Virus record (IMG/VR): IMGVR_UViG_3300042691_003787
Coordinates: 1 to 43,189 of that record
Strand: one strand, 5' to 3'
DNA from: a virus
DNA: 43,189 nucleotides
Part shown: one piece after another, positions 1-43,189 of the stretch
How positions within the stretch are numbered: the first letter of the stretch is position 1
Layout: each line of letters opens with the position of its first letter
The notes under the pieces: model-generated
The model's database searches: none
What the model was told of the DNA's origin: nothing
What the model saw: the letters and a program-made list of their open reading frames with translations, nothing else
Program-made: the position numbers and the translations under genes

Positions 1-68
1 CCCCGGCTAAGACCCCGGCTAAGACCCCGGCTAAGACCCCGGCTAAGACCCCGGCTAAGACCCCGGCT
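1..68 (+). repeat. 12-bp tandem repeat encoding Pro-Ala-Lys-Thr
   Basis: Almost six copies of the 12-bp unit CCCCGGCTAAGA run from the window edge. In the reading frame of the gene each copy encodes Pro-Ala-Lys-Thr; the last is followed by Pro-Ala-Lys-Ala. The array may continue to the left. Such Lys/Pro/Ala arrays usually act as flexible basic linkers, and their copy number can change by slippage. Confidence 0.95.
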
Positions 69-3000
69 AAAGCTCCTGCTTCAACCGGGACTACGCTTGA
101 TTTTTTTGGGAACGCTGCACCTATTAGGTCTCAGATGCCGGTGCCAGCGGGGCCATCTGTCCCCGCATCTGTTGTTATGGCGAACTCACCATTTGTCTAC
201 AGCGGAGATTGGGCGTATCTAAATGACCCGCAATATGCAGGGCTAAGAAAAGCTATTCAAAGCGGTTCTTATAAACCGGGGATGGACATTTTTTCCTTTG
301 CGGCTAATCAGCCTACGATGGAAGACCCCGGTGCCTATTTAAAGGCGGCGCTTGCTACAAACACTGCTGCCACCCGAACCCCCGGTTCACTTGCTGCGGG
401 GGCGCTAGATCGTTCCAGTCCTTCTGCACTTAAAAACACGTTAGACTCACAACTTAGAAGTTACAACCTAAATAATTGGTGGGACGGGTTTAAGAAAAAC
501 CAATACAGCACTATCGAAAAAGGAACGATGGTCAACGATGTTGCCTTTGGGGAGCATTCGTTTGGTAAGGGTAGTGCGGCAGATCTAAAGAGACGTTCTG
601 AAACCCCCGGTGCGGGGCTTTCCTATTTAGGGATTAACCCTAACGACCCCAATGTAGACACGATTGCTCAGAATTGGATCGACTACATGAAGGCAAACCC
701 CGAAAAACAACCCAATTCCAAATGGATCCAAGAAGGGGAATGGGGCCGGTTTGATTCCAAAATGCCGGGGTACGACGTTCTTCGCGGCCAATTTCCTGAC
801 GCTAAACCTTCTCAAATTATTGACACGCTGGCGCGAATGGAGTTTGGGCAATCTGCGCTTAAACCCCAAGAATTTGATTTTAGTAAAATCATCGACACCC
901 TTGCTACGGTTGCGCTGGGGTTTGTGAACCCTGCGCTTAGTGCCGCGTATAATGCAATTCAAACTGGCGTCAGAGGCGGTGGGATTGGCGACATTGTTTT
1001 ATCTGGTATGGGTGGATATGCCGGCGGACAATTTGGCGCTAATTTGGCGGGCAATGTTGCTCAAACCGGACTCCTGTCCGGGATAGGCACGACGCTTAAG
1101 CAAACAGCGACGGGCTATATCGACTCCTTAGGGAACGTCTTCGATAAAGCCGGCGATATTATTACCAACCCTCTTGGGGAGCTTAGTAAAGGGATTGATT
1201 TTGTAGGGGATAAACTCACTAATTTTGGTGATGAACTAAGTCAGTTTGGGAGCGACCCGTTTGGGTACACTGGCGACGCGCTTACCAACGCTGGGAATAA
1301 AGTTTGGAATAACGTAACTCAAAAGTGGGAAGACATTACAAGTATTCCCGGAAAAGCTACTGACGCGGTGAACAAAGGGATCACTAGCTTATCCGAAGCA
1401 GGTAACAATGTTAAAGATTTTGTTACTGGGATGCCCACTGGAACTACTAATGCCGTTAATAATATGGATGCGGTTTTTACCGACCCAAATTACAACCCCC
1501 TTGATTTAGAATGGAACCCCACTGCGGGGGTATATGTAGTACCTTCAAGTGGTTGGCAGCAATATGTAGATAGTTTTAAAGACATAAAACCACATACTAT
1601 CGGTGGGTTGGGCGACGATCCAAGAGGGGGTGTTTGGACTGGATCAGGAACTTCAGCAGACCCGTTTAGCACTTTTTTACCCCAAGGAGAAACCGGCCCT
1701 TGGACTGTATATGCGGGCGGCGCATCGGGTGGTGGATTAGGTTCGCTTGCGGAAACCGTAGGGGGGATAACTAACGCTCTTACGGGTTTTGACGCTGGTA
1801 TTGGGCAAGGGGCTTTTAATAACACCACGGGGCGGTGGGATCAAATTGTTACTGATGCTATTCCCACTAACAATGCTAATACCTCTGGCTCTACTTTTGG
1901 TGGTTCTGCGGATGTAAACCGCCCGCTTGACCTTGATACCCTCAATCAGGGGGGCGGGAATACTAACCCCAACATTAATCTGAATACCACCATTCCGGGC
2001 GGGGAGAGTTCTGTATTAACAAACCTTAGCGGTCTTGGGAGCCTCACAAATCTTGGTAGTGAATCTACAGTTGATACGTCCCCTGACGGTCTTGGGAGCC
2101 TCACAAACCTTGGTGAGGGCAGTACGTCAACTACTCCTTCCCCACTGGATTTATACAAAAATCAGTTTGAAAGCACTACCCCTGCGGGCGGGACTTCAAC
2201 TTCTACGGATACCACATTCCCTGATTTCACGGGCGGGTCTTCGTCCTCTACGGGAACTACGGATGGATCTACGGATACTACGTTCCCTGATTTTACGGGT
2301 GGGTCTACGGGAACTACGGGAACTACGGGTTCTACGGATGGATCTACGGGTTCTACGGATGGATCTACGGGTTCTACGGATGGATCTACGGATACTACGT
2401 TCCCTGATTTTACGGGTGGGACTTCGACTTCTACGGGAACTACGGGAACTACGGGAACTACGGGAACTACGGGAACTACGGGAACTACGGGTACTACGGG
2501 TACTACGGATGGGTCTACGGGTACTACGGATGGATCTACGGGTTCTACGGGCACCGAAACCGGCACGGATACGGGGGGCGGGGCTACTTCCGGGGGGACT
2601 GGTACTTCTGGGACTGGGGATACTAATGGGAATGGAACCGGGGATGGAACCGGAGATGGAACCGGAGATGGAACCGGAGATGGAACCGGGGATGGCAGTC
2701 CTTCTGGTGGTACTCCTTCTGGTGGCACTCCATCCAGCGGTAACAACGCAATTAACCCTGTAAAATTTAATCCAGTTGATTATTTAGGTGCGGCACCGAT
2801 GCAAGATTACAAACCATCAGCTTATCAGGACATTTCAAATTTGAAGTCGTCCGGGTTTATGTCTCCATTACTTGCTGCGGCACAGGCTAAAGGATTACTT
2901 CCGATGTCTTCCTTTGCGTCTACCCCCGAAGGTGCTGCGGCAGCGGCTCCCCCGGTTAACCCGAATATGGGGTTCAATCCGGCGGCTAACCCCGTTTGGG

Positions 3001-3464
3001 ATCCCTTCGGTGTCACCGCTTCCAACGCTCCCGTTGCGTCTTCCAATCCAATCTGGGATCCGTTTGGTATGAACTCATGGAAAAAATCTAGTTACGCTAC
3101 AGGCGGCGACGTTTATTCCCGAGATGCTATGAACCCAATGGGTGGCGCACCTGTTTCGCAATACGGCATTGCTGCGCTTATGCGTGGAGGATTAACTAAA
3201 AATAAACCAGTTGAAGGTTACCTCGACGGCCCCGGAGATGGCATGAGCGACTCTATTGTCGCCACCATCGATGGAGACCAACCGGCTCGGCTTGCTGATG
3301 GGGAGTTTGTTATCCCTGCGGATGTGGTAAGTCACCTTGGTAATGGGTCTAGCAAAGCGGGGGCAAAGGTGTTATACGCCATGATGGATCGTATTCGGGA
3401 ATCCCGCACGGGCAATCCTAAACAGGGCAAAGAAATCAAGCCCCACAAATTTTTGCCCGCGTAA
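3..3464 (+). CDS. Repeat-rich virion protein, 5' end outside window
   Basis: The reading frame is open from the first bases of the window without a stop, so the gene begins upstream; the ATG at 135 is only the first Met inside the window. The visible part starts with Pro-Ala-Lys-Thr repeats. From the ATG there follow about 650 residues of Gly/Asn/Asp-rich sequence, then a long Thr/Gly/Ser-rich low-complexity stretch with three copies of DTTFPDFTGG, runs of TGT and GDGT, and two copies of GLGSLTNLG. The last 100 residues hold a Gly/Asp segment (DGPGDGMSDSI) followed by LADGEFVIPADVVSHLGNGS. A similar tail is common in tailed-phage virion proteins of unknown role. It heads a tight plus-strand late block. 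I infer a structural or adhesion protein; no enzyme motif was seen. Confidence 0.8.
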   Translation, partial: PAKTPAKTPAKTPAKTPAKTPAKAPASTGTTLDFFGNAAPIRSQMPVPAGPSVPASVVMANSPFVYSGDWAYLNDPQYAGLRKAIQSGSYKPGMDIFSFAANQPTMEDPGAYLKAALATNTAATRTPGSLAAGALDRSSPSALKNTLDSQLRSYNLNNWWDGFKKNQYSTIEKGTMVNDVAFGEHSFGKGSAADLKRRSETPGAGLSYLGINPNDPNVDTIAQNWIDYMKANPEKQPNSKWIQEGEWGRFDSKMPGYDVLRGQFPDAKPSQIIDTLARMEFGQSALKPQEFDFSKIIDTLATVALGFVNPALSAAYNAIQTGVRGGGIGDIVLSGMGGYAGGQFGANLAGNVAQTGLLSGIGTTLKQTATGYIDSLGNVFDKAGDIITNPLGELSKGIDFVGDKLTNFGDELSQFGSDPFGYTGDALTNAGNKVWNNVTQKWEDITSIPGKATDAVNKGITSLSEAGNNVKDFVTGMPTGTTNAVNNMDAVFTDPNYNPLDLEWNPTAGVYVVPSSGWQQYVDSFKDIKPHTIGGLGDDPRGGVWTGSGTSADPFSTFLPQGETGPWTVYAGGASGGGLGSLAETVGGITNALTGFDAGIGQGAFNNTTGRWDQIVTDAIPTNNANTSGSTFGGSADVNRPLDLDTLNQGGGNTNPNINLNTTIPGGESSVLTNLSGLGSLTNLGSESTVDTSPDGLGSLTNLGEGSTSTTPSPLDLYKNQFESTTPAGGTSTSTDTTFPDFTGGSSSSTGTTDGSTDTTFPDFTGGSTGTTGTTGSTDGSTGSTDGSTGSTDGSTDTTFPDFTGGTSTSTGTTGTTGTTGTTGTTGTTGTTGTTDGSTGTTDGSTGSTGTETGTDTGGGATSGGTGTSGTGDTNGNGTGDGTGDGTGDGTGDGTGDGSPSGGTPSGGTPSSGNNAINPVKFNPVDYLGAAPMQDYKPSAYQDISNLKSSGFMSPLLAAAQAKGLLPMSSFASTPEGAAAAAPPVNPNMGFNPAANPVWDPFGVTASNAPVASSNPIWDPFGMNSWKKSSYATGGDVYSRDAMNPMGGAPVSQYGIAALMRGGLTKNKPVEGYLDGPGDGMSDSIVATIDGDQPARLADGEFVIPADVVSHLGNGSSKAGAKVLYAMMDRIRESRTGNPKQGKEIKPHKFLPA
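2190..2697 (+). repeat. In-gene low-complexity repeats (Thr-Gly, Ser-Thr-Asp-Gly, Gly-Asp)
   Basis: Several nested tandem arrays lie inside the first gene: a 9-bp GGAACTACG unit giving Thr-Gly-Thr around 2437-2500, a 15-bp unit giving Gly-Ser-Thr-Asp around 2325-2390, and a 12-bp GGAACCGGAGAT unit giving Gly-Asp-Gly-Thr around 2635-2694. Three copies of a longer module encode Asp-Thr-Thr-Phe-Pro-Asp-Phe-Thr. The arrays also create long spurious open frames on other strands and frames. Confidence 0.9.
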
Positions 3465-3482
3465 CGGCATTAGGAGAATACA

Positions 3483-4442
3483 ATGGGATTATTTAATGCT
3501 TCCGTATCTGGTGACGCTTCTTCCATCCAAACGACCGATGGGAAAAAAACCAGTAACACAGAATTCTCCAAAGACATCAAAGACCTAATTACGTCGGCTG
3601 GTACTCAAGGTACAAAAGCGTACACCGCGCCGTGGGAGAAACTTGACGCTTCTACATACATCGCCCCGGCTAACATCGCGCAGAATAGTTATTGGACTAA
3701 TACACAAAATCTTCAAAGCCCAGATGCTTTTGATAAATCCAAAACGGCGTACACGGGGATTGGGGATAGTACGTTCAATCAGGCGCAAGCCACGCAGTAC
3801 ATGGATCCGTACCAGAAGAACGTCACCGACACCACTATGGCCGAACTTAAACGGCAATACGACGAACAACGGGGGCAATTGGGGCTACAGCGAGCATTGG
3901 GCGGCGGGTTAAATTCCAGTGGGTATGCGTTAGCGTTAGCGAAAGCGGGCCAAAATTACGGAAATACCGCCGCTTCTACTTACGCGCAGCTACAACAGCA
4001 AGCGTATCAAAACGCTATGGCGCAGTACAACGCGGAACAAAATAGACAGCTTCAAGCTGCTCAAGGGTTAGCTTCACTTGGGTCTAATATTAGTTCTTCT
4101 GACCTTGCTCGTTTACAGGCCCAAGGGTTGGCGGCAACGGATGAATATAGCCTTGCCCAGCGTCTGAAAGACCTTCAGTTGGAAGAAGCTAAGACGGCCC
4201 GAGAACAGCCTATGAAGACCGCAACTAACTACGCTAATTTTATCTCAGCGTTGCCAAGAGAGCAGTTTCAAACGGCAGAAACTGACGATACGACAACAGT
4301 GTATGGGACTGACCCGTCAGTTATGAGCGATATTTTCAGCACTTCCGGGGGTATCTTAGGGTTGTTGAATATGAATAAACAGCTTAAAGAAGGCCCAGAT
4401 GGTAAAGGTATTTGGGAAACAATTAAGGGTCTTTTCTCATGA
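3483..4442 (+). CDS. Gln/Ala-rich virion-associated protein
   Basis: This 319-residue protein starts 18 bases after the previous gene behind ATTAGGAGAATACA, a good ribosome binding site. The middle has YMDPYQKNVTDTTMAELKRQYDEQ, followed by a long Ala/Gln helix (LQQQAYQNAMAQYNAEQNRQLQAAQ) that should be helical or coiled coil. Proteins with a YMxPYQxNV segment and such helices occur in the late operons of many podovirus-like phages as internal or tail-associated proteins of unknown function. No signal peptide or catalytic motif was seen. Its ATGA stop overlaps the start of the next gene, so the two are translationally coupled. A role in the virion is inferred from position. Confidence 0.75.
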   Translation: MGLFNASVSGDASSIQTTDGKKTSNTEFSKDIKDLITSAGTQGTKAYTAPWEKLDASTYIAPANIAQNSYWTNTQNLQSPDAFDKSKTAYTGIGDSTFNQAQATQYMDPYQKNVTDTTMAELKRQYDEQRGQLGLQRALGGGLNSSGYALALAKAGQNYGNTAASTYAQLQQQAYQNAMAQYNAEQNRQLQAAQGLASLGSNISSSDLARLQAQGLAATDEYSLAQRLKDLQLEEAKTAREQPMKTATNYANFISALPREQFQTAETDDTTTVYGTDPSVMSDIFSTSGGILGLLNMNKQLKEGPDGKGIWETIKGLFS

Positions 4443-6307
4443 GCATCGCATCCCCCAATATCATAGAGTTCCAGTCCCAGTTGCGGAAATTGCCTAACCC
4501 CGCTCTGAAGCAGATGGCGGATACACTAGACCCGTCCGACCCTAAAAAGTTGTTCGTCGGGCTGGAAATGTCATCCCGATTAAAAGCCCAGAACGCTGCT
4601 AAAGCACAGCAAGCACCCAAGCAGACCGTAGTAGCAGGGCTTGGGGCTGCGCTATCTCCGAAACCTCCTATGCCGCCCCAAGGTATGCCCCCGATGCCGC
4701 CCCAAGGTATGCCCCCGATGCCCCAAGGGATGCCTCCGGGAGTGCCGGGGATGGGTGCTACACCTCCTCCCCAGATGCCGCCCCAAGCCCCGCCGCAGAT
4801 GCAGGCTGGTGGGTATGTGCATGACTACGGCGTCGCTTCTCTTCCCTATGTTCCTAAATACGAACACGGTGGGATTGTGGCGTTTAGCGGGAAAGAGAAA
4901 AGCGAAGTTAAAAGTGACCCTACAGCAGAATATTGGGCGCATGTGAACGAAGTTGGCCCTCAATTTAACCCCCCACAAAAACTTTATGGGGTTCCACTTT
5001 CTAGCCCGGATGATGCACTGGCTGTCGCAGAATCAATGTCGGCTCCTGTGCTTACCCCCACCTCGTTGGCTATGGCTGTACAACAAAATATAGCGCAACA
5101 AACTGAAGCTAAAAATAAAAATGAAGCAATTTCAGCGACTGCGGGGCAAAGTTATGGGCGTAAACCCCTTGACCCAACTACTGGGATGTCTGGCGAAGAG
5201 CTACCCCCCGCAGCTTCATCTAGTTCCCCGGATTTTATGACTCTCCTAAACAACATCGGTGCAAGCTCTGGTATGGGAAAGGGGTCAAGCTACCCCAATC
5301 TTATCCCGGGAATCGAAGAAAGAAAGCAGCTTGCACTAGACTATTTAAAGGACGCGGAGCGATTTGCGCCTCCTACACAAACCTACCAGTCGATTGCCGC
5401 AGAAAGAAAAGCCGCGCAGGGGGCTAACCCTAACTACGACCCTGACTACTTCAAAAACAGAAATGCTCTTCTTGAGGAACGATACAAGGAACAGCAAAAA
5501 GGCTTTGCGCCTTCTGCGATGAATAATTTAGCTATGGCGCTATCTGCTGCTGGGGCTGAAGGGAGCTTTAGGCGGGGGATTGCTGCGTTTGGTAAATCCA
5601 TAAACGAAGGAAATGTAAGATTCTCTAAGGAAATTAAAGACGCTCGCGACCACTTCCAAAACCAAAAAGACCTTAACGACGCTGCAAAACAAGCCGAAGC
5701 TAACAACGACATAACGTCAGCTATACAGCTTAAAGCAAAAAGCGAAGAAGATAATAGGCAGTTTTTGGCGAAGCAACGCGAAGCGCAATATCAGGCTTTG
5801 TACAATACCAGTAGAGAAAAAGATGCAGCCAAGCTTAGCGAGGCTGAGTATAACCAAAAACAAGCTATTGCTGATAGAGCGGTAAATTTAAGGCTTAGAC
5901 TAGCTGGACTTAGTTTGGCAGGGAAACTATCCGATAGAGAAATGACTTATGCGGTAGAGTTAGCTAAGTTACGCGAAAAAGGTAAGCTTACTCCAGATAA
6001 ATTAGCGCCGATTATGGCGAAATTAATGCCCGAAATTGACGAGCAAGCCGCGCAAGACGCAAGAACATTGGGCTTTGAATTTGAAAAACTGCCGTCAGAT
6101 AAACAGCAGCAATTGCGTAATGCGGCAGGGGGGAAAGTGCGCGACCGACTACTCTCGCTAAGCGGAGCCACATCGGCTGTTTCTGGCAATACCATCACTG
6201 GCGTTACCCTCGGAGCGCCCCCTGCCCGCCCCCCGGGAATAGCGGGTTTGGGATTGGGGTCGGGGGTGGTTGATGTTGCAGCTGAAGATCTCGGGGACGA
6301 CCAATAA
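4439..6307 (+). CDS. Pro/Met-rich coiled-coil virion protein
   Basis: This 622-residue protein overlaps the previous gene by ATGA. Residues 75-125 are a Pro-Met-Gly array built on MPPQGMPP. It is followed by GGYVHDYGVASL and a second Gly-Gly motif (HGGIVAFSG), which recalls the GGDVYSR...YGIAAL...GGL segment near the end of the first gene in the window. From about residue 290 on it is strongly charged and helical, rich in Lys, Glu, Ala and Gln (for example DARDHFQNQKDLNDAAKQAE), typical of a coiled coil. The stop TAA overlaps the next ATG by one base (TAATG). I do not recognise a named family; a structural or ejection role is inferred from the neighbours. Confidence 0.75.
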   Translation: MSIASPNIIEFQSQLRKLPNPALKQMADTLDPSDPKKLFVGLEMSSRLKAQNAAKAQQAPKQTVVAGLGAALSPKPPMPPQGMPPMPPQGMPPMPQGMPPGVPGMGATPPPQMPPQAPPQMQAGGYVHDYGVASLPYVPKYEHGGIVAFSGKEKSEVKSDPTAEYWAHVNEVGPQFNPPQKLYGVPLSSPDDALAVAESMSAPVLTPTSLAMAVQQNIAQQTEAKNKNEAISATAGQSYGRKPLDPTTGMSGEELPPAASSSSPDFMTLLNNIGASSGMGKGSSYPNLIPGIEERKQLALDYLKDAERFAPPTQTYQSIAAERKAAQGANPNYDPDYFKNRNALLEERYKEQQKGFAPSAMNNLAMALSAAGAEGSFRRGIAAFGKSINEGNVRFSKEIKDARDHFQNQKDLNDAAKQAEANNDITSAIQLKAKSEEDNRQFLAKQREAQYQALYNTSREKDAAKLSEAEYNQKQAIADRAVNLRLRLAGLSLAGKLSDREMTYAVELAKLREKGKLTPDKLAPIMAKLMPEIDEQAAQDARTLGFEFEKLPSDKQQQLRNAAGGKVRDRLLSLSGATSAVSGNTITGVTLGAPPARPPGIAGLGLGSGVVDVAAEDLGDDQ

Positions 6308-9300
6308 TGCCTAAATATACGGTCTCTACTGCGGATGGTCGGCAGTTTGCCATCAACGCCCCCGAAGGCGCATCGCAAGCGGATATCCTCCAATACGCAC
6401 AAAGCAATCTGGGTCTCGCCCTTCCGGGGGAGTCGCAACAAGAGATGACCCCAGAAGATATCCTCGCCGACGTCAACCCCGACAGAGGGTTCTTTGGTGC
6501 CACAGGTGCCGGCCTGTCTCGCGGGTTCACTCGGCTTGGTTCTACGTTTGGGGATGTGCTCCCTGCACTGGGGGCTAGCGCCCTCGGGTTCGACGACTAC
6601 GCCAAACGGCAGATGGAAGAAGCGGCGGCTACGGAAGAGCAGCTTCAACGCACTAACCCTACACAATTCCGGTCTCTCAGTGATATCAAAGGAGCGGGGG
6701 ATTTTCTTCCTTTTGTAGGGGAAACCGTTGGTGAGCAGGTTCCTAACCTTTTAACGTCCCTTATCCCCGGCGGTGTCGGCGCTGCTGTAGGTCGTCGGGC
6801 GGTAGTCGGCGCGGCTGAGAAACAACTTGCTGGGCTGGCTGAGAAGCGGCTTGCGGGCGCGGCGGAACGTCAGCTTCTTAAGAAAACTGCGGCGGCGGAA
6901 GGGCTTGCTCCTGAGTTTGCGGCGGTTCCGGGGGAAATGGCAGCGGCAGTGCGTACCGCAGCAACTACTCCCAAGGCTATCCAAGCGTCCGCAGAAAGCA
7001 TGAAGCGGCTGCTGCCGAAGACGTTGGGGGATGAAGCGGCAAATACTGGCGCGATGGCGGGACTTTATCTTGGCTCTGTGGCGCAGAACGCGCCCGAAAT
7101 CTTCCAGAATATTTACGACCAAACGGGAGAGTTTGCCCCCGGTGCGGCCCTTATTGGTGGTGCCATTGGCGGTGCGTTGGACTCGATCCTTCCCGCCCAG
7201 CTTCTTAAGGTCGTGCGGGGTAACCCTGCGCTTAAAGCCGAGATCGTTGCAAGAATTGCGGAAGGCAAAGGAGTTAAATCGGGGTTTCTGCCCGCGCTTA
7301 AGAGCGGCGCAGTCGGCGCTGCCAAGGGTGTCGGCACCGAGGGCTTAACCGAAGCGGCTCAGGAAGCCATCTCTATCCAAGCCGAACGCATTGTCGGTGA
7401 CACGCAAGAGGCTTGGGGGTCGGAAGAGTTCGACCGTTTGATCGAGAGTGGCGTGCGCGGTGCGGTGGCTGGCGGCGTCTTTGGCCCTGTTGCTGGTGCG
7501 GTGGATTACGGGCGTCAAACGGGTGTTATTGCAGAAAGAGAAAAAGCCCAGCGTGCGGAAGAAGAAGCAGCGGCGAAAATTCAAAAGGATGCAGAGGAAG
7601 CAGCGGAACTGGCAGGGTTACCAGAACGCTATCAAACCATAGACGCTCGCTTGCAAGAAGCTGAAACCAACCTTGCCGCTACTCCGGGGAGTAAGCAGCT
7701 TCAGATCCAGCGTGATCAGGTTTTAGCTGAGCGCAAAGCTTTGGAGGCTAGGGAGACTTTTCTTAAGACGCCCCCAGAAGAACGCGCCAAAGTCGAAGCT
7801 GCAAAAGAACAGGCTCCCGCAGTGGAAGGGCCGAAAGCCGCACGGGACTATACGGTTTCTGACTTACTTAAAGAACTCGGCGTCACTGAGCAAGAAGCCG
7901 CTGCGGCAATCAAAGAGTACAACAGCCGCCCCGATAAACCAGCGGGGGAAGAAAACTTCCGTGTGGGATTCAAAGACCTTGCAAGAGGGGATGTTGCCAA
8001 TAAATTTTCGACGCTGCTGGATATTCTTCAGCCCCGCCACATTGCCGACATCAAGGACGACACCGATGCTCAGTTAGAGTTTGGCCGTCGAGTGGACGAG
8101 GTTAAAGCCACCCATCCCAATCTCCAGTCCGATCAAATCGAGGCCGACAGGATTGCGGGGATTAAGCCCACGCAGTTTGGGAAAGAATTCAAGGCTATCA
8201 CTGGGGACGCCAAGATCACTGCGGAGAACGCCCCGCAAATCTACACTGCGCTTGTGGCTAGGCGCGATCAGGTAAAGCCTCACAACCCCCCTCTTGCAGA
8301 CTTCTTTGACGCTCAGATCCAGAAGTTCAACCTGCTAAAAGAGGCACAGGCGACCGCGCTTAGCGGCCCAGTAGCAGCCCCAGAAGTTGCACAGAAGGTG
8401 GTGACCCCAGAAGTAACCCCGGTAGAAGGCCCGTCACAAGAAGAAGTAGAGAAAGCCCAGCAAGAAGAATATGACCGTCAAGAAGCTGCGGATCAGTTAG
8501 CGAAGGATATTGCTGACGAGCAGACGGATATGGCAGAAAAAGACTTTGAGGTTTCTCAGAATAAGGAACAAGTTGAGCCAGACACGGGGGCGATAGAGTA
8601 TCTCCAGAAAAACATAGACCCCCGCTATGGGAGGATCATCGAATCCTCTGAACAATTTGGGGCGTTGTCTAGAAGGGGTAATGACTACACTGCCCTAAAT
8701 AAAATGGTGGGTAGAAGAATTGCGCTTGACCACCTTGCGGGCAACATCACGCTCTCAAAGAAGTTTGATAAAGACTCTCCGGAAAAACGCCAAGAACATC
8801 TTGATTACGTTAACACAGATGAATTTGGTGCAGATTCTTTAGATTTCTCCAGCACTAAGGAAGTAGATGAGGCGGGTAACCTGTCGCCTTATTCGGCACT
8901 ATTCCAGCGGTCTGGCGGGGAGCATGGCAAGAAGTTCTACAACTCCCTGACTTGGGAAGAACAGCAATACGTCAAAAACAAAGTCCGTGAGCTTAGTGAT
9001 ACAGAGATGTCCGTTGAGCAAACTCGTCTTGCTGCGGAACCAGAAGAAGAGACCACTGCTGAAGGAGATACTTTAGAAGAAGCTATTGCGAGTAAAGAAG
9101 CTCTTCCGGGGTTATACGCCAAACAGAATGAGATCGCAGGCAAAATTGCCGAGATGACTGAGCAAGGAGCTTCGGAGTCAGCGATAGCGGCGGTATTGAA
9201 AGAAAAGCCTGATCTTACTTCTGAGCAAGCTGCGGAAAACGCTAAGAACAGAGAACTAAAAGCACTTCAAAAAGAAGCCAGTAGAGTTTCAAGGCAAATT

Positions 9301-12300
9301 GCTAAATCAATAGAACTGCAAGATGCCCCCACGGTTAAAGAGTTAAATACTCTTTCAGAACATATTAGAGCTATAGAAAACGATATTGCTAGACCTATAG
9401 AAAAAGTAGTCCCTGCTACAGTACGGGACTCTGGCGTCGAAGGAGCACCAGAAGCGTATTTTAGAGGATGGCAAAAGAAACTCCGCGAACAACTTGCGGA
9501 AGCTAAAGATCGATATACCTTTGGTGCGGATGTTCTTGAAGGAGCATTTAACCGGCTCCGCAACGGTGTCGTCCGAGTAGGGCGTTCGCTTGAATCCGCT
9601 CAAAGAATCAAAGGGCCAAATGAGTCTGCGCTTCGGGGAGCGTTGGAGGGTCAGTACGAAAAACTTCGTAAATTTGTAGACCTCCACCCACAGTTTGATT
9701 ATCTCGTTAAAGAAGAAGAACTTCGTAAGGCATTCCCCACCTATCGACCCCCGGCGGTTGCGACTACTCCTGAGAAAGCTATCGACAGCCTTTCCCGTGC
9801 GATGGGTAGGAACATTGGCAAAGTGGTTTCGGTTACGACGACCCCCGAAAAAGCGGGGTTAAAGAACGTCCCGGCTGGCGCACGCGCAATGGTGTCCCCG
9901 GAAGGGAAGGCATACCTTTTCACCGACATGATCCCCGAAGGGGATGAACTTTCTGTATTCCTGCACGAGTTTGGCGATCATCTGGGGATGCGTGCATTAG
10001 TAGGAAATGGTAACTACAACTATCTTGTCAACAAAGTCAAAGAATGGGCAGCGAACACCAAGAGCGATAGTCGGGAAAGTCGTCTTGCTCGTAAAGCACT
10101 GAAACGAGTTCCAAAAAAGACAGATGTTGATGATGAAATCTTAGCTTACTTTATTGAAGAAGCAGTTCGCGATGGGATCAATCCCAAAGATTTACAATCT
10201 TCCGTGAAGCCCGAAACTTTGTCGGAATCCTTAAAAGCATTTTTCAACAAAGTCATGGGTGGGGTTAAAAACCTACTTAGCAAACTGCGTCTTAACCCCG
10301 AAAATATCAAAGCCCAAGACATTGTGGATCTTGCGTATGGCGCTGCTCACTTAGAGTTAGACGAAAAAATAAACGCGCTAGAGGCGGCCCCGGCTCCAGT
10401 AGTAAAAACAAAACGAGCTAAAAAACTTCCCAAAGCCAAGTTCTCTATGGCCCCTGCGGGGGAATTCGTTTCTGCGCCTCGGGTTCGTAGAGACACTCCC
10501 GCCCTAGTCACTATGCGAGAAGATCCTATTGGCGCAACCGAGACCGTATCGGATGTACAGACTGTTGCCGAAAGGATATTTGGTTTGATGGATAGCATCG
10601 TGGATGCGGCACCGGAGTGGTCTCAGAAAACGCTTAAGGCGGTGCAAAACGCGATTGAAAACCCAGTTGCTAAGGACTCCCGTTCGCTCATCAACGATGC
10701 GTTAAGCCTTAGGGAACTTGCGGAGGAAAACAAAACTTCTAACCCAGAAATGTCTACCGCTATCTTAGATTTGCACAAAGCGGTGTCTAAGCGAGATTTT
10801 AGGGCGGCTACTTACCTCCAAGAAATGGAAAAATTTTACACTAGCGCCAAAAAACGTTTGGGCAAATTTGATCTTAATACCCAGAAAATGTTCCATAATC
10901 TCGTGCATCAGTCCACGTTGAAACGAATTCAATTTGATAAATCGGAAAATAAAGGACACCCGCTGACCAAACAATTTGAGTCTATGAATGCGGATTTACA
11001 GAAACTGTATTTTGAATTACGAGATCAGTATGCGGGTATCTTGCAGAAATTCTTAGACCAGATTGATACTTCTGAGGTTCTTGGCCCAGCAAGTAAGGTA
11101 CTTGCCAAACTGATGGCTAAGCAGATCACTCCTTATTTCCCGTTGTTCCGCCGTGGGGACTTTTGGCTGCGGTATGTAGACCCTACCACTCAAGAAGACT
11201 GGGTGCTGGCGTTTGAGAACAATAGCGACCGGCGTGATGCTGAGCGGTTTTTGAAGTCCAACGGTATGAAAGAGATCACACCGTTCCGGCGTCCTAAAGA
11301 AGTGACGATGGATAACCTTCCACCGACCAGACAGTTTAGGGACATCATTAAACTACTGGAAGAAAAGCTGCCCAGAGACCCTACCACCAAAGAGATGACC
11401 CCTTCGGCGCAGGACGCCCTTAACGAAGTATACGGCACATGGCTCACCATGTTCCCCACCCAATCCATCATGCAAAATTTCCGGCCTCGTAAAGGCACGC
11501 TTGGTTTTAGAGAAGATTCTCTTGCCAACTTTGCAGAGGTGGGTAGCCGCATGGCGATGAACGTCGCGCAGTTTGAGTCCATCCAGTCAATCGATAAGGC
11601 TATTAATGCGGCTAAGGGCGCTAGAGGAAACCGCCCCAACGCCAAAGACAACGCGGCATGGGAGAGCATCCAGTCCAGAGTACCATTCCTCAAGAACCCC
11701 GTGCAGAAAGATGGGTTTGTGGGTGCTCTGGCGGCAAAATCTGGGTATCTGTCGTATGTTTATTACTTGATCGGCAATCCGTCCACCGCGATTGCTAACT
11801 ACATGCAGCTACCCATTATTGCGGTGCCGGTGCTCGGTAGTCGATATGGTTATACAGAAACCACGGCGGCTTTTTCAAAAGCCACATATATGTATTTCAA
11901 AGGTGGGTATGACGACAACACTACTATGGGTAACCCGCTTACTGGGAGACCAATGGCGGATCGGTCGATCATGGGGGATAAATCGAAACTGTCTCCAGAG
12001 CACCGAGAATTGTTTGAAGCTGGTTTAGAGCAGTCGGCGTTCACTAGAACTGTCGGCCAAGAACTACTAGAAGTACGCCGTAAAGGACTTTCTGATCCGA
12101 CAAGCATGACGCTAAGAGTACAGACTTGGCTCAGCCGGATGTTCACCAACGTAGAACGCCACAACCGGGAAGTCACTCTCCTTGCTGCTTATGAACTTGC
12201 CCGTAAGGGAAGCAGCACCCGTAAAAAACTTGACCACGCGCAAGCCATTGAGGAAGCGATTAAGGCCGTGGAAGAAATCCACTCTTCCTCTAAAGCGGAA

Positions 12301-13320
12301 CTTGGGCCAGCTTTGGCGCAGACTGGTTTTGGCAAAATCGCTTTCACGTTTAAGCGCGTGATCATGTCCATGCTGTATTTGCAGTACAAGCTAAGCAAGC
12401 AAATGCTGGCGGGGGCTACTCGGGAAGAAAAGTACGAGGCGCTTAAGGCTCTAGCCGGAACTAACATCATGTGCTGGACGTTCGCAGGGTTGAAGGGCGT
12501 TCCTGTTTTTGGTGCGGTATCGATAGCGGCTTCGCTAACTAAATCTATCATTGACAAAATCGATGACGACTACGATGACGAACCTTTAGATCCGTACAAG
12601 TATGTGCTAACCCACTGGGGACGCATGGCATCGAATGGCCCGCTTGGCGTACTTACCAACATCGACTGGAGCAGCCGTACAGGACTGGGCGCAGACTCCC
12701 TTTGGAAAGGTGACCCTCAAACACTTTCAGAAAGTGGCCCGTTAATCTATATGATTGAAGCGTTAGGTGGCCCTGCGTATGGCATTGCAAAAAATACATG
12801 GGAAGCCATAAAGTTTTATTACCGTGGGGATACCTACCGTGCCATTGAGACTGCTGTTCCGGCAGCGGTGAAAAACCCAATGAAGGCTTGGCGGTATGCA
12901 ACAGAAGGTGTTCGGAACCAGAAAGGCTACAAGATCATAGACGACCCGACTGGGTGGGAACTCTTCACGCAGGTTGGCGGGTTCACTTCTGACCGTTTGT
13001 CAGAAACTTATGAACGGAACAACATTGCTTCAGCGGAACAACGCCGAGGGAGAGAGTTAAAAAGCAACCTTCTTGCCCGTAGAAATCTAGCCAAATACGC
13101 TAGAGATCGCGATGAATTAAATGACGTAGAAGCGGATATTAGGCAGTACAACCGAAGTGTGTGGGGCCGAGAAGATAAAATTGATGGGGAAACTAAAGAG
13201 AAATCTTGGAACGGTTGGAATCAACAAATGAAAGATTCCGTCAACGGTTTATCCCTTGATAATAAACATCGTAAACGTCTTATAGAAAGCGCGGGATTAG
13301 AGGATATTGGAGAAGACTAA
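6307..13320 (+). CDS. Giant polyvalent virion protein with HExxxH metallopeptidase-like motif
   Basis: At 2337 residues this is by far the largest gene. It opens with a short N-terminal segment (YTVSTADGRQFAINAPEGAS) of a type common at the start of giant phage virion proteins. Ala-rich helical sequence with Gly-rich possible membrane-interacting stretches follows (residues about 150-400), then a long charged coiled-coil part (about 410-1130). Near residue 1220 it has FLHEFGDHLGMRALVG, an HExxxH motif like the zincin-like peptidase domain described in phage polyvalent proteins. The C-terminal 700 residues hold Trp/Tyr-rich globular sequence and a hydrophobic stretch (near IMCWTFAGLKGVPVFGAVSI, about 2055-2080). 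Giant proteins at this position are usually ejected with the DNA. Catalysis is not proven: only the short motif supports a peptidase. Confidence 0.8.
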   Translation: MPKYTVSTADGRQFAINAPEGASQADILQYAQSNLGLALPGESQQEMTPEDILADVNPDRGFFGATGAGLSRGFTRLGSTFGDVLPALGASALGFDDYAKRQMEEAAATEEQLQRTNPTQFRSLSDIKGAGDFLPFVGETVGEQVPNLLTSLIPGGVGAAVGRRAVVGAAEKQLAGLAEKRLAGAAERQLLKKTAAAEGLAPEFAAVPGEMAAAVRTAATTPKAIQASAESMKRLLPKTLGDEAANTGAMAGLYLGSVAQNAPEIFQNIYDQTGEFAPGAALIGGAIGGALDSILPAQLLKVVRGNPALKAEIVARIAEGKGVKSGFLPALKSGAVGAAKGVGTEGLTEAAQEAISIQAERIVGDTQEAWGSEEFDRLIESGVRGAVAGGVFGPVAGAVDYGRQTGVIAEREKAQRAEEEAAAKIQKDAEEAAELAGLPERYQTIDARLQEAETNLAATPGSKQLQIQRDQVLAERKALEARETFLKTPPEERAKVEAAKEQAPAVEGPKAARDYTVSDLLKELGVTEQEAAAAIKEYNSRPDKPAGEENFRVGFKDLARGDVANKFSTLLDILQPRHIADIKDDTDAQLEFGRRVDEVKATHPNLQSDQIEADRIAGIKPTQFGKEFKAITGDAKITAENAPQIYTALVARRDQVKPHNPPLADFFDAQIQKFNLLKEAQATALSGPVAAPEVAQKVVTPEVTPVEGPSQEEVEKAQQEEYDRQEAADQLAKDIADEQTDMAEKDFEVSQNKEQVEPDTGAIEYLQKNIDPRYGRIIESSEQFGALSRRGNDYTALNKMVGRRIALDHLAGNITLSKKFDKDSPEKRQEHLDYVNTDEFGADSLDFSSTKEVDEAGNLSPYSALFQRSGGEHGKKFYNSLTWEEQQYVKNKVRELSDTEMSVEQTRLAAEPEEETTAEGDTLEEAIASKEALPGLYAKQNEIAGKIAEMTEQGASESAIAAVLKEKPDLTSEQAAENAKNRELKALQKEASRVSRQIAKSIELQDAPTVKELNTLSEHIRAIENDIARPIEKVVPATVRDSGVEGAPEAYFRGWQKKLREQLAEAKDRYTFGADVLEGAFNRLRNGVVRVGRSLESAQRIKGPNESALRGALEGQYEKLRKFVDLHPQFDYLVKEEELRKAFPTYRPPAVATTPEKAIDSLSRAMGRNIGKVVSVTTTPEKAGLKNVPAGARAMVSPEGKAYLFTDMIPEGDELSVFLHEFGDHLGMRALVGNGNYNYLVNKVKEWAANTKSDSRESRLARKALKRVPKKTDVDDEILAYFIEEAVRDGINPKDLQSSVKPETLSESLKAFFNKVMGGVKNLLSKLRLNPENIKAQDIVDLAYGAAHLELDEKINALEAAPAPVVKTKRAKKLPKAKFSMAPAGEFVSAPRVRRDTPALVTMREDPIGATETVSDVQTVAERIFGLMDSIVDAAPEWSQKTLKAVQNAIENPVAKDSRSLINDALSLRELAEENKTSNPEMSTAILDLHKAVSKRDFRAATYLQEMEKFYTSAKKRLGKFDLNTQKMFHNLVHQSTLKRIQFDKSENKGHPLTKQFESMNADLQKLYFELRDQYAGILQKFLDQIDTSEVLGPASKVLAKLMAKQITPYFPLFRRGDFWLRYVDPTTQEDWVLAFENNSDRRDAERFLKSNGMKEITPFRRPKEVTMDNLPPTRQFRDIIKLLEEKLPRDPTTKEMTPSAQDALNEVYGTWLTMFPTQSIMQNFRPRKGTLGFREDSLANFAEVGSRMAMNVAQFESIQSIDKAINAAKGARGNRPNAKDNAAWESIQSRVPFLKNPVQKDGFVGALAAKSGYLSYVYYLIGNPSTAIANYMQLPIIAVPVLGSRYGYTETTAAFSKATYMYFKGGYDDNTTMGNPLTGRPMADRSIMGDKSKLSPEHRELFEAGLEQSAFTRTVGQELLEVRRKGLSDPTSMTLRVQTWLSRMFTNVERHNREVTLLAAYELARKGSSTRKKLDHAQAIEEAIKAVEEIHSSSKAELGPALAQTGFGKIAFTFKRVIMSMLYLQYKLSKQMLAGATREEKYEALKALAGTNIMCWTFAGLKGVPVFGAVSIAASLTKSIIDKIDDDYDDEPLDPYKYVLTHWGRMASNGPLGVLTNIDWSSRTGLGADSLWKGDPQTLSESGPLIYMIEALGGPAYGIAKNTWEAIKFYYRGDTYRAIETAVPAAVKNPMKAWRYATEGVRNQKGYKIIDDPTGWELFTQVGGFTSDRLSETYERNNIASAEQRRGRELKSNLLARRNLAKYARDRDELNDVEADIRQYNRSVWGREDKIDGETKEKSWNGWNQQMKDSVNGLSLDNKHRKRLIESAGLEDIGED

Positions 13321-13341
13321 CCCCGGTAATGGGCCGGGGTT
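13319..13341 (+). terminator. Hairpin between convergent operons
   Basis: AACCCCGG and CCGGGGTT form a perfect 8-bp stem around a 7-base loop, beginning at the stop codon of the giant gene. There is only a weak T-rich tail. It lies where the plus-strand late genes meet the minus-strand replication genes, so it probably ends transcription in one or both directions. Confidence 0.6.
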
Positions 13342-13360
13342 GTTGGGGCCAAGGGTATGG

Positions 13361-13567
13361 CTACTTAGATTTATATACACGCCATACCCGCACTCCTCTT
13401 ATCCCATTCTCTATCGATAGCCGCACTACTACTAAAAACCCTCGTTTTTTGCATTCGTCTTTGATTATCTTCTTGGCGTATTGCCAATTCAAAACTGGGA
13501 TAAAAAACGAAGAATACGGCTTAAACTTATCCCACTCTACGTTAAACTTAATTGTGTGAATCCGCAT
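13361..13567 (-). CDS. Small basic hypothetical protein
   Basis: This 68-residue protein starts inside the end of the primase-helicase gene (20-bp overlap). It is rich in Lys, Phe and aromatic residues and ends with SIENGIRGVRVWRV, a pattern seen in small phage proteins of unknown role. A balanced composition and its place at the end of the operon make it more likely real than the overlapping plus-strand frame. No function can be assigned. Confidence 0.65.
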   Translation of the reverse strand: MRIHTIKFNVEWDKFKPYSSFFIPVLNWQYAKKIIKDECKKRGFLVVVRLSIENGIRGVRVWRVYKSK

Positions 13568-16352
13568 TACCTACCCCACCTAAAAACGATTCGTCAAACT
13601 CGTACTGGAACACATAGGTATTAACCGGCGGTGCGCCCACTACCTTAGTGCCTTTGCCTAAGCGTTTCTTTCTCTCCTTCAAAAACAACCCTTCAGCTTT
13701 CATAGTTTTAAGCAAGTCATTACAGATCACCCGGTGTTCGGCGCAATACTCCTTGAACACTTTGCTAGAAACATAGACCAGCTTAGTGTCTGGCTCCATG
13801 CGAATTAACAAATGGTTCCGGGGTTCTTGCAAGGGTAAGCAAGGGAGGTTGGTCTTAGGGTCTAAACTATCTCTAATGACGAGCGTGTTGCCGACGTTTT
13901 GATTTATGAACTGCCCAAGGAAGTCGGTGTTAGACACCTTCTGATCAGATACGGCACGGCGCAGATCAGGCACCATTTCATCGAGTGCCCACTTGAGGAT
14001 GCGCTGAATATCCCAATCAAGGATCCCAAGCTTCACGGCGATGAGACCTCCGGTGATGTTAGCTGCGATGACCGCCGACCAATACCTGTCCCGGTTGCTG
14101 AACTTGCAGTAGTCATCTATATAAGCCTGCACCTCATGGTAAAGCTTAATCGCCTCAGGTAGGTTGCTCACTAGCCACTTGATGAATAACTGCCCTGCCA
14201 TGCCGTAGTTCTTGTTCAACGTCTCTTCAAATAACTTGTAAGCCTCGCGCTTATCCAAAAGATTCGTAGCGTTAATCCGGTACTCCAGCAACCGCATCAC
14301 CTCACCGTTAGCCATAGACTTGTGGGAGGCTAACACTTCCGTCATCGACGCATTAGAAGAACCAATCCCGATAGTGCTCCATGTGGTGTCGTTCTTGCGC
14401 TCCATGTTAGTGAGAGCTTGCATACGCCCCGGCCCCTGACCTTGGGACACGGAATACAGGAGCCGGGAAATATCTTCCGGCTTCATATTCGTAAGCTCAT
14501 CTGCGGTAAACGCCAAGTTGTTCAGCACCCCCAACCGGAACAGTTTGTGGGCTAAGGTGTCCGATTCCTTCGACATTAGCTCGTTAGGGTGACCATAGAA
14601 GCTGTTGATCATCCGCAGAATTGTCGTTTTCCCCGTTCCTGAATCTTTGTTTATCAGATTAATGAACGCCCCTTTGTAGTTGGAGTGCCGCATGAGTGGT
14701 GCCCCCAGAGCGGTTAGGACTGCAAACGCATGAGGCTCGAATCCGGGCTTGTTATAGACGTTAGCGACCTTCTGCCACTCGGCGTATTCCCCTTGGCAGT
14801 GCATCCACTGTGCGACAGACAGCGTAGTCTCAGACGGGGGGCTATACCTGATCTCGGTGGCAGAAATTTCTTTATCTCCCACCACAAATCTTGAGTTGTC
14901 CTCAACCCATCCCATCTGCTGACGCAAGACTTCTGCATCATTAGTGAACTGTTGAAACTTAGCGCACTCCACTAGATAACCCATAATCCCATCCACTAGA
15001 TTTGGCATACAGATACAACCATTCCCCGCAAGCAGTTTGCGTAGTTCCTCTTTTGAACTCATCACTGACAGAGGAATCACAAATTCTTTTGGCTTGTCTT
15101 TGGGTAAATGGATTCTAGCTAAAACCAACTCACCCCGGTCTTTGTCCCGCATACGTTTGACAATAAACAAATCATTCTCGTAAACCAATTTCGGTTCTTC
15201 ATCTTTGACATCTTTATATACCCCACCATTTTTAGCTCGGAAGAACGGATACGGCATAGGGGGGATTGGGTACAGGATTGTCAGCCCTTCTTCCTCAACC
15301 TCTAATACCTCTTCTTCGACGGGCGCTTTCTGTATCTCAGTACCCAGTACGATAGGACTACGAATACGCTCCTTGTGCGGACAACCCTCGCATTTTTCCG
15401 GATTGAGGCTTTCAAAGATGTCGCACCGATACGGCTTATTCTCAAGCCTGTCGGCCTTGAGTTCCGTTTCTTCTCTGCTGTAATCCTCGTGCTGATCGGA
15501 GATAGCATGGACAGCGATTTCCCAATCAACGCAGTTGCGGGCAATCGAAAGCCCCGCACGCCACAAAGGCTCAGGAATCTCCTCCTGCTTAGTCAGGATG
15601 TACTCAAGCTGAGCACAGCCCTTACCCTCAACAATCCGCTCAACAATCTTCTGGAAACTAAACTTCCTATCGCCCACCAATTTTTTCATCAGGGGGCTAA
15701 GCCCCGGCTTGATATGCGACGGCGTAGGTGGCAGTGGGTTGAACGCGGCAATCGCGACTTTGAGCAGATCTACATCTATCTCCGTAGGCTCAAAGATAAC
15801 CTCAACCTCAGGATAAGGTTTCCGCTTAAAGTTCAACGTCCCCGGCAGTCTTAAGATTCGCGCTTCATCAGCAGTCACCGCAGGGTCAGCACGGAACTGA
15901 TGATCTTTGCACAGCGTCTTGAGTCTTTCGGCAAGTGCCTTCCACTCATGCCTCGGGATAGTCTTGTTGAACGGCCAATAGCAATGAAAGCCATTACCGG
16001 AATCTACAATCCCCGGCGCGCCAATCTCGATTTTATTGCAAAACTCAACAAGCTCCTCAAGCGCCTGCTGCTTGGAGCTAAACTTCTTGGGGTCATCAGG
16101 ATCTACATCAAGATCCATAAATAGAGTTTTGTAGAACAGCGCATTCTCTTTGATACGCTTGCCCATCTGCCCATACTTGGCGCAGCCAAAGTAAATGTTG
16201 TAGTCCTTGCCTAGCAGCCTCCGTACTTGTGCATCGATGTCGTCAAAGCTTTCTAGAAATACTTGCTTTGTAGGTGAGTTTTCTTTTAACCCTACAATGC
16301 AGTACGCCCCCTGATCGGACAATACTGTCCCTAAGAAATCTCTGTAGTTCAT
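13548..16352 (-). CDS. Primase-helicase, archaeo-eukaryotic primase fused to P-loop helicase
   Basis: This 934-residue protein should prime and unwind phage DNA. The N-terminal part has the three archaeo-eukaryotic primase motifs: FMDLDVD (metal-binding Asp80 and Asp82), SGNGFHCYW (His123) and LRLPGTLNFK (168-176). Cysteines near 310, 321 and 324 (CDIFESLNPEKCEGC) suggest a zinc site next to it. The C-terminal half has a Walker A SGTGKTT at about 571-577 and a Walker B-like AFTADEL, as in D5/DUF927-type phage helicases. It follows the HTH gene by 12 bases and is the last large gene of the replication operon. The ribosome binding site is weak (AAAGA). Primase assignment rests on the motifs and is strong. 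Confidence 0.9.
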   Translation of the reverse strand: MNYRDFLGTVLSDQGAYCIVGLKENSPTKQVFLESFDDIDAQVRRLLGKDYNIYFGCAKYGQMGKRIKENALFYKTLFMDLDVDPDDPKKFSSKQQALEELVEFCNKIEIGAPGIVDSGNGFHCYWPFNKTIPRHEWKALAERLKTLCKDHQFRADPAVTADEARILRLPGTLNFKRKPYPEVEVIFEPTEIDVDLLKVAIAAFNPLPPTPSHIKPGLSPLMKKLVGDRKFSFQKIVERIVEGKGCAQLEYILTKQEEIPEPLWRAGLSIARNCVDWEIAVHAISDQHEDYSREETELKADRLENKPYRCDIFESLNPEKCEGCPHKERIRSPIVLGTEIQKAPVEEEVLEVEEEGLTILYPIPPMPYPFFRAKNGGVYKDVKDEEPKLVYENDLFIVKRMRDKDRGELVLARIHLPKDKPKEFVIPLSVMSSKEELRKLLAGNGCICMPNLVDGIMGYLVECAKFQQFTNDAEVLRQQMGWVEDNSRFVVGDKEISATEIRYSPPSETTLSVAQWMHCQGEYAEWQKVANVYNKPGFEPHAFAVLTALGAPLMRHSNYKGAFINLINKDSGTGKTTILRMINSFYGHPNELMSKESDTLAHKLFRLGVLNNLAFTADELTNMKPEDISRLLYSVSQGQGPGRMQALTNMERKNDTTWSTIGIGSSNASMTEVLASHKSMANGEVMRLLEYRINATNLLDKREAYKLFEETLNKNYGMAGQLFIKWLVSNLPEAIKLYHEVQAYIDDYCKFSNRDRYWSAVIAANITGGLIAVKLGILDWDIQRILKWALDEMVPDLRRAVSDQKVSNTDFLGQFINQNVGNTLVIRDSLDPKTNLPCLPLQEPRNHLLIRMEPDTKLVYVSSKVFKEYCAEHRVICNDLLKTMKAEGLFLKERKKRLGKGTKVVGAPPVNTYVFQYEFDESFLGGVGNADSHN

Positions 16353-16364
16353 TGTTGCGTGTCT

Positions 16365-16616
16365 TTAGTTATGTTTTATAGCCACACCTCCAACATTTAG
16401 CATAGCTACAATGCGGTCACTGTATGATTGCCTCGGTGTTGACTGGCCGGTAAACCACTTATAAATCGTCATTTTTGAAACCCCAAAATACTCCGCTACC
16501 TCAATAGCAGAGATGTCTCGACTTATGCAGTACCGACCAAGTTGAACACCGAGGCTATCAGCAGATGCGCGGTCATTTGCGTCAATGATGCGCGTGCTGT
16601 AGCCCCGGTGATCCAT
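16365..16616 (-). CDS. Small helix-turn-helix DNA-binding protein
   Basis: This 83-residue protein is mostly one helix-turn-helix unit: ISAIEVAEYFGVSKMTIYKWFTG, an XRE/Cro-like or transposase-like HTH, with a basic tail. It sits two bases after the probable ssDNA-binding gene and just before the primase-helicase. A phage regulator or origin-binding protein would fit, and it is the clearest small DNA-binding protein near the repeats at 30.6-34 kb, but no sequence evidence ties it to a site. Confidence 0.75.
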   Translation of the reverse strand: MDHRGYSTRIIDANDRASADSLGVQLGRYCISRDISAIEVAEYFGVSKMTIYKWFTGQSTPRQSYSDRIVAMLNVGGVAIKHN

Positions 16617-16618
16617 GA

Positions 16619-17629
16619 TTACTCTTCTTCGTCGTCTACTTCGGTCGCCTTAGGAGCAGCGAAGCGGCTGATGATGCTGTTCAAGTCTACGCCCTTGGCC
16701 GTAGTAACAGGCTCCGGCTTAGCCGTTTTAGCCTTCACGCTGGGGGGCGGAACAACATCGTCGTCCTCGTCTTCATCATCTTCCACGATGACTGCGGGCT
16801 TCTTAGCCTTCGGCGGCGGGGGAGCTTCTTCTTCCTCTTCATCTTCCTCAATGTCGATAACCGGCAGAACCTTAATCTTCGGCTTGGGAAGAGCAGGATT
16901 CTTAAGATTGTCCGTCTGCTGAACCGGCAGTTGGATAGCCAACTCCGCATCAGGGGACTCAGCCAACTCCTCCAGCTTCTTCTTCATCGACGGGCCGGGG
17001 TGACCAACAGCCGAGAATACCAGCTTCGGAGAATCCGCATCATCATCAAACGACATGCGGGTGATGATGTGGTCGATGCTGAAATTCAAAGACAGGATGA
17101 ACTTCTGATACTGCTCCCAACCCATGTGCTTCTCATCCCCTTTGGAAAACAGGGACTGCGAAGGAATCACGACCTGATAGATACCGCTATCCGGATCGTT
17201 AGCAAGGGCGACGGCCATGCGCTTGGAGTAACGGCAAGCTTTCTTACCCACCCCAGAACCCGAACCCTTCACGTTCATCGGGCATTCGGCACAGGAAGCA
17301 GCCTGCGGGTTAGCGGCGCTGGCGTGCGGGACAATGCCATCAGGAGAAAAGCAATCCGGTGCAACAGCCCCTTCCGCATTCGGGTCGTAAGCCTGCTTGT
17401 AGTAGGTGCGCTGGTTTTCACGGGTGGTATTGACCACCACGATGTCCATGTACCCATCCTTGTTCTTAGCAATCTCTTCGCCGCCAACGATGCAGCGGAA
17501 GACGCCATTGCGGATAGAGATCCGCTTGAGGCTATTGCCCCGCTTGAGCTTCTTTGAAAGCTCGGACATCTCACCCCGGATGTGCTCGGGGACTCGGGTG
17601 GGTTCAAATGGAATAATGTCGTAGCTCAT
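16619..17629 (-). CDS. Probable single-stranded DNA-binding protein
   Basis: This 336-residue protein has a globular N-terminal 230 residues with a cysteine set (CFSPDG, CAECPMN, ACRYSKR) that may bind zinc. A Lys/Pro/Glu/Asp-rich linker follows with two acidic blocks (EEDEEEEE and EDDEDEDDD), and the last residues are DDEEE. An acidic flexible tail is the hallmark of phage and bacterial ssDNA-binding proteins, and the neighbours are primase and helicase genes. The start has AGGAGATAGCA before the ATG, a strong site. The family was not recognised with certainty; an annealing or recombination mediator is the main alternative. Confidence 0.55.
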   Translation of the reverse strand: MSYDIIPFEPTRVPEHIRGEMSELSKKLKRGNSLKRISIRNGVFRCIVGGEEIAKNKDGYMDIVVVNTTRENQRTYYKQAYDPNAEGAVAPDCFSPDGIVPHASAANPQAASCAECPMNVKGSGSGVGKKACRYSKRMAVALANDPDSGIYQVVIPSQSLFSKGDEKHMGWEQYQKFILSLNFSIDHIITRMSFDDDADSPKLVFSAVGHPGPSMKKKLEELAESPDAELAIQLPVQQTDNLKNPALPKPKIKVLPVIDIEEDEEEEEAPPPPKAKKPAVIVEDDEDEDDDVVPPPSVKAKTAKPEPVTTAKGVDLNSIISRFAAPKATEVDDEEE

Positions 17630-17638
17630 TGCTATCTC

Positions 17639-18040
17639 CTATTTAGATTTGCGTACTGTGATGGTGTAAGAACGGTCGATGTTCAGCCCTGCGGGGTGCT
17701 CATCCGGGTTCTCTTCTAGGAAAGATTTGATATTGCCCTGATGAATGCGTCTTTCCAAAAGCTCAAACGCCTTGTACTCATGCACCATGTTGTAGAACGA
17801 CTCCCAGTCGTTAGTGGTGTACCGAGTCTTAATCCCACGCATAGCAATCCCATGCGGAGTCTTAATGCTGTCGGCCCCAATGTCTTTGCAGAGGTCGATA
17901 AGAGCGTGCTCAACAACTTCCAACTGCTCGTCGTATTCTTTGACGACCTTGGCTAAATTAGCCTCGGCTTCGCGTTTAGCATCGCGGATGGCGATATAGG
18001 CAGATACTAAGTCTTCTGCCGTGAATTGTCCCAAATCCAT
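17639..18040 (-). CDS. Hypothetical phage protein upstream of ssDNA-binding gene
   Basis: This 133-residue protein has an N-terminal helical coiled-coil half (AKREAEANLAKVVKEYDEQLE) and a compact C-terminal half with TTNDWESFYNMVHEYKAFELLERR. It ends in a Pro-Ala-Gly-Leu turn and a basic strand (ITVRKSK). This pattern recurs in phage replication regions beside ssDNA-binding genes, without a known function. CCAAGGAGAATTT precedes the ATG. A promoter-like sequence lies just upstream, so it may be the first gene of the SSB, HTH and primase transcription unit. Confidence 0.75.
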   Translation of the reverse strand: MDLGQFTAEDLVSAYIAIRDAKREAEANLAKVVKEYDEQLEVVEHALIDLCKDIGADSIKTPHGIAMRGIKTRYTTNDWESFYNMVHEYKAFELLERRIHQGNIKSFLEENPDEHPAGLNIDRSYTITVRKSK

Positions 18041-18072
18041 AAATTCTCCTTGGTTTGTGAAGGATGAAACGC

Positions 18073-18101
18073 AGATTAGTCCCTATAGTTTACTCTGTCA
18101 A
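18073..18101 (-). promoter_or_regulatory. Sigma70-like promoter for the SSB, HTH and primase genes
   Basis: On the minus strand TTGACA (18096-18101) is followed after 17 bases by TAATCT (18073-18078), about 30 bases before the gene ending at 18040. The -35 is perfect, the -10 weak. It overlaps the stop codon of the helicase gene. The stretch TTGACAGAGTAAAC is nearly the same as one upstream of the gene at 26898. Confidence 0.5.
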
Positions 18102-19661
18102 TACTCTTTTGTACAAATCGATAAGTTTTTCGTGACTCTCTAGGCGGTTTTGAAGCATTGCATAAAGGTCGCGTTCAACCTTGGATCCTTGAATATGCAC
18201 CACGGTCATCGGGTTGCGTTGGCCGTGTCGGTCGATACGCGCATTGGCTTGGAGATAGGTCTCAGTGCTGGTGACGGGTGCGTACCAGATGATCACATTA
18301 GCAGCGGTGAGGGTAACCCCGTGCGAAGCGGCGGCTGGCTGGATAATTAAAACTTTAAGATCGTCGTCTCCTTTCGTTTGGAATCGGTTGAAGATTTCGT
18401 TTCTTTGCGTAATGTTAACTTCCCCAGAAATAATTTCATTGGGGATGCCTTCTTTAGTTAAGAATTCTTTGACGATGCTTATCGCGTGTTTGAACGGGAC
18501 AAATATCAAAACTTTAGCACTGGCTTCCTCAATGACTTCCTTGACGACCTGTAGCCTATTGGATACATCGAACTCCAAGGTAGCTTTGCTGTTGCTATAC
18601 ACCGCCCCGCAGGAAACTTGCAGGAGCTTACTGAGGTTGACGGCAGCGTTGGCGGAAGTAATCTCCTCATCCCCGGAGATCACAAGGAACTCCTTGCGGA
18701 TTAGCTCGTAGTATTTTTTCTGCTGCGCCGTAAGGGGTGCTTCACGGTCAGTATGGGTGACATCAGGTAAGTCTAGGCATTCTTTTTTAGTGAACCGAAT
18801 AGCGGGTTGCAACGCCTTGAAGATTTTTTGGGAGGCGTCGCTCCTTGGAACCCATTTGAACCGACTGATGTTAATCATTACTGATTCTTTGAATGCCCCA
18901 GCAAATCGAGGCACTTGATGCGGGACACATAGCTTGGCTAGGCCGTAGGCGTCGAACGGTGATTGAGCCGCAGGAGTGCCAGTCATCATCCATAGCCACG
19001 TTGTCGGCTTGACCAGCTTATTCATAAGCTTCCAGCGTTTGGTGCCAATAGTTTTGTAAGCATTAGCCTCGTCAATGATGATGAGGTCAAAATTATTCCT
19101 AGCAATATCGTCGGCCACGATGTTTATGCCATCGTAGTTAATGATGACGTATTCATAATCTCCGTTAATTATCTTGGCTCTTTTTTCAGCCGCGTTAATT
19201 CCACTTGAATGCGCTATTCCTGTGCTTCTATGAACTGCGAACTTGAATAGGTCTGCCTGCCAAGCTGCCTGCATAATGGAAAGGGGGCATACGATCAGCA
19301 CCCGTCGCACATAACCAGCCTTGATCAAGTAGTCAGACGCCCAGATAGCACTAGCCGTCTTGCCCGTACCCTGTTCGTTGAACACGAAAGCTCTAGTATT
19401 AAGCGTCAGGAACTCAGCCGTGTCCCGTTGATGAGACATTGGAGGAAACACCCCCGGCCAGTCATAGTCCCTGTGAATAGGGCTAGGGACATTTTTAACT
19501 TTCAGCTTGTTGAGGTGCTGTGCTTCTTCCAACCCCCAGTTGACCACAACGGTGTGAATGTCGGAATCAACCCTTAAGGTCTGCGCGTCTTTGATGACTT
19601 CAGTTATTTTGTCGGGGTTTCGTGTCCTAACCGCAATGTATTTGTTATCTATGATTTCCAT
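18090..19661 (-). CDS. SNF2-type DNA helicase/translocase
   Basis: This 523-residue superfamily 2 ATPase has Walker A NEQGTGKTA (95-103), motif II LIIIDEANAYK (DEAN near 197-200), motif III MMTGTPAAQ, and the C-terminal motif VI NARIDRHGQRNPM, which is the SNF2 arrangement. Phage SNF2-like proteins of this size are thought to drive branch migration or strand exchange during replication and recombination. The start codon directly follows the stop of the HNH gene, with only an A-rich weak ribosome binding site, so coupling to that gene is likely. Confidence 0.9.
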   Translation of the reverse strand: MEIIDNKYIAVRTRNPDKITEVIKDAQTLRVDSDIHTVVVNWGLEEAQHLNKLKVKNVPSPIHRDYDWPGVFPPMSHQRDTAEFLTLNTRAFVFNEQGTGKTASAIWASDYLIKAGYVRRVLIVCPLSIMQAAWQADLFKFAVHRSTGIAHSSGINAAEKRAKIINGDYEYVIINYDGINIVADDIARNNFDLIIIDEANAYKTIGTKRWKLMNKLVKPTTWLWMMTGTPAAQSPFDAYGLAKLCVPHQVPRFAGAFKESVMINISRFKWVPRSDASQKIFKALQPAIRFTKKECLDLPDVTHTDREAPLTAQQKKYYELIRKEFLVISGDEEITSANAAVNLSKLLQVSCGAVYSNSKATLEFDVSNRLQVVKEVIEEASAKVLIFVPFKHAISIVKEFLTKEGIPNEIISGEVNITQRNEIFNRFQTKGDDDLKVLIIQPAAASHGVTLTAANVIIWYAPVTSTETYLQANARIDRHGQRNPMTVVHIQGSKVERDLYAMLQNRLESHEKLIDLYKRVLTE

Positions 19662-19958
19662 TTATTTTTTCTTGCGTGAGACGTTCTTCTTAACCGTGTG
19701 ATCGGAATTCCGATAAAAGCTCCGGTTGTCGCTCGGAGACTCAAGACGCATATTAGATAAAGAGGAATCGCCACCTTTGGACAGCGGTTTGATATGCTCG
19801 ATGTCCTTCCCCTTGCGCTTGATGACCTTGCCGTCTTTACCGGGGTTATCAAACTCGTACCGCGCACGCTCACGGGCTGCGCGGGCTGGCCCTTCTTTAC
19901 GCGCCTTCTGTTGCTTATATTCCTTTTTATAAGGTCTAGGCTTGTTGACGTAAGGCAT
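19662..19958 (-). CDS. HNH endonuclease-like protein
   Basis: The start was set at MPYVNKPRPY, 10 codons inside the longest frame, because AAGGAG lies seven bases upstream there. The 98-residue product is very basic. It carries IEHIKPLSKGGDSSLSNMRLES, an HNH-type core with the first His, the Gly-Gly turn and the Asn. Short proteins of this kind nick or cut DNA and occur near phage replication and packaging genes; a role in packaging is not supported by position here. It overlaps the end of the 48-residue gene upstream by 23 bases. Confidence 0.7.
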   Translation of the reverse strand: MPYVNKPRPYKKEYKQQKARKEGPARAARERARYEFDNPGKDGKVIKRKGKDIEHIKPLSKGGDSSLSNMRLESPSDNRSFYRNSDHTVKKNVSRKKK

Positions 19959-20082
19959 TGCCAAACTCCTTTTCAAAATCGGTTTCAAATTTATCTAGAA
20001 ACTCGTCGAACTTTTCCTCGCCTAACTCTTTTTCCAGCTGTTCCCAATACTCATCGTCTTTTTTATGTTTTCTCTTTTTCAT
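19936..20082 (-). CDS. Tiny charged protein, 48 residues
   Basis: On the minus strand an ATG behind GGTAGGAGATAGAG opens a 48-residue frame starting MKKRKHKKDDEYWEQLEKEL. It has a Lys-rich start and an acidic, Phe-containing helix (FDEFLDKFETDFEKEF). It bridges the Cas4-like gene and the HNH gene: its ribosome binding site lies in the end of the former, and it overlaps the start of the latter. The good site, spacing and codon-like composition support translation. Function unknown. Confidence 0.65.
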   Translation of the reverse strand: MKKRKHKKDDEYWEQLEKELGEEKFDEFLDKFETDFEKEFGNALRQQA

Positions 20083-20084
20083 CT

Positions 20085-20759
20085 CTATCTCCTACCATTG
20101 TGTTCGCAATCCAATACTGGACAGTAATTACGGCAAGTGAAATTAGGGACTGGATTCCATACGTCATTGTCGTAACACTTGTCCAATCTATCAGTTTCTT
20201 TTATCCACTTCTTCCAAAGTTCATGTTGGTGATCTCTGGTTAACTCTATCTCAATTAGCTCTTTGCTCACCACAAAGAGCAACGCCGCTCTGATGATTTC
20301 CACATGAGGGAAATGGGCAAAGATGGCGAGCGATAAAAGCTCCAACTGCTGTGTGTCTGCATACTTGGCTGATTTGCCGGTCTTGTAGTCCACCAGCACC
20401 GCTGACTTATCCGGCCTGTTAAGGTCAGGGATGACCAAAAAGTCTGCAATGCCCCTCCACCAAACATGGGAGGCTAAAAACTCACAAGGTTCTAACTCCC
20501 GTGTAAGACCCATCTTGTATTCAAAGAGGGGGTTTCCGGGGGTCTCAAGTAACGTATCGATGTACGGCTTGATGAACGCAAACTTGGCAGGGATAGGCAC
20601 TCCATCCCGCCCATATTCCTCGGCGGCTTTGTGTACGGCGTTGCCGTAGATCAGGTGCTCGGCCTCGTCTTCCTTAATGTCTTTTATAACTCTTAAACGG
20701 TGATATTTTCTGGGACATTGTTTGAACAGGGACAAGGAAGAATAAGACCAAGTAGCCAC
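20085..20759 (-). CDS. Cas4/RecB-like PD-(D/E)XK nuclease with cysteine cluster
   Basis: This 224-residue nuclease begins at a GTG (AGAGGAAA upstream). Motifs are CPRKYHRL at the N-terminus, YGNAVHKAAEEY, then GIADFLV and LVDYKTGKS (catalytic Asp and Lys), and QLELLSLAIF (the QxxxY-like helix). Cysteines at the N-terminus (CPRK) and in FTCRNYCPVLDC near the end match the four-cysteine iron-sulfur cluster of Cas4/AddB-type exonucleases. In phages these resect DNA ends in recombination-dependent replication. It sits between the polymerase group and the HNH gene. Confidence 0.88.
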   Translation of the reverse strand: MATWSYSSLSLFKQCPRKYHRLRVIKDIKEDEAEHLIYGNAVHKAAEEYGRDGVPIPAKFAFIKPYIDTLLETPGNPLFEYKMGLTRELEPCEFLASHVWWRGIADFLVIPDLNRPDKSAVLVDYKTGKSAKYADTQQLELLSLAIFAHFPHVEIIRAALLFVVSKELIEIELTRDHQHELWKKWIKETDRLDKCYDNDVWNPVPNFTCRNYCPVLDCEHNGRR

Positions 20760-20760
20760 G

Positions 20761-20961
20761 TTATTTCCTCTGCTTACGCATTTGAATACGCATATAGTTT
20801 TCTAAATTGAGCACAGAAGTTTTGATGTCGTTGGTAAGCCCATACGCATCGATAAATTCTTCTTGACTCGCGCCAACCTCTGCTTTCAAACAGAAATCTT
20901 CAAGTTTACGCATTCTGTTTCTAATGTCGGTAACAAACACCGCATAGTCATCAACATTCAT
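20761..20961 (-). CDS. Small hypothetical protein
   Basis: This 66-residue acidic, helical protein (MRKLEDFCLKAEVGASQEEF, then ENYMRIQMRKQRK) lies directly between the polymerase and the Cas4-like nuclease, one base from the latter. The ATG is preceded by TAAGGT. Its place within a compact operon supports it; it has no recognised family. Confidence 0.65.
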   Translation of the reverse strand: MNVDDYAVFVTDIRNRMRKLEDFCLKAEVGASQEEFIDAYGLTNDIKTSVLNLENYMRIQMRKQRK

Positions 20962-20964
20962 ACC

Positions 20965-22779
20965 TTAATCACTTTTTGCATTACCTAAGTTGCTTCCAAT
21001 ACCACTTTTACATGCAAGCGGCAAGCCTTCCGCCCATATGGGAGGAGTGCTCATACATTTTTCTACATACTGCTGTGCCATCTCAGCTTCTTCCAGCGGG
21101 GCAATGATGGCGATAGCGTCGTGGACAGTCAGAACCACTCTATATCTCTTAGCGATCCATGTCATCTGTTCCGCTATAACGCACCGCGCTATGGCTTGGA
21201 TGACGTTTTCCACAACTTTTCCACCGTATATCTTAGTGCGCCCCTTGCGGGTTTTATAGCTAAACTGCCCCTCGGCGTCCTTCTCAAGATCTGTATACCC
21301 AAGGTAGTACCCGCTCGGAAGATGGAACCCTTTCTTCCTCAACACCACTGCATTGGGCTGAGATCCAAACAGGAAAGTCTTACCTTGAAGCATAGCCTCA
21401 AGGCACCGCTGTGCATCCTTCCATAACTCAGGAATGTATTCATAAGATTCCCGATAGGTCTTGATGATCTGTTTGCACTCAGGTAGCTCAAGCTCCACCC
21501 CTGCGGCTTTCAAAGAACTCTGGAACTTCTCAGCCCCAAGGCCATACCCACACCCAAGCACTACGGTCTTGCCCATGAAGCGTTCGTCTTTGGAGATTTC
21601 TTCGACCGGCTTTCTGTAAATCTTAGAAGCCATAATCTTGTAAACGTCCTCCTTGTTGGCGAACGCCTGCACTAAATCATCTTGTCCCGCTACCCACGCC
21701 AACACCCGCGCCTCGATCTGCGAAGAATCACAGTCAATGATGCGGTAACGCTTTGGCGGCAATATGCACTCTTTTAATGTGCTATCCCCCCGGCTCGGCA
21801 GGTTTTGAAGGTTAAGACTATCGCTCCCACCCCATCTCCCAGTATGAGCGGCATAGTATTTGAGCGGAACTGGTAAGGATCCTCGGCTGGCAATCCCAAG
21901 GAATCGCTCGGTTCTGGATTCCTCAAGCGTAGATTTCGTCCCTAGTCTGGCTGCCACCACCGCCTGCACCACAGGGTTGGGGTGCTCCGCTAACTCCTTA
22001 AGCCCCTCGTCAGACTTAGCAAAAGCATAAGTCTCCTTCCCGGTTGTGAGGCTGGTCTTGGTTGGCGGCTCAACGCCAAGGCTTCTGAGCAAATCTGCAA
22101 ACTTAGGATTAGATTGCAGTATCTCCGGCTCCGACTCACAAGCTTGCAATAACTCGTACTTGCGGGCTTTTACCTCTTCTAGGTGTTGACAAAGCCGCTT
22201 CTTTGCTAACCGTAGGGCAGGCTCGCTAAACATCTTAACGGTCAGGCTTATGACTTTAAGCTCAGTTTGCGAAACCTTAGGATAGTAGACCGCGAATAAA
22301 TCGTAGGTCAGGTCGCAGTCGTTGCGGCAATACGCGCCATACCGCTGGAGTTCCTCCGAAGTGAAGTCCTCTCGTCGCTTACCCAGTGCGTGGACAACTT
22401 CCTCGCCTTTGACCCCCAGCCCATGCCGCTCGGCAGCGGCTTTGAGAGACCCACTAACCTCAAGTCCATCTAGCGCCCGCGCCAGACTGAGCGTGTCGAT
22501 CCACATTTTGGGGAAGATTCCAAAGACCCACGAAAGAATTGCTGCATCGAACATGGCGTTGTGTGCAATTGCAGCGGAGTTGGCCCAGTCAAACGTGCGT
22601 AGGAACTCTCTGGTTTCATCAAGCGTTCCGCTGAAAAACATGGCGAGACAATCAGCTTCCTTGACCCCAACACCAATAACCTCAAATCTAGGGTCACGGA
22701 TGTATTCCTCCGTTGTCATTTTTGACAAGGAGTATTCCCGGTCGTAACGAGTTTCAAAGTCTATTGTGATAATCTTCAT
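20965..22779 (-). CDS. DNA polymerase, family A (3'-5' exonuclease plus polymerase)
   Basis: This 604-residue polymerase has the exonuclease site at the N-terminus (Asp7 and Glu9 of DFET, HNAMFD with Asp78, NDCDLTYD near 153-160). The polymerase domain has motif A IIDCDSSQIEARV (catalytic Asp351), motif B with Arg400, Lys404, Leu408 and Tyr412 in RFMGKTVVLGCGYG, and motif C VHD near the C-terminus. Leu408 aligns with E. coli Pol I Phe762. AGGAGAAGTAAGC precedes the ATG, a strong site. It is the main replicative polymerase candidate of the phage. Confidence 0.95.
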   Translation of the reverse strand: MKIITIDFETRYDREYSLSKMTTEEYIRDPRFEVIGVGVKEADCLAMFFSGTLDETREFLRTFDWANSAAIAHNAMFDAAILSWVFGIFPKMWIDTLSLARALDGLEVSGSLKAAAERHGLGVKGEEVVHALGKRREDFTSEELQRYGAYCRNDCDLTYDLFAVYYPKVSQTELKVISLTVKMFSEPALRLAKKRLCQHLEEVKARKYELLQACESEPEILQSNPKFADLLRSLGVEPPTKTSLTTGKETYAFAKSDEGLKELAEHPNPVVQAVVAARLGTKSTLEESRTERFLGIASRGSLPVPLKYYAAHTGRWGGSDSLNLQNLPSRGDSTLKECILPPKRYRIIDCDSSQIEARVLAWVAGQDDLVQAFANKEDVYKIMASKIYRKPVEEISKDERFMGKTVVLGCGYGLGAEKFQSSLKAAGVELELPECKQIIKTYRESYEYIPELWKDAQRCLEAMLQGKTFLFGSQPNAVVLRKKGFHLPSGYYLGYTDLEKDAEGQFSYKTRKGRTKIYGGKVVENVIQAIARCVIAEQMTWIAKRYRVVLTVHDAIAIIAPLEEAEMAQQYVEKCMSTPPIWAEGLPLACKSGIGSNLGNAKSD

Positions 22780-22781
22780 GC

Positions 22782-23015
22782 TTACTTCTCCTGTACAAAC
22801 CCCAACCGCCTAATCGCAAGCTCCATCAACATCGCCGCATCCATCAGCCCGTTAGGTGATGCGCTAAACGCAGTGCGCCACTCACCGTTAGCCCCTAGTC
22901 CGATAAGCCCGACACTAACTATTTCTCCGCGTTTAGCCATATCAAGCCACCCCTCCAGCATCGCAATAGCGTTATCACTTAGTGGATTTTTAAGCAATGT
23001 GATGTTGTCGTTCAT
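22782..23015 (-). CDS. Small hypothetical protein (77 residues)
   Basis: It starts by an ATGA overlap with the gene upstream and ends two bases before the polymerase. The product has a helix (LSDNAIAMLEGWLDMAKRGE), a short strand, and LMDAAMLMELAIRRLGFVQ. No family recognised. Coupling to the polymerase suggests an accessory role at most. Confidence 0.7.
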   Translation of the reverse strand: MNDNITLLKNPLSDNAIAMLEGWLDMAKRGEIVSVGLIGLGANGEWRTAFSASPNGLMDAAMLMELAIRRLGFVQEK

Positions 23016-23233
23016 GCCTTCACCTTCTGCATCACCGCATAAATTTCATCCATGCATTTCGCCGTTGCATACTGCTCGGCACCGGCCAGCAAGTCTTTGC
23101 GTAACAACGCGATAATTTCGTGCGCCATCTCCAGTCCCTCGCGTAATCCCGTCGAGTATCCTTGTCTCCACGCCGTGATCTGCACATCGTGCATGGCGGC
23201 TTCCAACTTTTTCTCTACTTTCTTTGTGTTCAT
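23012..23233 (-). CDS. Small hypothetical protein (73 residues)
   Basis: The start is placed at MNTKKVEKKLEAAM because GGGGGGAGAA precedes it and the ATG overlaps the upstream stop as ATGA; the longer in-frame extension would read through the neighbour in another frame. It is helical and charged with two alpha-helical halves. No family recognised. Confidence 0.7.
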   Translation of the reverse strand: MNTKKVEKKLEAAMHDVQITAWRQGYSTGLREGLEMAHEIIALLRKDLLAGAEQYATAKCMDEIYAVMQKVKA

Positions 23234-23574
23234 TTCTCCCCCCTTGCGCGGATGGCTTTGGCGCAGCCCATCAGCAATTCCCCCGTAAACCTCTGCATGT
23301 CCGGTGCGCCAGCAAGTCCCGCCAGATCGACCCCACCCTCCAAAAACTTCGCACACGCCTCGCGCTCGTTTTCGCGCCACTCTCTGATCATCGACCTGAT
23401 TTCGGCACGCGCCTGCAACGCTTCTTCGTAGCTTTTGTGGACGCTGATGTTTTTCCATCCGCCGCCAGCCCATCTGTCAAGGAATGCTTGACCGTTGACG
23501 ATTTCAATCTGCATGTTGAGGTCGTCGGCCTCTGAATAACTGCCGCCTCGCAGCCCCGGTGCAAACTTTTTCAT
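23230..23574 (-). CDS. Hypothetical protein (114 residues)
   Basis: The start was set at MKKFAPGLRGGSYSEADD, which follows AAGGGGGCAGGA and overlaps the upstream stop as ATGA. The middle has WAGGGWKNISVHKSYEEALQARAEIRS and a Cys/Gly helix (GVDLAGLAGAPDMQRFTGELLMGCAKAIRARG). It ends in the same IRARG tail as the gene upstream; see the findings. Function unknown. Confidence 0.7.
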   Translation of the reverse strand: MKKFAPGLRGGSYSEADDLNMQIEIVNGQAFLDRWAGGGWKNISVHKSYEEALQARAEIRSMIREWRENEREACAKFLEGGVDLAGLAGAPDMQRFTGELLMGCAKAIRARGEK

Positions 23575-23980
23575 TCCTGCCCCCTTGCGCGGATTTCCGC
23601 AGCGATCTTTGAGTATTTTTCGTCGGTAGTGTGTCCGTCCCATCCCTTGGTGTAAGGCATCAAATGTGCAAACATCGCCTCATCGTCCCGGTGGTAGTGC
23701 CAACTTGCTTGGCCCCATGGGAAGTCTATGTACACGCAGCCGTTCCAAGCCTCATCCCAACCCTCAATCGTTGTCTTAGCCTTCCCAGACGGAAACAGAA
23801 TAGTTAGCAAAGCCACTAATTGATTGCGCTCTCGATACGCAATGTCGGTTTCCCGCGCACACACCTCGCGCTCGGCGGCGGCGACAATAGCGGCGAAGCG
23901 TTCAAAGTAGTCGATGAGGCCGCCCTCCATTAGCCCAGTTAGCCCAGCTTCCCGCGCCATCCTGATGATGTCTTCACGGT

Positions 23981-23984
<4 letters not shown>
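23571..23984 (-). CDS. Hypothetical protein (137 residues)
   Basis: The start was set at MNREDIIRMAREAGL (GGAGGATGAAGAA upstream, ATGA overlap with the previous gene); the longer frame overlaps that gene. It begins with a helical MAREAGL-type segment common to small phage proteins, followed by aromatic-rich sequence (DFPWGQASWHYHRDD). The N-terminal phrase is typical of phage accessory proteins without known function. Confidence 0.7.
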
Positions 23985-24320
<336 letters not shown>

Positions 24321-24328
<8 letters not shown>

Positions 24329-24683
24329 GGTTATGCTCCTCTAGTTCTTCCGCCAATTTATCCGCCTTCAACCGCAACTCGTTCAGCCGCTTCTTTTTGC
24401 GGCGTAGCTCCTTCTTCTCCGCCTCGGTCAACTCCGGCGGCGGCTCGGTATCAGGTCGCGCCGGGGCATACACCGGCTGCTCACCGTCGAGGTTTAACCG
24501 CACGCGCCATGCACGGCGATACATCCCCTTCTTTTCAAGCTCCTTTGCCTTCTGCATCGCCTCTTGGAACGCCATCGGGGTGGCGAAATAGTATTCAAAA
24601 CTCCTATCACCTACAGATGGCCCAGCGTGCGGATCAGATTTGTGGGATACCCCGATTTCGGATGTCTTGTGGTGTGCTGGCAT
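24321..24683 (-). CDS. Hypothetical protein with basic-acidic coiled coil
   Basis: This 120-residue protein has AAAGGA upstream of the ATG. The N-terminus is His-rich (MPAHHKTSEIGVSHKSDPHAG). The second half is EAEKKELRRKKKRLNELRLKADKLAEELEEH, a strong coiled coil. RMYRRAWRVRLNLDG-like sequence in the middle (MYRRAWRVRLN) is typical of a small phage family of unknown function. It overlaps the alanine-repeat gene by eight bases. Confidence 0.7.
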
Positions 24684-24695
24684 TGTGTATTCCTT

Positions 24696-24962
24696 TCATG
24701 TGTTGTCAGGCCAAAACGATTTTTGATGTGGGGTTAATGTGTATCCGTAGATACGTTTGAAAGTTTCTAATCTTCTAATACGTCTTAATTGGGTATGTAA
24801 AAGCAGATGCTCTATTGGGTTGAATACCCCATCTTCAATGATGCGGTGTGCTTGATGGCACGAACCCAAATAGAAATCCTCAGGATATGAATCCATCTGG
24901 ACAAGCAAAGTCAGGATAGGTTGAGAGCAGAAGGGGGAAAGGATTTTTGTTAGTAGCTTCAT
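24696..24962 (-). CDS. Hypothetical protein (88 residues)
   Basis: The ATG follows AAGGGACACACA. The product has Cys/His-rich middle sequence (GSCHQAHRIIEDGVF) and a basic C-terminus (RRIRRLETFKRIYGYTLTPHQ). No family or catalytic motif recognised. It is separated by small gaps from both neighbours in the operon. Confidence 0.6.
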   Translation of the reverse strand: MKLLTKILSPFCSQPILTLLVQMDSYPEDFYLGSCHQAHRIIEDGVFNPIEHLLLHTQLRRIRRLETFKRIYGYTLTPHQKSFWPDNT

Positions 24963-24983
24963 TGTGTGTCCCTTTCTGTCTGA

Positions 24984-25214
24984 TTACTTAGTTTCTTGTT
25001 TTAGGGTTTCAGTAATCAGCCTATCGATATACCACTGGGCTTTTCGTAAATCTTCGACACCTCCTTTATGTTTCCATCGCCATAAGTATTTTATGGCATT
25101 CGCTGTGCAAACAGCTTGCAAACCTTCAAGGCCAACAGTAGCAGCGGCCAGAGCGTCTATACACTCAATCGCCCCTGCGGTGTAATGTGATGGGTGATTA
25201 ACGGAGTCTTTCAT
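24984..25214 (-). CDS. DUF3310 family protein
   Basis: The start at 25214 gives a 76-residue protein beginning MKDSVNHPSHYTAG. NHPSHYTAGxIECID is the signature of DUF3310, found in many phages and sometimes annotated as nucleotide kinase-like without firm evidence. KYLWRWKHKGGVEDLRKAQWYIDRLI, the conserved second half, is also present. A longer start at a TTG lies inside the hairpin upstream and is less likely. No clear ribosome binding site is seen at the ATG. Confidence 0.9.
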   Translation of the reverse strand: MKDSVNHPSHYTAGAIECIDALAAATVGLEGLQAVCTANAIKYLWRWKHKGGVEDLRKAQWYIDRLITETLKQETK

Positions 25215-25225
25215 GGTGAGTATCA

Positions 25226-25247
25226 GCGGGGTGGGGTGACACCCCGC
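25226..25247 (-). terminator. Hairpin between DUF3310 gene and its upstream neighbour
   Basis: GCGGGGTG and CACCCCGC form a perfect 8-bp stem with a 6-base loop. No T run follows, so it may weaken rather than stop readthrough, or mask the ribosome binding site of the DUF3310 gene. Confidence 0.45.
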
Positions 25248-25260
25248 CAACCGAATCCTC

Positions 25261-25473
25261 TTAGTGAACTTCGTGGATTTCTACGCCAGCTGCAATAGCA
25301 TCAGCAAGCGAAACCATATCCTTAGCATTCACAACATCAACCTTGAAATGCTTACCGACAATGTAGTCAAGGGCCGCAGACTTGGTTTTAGCCTTAACGT
25401 AAACCTTCTGCTCATTGCTATCGGTAACAACATACAACTTGATGGCGCGGGGGCGACGATTATTTTCGGACAT
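25261..25473 (-). CDS. Small hypothetical protein (70 residues)
   Basis: The start was set at MSENNRRPRAIKLYVV because GAGG lies six bases before it; the in-frame extension has no site. It reads as a small alpha/beta fold (IKLYVVTDSNEQKVYVKAKTKSAALDYIVGKHF, then DAIAAGVEIHEVH). The alternating strand and helix pattern suggests a compact domain such as those in small phage modulators, but I recognise no family. Confidence 0.65.
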   Translation of the reverse strand: MSENNRRPRAIKLYVVTDSNEQKVYVKAKTKSAALDYIVGKHFKVDVVNAKDMVSLADAIAAGVEIHEVH

Positions 25474-25543
25474 AACTACCTCTAATTTAGCTGGAAAGTC
25501 GAAGTATACCAACCACCTGAGTTTCCGCAAGTGGTTTTACCCC

Positions 25544-25960
25544 TCAATGTTTGACTGAATCCGGAATGACATCCGCAACCATACCATGCAATTCCCCTTG
25601 CAATTCCTTAGCTAAGGTTTCTGCAAGATCCCAACTAAGTTGTTTCACAGGGTCGGGGATCTGAAGGAAGTTAGTCACGAAAGCCCACGGCATCCCGATT
25701 ACAGACAATGCACAAATCTTAGAGATGACGGTGTGAGTCTCTGTCATCCCGTCTTCGCCGAAAGCTTCCAGCACGGAGGCTTTGTAGTCTTCGCCAACCT
25801 TGTCGGCCACGACCATCAACTGATAGTAAAGTTGAAGAATCTCTTGCCGAATTTCGTAGCTCATCTGAATAGGGTGCGGAGTAAAGCTTCCTTCTTCCCA
25901 TTCGACATCCACCAAATCCTTAGTGCGGGGATCGGTGGGGTTCTTAGATTTCTTTATCAC
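25544..25960 (-). CDS. Hypothetical protein (138 residues), GTG start
   Basis: The longest frame starts at a TTG, but a GTG 14 codons later is preceded by AAAGGA at 7 bases, so I place the start there (MIKKSKNPTDPRT). The product is mainly helical (IRQEILQLYYQLMVVADKVGEDYKASVLEAFGEDG). It overlaps the upstream gene by 17 bases. Function unknown. Confidence 0.65.
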   Translation of the reverse strand: MIKKSKNPTDPRTKDLVDVEWEEGSFTPHPIQMSYEIRQEILQLYYQLMVVADKVGEDYKASVLEAFGEDGMTETHTVISKICALSVIGMPWAFVTNFLQIPDPVKQLSWDLAETLAKELQGELHGMVADVIPDSVKH

Positions 25961-26159
25961 TTGCGTATCCTTTAGGTTGTCCAGCGGCACAGAGCGCCTC
26001 AACTAATGCCAATGCCTGTTCAGAAGGCCCGTCAATTTCCACTCGCACGCCGTTAATCCTTGCAGCGAAGTACAGCCCTACGCCTGCCACTTCCCCAGAT
26101 TCATACGCACTAGCGGTGCGTATCTCGGCGTCATTCAAATCACTTTTTCGGCCAGCCAT
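25944..26159 (-). CDS. Small hypothetical protein (71 residues)
   Basis: The start was set at MAGRKSDLNDAEIRT, behind AAAGGT at eight bases. It has a single strand-rich core (GVGLYFAARINGVRVEIDGPSEQALALVEALCAAG). No family recognised. Genes on both sides overlap it (20 and 17 bases), as is usual in this operon. Confidence 0.65.
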   Translation of the reverse strand: MAGRKSDLNDAEIRTASAYESGEVAGVGLYFAARINGVRVEIDGPSEQALALVEALCAAGQPKGYASDKEI

Positions 26160-26328
26160 CGTAGTTACCTTTCTTTGGAGAATGTTTGGGGTGTAACACC
26201 CAGCGATCACCTAAAATTTTCAAAGCCCTTTGGCGCTTCTCGTCTAAGTCTTCTACCCCCCACACCGGGGGAGCTTCCTTTCGCAGTAGAAACTGCCGCA
26301 AATCAGTCAGCTTAAGATTAGGTTTCAT
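26140..26328 (-). CDS. Small hypothetical protein (62 residues)
   Basis: TAAGGAGGGGAA precedes the ATG, a near-perfect ribosome binding site, and the ATG overlaps the upstream stop as ATGA. The product is basic, with EEDLDEKRQRALKILGDRWVLHPKHSPKKGNY-like sequence (EDLDEKRQRALKILGDRWVL). A short phage protein of unknown role. Confidence 0.65.
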   Translation of the reverse strand: MKPNLKLTDLRQFLLRKEAPPVWGVEDLDEKRQRALKILGDRWVLHPKHSPKKGNYDGWPKK

Positions 26329-26666
26329 TTCCCCTCCTTAATTAATTCCAAATGCCATGCAGAAGTGCCGCTAAGAATTGCTTCCATGTCTTCATCCAGT
26401 ATTGAACCATCGTAGACAAACGCGACACCTCCTGCCTCGTTAATCCTCTGCAACTCCCGACGTTGTAAGGCGGTGGTGTTCCCCGCCTTCCCCGGCGCTT
26501 TGCACTCAATGGCAAACATCCTGCCCTGCCAGCAGCCAACAATGTCGGGGATTCCTGAGCGGCCATAACCGCCCGGAACTGGAAAAAACATGTAAGGTCT
26601 GGGTTCCAAAGAGTTGAGGAACTTCACTAGCTTTTGTTTCACTTTGCCTTCGGGGGTTAAACCCAT
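26325..26666 (-). CDS. VRR-NUC domain nuclease
   Basis: This 113-residue protein is a whole VRR-NUC domain of the PD-(D/E)XK superfamily: GRSGIPDIVGCWQGRMFAIECKAPG contains the metal-binding Asp, Glu and Lys, and TALQRRELQRINEAGGVAFVYDG is the conserved second half. In phages these small nucleases act on branched or damaged DNA. GGAGGTGAATC precedes the ATG. The last bases of the 25-residue gene upstream overlap its start. Confidence 0.9.
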   Translation of the reverse strand: MGLTPEGKVKQKLVKFLNSLEPRPYMFFPVPGGYGRSGIPDIVGCWQGRMFAIECKAPGKAGNTTALQRRELQRINEAGGVAFVYDGSILDEDMEAILSGTSAWHLELIKEGK

Positions 26667-26734
26667 GATTCACCTCCGATATATCCAACCAGAAAAAGGA
26701 TCGCCAACCAGAACACTAGCTCCTCCCACCTCAT
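26657..26734 (-). CDS. 25-residue single-membrane-span peptide
   Basis: The frame starts at an ATG overlapping the upstream stop (TGATG) and ends ten bases inside the nuclease gene. The product is MRWEELVFWLAILFLVGYIG and five more residues: short charged start, then one hydrophobic helix. Its coding region also carries the nuclease ribosome binding site, so its translation may help that gene. No functional class can be assigned; it could be incidental. Confidence 0.45.
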   Translation of the reverse strand: MRWEELVFWLAILFLVGYIGGESWV

Positions 26735-26898
26735 CACTCAGCCTCTTTGATTTGTTTCAATAAGAATCTGATTTCACAAGAGAGTGCATAACACTCTATC
26801 GGTGCCCCCCGGTCTTCTACTAAGGCTTTGGAAATCTCTTGCAGCCTATGGAGATGTTCTCCAAGCAAGACGTATGTGGATCGCTTCTTAATTTTCAT
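26734..26898 (-). CDS. Small hypothetical protein (54 residues), first gene of leftward replication block
   Basis: On the minus strand an ATG at 26898 opens MKIKKRSTYVLLGEHLHRLQE and ends with RFLLKQIKEAE. It is charged and helical. The ribosome binding site is weak (TAGAGAACCACA). It is the first frame after the terminator at 26939-26964, and a TTGACA-containing promoter-like sequence lies directly upstream. Function unknown. Confidence 0.6.
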   Translation of the reverse strand: MKIKKRSTYVLLGEHLHRLQEISKALVEDRGAPIECYALSCEIRFLLKQIKEAE

Positions 26899-26926
26899 TG
26901 TGGTTCTCTAAGGTTTACTGTGTCAA
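26899..26926 (-). promoter_or_regulatory. Promoter-like sequence at start of leftward replication block
   Basis: TTGACA at 26921-26926 (minus strand) is followed by CAGTAAACC, nearly matching TTGACAGAGTAAAC at 18088-18101. No good -10 hexamer lies 16-18 bases downstream, so the match may be a regulator site or an unusual promoter. It lies between a terminator and the first gene, where a promoter is expected. Confidence 0.4.
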
Positions 26927-26938
26927 TTCTAACGTCTT

Positions 26939-26964
26939 AAAAAAGCCCGGTTACGGAACCGGGC
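26939..26964 (-). terminator. Rho-independent terminator
   Basis: On the minus strand GCCCGGTT, a four-base loop and AACCGGGC form a perfect 8-bp GC-rich stem, followed directly by six T. It ends the accessory module below the 344-residue gene and separates it from the replication block. Confidence 0.9.
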
Positions 26965-26990
26965 AAAGGACACGACAATGAGATTAGAGT

Positions 26991-28025
26991 TTATGTTGGC
27001 ATTGACTTAACGTCAAGACCCTCGATGTGAAATATCTCCCCGAATGCAACACCGGGAGTATCAATCATTGTCCCTATCTCTGGCACCCGAACTCCCATCC
27101 CCGTCATCTTCAAAATCTCATACTTAAGACTAAGGTTTTCGGGAAACTCACTTGCACTTGCAAAAGACTGAGGAGGGGTGATTTCCTTTTTGTGCCCTTC
27201 GCCCGCTGTAAACAGACGGAAGCTCCCGTTGAAAGTCTTGTACAGCCAATGCCCGGAAGTCTTAATCCTGATCCGCGTATCCCGTCCATCTCGCACACGC
27301 TCGAATCCCTTGGTGAACTGAGCCACGGTTTCTGTAGGAATCTTACTTACCATCTTCTTTAGATTCCCCATCCAGTCCTGCTCGTCATCCATCCATGAGG
27401 TCTCGCCTGCCTCGCTCGTGAAGTGTTTGAGCAGCGGATACAGAAGCTCAGCGGCTAAGCCTGCCTCGGTAACCTCGAAGCGATGCGTCGCTTCCTTGAG
27501 CGGGTTCTCCCATTCAGCGTTGTGGACAAATAGCAGTGGGTGCTTCTCGTTGTCATGCAGGATGTATCCAATGTACCCCTCAAGCTCCCGATATATCTCC
27601 ATCGGCTTTGCCTGCGTGAACGTGTCCTGTGCCCGGATCACCGCCTTGTCGAGGTCTGAGGTATAGGTCTGGTTGGCTTGGATGTAGTCCACCAAACGGT
27701 TGCGGCTGATGTTCCTAGATTCTATGACCACAGAAGGAACCGAATCGACCCGTCGCCAAGTGAGTCGGCCCATGTAGTCCCCGGCACGGTACACCACTAG
27801 ACACCTCTCCCCGCGTGGGACAAACCGAAAGTCAACATAGGGACGGTTGGCGTGCAGCCCCTGCGCGACGTACAAGAGATAGGTAGAAACCTGTACTTCA
27901 CTAGAATCAGAAATCTTAAAACCCTGTAAAGATGATTTGTTGCGTTTGGGCTCGTAGACAATGCTGTCGGCCCGGACGCAGTGGTGAAAGTCGGCGGTCT
28001 TCCAATCAAAAGGAATTGTGTTCAT
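26991..28025 (-). CDS. Hypothetical protein (344 residues) of the MoxR/VWA module
   Basis: The product is globular, with many aromatic residues (DFHHCVRADSIVYEP, HANRPYVDFRFVPRGERCLVV, YIGYILHDNEKHPLLFVHNAEW) and no membrane segment. I do not recognise the family. AAGGACGAC precedes the ATG, and a two-codon frame (ATG ACA TGA) overlaps its start. It shares leader style with the VWA and 314-residue genes, so it may belong to the same functional module. It is the last gene before the terminator. Confidence 0.75.
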   Translation of the reverse strand: MNTIPFDWKTADFHHCVRADSIVYEPKRNKSSLQGFKISDSSEVQVSTYLLYVAQGLHANRPYVDFRFVPRGERCLVVYRAGDYMGRLTWRRVDSVPSVVIESRNISRNRLVDYIQANQTYTSDLDKAVIRAQDTFTQAKPMEIYRELEGYIGYILHDNEKHPLLFVHNAEWENPLKEATHRFEVTEAGLAAELLYPLLKHFTSEAGETSWMDDEQDWMGNLKKMVSKIPTETVAQFTKGFERVRDGRDTRIRIKTSGHWLYKTFNGSFRLFTAGEGHKKEITPPQSFASASEFPENLSLKYEILKMTGMGVRVPEIGTMIDTPGVAFGEIFHIEGLDVKSMPT

Positions 28026-28059
28026 GTCATGTCGTCCTTATGTGTGAGGGAACTGGTGG

Positions 28060-28257
28060 TTAGAGTGAGGAGCTAGGCGCGGGCAGGATAGAGAAGGCAT
28101 AGCCCAGCTTCTTAATCTCCTCTATATCTGAGCGGGTCAGGGTAGTAGACCCAGCGATACGGGCGAATGCTTTGGCATCCTTGCATACCGGATAGATAAG
28201 CTCGTTGCCGTAAACATGCTTGATAGATACCGTTAAGACTTTGTGGCTCATGTCCAT
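28060..28257 (-). CDS. Small hypothetical protein (65 residues)
   Basis: This short protein begins MDMSHKVLTVSIKHVYGNELIYPVC; two close in-frame ATGs are possible. It has alternating strand-like segments and a helix (RSDIEEIKKLGYAFSIL). It looks like one small globular domain of a common phage/plasmid type, but no function is known to me. Confidence 0.6.
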   Translation of the reverse strand: MDMSHKVLTVSIKHVYGNELIYPVCKDAKAFARIAGSTTLTRSDIEEIKKLGYAFSILPAPSSSL

Positions 28258-28302
28258 CGTGTAATTCCTAATCTTAGATTGTTGTAAATATCGTTGTTGA
28301 TA

Positions 28303-28336
28303 CAGTGGGGCAGTGCTCCGATTGACTGCCCCACTG
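28303..28336 (-). terminator. 12-bp perfect hairpin downstream of the VWA gene
   Basis: CAGTGGGGCAGT and ACTGCCCCACTG pair perfectly around a 10-base loop, a few bases past the stop of the VWA gene. No T run follows. It could protect or end the mRNA. Confidence 0.5.
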
Positions 28337-28344
28337 CCCCGTTG

Positions 28345-29616
28345 TTAGACCTCGATGGGGAGCGCCCATCCCACAGTCGGCGTGAACTGTGCGAAAGAGT
28401 TATCCGTCACACACCACAGCGGAGCGGGAAGCTGAGACCAATCGCCCTGCCCACCGAAGTACCCATCGGTCAGCATCAGCACGCACTGAGTCCCCTCAAC
28501 CAGACCATGCTCGCGCAGATACTCGGGCACACACGAGGGGTCAGTACCGCCACCACCCTTGGGCTTGGTCGTATTAATAAGAGTGCCGTAGGTCTGTGCG
28601 GTATAGGTCTCGGTCGATTGCACACGGCCATCCCAGTACACCAGCACCAACTCTTCGGGGCACACATCCTCCACGACCTTCTGCACATTGCCGAGGAACG
28701 CCGAGAGCAGCGGGCCTTGGATAGAGCCGGAGGTATCGATACCCACCACGATGCGGCGAAAGCTGTCGTCGTAGCTGCTAGGCATGTAGATACCAGCGCC
28801 CTGCATACGCCGATTGAAGCGACGCCATGTGGTCTTGCCGAAACCCTTCGCCATGCTGCCCCTGATGTGGTCGGCCAAGACCTCGCGCCAATCAACCTTT
28901 GACGCAATCACCTCACCAAGCTCACGCGACGCAGTACCACCCATGCGGCCAGCAACCTCGTTGCCTTGGCGAATCAACTGATCGACCTCGTTAGCCAATA
29001 CATCTTTCTCAGCTTGAGTAAGCTCCTCGCCCGCAGCGAAGTCGTGCTCGTCGAACTGCTGACCAACCTTGGCACGACCGCGACCCTTGCCCTTGCCCTT
29101 GCCATCACTCGGCTCGTCGTTAGGCTCGCCATCCTCACCCTCTTCACCGCCATCCTCCTGCTCCTCTTCCTCTTTCTTAAGAATGTCGAAGACCTGCTTG
29201 GCGTTAAGCCCACGGAAATCCTCGTCGATGAGCGGGATACGCAGGCCGTCTTTAGTAGGCACGGCGATGTGGGGGCACACCTTGGTCAGGTCGAGCAGCG
29301 GGAGATTGATAACGTAGTCGCACGCCATGTTGGTCAACTGTGCGTCCTGCTTCCAGAGCGCTGCCCACTGCACGATGTGGCGGAAGCCGATATGCAGTGC
29401 CTCGTGGAGAATCACGAACACCAACTCAGGATCAGTCAGGCCGTCCATGAAGTCGTCGCCCATCACGATGTTGCGGCCATCGGTGTAAGCAGTGGGGCAC
29501 TGCCCAATCTTAGTGTCACCGAACATGACGAGCGGGGCGAACTGCGAAAGTTCCTTGGTGCGAGCGATGATGCTTTGGGCTTTCTCGATGCGCTGCGAGC
29601 GGGTTAGGGTAGTCAT
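28345..29616 (-). CDS. HExxH metallopeptidase-like plus VWA domain protein (DUF2201-like)
   Basis: This 423-residue protein starts with a metallopeptidase-like domain (HEALHIGFRH, residues 71-80, then ACDYVIN). An acidic/basic low-complexity linker follows (about 149-182: KKEEEEQED to KGKGRG). The C-terminal VWA domain has the metal-dependent adhesion motif: DTSGS (294-298), Thr358 in GGGGTDP and Asp384 in LTDGYFGG. This is the DUF2201/VWA arrangement that pairs with MoxR-type AAA+ ATPases, here encoded at 31027. MoxR/VWA pairs act as chaperone-like machines that load metals or remodel proteins. The start overlaps a two-codon frame (ATG CAA TGA). Confidence 0.88.
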   Translation of the reverse strand: MTTLTRSQRIEKAQSIIARTKELSQFAPLVMFGDTKIGQCPTAYTDGRNIVMGDDFMDGLTDPELVFVILHEALHIGFRHIVQWAALWKQDAQLTNMACDYVINLPLLDLTKVCPHIAVPTKDGLRIPLIDEDFRGLNAKQVFDILKKEEEEQEDGGEEGEDGEPNDEPSDGKGKGKGRGRAKVGQQFDEHDFAAGEELTQAEKDVLANEVDQLIRQGNEVAGRMGGTASRELGEVIASKVDWREVLADHIRGSMAKGFGKTTWRRFNRRMQGAGIYMPSSYDDSFRRIVVGIDTSGSIQGPLLSAFLGNVQKVVEDVCPEELVLVYWDGRVQSTETYTAQTYGTLINTTKPKGGGGTDPSCVPEYLREHGLVEGTQCVLMLTDGYFGGQGDWSQLPAPLWCVTDNSFAQFTPTVGWALPIEV

Positions 29617-29621
29617 TGCAT
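29613..29621 (-). promoter_or_regulatory. Two-codon upstream frame overlapping the VWA start
   Basis: ATG CAA TGA lies directly behind AAGGACACA and overlaps the main ATG as ATGA. The same arrangement is found at 30627-30635 (ATG CAA TGA, 314-residue gene) and at 28022-28030 (ATG ACA TGA, 344-residue gene). It could set translation by reinitiation. Whether it is translated is not known. Confidence 0.35.
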
Positions 29622-29647
29622 TGTGTCCTTGTGTTGTCGTTGTGTGT

Positions 29648-29668
29648 GCCCCGGATCAGCACCGGGGC
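29648..29668 (-). terminator. Hairpin with GCCCCGG stem downstream of the 314-residue gene
   Basis: GCCCCGG and CCGGGGC pair over a 7-base loop (ATCAGCA). A copy differing by one loop base lies at 30991-31011 after the MoxR gene; both share TGCCCCGG and CGTTGTG flanks. No T run, so attenuation or mRNA end protection is as likely as full termination. Confidence 0.5.
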
Positions 29669-29685
29669 GTTGTGTGTTGTATGGA

Positions 29686-30630
29686 TTACAGATTGAACTT
29701 GTTGAGGATGTCGTCGAGCTTAGCCTTGGCAGCGACGCGGGCACCGGCATCTTTCTTCAAATCGCCGAGGTCAGTCACGGCAAGCAGGCGACGCAGGTCG
29801 TTGCCCATCTCCGACAGTCGCGGGTCATTGCCCACGTTCAAGTCATTGAGCAGGCCGACGAAATCCTCGGCATTGGACAGCATGGAGTCGTGCAGCTTGG
29901 TCTTCTTGCCATCGGGGCGTGAGCCGTCGAAGTTGGACTCCTTGAGCTTGTCGGCCATGTGGCTAACGATTTTGTGCAGGCGTTCCCACACATTCTGCAT
30001 GGCGCGTGCCTCGCGGCTGTGTGCCTCGTGCATGGAGTGCTCGACCACCTCGGCCAGACCCGCGTTGTTGGTATCGACCATCCAGTGACCAGCGGTCGGC
30101 ACCGGGGAGTACATCTTGTTGAAGGCGAACTTGCCACGAACCTCGTGCTCAGTGGGGTAGTTGGAGCGGTCGAACATCTTGCCCAAGGTGAACGCAGCGG
30201 CAGCCACATGCGTGTTGTAGTCGGCCAAGAAGGCATCGACCATATCCCAATACTGACGCTCGAACTCGGTAAGCTGTGCTTTGTGGTCAAGCATCAGCGA
30301 CATGGGGAGCAGGCGCAGGCCGTTGTCGTTCCACGGCATGGTCAGGTTCTTGTTCCAAGTCCGAACCATTGCGGCGAACTTCTTGATGGTGTCGAGTTCC
30401 TTGCACTCGGCGAGCAAATTCTTGAGATAAGTGCCAGCCTTGCTGCTCGCGTTGTTGTCCACGGCCACATCGTTCGCGACTTCGGAGTCGGTCACGGTGG
30501 CAGAGAAAACCTTGATGGAAAGGTCGAACAGCACGGCGCTGCTCGCGATGGTGGTGGCGTTGTTTGTCATGGCAGTGCCCTCGTTGTTGGTCAGGATGTT
30601 GTTGTTGGTGGTGATGGTCATCGTGTTCAT
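29686..30630 (-). CDS. Hypothetical protein (314 residues) between the MoxR and VWA genes
   Basis: The product starts with a Thr/Asn-rich segment (MNTMTITTNNNILTNNEGT), then a helical body with KNLLAECKELDTIKKFAAMVRTWNKNLTMPWNDNGLRLLPM and a C-terminal Lys/Asp-rich helix. No known domain was recognised. Its place between the MoxR ATPase and the metallopeptidase/VWA gene, with one of the conserved 28-bp palindromes and a promoter upstream, suggests it is a substrate, adaptor or third component of that machine. An alternative start at MTNNATTIASS (residue 21) is possible. Confidence 0.75.
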   Translation of the reverse strand: MNTMTITTNNNILTNNEGTAMTNNATTIASSAVLFDLSIKVFSATVTDSEVANDVAVDNNASSKAGTYLKNLLAECKELDTIKKFAAMVRTWNKNLTMPWNDNGLRLLPMSLMLDHKAQLTEFERQYWDMVDAFLADYNTHVAAAAFTLGKMFDRSNYPTEHEVRGKFAFNKMYSPVPTAGHWMVDTNNAGLAEVVEHSMHEAHSREARAMQNVWERLHKIVSHMADKLKESNFDGSRPDGKKTKLHDSMLSNAEDFVGLLNDLNVGNDPRLSEMGNDLRRLLAVTDLGDLKKDAGARVAAKAKLDDILNKFNL

Positions 30631-30654
30631 TGCATGTGTCCTTTTGGTTATATG

Positions 30655-30682
30655 AATACTTTAGGAAATTTCCTAAACTATC
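30655..30682 (-). promoter_or_regulatory. Palindromic repeat, copy A
   Basis: Core TTTAGGAAATTTCCTAAA lies at 30660-30677, flanked by ATAC and CTATC. It lies in the 5' leader of the 314-residue gene, starting about 19 bases downstream of the predicted transcription start of the promoter at 30708-30736. One flank base differs from the other copies. Confidence 0.9.
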
Positions 30683-30707
30683 TTTCGGGATGTGTTTCGA
30701 CTTGGTT

Positions 30708-30736
30708 AGTTTAAGTGAGTGTATGGATTACGTCAA
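30708..30736 (-). promoter_or_regulatory. Sigma70-like promoter for the 314-residue gene
   Basis: On the minus strand TTGACG (30731-30736), 17 bases, then TAAACT (30708-30713). The palindrome copy A begins about 19 bases after the expected start point, suited to repression by a bound protein. Confidence 0.5.
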
Positions 30737-30740
30737 TCAA

Positions 30741-30977
30741 TTACATATGTAGATACTTGTCTGTGTCTCCCCAATACATTGGATGATTCATATCGTCGCC
30801 ATCGTCCCACCAACATTCGGGAGTTGATTTGGGTTGGAGCGGGGCGATATAGAGCGGATGGTTGACCCCTTGAAACTCTTTCTTAAGTTTCACCTTGGCG
30901 TACTTCTTTTTTAGTTGAGCGAGTTGGTTACAGGCACGGCGATTAATCCGGCTCAGCTTGTCCATGTTCTTAGACAT
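30741..30977 (-). CDS. Small hypothetical protein (78 residues)
   Basis: GGAGGACTG precedes the ATG. The N-terminal half is basic and helical (MSKNMDKLSRINRRACNQLAQLKKKYAKVKLKK), the rest is rich in Trp, Asp, Pro and Tyr (ECWWDDGDDMNHPMYWGD). It follows the hairpin after the MoxR gene. No family recognised. Confidence 0.65.
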   Translation of the reverse strand: MSKNMDKLSRINRRACNQLAQLKKKYAKVKLKKEFQGVNHPLYIAPLQPKSTPECWWDDGDDMNHPMYWGDTDKYLHM

Positions 30978-30990
30978 CAGTCCTCCGATT

Positions 30991-31011
30991 GCCCCGGCTC
31001 AGCACCGGGGC
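30991..31011 (-). terminator. Second copy of the GCCCCGG hairpin, downstream of the MoxR gene
   Basis: GCCCCGG and CCGGGGC around the loop CTCAGCA, the same as at 29648-29668 apart from one loop base. It lies just past the MoxR stop codon. Confidence 0.55.
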
Positions 31012-31026
31012 GTTGTGGGTTAGGGG

Positions 31027-32274
31027 TTAGTACTTGAAGCCGTTGAGTGACGCCCACTTCTGGAACTCGTGAGTCGTCACCGTCAAATCCCACAGCTTGG
31101 ACATGACAGTCACCTCCTGCTTGCGGGCAGCTTTCTCGGCGGCATCCTTGACGCTATGCACGAACATCGTCTGTGCATCGGGAGCCAGCCCGCCCATCAT
31201 GTAGGTGAACCAACCTGAAATCCGATTCTTCACCTCAAGCTTGCTATCGGGAGCAGGCAGGCCGTAACCAGCCCCGGCAATCCACACGCAGGCATTGAGC
31301 GAGCAGATGATGTGCGCCGCGATGGATGTGGGGTAGGGCGCATTGCCCGCCATGATTTGCTTGGCGCTAGGCAGCTCCATTGCAAAGTTCTTAAACACAA
31401 GCATCGAGCGAGCAGCTTGGTTACCAATCACACCCTGCAAGTCGGCGAGAAGCATCTGCTCCGTGTACCGCAAGCCCATTGCCTGAGCATTGAAGTAGGC
31501 ATGGAAGACGTTGCTGGCAAACTCAAGACTGCGAGCAGTCACACAGCCCTGATCACGCGCAGGATTCTTGGGGTCAGGGTTGTACACCATGCTCTTGATG
31601 TCATCCGGCAGGCTGGCAAAGTCAGGGTCGAGGTAGCTGGCAAAGCACAGCGGAGTTTGCTTGACCCATCCCTGCACGATGGGGTGGATGTTGTGCTCGA
31701 AAGCCCACGGCAGCCACTCGTCGGTGTACGGATTCCTAACGTAGTGCATGGTGACCTTGTTGCGGGTATGGCTCTTGACCATATCGCCCACACCATCGGT
31801 GCCGAGGTTGCCGGTGCCAATGATTACGCTGTCGGGGTGCAGCATCATCGAGAGCAGGCGACGGCAGCCAGTCTTCTTGTCCTTGGAGAACAGTTGGTGT
31901 ACCGCATTCTGGCTGGCGGGATTCTGTGGCTTGCTGTACTCGTCGATGAGCAGCACCACCGGCTTGTCAGGCGTGAAGCCGAAGATTTCATTGAACCAGT
32001 AGGCAAAGGTCTTGCTCTCCGGGTCAGGCATGGGGATAGCCAAGTCAGCCGGATCCAGCGTCTGCATATCGAGGAAGACGAGCGTGTACTCCGTCCCCAT
32101 GATGCGGGTCAGGCTGTCGGCAATGTACTGGCCGATTGAAGTCTTGGCCGTGCCCGGAGGGCCGAGAATCAGGTGTGCTTGGTTAGCACCGCACACAGCG
32201 TCTGCAATGATGGAGTCGGCGATGTCGATGATGCCGAGCCGGGTCAGGGTGTTGTTGATAGTAGCCATTGTCAT
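31027..32274 (-). CDS. MoxR-type AAA+ ATPase
   Basis: This 415-residue AAA+ protein has Walker A GPPGTAKT (38-45) and Walker B VVLLIDEY (Asp111, Glu112). A second half includes an Arg-rich segment typical of the AAA+ lid. Such ATPases act with VWA proteins (here the one at 28345) to remodel or activate partners. Two in-frame starts are possible: the ATG at 32274 is only three bases behind AGGA, whereas the ATG at 32268 has nine bases, so 32268 is probably the real one. The palindrome copy B lies just upstream. Confidence 0.92.
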   Translation of the reverse strand: MTMATINNTLTRLGIIDIADSIIADAVCGANQAHLILGPPGTAKTSIGQYIADSLTRIMGTEYTLVFLDMQTLDPADLAIPMPDPESKTFAYWFNEIFGFTPDKPVVLLIDEYSKPQNPASQNAVHQLFSKDKKTGCRRLLSMMLHPDSVIIGTGNLGTDGVGDMVKSHTRNKVTMHYVRNPYTDEWLPWAFEHNIHPIVQGWVKQTPLCFASYLDPDFASLPDDIKSMVYNPDPKNPARDQGCVTARSLEFASNVFHAYFNAQAMGLRYTEQMLLADLQGVIGNQAARSMLVFKNFAMELPSAKQIMAGNAPYPTSIAAHIICSLNACVWIAGAGYGLPAPDSKLEVKNRISGWFTYMMGGLAPDAQTMFVHSVKDAAEKAARKQEVTVMSKLWDLTVTTHEFQKWASLNGFKY

Positions 32275-32299
32275 GTGTCCTCTTTGTTGTGTGTATTCG

Positions 32300-32327
32300 G
32301 ATACTTTAGGAAATTTCCTAAACTATC
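32300..32327 (-). promoter_or_regulatory. Palindromic repeat, copy B
   Basis: Perfect match to the family: GATAC, core TTTAGGAAATTTCCTAAA, CTATC. It lies between the 96-residue gene and the MoxR gene. The stop codon (TAG) of the former lies inside the repeat. Confidence 0.95.
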
Positions 32328-32613
32328 GGTCGTACTCGTCTGCATCCCCGTAAGATGACGGGATTCTCTCGCCGGTATGGGCGCATCGAAGACCTGAGTC
32401 TTCCCAATTAATATCGAAGGCAACCACACGCCATCCGCAGTTGGAGTTGTCGCGGATCGCACGGATGATTTGCTTGGCTTCCTGTTTGGCCGCTGCAAAG
32501 GACAGGGCTTCCCCATCCGAAGTCAGGAAGAACATCTGATACCCACCGGGCCATGCGTATGCACCGTTGCGGATAGCGTCTTTGAATTGTTTGGTGGTCA
32601 TTGCCATTGTCAT
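32323..32613 (-). CDS. Hypothetical protein (96 residues)
   Basis: Starts MTMAMTTKQFKDAIRNG behind an AGAGGACACATGACA leader. It is a small globular protein with FFLTSDGEALSFAAAKQEAKQIIRAI and a C-terminal segment with VVAFDINWEDSGLRCAHTGERIPSSYG, resembling a small family found in phages and mobile elements. The stop codon lies in palindrome copy B. Function unknown. Confidence 0.75.
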   Translation of the reverse strand: MTMAMTTKQFKDAIRNGAYAWPGGYQMFFLTSDGEALSFAAAKQEAKQIIRAIRDNSNCGWRVVAFDINWEDSGLRCAHTGERIPSSYGDADEYDR

Positions 32614-32632
32614 GTGTCCTCTTTGTTATGTG

Positions 32633-32660
32633 GATACTTTAGGAAATTTCCTAAACTATT
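32633..32660 (-). promoter_or_regulatory. Palindromic repeat, copy C
   Basis: As copy B, one end base differs (CTATT). It lies upstream of the 96-residue gene and contains the TAG stop of the 98-residue gene. The 333-bp distance to B and 340-bp distance to D make two similar-sized gene cassettes. Confidence 0.95.
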
Positions 32661-32952
32661 CTTCGGGCCATTCGGCACCGACAGGGATCAGCCACAGGTC
32701 ACCGTCCTGCCATAGCGTGTACTGCACGCCATCATCCTTGCTGGTAACGATGCAGTGCGAAAGGCATTCATCCCACGCATCCCAATACCCCTCGTGCTCC
32801 GGGCCGATGGCAAGCACCTCTTTGACCCAACTCGACACGCCGTCGATGCAGTCTTCGTAGGTGAATTCGATGAAGTTTTGCGGGATGTAAATCCCACGGC
32901 TATCGCACAGGTAAAGCTTGGCAGACTCAGGAAGGTTGATGCTCATTGTCAT
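32656..32952 (-). CDS. Hypothetical protein (98 residues)
   Basis: It starts MTMSINLPESAKLYLCDSRG after GGAGATATGACA. The sequence is acidic, with GPEHEGYWDAWDECLSHC and TLWQDGDLWLIPVGAEWPEE, an aromatic-rich small domain that I do not recognise. It is the first gene after a strong promoter and palindrome copy D. The stop is within copy C. Confidence 0.75.
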   Translation of the reverse strand: MTMSINLPESAKLYLCDSRGIYIPQNFIEFTYEDCIDGVSSWVKEVLAIGPEHEGYWDAWDECLSHCIVTSKDDGVQYTLWQDGDLWLIPVGAEWPEE

Positions 32953-32972
32953 ATCTCCGATTGGTTTGGTTG

Positions 32973-33000
32973 GATACTTTAGGAAATTTCCTAAACTATC
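32973..33000 (-). promoter_or_regulatory. Palindromic repeat, copy D
   Basis: Perfect family member located about 26-54 bases after the predicted start of the promoter at 33033-33060, so it would be in the 5' end of the transcript that runs into the 98-residue gene. Confidence 0.95.
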
Positions 33001-33032
33001 GTTTGGTGCGCGTTATTGTCCCGACAGAAGAC

Positions 33033-33060
33033 ATTGTACGCTCTTGGTGTACTAAGTCAA
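33033..33060 (-). promoter_or_regulatory. Strong sigma70-like promoter for the accessory module
   Basis: On the minus strand TTGACT, 16 bases, TACAAT. Both hexamers match the consensus at five of six positions. It fires toward the 98-residue, 96-residue and MoxR genes. Confidence 0.65.
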
Positions 33061-33148
33061 GCATTTGAATGATGACTTGAATTAGGGGATTGAATTGAAG
33101 AATCGGATTGAATTTGGGCCGATTGGCACGGGATTGGGTTGGATAGGC

Positions 33149-33290
33149 AAACTTCGAGATTATGTATTGTGGGTGAGGGGATGTTCTGGAAGGGGTGAGA
33201 TAGAAAAACTTCGAGATATAAACTTTAAATTGGATATTCAAACTTCGAGATTATGTATTTTAGATACTGGTTTTCGAGCTACAAACTTTG
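33149..33290 (+). repeat. Three direct repeats of AAACTTCGAGAT
   Basis: Perfect 12-mers start at 33149, 33206 and 33240; the first and third extend to CAAACTTCGAGATTATGTATT. A diverged fourth, TTCGAGCTACAAACTTT, is at 33272-33290. It lies in the non-coding region, left of the inverted iteron array. Function unknown. Confidence 0.85.
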
Positions 33291-33337
33291 ATTGGTTAAA
33301 GAATGAGCAAGAATCGGCTAAGTGTTTGATTTGCTTT

Positions 33338-33668
33338 ATGTTCCCTATGTTCCAGAATCAACGTGAATGTTCCAACGTAAGTCTATGATGTTCCACATGT
33401 TCCAAATGTTCCAGAAAAAAACAGTGTGTGGCTAAAAGAGGGTGTGTGTGAACTCTTGTGCGAAAAAACAAAAGAAGTCTTCTAATCACCTCATTTTGAA
33501 AAGTTTATATATTAAGCACATACATTTTAGCTACCCCTTTTACCCGCTCACTGCTGGAAGCCGGAACATTTGGAACATGTGGAACATCAAAGACTTGTGC
33601 TGGAACATTCGCGTTGATTCGGGAACATTTGGAACAGCCCTTGATTTTGTTCATGTTCCCAATGTTCC
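33338..33668 (+). repeat. Large inverted repeat of ATGTTCC iterons, candidate origin or partition site
   Basis: ATGTTCC occurs forward at 33338, 33347, 33367, 33388, 33397 and 33406. It occurs reversed as GGAACAT at 33563, 33572, 33581, 33602 and 33622, with an imperfect copy at 33631, and forward again at 33653 and 33662. The arms 33338-33412 and 33563-33637 are inverted copies with 66 of 75 bases matching and the same spacing in mirror order. Copies inside clusters are 9 bp apart. The 150-bp centre contains an AT-rich stretch (about 33480-33535) and no gene. Such iterons around an AT-rich segment are typical of replication origins; centromere-like sites are an alternative. Confidence 0.85.
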
Positions 33669-33726
33669 AATTGGCCGCGAGCTAAGTCATTGATTCTTTA
33701 TTTCAACGCGTAATCTTAGTTGGCAG

Positions 33727-33754
33727 GATACTTTAGGAAATTTCCTAAACTATC
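33727..33754 (-). promoter_or_regulatory. Palindromic repeat, copy E
   Basis: Perfect family member in the non-coding region, between the iteron array and copy F. No convincing gene follows it on either strand, so it is not tied to a promoter here. Confidence 0.95.
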
Positions 33755-33816
33755 CGATTTCGGGGTTGGCCCGCGTGGCTGCCGTCCTCCGGAACTGGTC
33801 AGGTCTGGCCCATCTG

Positions 33817-33844
33817 GATACTTTAGGAAATTTCCTAAACTATC
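33817..33844 (-). promoter_or_regulatory. Palindromic repeat, copy F
   Basis: Perfect family member, 90 bp from copy E, in the same orientation. The flanking sequence is GC-rich and unlike the AT-rich iteron region. Confidence 0.95.
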
Positions 33845-33990
33845 CCGCCCTGCGCCATGCACCACGCTAAGCGAGGCGATCTCGCGCCGACGACGAACCG
33901 CCCGAGCCATCCGGCATCGATGTGGCAGCTTGGACGACTACGTTGCCGACGCGCCGCTGTGGCCTTCCCACCAGTTCCCAAAACGCAGGC

Positions 33991-34062
33991 AAAAAAAAAA
34001 GCCCCGCCGCCCACCCGGATACTCTAGGAAAATCCTAAAGTATCCAGAGTGAGCGGCGGGGC
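33991..34062 (-). terminator. Terminator whose loop holds palindromic repeat copy G
   Basis: On the minus strand the stem GCCCCGCCGC/GCGGCGGGGC (34001-34010 and 34053-34062) is a perfect 10-bp GC-rich pair followed by ten T (33991-34000). The 42-base interior contains copy G of the palindrome. It follows the stop of the Lys/Ala-rich gene at 34098 and would end its transcription. Confidence 0.85.
34017..34045 (-). promoter_or_regulatory. Diverged palindromic repeat, copy G
   Basis: GGATACTCTAGGAAAATCC with TAAAGTATCC: the two 13-base arms pair with one mismatch and a three-base centre. It shares the outline of copies A-F but with changes that make the outer arms fully complementary (GGATACT with AGTATCC). 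It lies inside the terminator loop. Confidence 0.8.
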
Positions 34063-34097
34063 CGCGGGTAGGAGGGGGCGTTGCCGCCCCCGGTTGA

Positions 34098-34715
34098 TTA
34101 TTCTGCCGCCTTGTTCTTCGCCTTCATGCCGCGAAGGGCCGCCTTCAGTGCAACGTCCCAGCAAAGCACCATTGCCTCAAGCGAACCGGCATCCAGTCCG
34201 TCGATGGCCTTTTTCAAGGTTGCACGGTAGCCATTTTTATCCGCCACCGCCTTGGTGGGAGTGCGCGGCGCACGTTTCGCTTTGGCCTTGGCGTTCTTGG
34301 CCTTGTTCTTGGCCTTGGCCGCCGTAGTCTTGGCATTCTTGGAATTCGGAGCCGTGACGCCTGCATCCTTCGCTAGACTGTAGAAAGACGCCTTCGCGCT
34401 AGCACCAGCCACACACTCACGGCACGGGCATTTGCTGCCCTTCGCGTCGTTGTGCTCTTCGTTGTGCTTGTTCAGCCGTTCGTACTTTGCGATCAAGTGG
34501 GGCCGGTATCCACCAGCGAAGAACCCGATTGCAGACTCCCACAAGGCCTTGGAAGGATACTCTCCGAGCCGCGCCCGTAGCGTATCCGTCACGCTGGCCT
34601 TGGTCGCACCGTATTTATCGCCCGCCTTGGTCAAGGCAGTGCCGAACGGCAACGCTTCGGAAAGAGTAGCGGCGGTGGTGTTGGTGGTGTTGGTGGTGTT
34701 GTTGGTCATTGTCAT
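34098..34715 (-). CDS. Lys/Ala-rich basic protein (205 residues)
   Basis: The start has Thr/Asn repeats (MTMTNNTTNTTNTTAAT), followed by a globular middle (FGTALTKAGDKYGATKASVTDTLRARLGEYPSKALWESAIGFFAGGYRPHLIAKYERLN). A cysteine pair (CPCREC) and a Lys/Ala linker (KTTAAKAKNKAKNAKAKAKRAPRTP) lead to a short helical end. The tail looks like that of histone-like or DNA-condensing proteins. Two in-frame ATGs are possible; the second, with GGAG nine bases upstream, is better. I do not recognise the family. Confidence 0.75.
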   Translation of the reverse strand: MTMTNNTTNTTNTTAATLSEALPFGTALTKAGDKYGATKASVTDTLRARLGEYPSKALWESAIGFFAGGYRPHLIAKYERLNKHNEEHNDAKGSKCPCRECVAGASAKASFYSLAKDAGVTAPNSKNAKTTAAKAKNKAKNAKAKAKRAPRTPTKAVADKNGYRATLKKAIDGLDAGSLEAMVLCWDVALKAALRGMKAKNKAAE

Positions 34716-35008
34716 GTACTCCAGATAGTTGATGTATTGTGTCCGATTCGATGCCCGAACCGTGATTGAATAATGCGCTATCGCATTGGGCTAAACTAGG
34801 CCGTGGGGATTTGGGGCCGACCCCCCACCCCCCAAATCCACGTTAGGAGTCCCGCATCCTTCCTAATTCCTAATTTGCACAGTCAAACCCACCAATTTCA
34901 AATCTAGAAACACCCCCCATACCTTTTTCAAATTCAGACCCCCCACCCCCTATTTTTTGTAAAATTAAGTTTTGCTATACTCCGGCCACCCAAAGCATTC
35001 GTATATCT
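34716..35008. other. Intergenic control region between divergent genes
   Basis: About 290 bases with no gene. It holds an inverted repeat AATGCGCTATCGCATT (34772-34787), a 10-bp inverted repeat GGATTTGGGG/CCCCAAATCC with a 13-base loop (34807-34839), and two direct copies of GACCCCCCACCCCC (34819 and 34937). An extended -10 lies at the right end. It lies just before the terminase genes, where a packaging site would be expected, but none is proven. Confidence 0.6.
34973..34981 (+). promoter_or_regulatory. Extended -10 promoter for the terminase operon
   Basis: TGCTATACT matches the extended -10 (TGn-TATAAT with one change). The start codon of the terminase small subunit is 27 bases further on and has no clear ribosome binding site. 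Confidence 0.5.
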
Positions 35009-36016
35009 ATGAAAGCACCAATCGTTATAACGCCAGATTTTAATCACCCACTTCGTCTTCATAATTTGGAGTACGAACAGTTAACAGACCCCGTAGAAGG
35101 CGGGTCTCAATATGTGTTGGTGCTTAATGAGCAACACGAATCTAGGTGGGCTAAACGCAACACTGAAGAACGATCTTTAGACGACGCAGCCCATATCGCT
35201 GCAAACACCGCCTCATTCCTTTTGCAGTTGGGGATGAACCCCGACAAAGACGAAGTTGAACAAGACGAGTGGCTCGTTGCCAACCCGCCGCATGAATATG
35301 CAAAGGACTCTAACCGCCTGCCAAACGGGCTTGATGCGGTCGAGATACTGAAGATCATTGGGTCGTCTATTAGAAACAACGTGATCTACAACATGCCCGA
35401 AGACTTCCTTGTAGAGAAAGGTTGCTATAAAGAAGTGAAAGATGAGACGGGCAAATTAACCAAAGTGCCTTACTTAGACATAGATATTGAAGTGTCGGGG
35501 AAAAGAATTCGCACTGCTAAACCTAGTGAGAACTACGGGCTTAATCAAAACCCAACTCGTACTAACAAACCACCAATTCCCCCACAAGATATTTACTCTA
35601 GTAGAGTAGCCCTAAAGTTAGCGGCGCTTCTTAATGAGTACGATAAGCAGATTGTTCAAGATTCTGTACAACTAAGAACCTACATTACAAATAAACTCAT
35701 TGAGATTTCTAACTGCGGTAATACCAAAGACGAGCTAAGAGCGTTAGAATTATTAGGTAAGCATTCAGATGTTGGGTTGTTTGTTGAAAAGACAGAGATT
35801 AGTGTGGTAAATACTACTCCGGCTGCTTTGGAACATGCGATTAAAGATAAGATCAACAGACTGCTAGGCTACGCTAATATCGAAATGGCAGATGGTGAAT
35901 TCACTGAGGCGGTTAATAGAGAACCCGTGGAGCTTGAAGTAGATTCAGATGATGGATTCCCCGAATACAGACTCTCCATCGACGAAGAAGACGAAGATTC
36001 CGAAGAAACCCCTTAA
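35009..36016 (+). CDS. terS: Terminase small subunit
   Basis: This 335-residue protein precedes the large subunit and overlaps it by 68 bases. The region SSRVALKLAALLNEYDKQIVQDSVQLRTYITNKLIEISNCGNTKDELRALELLGKHSDVGLFVEK, with its repeated helical LLGKxSDVGLF pattern, resembles terminase small subunits of tailed phages that bind the packaging start site. The C-terminus is acidic (EEDEDSEETP). The call rests on the pattern and on the next gene being terminase large subunit. Confidence 0.85.
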   Translation: MKAPIVITPDFNHPLRLHNLEYEQLTDPVEGGSQYVLVLNEQHESRWAKRNTEERSLDDAAHIAANTASFLLQLGMNPDKDEVEQDEWLVANPPHEYAKDSNRLPNGLDAVEILKIIGSSIRNNVIYNMPEDFLVEKGCYKEVKDETGKLTKVPYLDIDIEVSGKRIRTAKPSENYGLNQNPTRTNKPPIPPQDIYSSRVALKLAALLNEYDKQIVQDSVQLRTYITNKLIEISNCGNTKDELRALELLGKHSDVGLFVEKTEISVVNTTPAALEHAIKDKINRLLGYANIEMADGEFTEAVNREPVELEVDSDDGFPEYRLSIDEEDEDSEETP

Positions 36017-38501
36017 GGAACCTAAGCCGGATTACAATTTGAACGCTCAAGAGCTACAAGCAATTCTTTCTCTGCTGCCAACACTGCCGGAAGCGGAGAT
36101 GCGTTCTCTATTATTAGACTTGGAACGGTACGAGCAGGCTGTAGAACGAGAAAAAGCCCACGATGACTTCCTAGTTTTTGTGAAAAGGATGTGGCCGGGT
36201 TTCATTTCCGGTCGGCATCACAAGATTATGGCCCGTGCCTTTGAGCGCGTAGCCCGAGGCGAGATAAAACGCCTCGTTATTAATATGCCACCCCGGCATA
36301 CCAAGTCAGAATTTGCTTCATACCTCCTTCCGGCATGGTTTTTAGGCAAATTTCCCGAGAAAAAGGTCATTCAAACGTCTCACACTGCCGAATTGGCGGT
36401 TAATTTTGGCCGTAAGGTGCGAAATTTGGTGGATGAGGAGGGTTACCGCAGTATTTTTCCCGAAACCGTGCTGCAAGTGGACTCAAAAGCGGCGGGGCGA
36501 TGGAATACCAGCAAGGGCGGGGACTATTTCGCTATCGGTGTTGGAGGTGCAGTCACTGGGAAGGGTGCTGATCTGCTGATTATCGATGACCCACACAGCG
36601 AACAAGAAGCCACCATTGCTGAAACCAACCCCGAGGTCTACGACAAGACGTATGAGTGGTACACCTCAGGCCCAAGACAGCGTTTGCAGCCGGGGGGATC
36701 TATCGTCATCGTGATGTGCATGGTTGGGGACACCGACGTACTGATGGCAGACGGCACCACGGTAAAACTTAAAGACATCCGCCCCGGTAATAGGGTAGCG
36801 ACGTATGAGGACGGGAGGATTACCACGGCGACGGTCACCAATTGGCAGTCAAACGGTGTTGATGAAGTATTTACAGTACAAACACAATCTGGCAAGCTCC
36901 TTACTGCCAACGAGAGACATCCGTTTCTTGTGGAAATTGATGGAGAGCGCAGATGGATACGACTAAAAGACCTCAAACCGGGGATGTCACTTGTCTCAAC
37001 GAGGGATGCAACCGGCCACCTAGATCTAAAACGAAACCCGGTTTGTGCCACCCTTGCCAAGCAAGAGAAGCCTATCACCGTAAAAACCCTAACGCCCCCT
37101 ACAAACCTATTGGGTTTCACGGGAAGTGGAAAGGTAAAACGTGTGTTGAAGAAGACTGCGGAAAGCCTGTTCACTGCAAAGGGCTATGCGTCGAGTGCTA
37201 CCGCAAGCGGTATTGGGCATCAGGTGGGGGGCGTCAGACTCCAGCCGCTAAACGAGGACACCGCATCAAATCTCGGTACGGCATCACTGTGGAACAATAT
37301 GACGCGATGGTTGCAGAGCGTGGAAACCGCTGTGATGTCTGTGGGCAACCGCCTACAGAGTCTAATACCCGCGCCCACTGGAACGGAAAGCTATGTATCG
37401 ACCACGACCACGATACCGGAAAAGTTCGTGGACTCTTGTGTAACGACTGCAATCTTATGGTCGGATACGGTAAAACCCCCCATGCTTTGCGGAGAGGCGC
37501 TGAATACTTATTGCGTCACTCTTGATGCTATTACGTCAATCACACCTTCCGGACGGGAGGAAATCTTTGATGTTGAGGTAGAACGGACGGAAAACTTTAT
37601 TGCCAATGGAGTAGTGAGTCATAACACGCGCTGGAGTAAGCGGGATTTGACCGCTCAGGTGCTGAAAGCTGCTGCACTGCGGGATGGTGAAGAGTGGGAG
37701 GTCATCGACTTCCCGGCCATTATGCCCAGTGGAAACCCGCTGTGGCCTGAGTTTTGGCCGTTAGAAGAGTTAGCAGTTCTAAGAAATGAGCTTCCCCACT
37801 CCAAGTGGATGGCTCAGTACATGCAAGACCCCACATCTGAAGCTAGTGCCATTATCAAAAGAGAGTGGTGGCAAGTATGGGAGAAAGACGACCCGCCGAA
37901 CTGCGAGTTTGTGTTGATGTCGTGGGATACGGCGTTTGAAAAGCATAACCGTGCCGACTATTCCGCTTGCACAACTTGGGGCGTTTTCTATCGAGACGAC
38001 GACGGTTCTGATTGGGAGGTCAGTAAAGCCGACCGGGGCAAGCCGCAGGCGCATATTATTCTGCTGAATGCGTTCCGAGATCGGATGGAGTTTCCTGAGT
38101 TAAAACGTGTAGCCATAGAACAGTATCGATCTTGGGAACCTGATGGGGTGATTATTGAAAAGAAAGCCTCAGGTGCGCCTTTGATTTATGAGCTTCGTGC
38201 GATGGGTATCCCCGTGCAAGAGTTCACACCGACTAAAGGTAATGACAAAATATCTCGACTTAATGCGGTGTCGGATATATTTGCGTCTGGTAGAGTATGG
38301 ATACCAGAAACTAGATGGGCAGAAGAAGTAGTAGAAGAAGTAGCTTCGTTCCCTGCGGGTGACCACGACGACTACGTTGACTCGGTGTCGATGGCGTTAG
38401 CACGTTTTAGGCAGGGTGGCTATATTAGGACTACACTAGATGAGCCGGAGGAAGAGATTTCGATGCGGTATCGCAATCCAAACCGGAAACCGTACTATTA
38501 A
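35949..38501 (+). CDS. terL: Terminase large subunit with intein (850 residues, 547 after splicing)
   Basis: The ATPase half has Walker A NMPPRHTKSE (112-121) and Walker B LLIIDDP (209-215); the nuclease half has SWDTAF (Asp660), VIIEKKASG (Glu737) and HDDYVD (about 806-811). A 303-residue intein is inserted after VIVM (Cys257 to Asn559, next residue Thr560), splitting the conserved VIVMTRWS motif. The joined protein would be 547 residues, the usual length for this family. The start lies inside terS; a weak ribosome binding site is seen. It packages genome DNA into capsids. Confidence 0.93.
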   Translation: MMDSPNTDSPSTKKTKIPKKPLKEPKPDYNLNAQELQAILSLLPTLPEAEMRSLLLDLERYEQAVEREKAHDDFLVFVKRMWPGFISGRHHKIMARAFERVARGEIKRLVINMPPRHTKSEFASYLLPAWFLGKFPEKKVIQTSHTAELAVNFGRKVRNLVDEEGYRSIFPETVLQVDSKAAGRWNTSKGGDYFAIGVGGAVTGKGADLLIIDDPHSEQEATIAETNPEVYDKTYEWYTSGPRQRLQPGGSIVIVMCMVGDTDVLMADGTTVKLKDIRPGNRVATYEDGRITTATVTNWQSNGVDEVFTVQTQSGKLLTANERHPFLVEIDGERRWIRLKDLKPGMSLVSTRDATGHLDLKRNPVCATLAKQEKPITVKTLTPPTNLLGFTGSGKVKRVLKKTAESLFTAKGYASSATASGIGHQVGGVRLQPLNEDTASNLGTASLWNNMTRWLQSVETAVMSVGNRLQSLIPAPTGTESYVSTTTTIPEKFVDSCVTTAILWSDTVKPPMLCGEALNTYCVTLDAITSITPSGREEIFDVEVERTENFIANGVVSHNTRWSKRDLTAQVLKAAALRDGEEWEVIDFPAIMPSGNPLWPEFWPLEELAVLRNELPHSKWMAQYMQDPTSEASAIIKREWWQVWEKDDPPNCEFVLMSWDTAFEKHNRADYSACTTWGVFYRDDDGSDWEVSKADRGKPQAHIILLNAFRDRMEFPELKRVAIEQYRSWEPDGVIIEKKASGAPLIYELRAMGIPVQEFTPTKGNDKISRLNAVSDIFASGRVWIPETRWAEEVVEEVASFPAGDHDDYVDSVSMALARFRQGGYIRTTLDEPEEEISMRYRNPNRKPYY
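36717..37625 (+). other. Intein in the terminase large subunit
   Basis: The intein starts with Cys257 (CMVGDTDV, block A), has LTANERHPFL (block B) and RWIRLKDLKPGMSLVS, and ends EEIFDVEVERTENFIANGVVSHN followed by Thr (blocks F and G, His-Asn end). Cys start, His-Asn end and a Thr +1 residue fit standard protein splicing. Between the blocks the intein frame has about 175 residues with no recognisable domain; this stretch overlaps the HNH gene in the other frame. Confidence 0.93.
36953..37525 (+). CDS. Endonuclease VII-like HNH homing endonuclease, out of frame inside the intein
   Basis: This 190-residue gene lies in the -1 (+2) frame relative to the intein. GGAG seven bases before its ATG gives a normal start. 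Two treble-type cysteine modules come first (Cys14, Cys19, Cys32, Cys35 and Cys64, Cys69, Cys79, Cys82). The C-terminal half has C127xxC130, LCIDHDHDTGKVRGLLCNDCN with Asp150, His151, Cys163, Cys166 and Asn167. These match the zinc-binding and catalytic pattern of T4 endonuclease VII. It is likely a homing endonuclease for the intein, made as a separate protein. Confidence 0.9.
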   Translation: MDTTKRPQTGDVTCLNEGCNRPPRSKTKPGLCHPCQAREAYHRKNPNAPYKPIGFHGKWKGKTCVEEDCGKPVHCKGLCVECYRKRYWASGGGRQTPAAKRGHRIKSRYGITVEQYDAMVAERGNRCDVCGQPPTESNTRAHWNGKLCIDHDHDTGKVRGLLCNDCNLMVGYGKTPHALRRGAEYLLRHS

Positions 38502-38519
38502 TTAGCACGACCGTGCTAA
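38502..38519 (+). terminator. Small hairpin between terL and portal genes
   Basis: TTAGCAC and GTGCTAA pair around a four-base loop directly after the terL stop codon and just before the portal ribosome binding site (AGAGGAAAAC). No T run, so it probably affects mRNA stability or coupling rather than ending transcription. Confidence 0.45.
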
Positions 38520-38531
38520 GAGGAAAACAAA

Positions 38532-41093
38532 ATGGGTGACGAGATGGACAACGGGATGGACGAAGAAATCCAAGTTGAGATCGTAGACGACGGTTCCACC
38601 CTGCCGGGAGAAGACACCACCACTCCCCCCGGTGCAGAGTTTGCCCTTGCGGAACTTCTTGGGGAACCCATGATCGACGAGGAAGACCCTGAGACCGAAG
38701 AGTTCTATAAGAACCTCGCGGAGGACATGGACGACGGCACCCTTGCTACCCTTGCGGGCGACTTACTTGAGTCTTTTGACGGTGACACCGCCTCGCGCAA
38801 AGACTGGTTGCAGACTTACATCGACGGGTTGGAATTGCTTGGGTTGAAGATTGAGCAGCGGACTGAGCCGTGGAGTGGTGCGTGCGGCGTGTTCCACCCG
38901 CTTCTTTCAGAAGCCCTAGTCAAGTTCCAAGCCGAGACCATCATGGAGACGTTCCCGCCGAGTGGGCCGGTGAAGACGACCATCATTGGTAAAGAGACGC
39001 CGGAGAAGAAACAGGCGTCGGTCAACGTCGCGGCGGATATGAACTTTCAGTTGACGGAGGTGATGACGGAATATCGCCCCGAGCATGAGCGGATGTTGTG
39101 GGGTCTGGGCTTGAGCGGTAATGCGTTCAAGAAGGTGTATTACGACCCAGCAATCGAACGCCAAATCTCTCTCTACGTCCCGGCGGAAGATCTTATCGTG
39201 CCTTACGGTGCGTCTAACTTGGACACTGCCGAGCGCGTTACGCATGTGATGCGGAAGTCCAAGAATGAAGTCATCAAGCTGCAAGCCAGTGGATTCTACC
39301 GGGACGTTGATCTTGGTGAGCCGACCAAAGGCAACCTCGACGAAGTCGAGAAGAAAATCGCGGAGAACATGGGCTTCAGTGCCACCTCTGACAACCGGTT
39401 TAAGATTTTAGAGATGCATGTGGATTTGGATTTGTCGGAGTACGACGAGAAAGATTCCGAAGCTGGGGATGCGGAAACGGAGATGGGTGGTATTGCACTG
39501 CCTTATGTCGTGACTATTGAGAAAAGCACTGAAACCGTCCTAGCAATTTATCGCAACTGGGCACCTGACGATGAGAAAAAACTTAAGCGCGAGCACTTTG
39601 TTCATTATCCCTATATTCCCGGTTTTGGCTTTTATGCTTTTGGTTTGGTTCACCTGCTGGGTAGTTTTGCCAAGTCTGGTACGTCTCTTATTCGCCAGCT
39701 TGTGGACGCGGGCACACTATCCAACCTCCCCGGCGGATTTAAGACCCGAGGGATGCGGATCAAAGGAGATGACACTCCCATCTCCCCCGGTGAGTTCCGC
39801 GACGTAGACGTTGCATCTGGCACCATCAAGGACAACATCATGACGCTCCCGTACAAGGAGCCGTCGCAAGTCCTCTTCACCCTGATGCAGAACATCGTGG
39901 AAGAAGGGCGGAAGTTTGCCAGCACCACCGACCTCAATGCCTCCGACATGTCCGCGCAGTCTCCGGTAGGCACTACGCTGGCTATCCTTGAGCGCAGTCT
40001 GAAGGTGATGTCGTCCGTGCATAGTCGCGTGCATTACGCGATGAAGAGAGAGTTGCGCCTCCTCGCCTCCATAATTCGTGACTTCACTCCTGACGAGTAC
40101 GACTACGAGCCGGAAAAGGGTGGTAGGAAGGCTAAGAAGGCCGACTATGACATGGTGGACGTTATTCCCGTGTCTGACCCCAACGCCTCGACGATGGCGC
40201 AGAAAGTCACGCAGTGGCAGGCGGTGATGCAGTTAGCGCAAGCATCCCCCCAAATCTATGACCTCCCTGAGCTTCACAAGCAGATGCTTGAGGTGTTGGG
40301 TGTGCGGAACATTGGGAAAATTATTCCGACTGAAGAAGACCAGAAGCCGCGAGACCCTGTGTCAGAGAACATGGACATTCTTGCGGGCAAGCCGGTTAAG
40401 GCGTTCATGTACCAAGACCATGAAGCGCACATTGCGGCTCACATGGGTATGTCTGAAGACCCACAAGTTCAGAAACTTGTCCAAGATACCCCTGCGGCTA
40501 AAACCATCGCAGCGGCGGGTGCAGCGCATGTGGCCGAGCATCTTGGGTTCCTGTACCGCAAGAACATCGAGGAGCAGTTGGGGATGCCACTGCCGCCGCC
40601 GGATGCGCCGTTGCCGCCTGATATGGAGGTGCAGCTATCCAAGCTGATTGCCCAAGCGCAGCAGCAGTTGACGCAGAAGAACCAAGCCGAGGCGGCGCAA
40701 GCGCAGCAGCAGCAAGAAGCTCAAGACCCGTTGAACATTTTGCAGCGCGAAGAGTTGGAGCTTAAGAAACAAGAAATTCAGCTTAAGGCACAAAACCAAC
40801 AAGCAGAACTACAGCTTAAAGCGCAGGCGCAGCAGGCGGATATTCAGATCCAACAGGCCAAATTGGCGCTTGAAGCAGGCAAAGTTGACGCACAAAAGCA
40901 GATAAAAGGGCAAGAATTAGGGGTGAAACAACTGACTGAAGCGGCAAAACTTCAGTCAAGCGTGGGGTTAAAACGCGAAGATCGCCAATACCAAGCCCAA
41001 CAAGCTAACCAAAACCGTGCCCATCAATCAGTACAAGCGGCTCAACAAGCTCGCCAACAGGCTCAAAAACCTGAGAAAGAACCTAAAAAATGA
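38532..41093 (+). CDS. Portal protein
   Basis: This 853-residue protein follows the terminase. It begins with an acidic stretch (MGDEMDNGMDEEIQVEIVDD), then portal-type sequence: RKDWLQTYIDGLELLG, EPWSGACGVFHPLLSEALVKFQAETIMETFPPSGPVKT and later GFYAFGLVHLLGSFAKSGTSLIRQLVDAGTLSNLPGGFKTRGMRI, which is typical of podovirus-type portals. The last 200 residues are Gln/Ala/Lys-rich coiled coil (QQLTQKNQAEAAQAQQQQEAQ). It forms the ring through which DNA enters the capsid. Confidence 0.92.
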   Translation: MGDEMDNGMDEEIQVEIVDDGSTLPGEDTTTPPGAEFALAELLGEPMIDEEDPETEEFYKNLAEDMDDGTLATLAGDLLESFDGDTASRKDWLQTYIDGLELLGLKIEQRTEPWSGACGVFHPLLSEALVKFQAETIMETFPPSGPVKTTIIGKETPEKKQASVNVAADMNFQLTEVMTEYRPEHERMLWGLGLSGNAFKKVYYDPAIERQISLYVPAEDLIVPYGASNLDTAERVTHVMRKSKNEVIKLQASGFYRDVDLGEPTKGNLDEVEKKIAENMGFSATSDNRFKILEMHVDLDLSEYDEKDSEAGDAETEMGGIALPYVVTIEKSTETVLAIYRNWAPDDEKKLKREHFVHYPYIPGFGFYAFGLVHLLGSFAKSGTSLIRQLVDAGTLSNLPGGFKTRGMRIKGDDTPISPGEFRDVDVASGTIKDNIMTLPYKEPSQVLFTLMQNIVEEGRKFASTTDLNASDMSAQSPVGTTLAILERSLKVMSSVHSRVHYAMKRELRLLASIIRDFTPDEYDYEPEKGGRKAKKADYDMVDVIPVSDPNASTMAQKVTQWQAVMQLAQASPQIYDLPELHKQMLEVLGVRNIGKIIPTEEDQKPRDPVSENMDILAGKPVKAFMYQDHEAHIAAHMGMSEDPQVQKLVQDTPAAKTIAAAGAAHVAEHLGFLYRKNIEEQLGMPLPPPDAPLPPDMEVQLSKLIAQAQQQLTQKNQAEAAQAQQQQEAQDPLNILQREELELKKQEIQLKAQNQQAELQLKAQAQQADIQIQQAKLALEAGKVDAQKQIKGQELGVKQLTEAAKLQSSVGLKREDRQYQAQQANQNRAHQSVQAAQQARQQAQKPEKEPKK

Positions 41094-41272
41094 CTGTAAT
41101 TGATCTAATTATTGAAGAAATCCAAAAACGTGTTGGGCAAATCCAAGACGATTTGGGTTCCGGCGTGGCTAAAGACTACGCCGAATACAGATACATCTGT
41201 GGCAGTTTGCATGGGATGTTGGCGGTAAAACGTTATGTGGATGATATTAAAACTAACTTGGAGAATGATTAA
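41090..41272 (+). CDS. Small hypothetical protein between portal and GroES-like gene
   Basis: This 60-residue protein begins MTVIDLIIEEIQKRVGQIQDD and has CGSLHGMLAVKRYVDDI. ATGA overlaps the portal stop and its own stop overlaps the next ATG by one base. Short proteins of this type follow portal genes in many phages. Role unknown. Confidence 0.75.
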   Translation: MTVIDLIIEEIQKRVGQIQDDLGSGVAKDYAEYRYICGSLHGMLAVKRYVDDIKTNLEND

Positions 41273-41634
41273 TGAGTGATGAGCACCAAGATGTTCAATC
41301 GGCAACACAATTGCCTAACCCCACAGGCTACAAAATCCTGTGCGCTATTCCTGACATCGAAGCAAAGTTTGATAGCGGCCTCCTCAAAGCGGAGAAGACG
41401 ATTAAGGACGAGGAATTGATGACTACGGTGCTTTTCGTGGTCAAGTTGGGGCCGGATTGCTATTCCGATACCTCACGATTCCCCAGCGGCCCTTACTGCA
41501 AAGAAGGGGACTTTATCCTTGTTCGCCCGCATTCGGGTTCGCGAGTTCACATCCACGGGAAGTCTTTCCGTCTCATCAACGACGATAGCGTCGAGGGTGT
41601 AGTGGAAGACCCGCGTGGCATTCACCGAGGCTAG
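41272..41634 (+). CDS. GroES-like co-chaperonin
   Basis: The 120-residue protein has GYKILCAIPDI at the start, then GDFILVRPHSGSRVHIHGKSFRLINDDSVEGVVEDPRGI. This resembles phage-encoded GroES-like proteins, which are recognised by the compact beta-barrel pattern and the conserved RLINDDSVE-type segment. These work with host GroEL to fold capsid protein, and it lies beside the scaffold and capsid genes as expected. The mobile-loop region is the part between ELMTTV and GPDCYSDTSRFPSGPY. Confidence 0.75.
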   Translation: MSDEHQDVQSATQLPNPTGYKILCAIPDIEAKFDSGLLKAEKTIKDEELMTTVLFVVKLGPDCYSDTSRFPSGPYCKEGDFILVRPHSGSRVHIHGKSFRLINDDSVEGVVEDPRGIHRG

Positions 41635-41644
41635 GAGATAACAC

Positions 41645-42565
41645 ATGGCAACTGACAAGAACGTGGCCGAGATGGAAGATGATTTTGAAATTGAAGTTGA
41701 GGACGACACCCCGGAGGAAGACCGAGGCCGTGCTCCGATGCCGGAAGACATCGTAAAAGAACTTGATGCCGACGATGAGCTTGAGAATTTCTCCAAGGAA
41801 AAAGCCAAGCAACTGAAAAAAGTTTGGCACGACGAACGCCGTGCTAAAGAAGCGGCATTGCGCGAACGCGAAGAAGCGGTGGGGCTGCTTAAACGGTTTG
41901 CAGAAGAAAACAAGGTGCTAAAAAAGAACTTACATACGGGCGAACAAGCGTATGTAGGTACAGCTAAGGTTGCTTTTGAGAAAGAACTTGAAGCGGCCAA
42001 GCGCGAGTTCAAGGATGCGTATGACTCTGGCGATTCCGACCGCGTAACGGACGCGCAGGAAAAGCTACTTAACGCCAAACTGAAACTGCAACAGGTTGCC
42101 AATTACAAACCGCAGTATCAAGAAGATGCTGGACAGCCAGAAAAAAATGTAGTAAATACCTCCACTAACGAGGGATGGTCTGCGGCCCCCGTTGAAAACA
42201 CGGTATCTAAAACCGATCCAAAAGCGGTTGCGTGGCAAAAACGCAATTCTTGGTTTGGTGAAAACCGCGTGATGACGAGCATGGCTTTTGGTTTGCACGA
42301 AGACTTGGTAGGTGAAGGCGTAGACCCGACCTCTGACGAATACTACTCGCGTATCGACAAAGAGATGCGGCGTAGATTCCCAGAGTCTTTTGAGGGTAGC
42401 GAACGGAAACGACCCGGAACAGTGGTGGCTTCCGCAAAGCGTTCTACGGCCCCTCGTAAAGTTACGTTGACGGCGACTCAGGTTTCTCTAGCTAGAAAAC
42501 TTGGGTTGACCCCAGAGCAATACGCAAAAGAAATGATTAAATTGAATGGTGATACCAATGGCTGA
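41645..42565 (+). CDS. Capsid scaffolding protein
   Basis: This 306-residue protein has an acidic start (EMEDDFEIEVEDDTPEEDRG), long coiled-coil helices (KEKAKQLKKVWHDERRAKEAALREREEAVGLLKRFAEENKVLKKN) and a basic C-terminal end (KRPGTVVASAKRSTAPRKVTLTATQVSLARKLGLTPEQYAKEM). That layout and its place before the capsid gene are those of podovirus scaffold proteins, which guide procapsid assembly and then leave. AGGAGATAACAC precedes the ATG. Confidence 0.85.
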   Translation: MATDKNVAEMEDDFEIEVEDDTPEEDRGRAPMPEDIVKELDADDELENFSKEKAKQLKKVWHDERRAKEAALREREEAVGLLKRFAEENKVLKKNLHTGEQAYVGTAKVAFEKELEAAKREFKDAYDSGDSDRVTDAQEKLLNAKLKLQQVANYKPQYQEDAGQPEKNVVNTSTNEGWSAAPVENTVSKTDPKAVAWQKRNSWFGENRVMTSMAFGLHEDLVGEGVDPTSDEYYSRIDKEMRRRFPESFEGSERKRPGTVVASAKRSTAPRKVTLTATQVSLARKLGLTPEQYAKEMIKLNGDTNG

Positions 42566-43013
42566 AAACAGAATTTCTCGTGATATGGATACCCGTGAAG
42601 CGTCTTCCCGACCCAAAAGTTGGGCACCGCCTTCGCTGCTTCCTGAAGTTAATCAGGAACCGGGATACTCCTACCGCTGGATTCGCGTTAGCACCTTGGG
42701 CACCCCTGACGTAAACAACGTCTCGTCCAAACTACGAGAAGGTTGGGAACCCGTGAAAGCTTCGGAACATCCGGAAGCATTTACAATGACCGATCCAAAT
42801 AGTCGGTTTAAGGACTCTATTGAGTCCGGTGGTCTTATCTTGTGTAAGACCCCTTCTGAGTTTGTCGAACAACGCAACGCTCATTATCGGAAACTCACCG
42901 AAGATAATGCGGCGTCTGTGGATAACAACTTCATGCGGGAAAATGACCCCCGTATGCCGGTGTTTAAGGACAAGAAAACTCAAGTTACTTTTGGCAAAGG
43001 TCTTGTTAAATAA
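42558..43013 (+). CDS. Hypothetical structural protein between scaffold and capsid genes
   Basis: The start at MAENRISRD fits better than the ATG 12 bases upstream, which lacks a site; GGTGATACC lies before it. This 151-residue product contains EPGYSYRWIRVSTLGTPDVNNVSSKLREGWEPVKASEHPEA, a segment widely found in small proteins directly upstream of phage major capsid genes. Function unknown; it overlaps the scaffold stop. Confidence 0.8.
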   Translation: MAENRISRDMDTREASSRPKSWAPPSLLPEVNQEPGYSYRWIRVSTLGTPDVNNVSSKLREGWEPVKASEHPEAFTMTDPNSRFKDSIESGGLILCKTPSEFVEQRNAHYRKLTEDNAASVDNNFMRENDPRMPVFKDKKTQVTFGKGLVK

Positions 43014-43035
43014 CTTAGGAATTTAGGAGCTAAAC

Positions 43036-43189
43036 ATGGCTTATCCTACTGTCTCAGCCCCTTACGGGCTAAAACCGATCAATTTGATCGGTGGTCAAGT
43101 TTTTGCGGGGTCAACCCGTATGATCCCGATTGCTACCGGCTATAACACCGGCATTTTCAACGGCGACATCGTTCAGTTGACCGCGACTG
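43036..43189 (+). CDS. Major capsid protein, start only
   Basis: TTAGGAGCTAAAC precedes the ATG. The visible 51 residues, MAYPTVSAPYGLKPINLIGG to TGIFNGDIVQLTAT, match the conserved N-terminus of a podovirus-type capsid protein family (PYGLKP...GG...GSTRxIPIATGYNTxIFxGDIV). The gene continues past the window. Confidence 0.85.
   Translation, partial: MAYPTVSAPYGLKPINLIGGQVFAGSTRMIPIATGYNTGIFNGDIVQLTAT

Follow-up and report, generated by a model that had tools for sequence, protein, structure and literature searches.

The window, by which we mean the whole stretch of 43,189 bases analysed here, is classed as linear and is probably a fragment, since its named relatives are mostly 50-65 kb. Its leftward early block encodes a primase-helicase, a SNF2-type helicase, an exonuclease, a family A polymerase, a DUF2201 metallopeptidase/VWA protein and an AAA ATPase; its rightward late block encodes a candidate TerS, TerL, portal and GroES. 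The best TerS candidate (35009-36016) shows weak similarity to relatives and has C-rich runs directly upstream (34819-34835 and 34936-34951). TerL (35949-38501) contains an intein (Pfam Intein_splicing, residues 266-559) that is absent from most relatives. By portal, the closest named relatives are HTVC023P-type pelagiphages, DSL-LC04 and others, at identities of at most 45%.

An array of short repeats occupies positions 33338-33668. The region had been described as gene-free, and only mechanical plus-strand ORF frames without support span it. It had also been placed near the junction of the leftward and rightward genes; it actually lies within the leftward block, separated by one leftward gene (34098-34715) from the divergent junction at 34716-35008. 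Nearby, on the minus strand, a module at 28345-32274 comprises the DUF2201 metallopeptidase/VWA protein, a 314-aa protein and the AAA ATPase; it is present in G005, and several array-bearing relatives have genes of similar sizes. The surroundings hold two further kinds of repeat. The near-perfect 30-bp palindrome GGATACTTTAGGAAATTTCCTAAACTATCC is found at 30654-30683, 32299-32328, 32632-32661, 32972-33001, 33726-33755 and 33816-33845, mostly directly upstream of leftward genes. Its counterparts in relatives differ (GTAGTGNNNCACTAC, CTAACANTGTTAG, CTCTTANNTAAGAG and TACTGTCNGACAGTA) and number at most 16 per genome; these genome-specific palindromes are probably early operators. The second family, CAAACTTCGAGATTATGTATT, has about 3-4 copies to the left of the array (33139-33290), and a related element, CGAGATATAAACTT, is inverted in the array centre of the close relative L017.

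Table 1. Array features and the two candidate binding proteins, in window coordinates.
Feature	Position	Strand	Remark
IHF-consensus site, outer left (TAAGTGTTTGATT as read on +)	33319..33331	-	
Left arm, six ATGTTCC (33338, 33347, 33367, 33388, 33397, 33406)	33338..33412	+	tandem spacing 9 bp
Degenerate IHF-like TAAGTCTATGAT, left arm, between single iteron and triple	33378..33389	-	one mismatch
150-bp centre with AT-rich core	33413..33562	.	candidate melting site
Right arm, five ATGTTCC (33563, 33572, 33581, 33602, 33622) and TGTTCC (33631)	33563..33637	-	mirrors left arm
Degenerate IHF-like ATCAAAGACTTG, right arm mirror	33587..33598	+	one mismatch
Outer direct iteron pair (33653, 33662)	33653..33668	+	preserved in close relative L017
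IHF-consensus site, outer right (TAAGTCATTGATT as read on +)	33683..33695	-	same sequence class in L017, G001
Candidate initiator: AEP PrimPol (~1-205), DUF927/Cch/SaPI-Rep-type helicase (~390-800), C-terminal domain (~820-927)	13548..16352	-	
Small HTH_3 protein beside primase	16365..16616	-	

Our recount agrees with the initial annotation in finding thirteen exact ATGTTCC copies and one imperfect copy, CTGTTCC, whose TGTTCC lies on the minus strand at 33631-33636. Across the whole contig ATGTTCC is present 21 times, where 5.6 copies are expected, and no shuffle contained as many. The two arms match as inverted copies at 66 of 75 positions, the same count as first given, while the best unrelated inverted 75-bp pair elsewhere in the contig reaches 41; among the arm positions outside iterons, 25/33 match. 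The inverted register continues with weaker similarity to 103 nt (84/103), and the outermost two iterons are direct and have no mirror partner. The order pair, single, triple facing triple, single, pair, with gaps of 13 and 14 bases, also stands as originally described, as does the AT-rich segment of the centre, where AT content is 0.70 in 33460-33540 and peaks at 0.83 near 33500-33530.

The iterons are accompanied by sites resembling those of the host bending protein IHF. Of the contig's four exact matches to the consensus WATCAANNNNTTR, two lie just outside the array, and the IHF-like TAAGTNNTTGAT adjoins iterons at a density about 50 times that found elsewhere. Over 22 distinct arrays the motif TAAGTNNTTGA, which fits the IHF consensus, was counted 26 times in 14.5 kb, versus 7 times in 196 kb of surrounding DNA. 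Called IHF-like because they match the consensus, these putative sites lie beside iterons, as they would in a nucleoprotein site assembled with the help of IHF.

The initial annotation had proposed looking for the same array in relatives, and facing arrays were indeed found at the same genomic place in many related contigs of aquatic phages. The array of L017 (TerL 93% match in the best segment) is the same, down to the outer pair, and a stretch of its centre, TTCTAATCACCTCATTTTGAAAAGTTTATAT, is identical. When contigs were scanned for three in-phase iterons, some 25 more proved to have facing arrays; many triple-iteron matches were apparent one-strand repeats and were excluded by inspection and by requiring a mirrored copy. 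In the two contigs with gene lists (L158 and L201) the array lies between the same genes as in the window, and in relatives it sits within the early leftward block, ahead of TerS-TerL-portal. In all eleven genomes scored, comprising the window and genomes fetched for array-bearing contigs, no mirror site scored higher than the array, which lies at the early block's upstream end.

The iteron itself varies: TGTTCC is found in most, TGTTCT in L030, L065 and L346, TGTTCG in L032, TGTTAY (TGTTAT/C) in G024 and G035, and a TGTTAG/T type in L077 and G002. Layout and TAAGTNNTTGA persist while the iteron sequence differs between phages. Arrays of the TGTTAG group are less clean because the same half-site also makes dispersed palindromes. 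G001 has other repeat motifs, with a 37-nt inverted repeat at the place of the array and CTAAGTCATTGATTT beside it. In several marine relatives (e.g. L096, L101, L151 and L162) the centre is not AT-rich, and a GC-rich motif around GTCGCGTAG / GGGTCGCGTAGGAAGTG is conserved there instead, which makes the assignment of a melting site uncertain. No array was found in G036, which has the initiator and whose contig ends fall within the array stretch, and other long initiator-bearing contigs mostly showed none where fetched, the contig often stopping short of the site. A DNA-level search of named phages with the array of the window and those of two relatives gave no match. In G024 (contig C1, 47617-48354, minus strand) the TerL match crosses two in-frame TAG codons, reflecting a sequence error, recoding or a broken gene.

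Two proteins had been suggested as binders of the array, the HTH protein at 16365 and the primase-helicase. The former is undetectable in several array-bearing genomes and is more likely an operator-binding regulator than an iteron binder; the latter is the better putative binder. For this candidate initiator, a profile of 11 relatives matched SaPIbov1 Rep (E 2.3e-24) and SCCmec Cch (1e-20). In its predicted structure residues 1-202 match the S-2L PrimPol (Z 18.7), while Cch aligns with residues 483-927 (Z 26.1) and SaPIbov1 Rep with residues 394-927 (Z 23.8), both reaching the C-terminal domain; the VIA-align list is silent on which folds are absent, and with a mean pLDDT of 71.7 and a pTM of 0.41 the placement of domains is uncertain. 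AEP-DUF927 fusions are already known from mobile elements (PMC5862659). The C-terminal domain of SaPI Rep recognises an iteron origin and that of Cch2 binds iterons (PMC7581432).

Full-length initiator identity shows no simple correlation with iteron type: G002, which at 50% comes nearest of the eleven in the helicase, nevertheless has TGTTA iterons. In the C-terminal wing, N-K-R and KGM are common to the three phages whose iterons are TGTTA, and nine TGTTC phages have GT at the position of the Met; the three are related to each other, so the pattern may reflect descent. It is conceivable, though we consider it doubtful, that the iteron is a fast-changing address read by this wing, within a type of mirrored-iteron, IHF-bent origin used by a large aquatic phage group and at least one phage-plasmid. 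If the wing does read the iteron, origin specificity could diverge, stopping competing phages and satellites from using each other's initiators.

The initiator is rare among named phages. It was found at full length in Pseudomonas phage Rollin (OR577172.1) and, among plasmid records, split into pieces in E. coli pSTEC648_2 (CP061838.1). Both have PrimPol-DUF927, PolA and the SNF2-type helicase in common with the window, and TerL, TerS, portal and GroES of the window type were not detected in either (E 1e-3). Both also contain facing arrays, with iterons unrelated in sequence to those of the window. In Rollin, TATGCAA at 260, 282 and 304 faces copies at 528, 537, 546 and 673, and the only TAAGTNNTTGA of the genome, at 324, falls in the same non-coding region. 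In pSTEC648_2, GTAGCA at 9262 and 9270 faces TGCTAC at 9375 and 9383, in a non-coding stretch that also holds the only two TAAGTNNTTGA of the record. Markov simulations of the same regions gave nothing as good in 0/1000 cases for Rollin and 0/1000 for pSTEC648_2, counts that are indicative since each statistic was chosen after the array had been seen. Conversely, seven named phages that share the portal/TerL (HTVC023P, HTVC027P, 023Pt_psg01, DSL-LC04, Pag-Yong1, RW and CRP-902) lack the initiator, and scanning 12-20 kb near TerL in each revealed no facing array. The array thus tracks the replication genes, and this speaks for an origin rather than a packaging site.

The circular record pSTEC648_2 encodes lysozyme, holin, tail-like long genes, PrimPol-DUF927, ParB and HigBA-like genes (loci L364 and L365), and by its gene content looks like a phage-plasmid. 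Neither Rep_3 nor IncFII RepA was found in it, so its own PrimPol-DUF927 initiator probably keeps the circular element maintained.

We therefore read the array as the phage origin of DNA replication, with a probability of roughly 0.8. The initial annotation had favoured a cooperative nucleoprotein site, most likely a replication origin, and conservation and co-occurrence with the replication module back this. The PrimPol-DUF927 helicase would most likely bind the ATGTTCC iterons via its C-terminal domain, one multimer per arm and the two facing each other, while IHF or a similar host bending protein would bend the DNA beside and between iterons and so fold and compact each arm. The AT-rich centre could then melt and admit two helicase rings, whereupon the fused primase would prime both strands and the phage PolA extend them bidirectionally. 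Against an origin stands the distance of 17 kb between array and initiator gene, which are distant in relatives too. An inflection of GC skew at the array had been put forward as a check; the cumulative minimum of the window is at 29.2 kb and not 33.5 kb, about 4 kb from the array, and in eight fetched relatives it is 0.6-5 kb away. Skew is not decisive here, since gene orientation flips within the same stretch.

The main rival is a packaging initiation site (cos/pac), where the small terminase would bind the iterons, IHF bend the DNA and TerL cut the centre, because TerS lies downstream and lambda cosB, itself upstream of TerS, likewise pairs repeats bound by terminase with an IHF site. The array is indeed upstream of TerS-TerL-portal, as cos is in lambdoid phages, and some array centres have a GC-rich motif. 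The repeats of cosB are not mirrored, however, and a mirror-symmetric site gives no direction to packaging. Moreover, cosB follows the packaging genes whereas the array does not, being present in Rollin and pSTEC648_2, where the window-type packaging proteins went undetected, and missing from the scanned regions of the seven portal relatives. Contig ends of relatives also cluster elsewhere: 11/65 are at C-runs beside TerS (background 1.3%) versus 4/65 at the array, and the former could mark a physical terminus or an assembly break, as C-runs can also break assemblies. On balance we regard a packaging site as improbable, if still the most serious competitor to an origin.

Less probable again is transcription control, with a phage regulator acting on the iterons to switch the early leftward block. 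The array does sit at the upstream end of that block, and the nearby palindromes and CAAACTTCGAGATTATGTATT look regulatory. Early genes, however, already carry their own genome-specific palindromic operators upstream, which makes a purely transcriptional role less likely; iteron clusters are not repeated elsewhere, and a scan for sigma-70 promoters and terminators found no excess at the array. An origin better accounts for the mirror symmetry and for an IHF-like motif that stays constant while the iterons are unrelated. A partition centromere, the alternative named in the initial annotation, we judge very unlikely: facing iterons resemble some parC/parS sites and pSTEC648_2 has a ParB-like gene, but no ParA-type ATPase (PF13614) was found in the window or in seven array-bearing relatives. 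An attP for a tyrosine integrase, suggested by lambda attP, where arm repeats and IHF sites flank the core, is the least credible, because no PF00589 integrase was found in the window or 19 related contigs (partial records; controls matched in all 14).

As an origin, the array shares features with several known systems. E. coli oriC likewise has oppositely oriented initiator arrays and IHF bending; it differs in using DnaA boxes and a host initiator and in having its melting element at one side. P4 has an iteron origin with two separate sites (ori and crr) and a helicase of a family other than DUF927, and we know of no mirrored array in it. Its alpha protein resembles the candidate initiator in uniting initiating helicase and primase in one protein (PMC7145576).

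The closest parallels are the origins of SaPIs and other PICIs, which have two sets of short iterons around a mostly AT-rich centre (PMC6092414, PMC7581432). In PICIs the origin always has an AT-rich region with an iteron set on either side, an arrangement that no other bacterial replicon is reported to have, and plasmid maintenance by pri-rep-ori of the E. coli PICI EcCICFT073 has been assayed (PMC6092414). As in these elements, an initiator of the DUF927/SaPIbov1 Rep family with a primase appears, judging from sequence and model, to be encoded by the same element as the array. Unlike them, the window and its relatives represent tailed phages rather than satellites, primase and helicase are fused, IHF-like sites are present and the arms are longer. 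The SaPI/PICI origin is also immediately 3' of rep, whereas here it would lie at 33.3-33.7 kb with the initiator at 13.5-16.4 kb, so the array is better seen as a variant of the PICI/SaPI origin than as a member. SCCmec provides the closest solved structure, the DUF927 helicase Cch, but its putative origin comprises three short iterons in direct orientation immediately after cch2, with no mirrored arms described (PMC7581432). SCC origins are also not 17 kb away from the initiator gene, as the array is.

A PICI-like layout, together with an initiator from the same helicase family, is seen here in uncultured phages that are abundant, in a Pseudomonas phage isolate and in a plasmid record from E. 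coli that includes phage genes. This supplies a predicted origin for a phage group for which we found no described one, and points to elements that may be the source of the PICI replication module or may share it. Rollin and pSTEC648_2 offer cultured systems for studying initiator-iteron recognition and IHF-assisted origin folding. In Rollin (1-500, locus L362) the palindrome AAAAGGTAGYAASTTRCTACCTTTT occurs four times around the array and is a candidate genome-specific operator.
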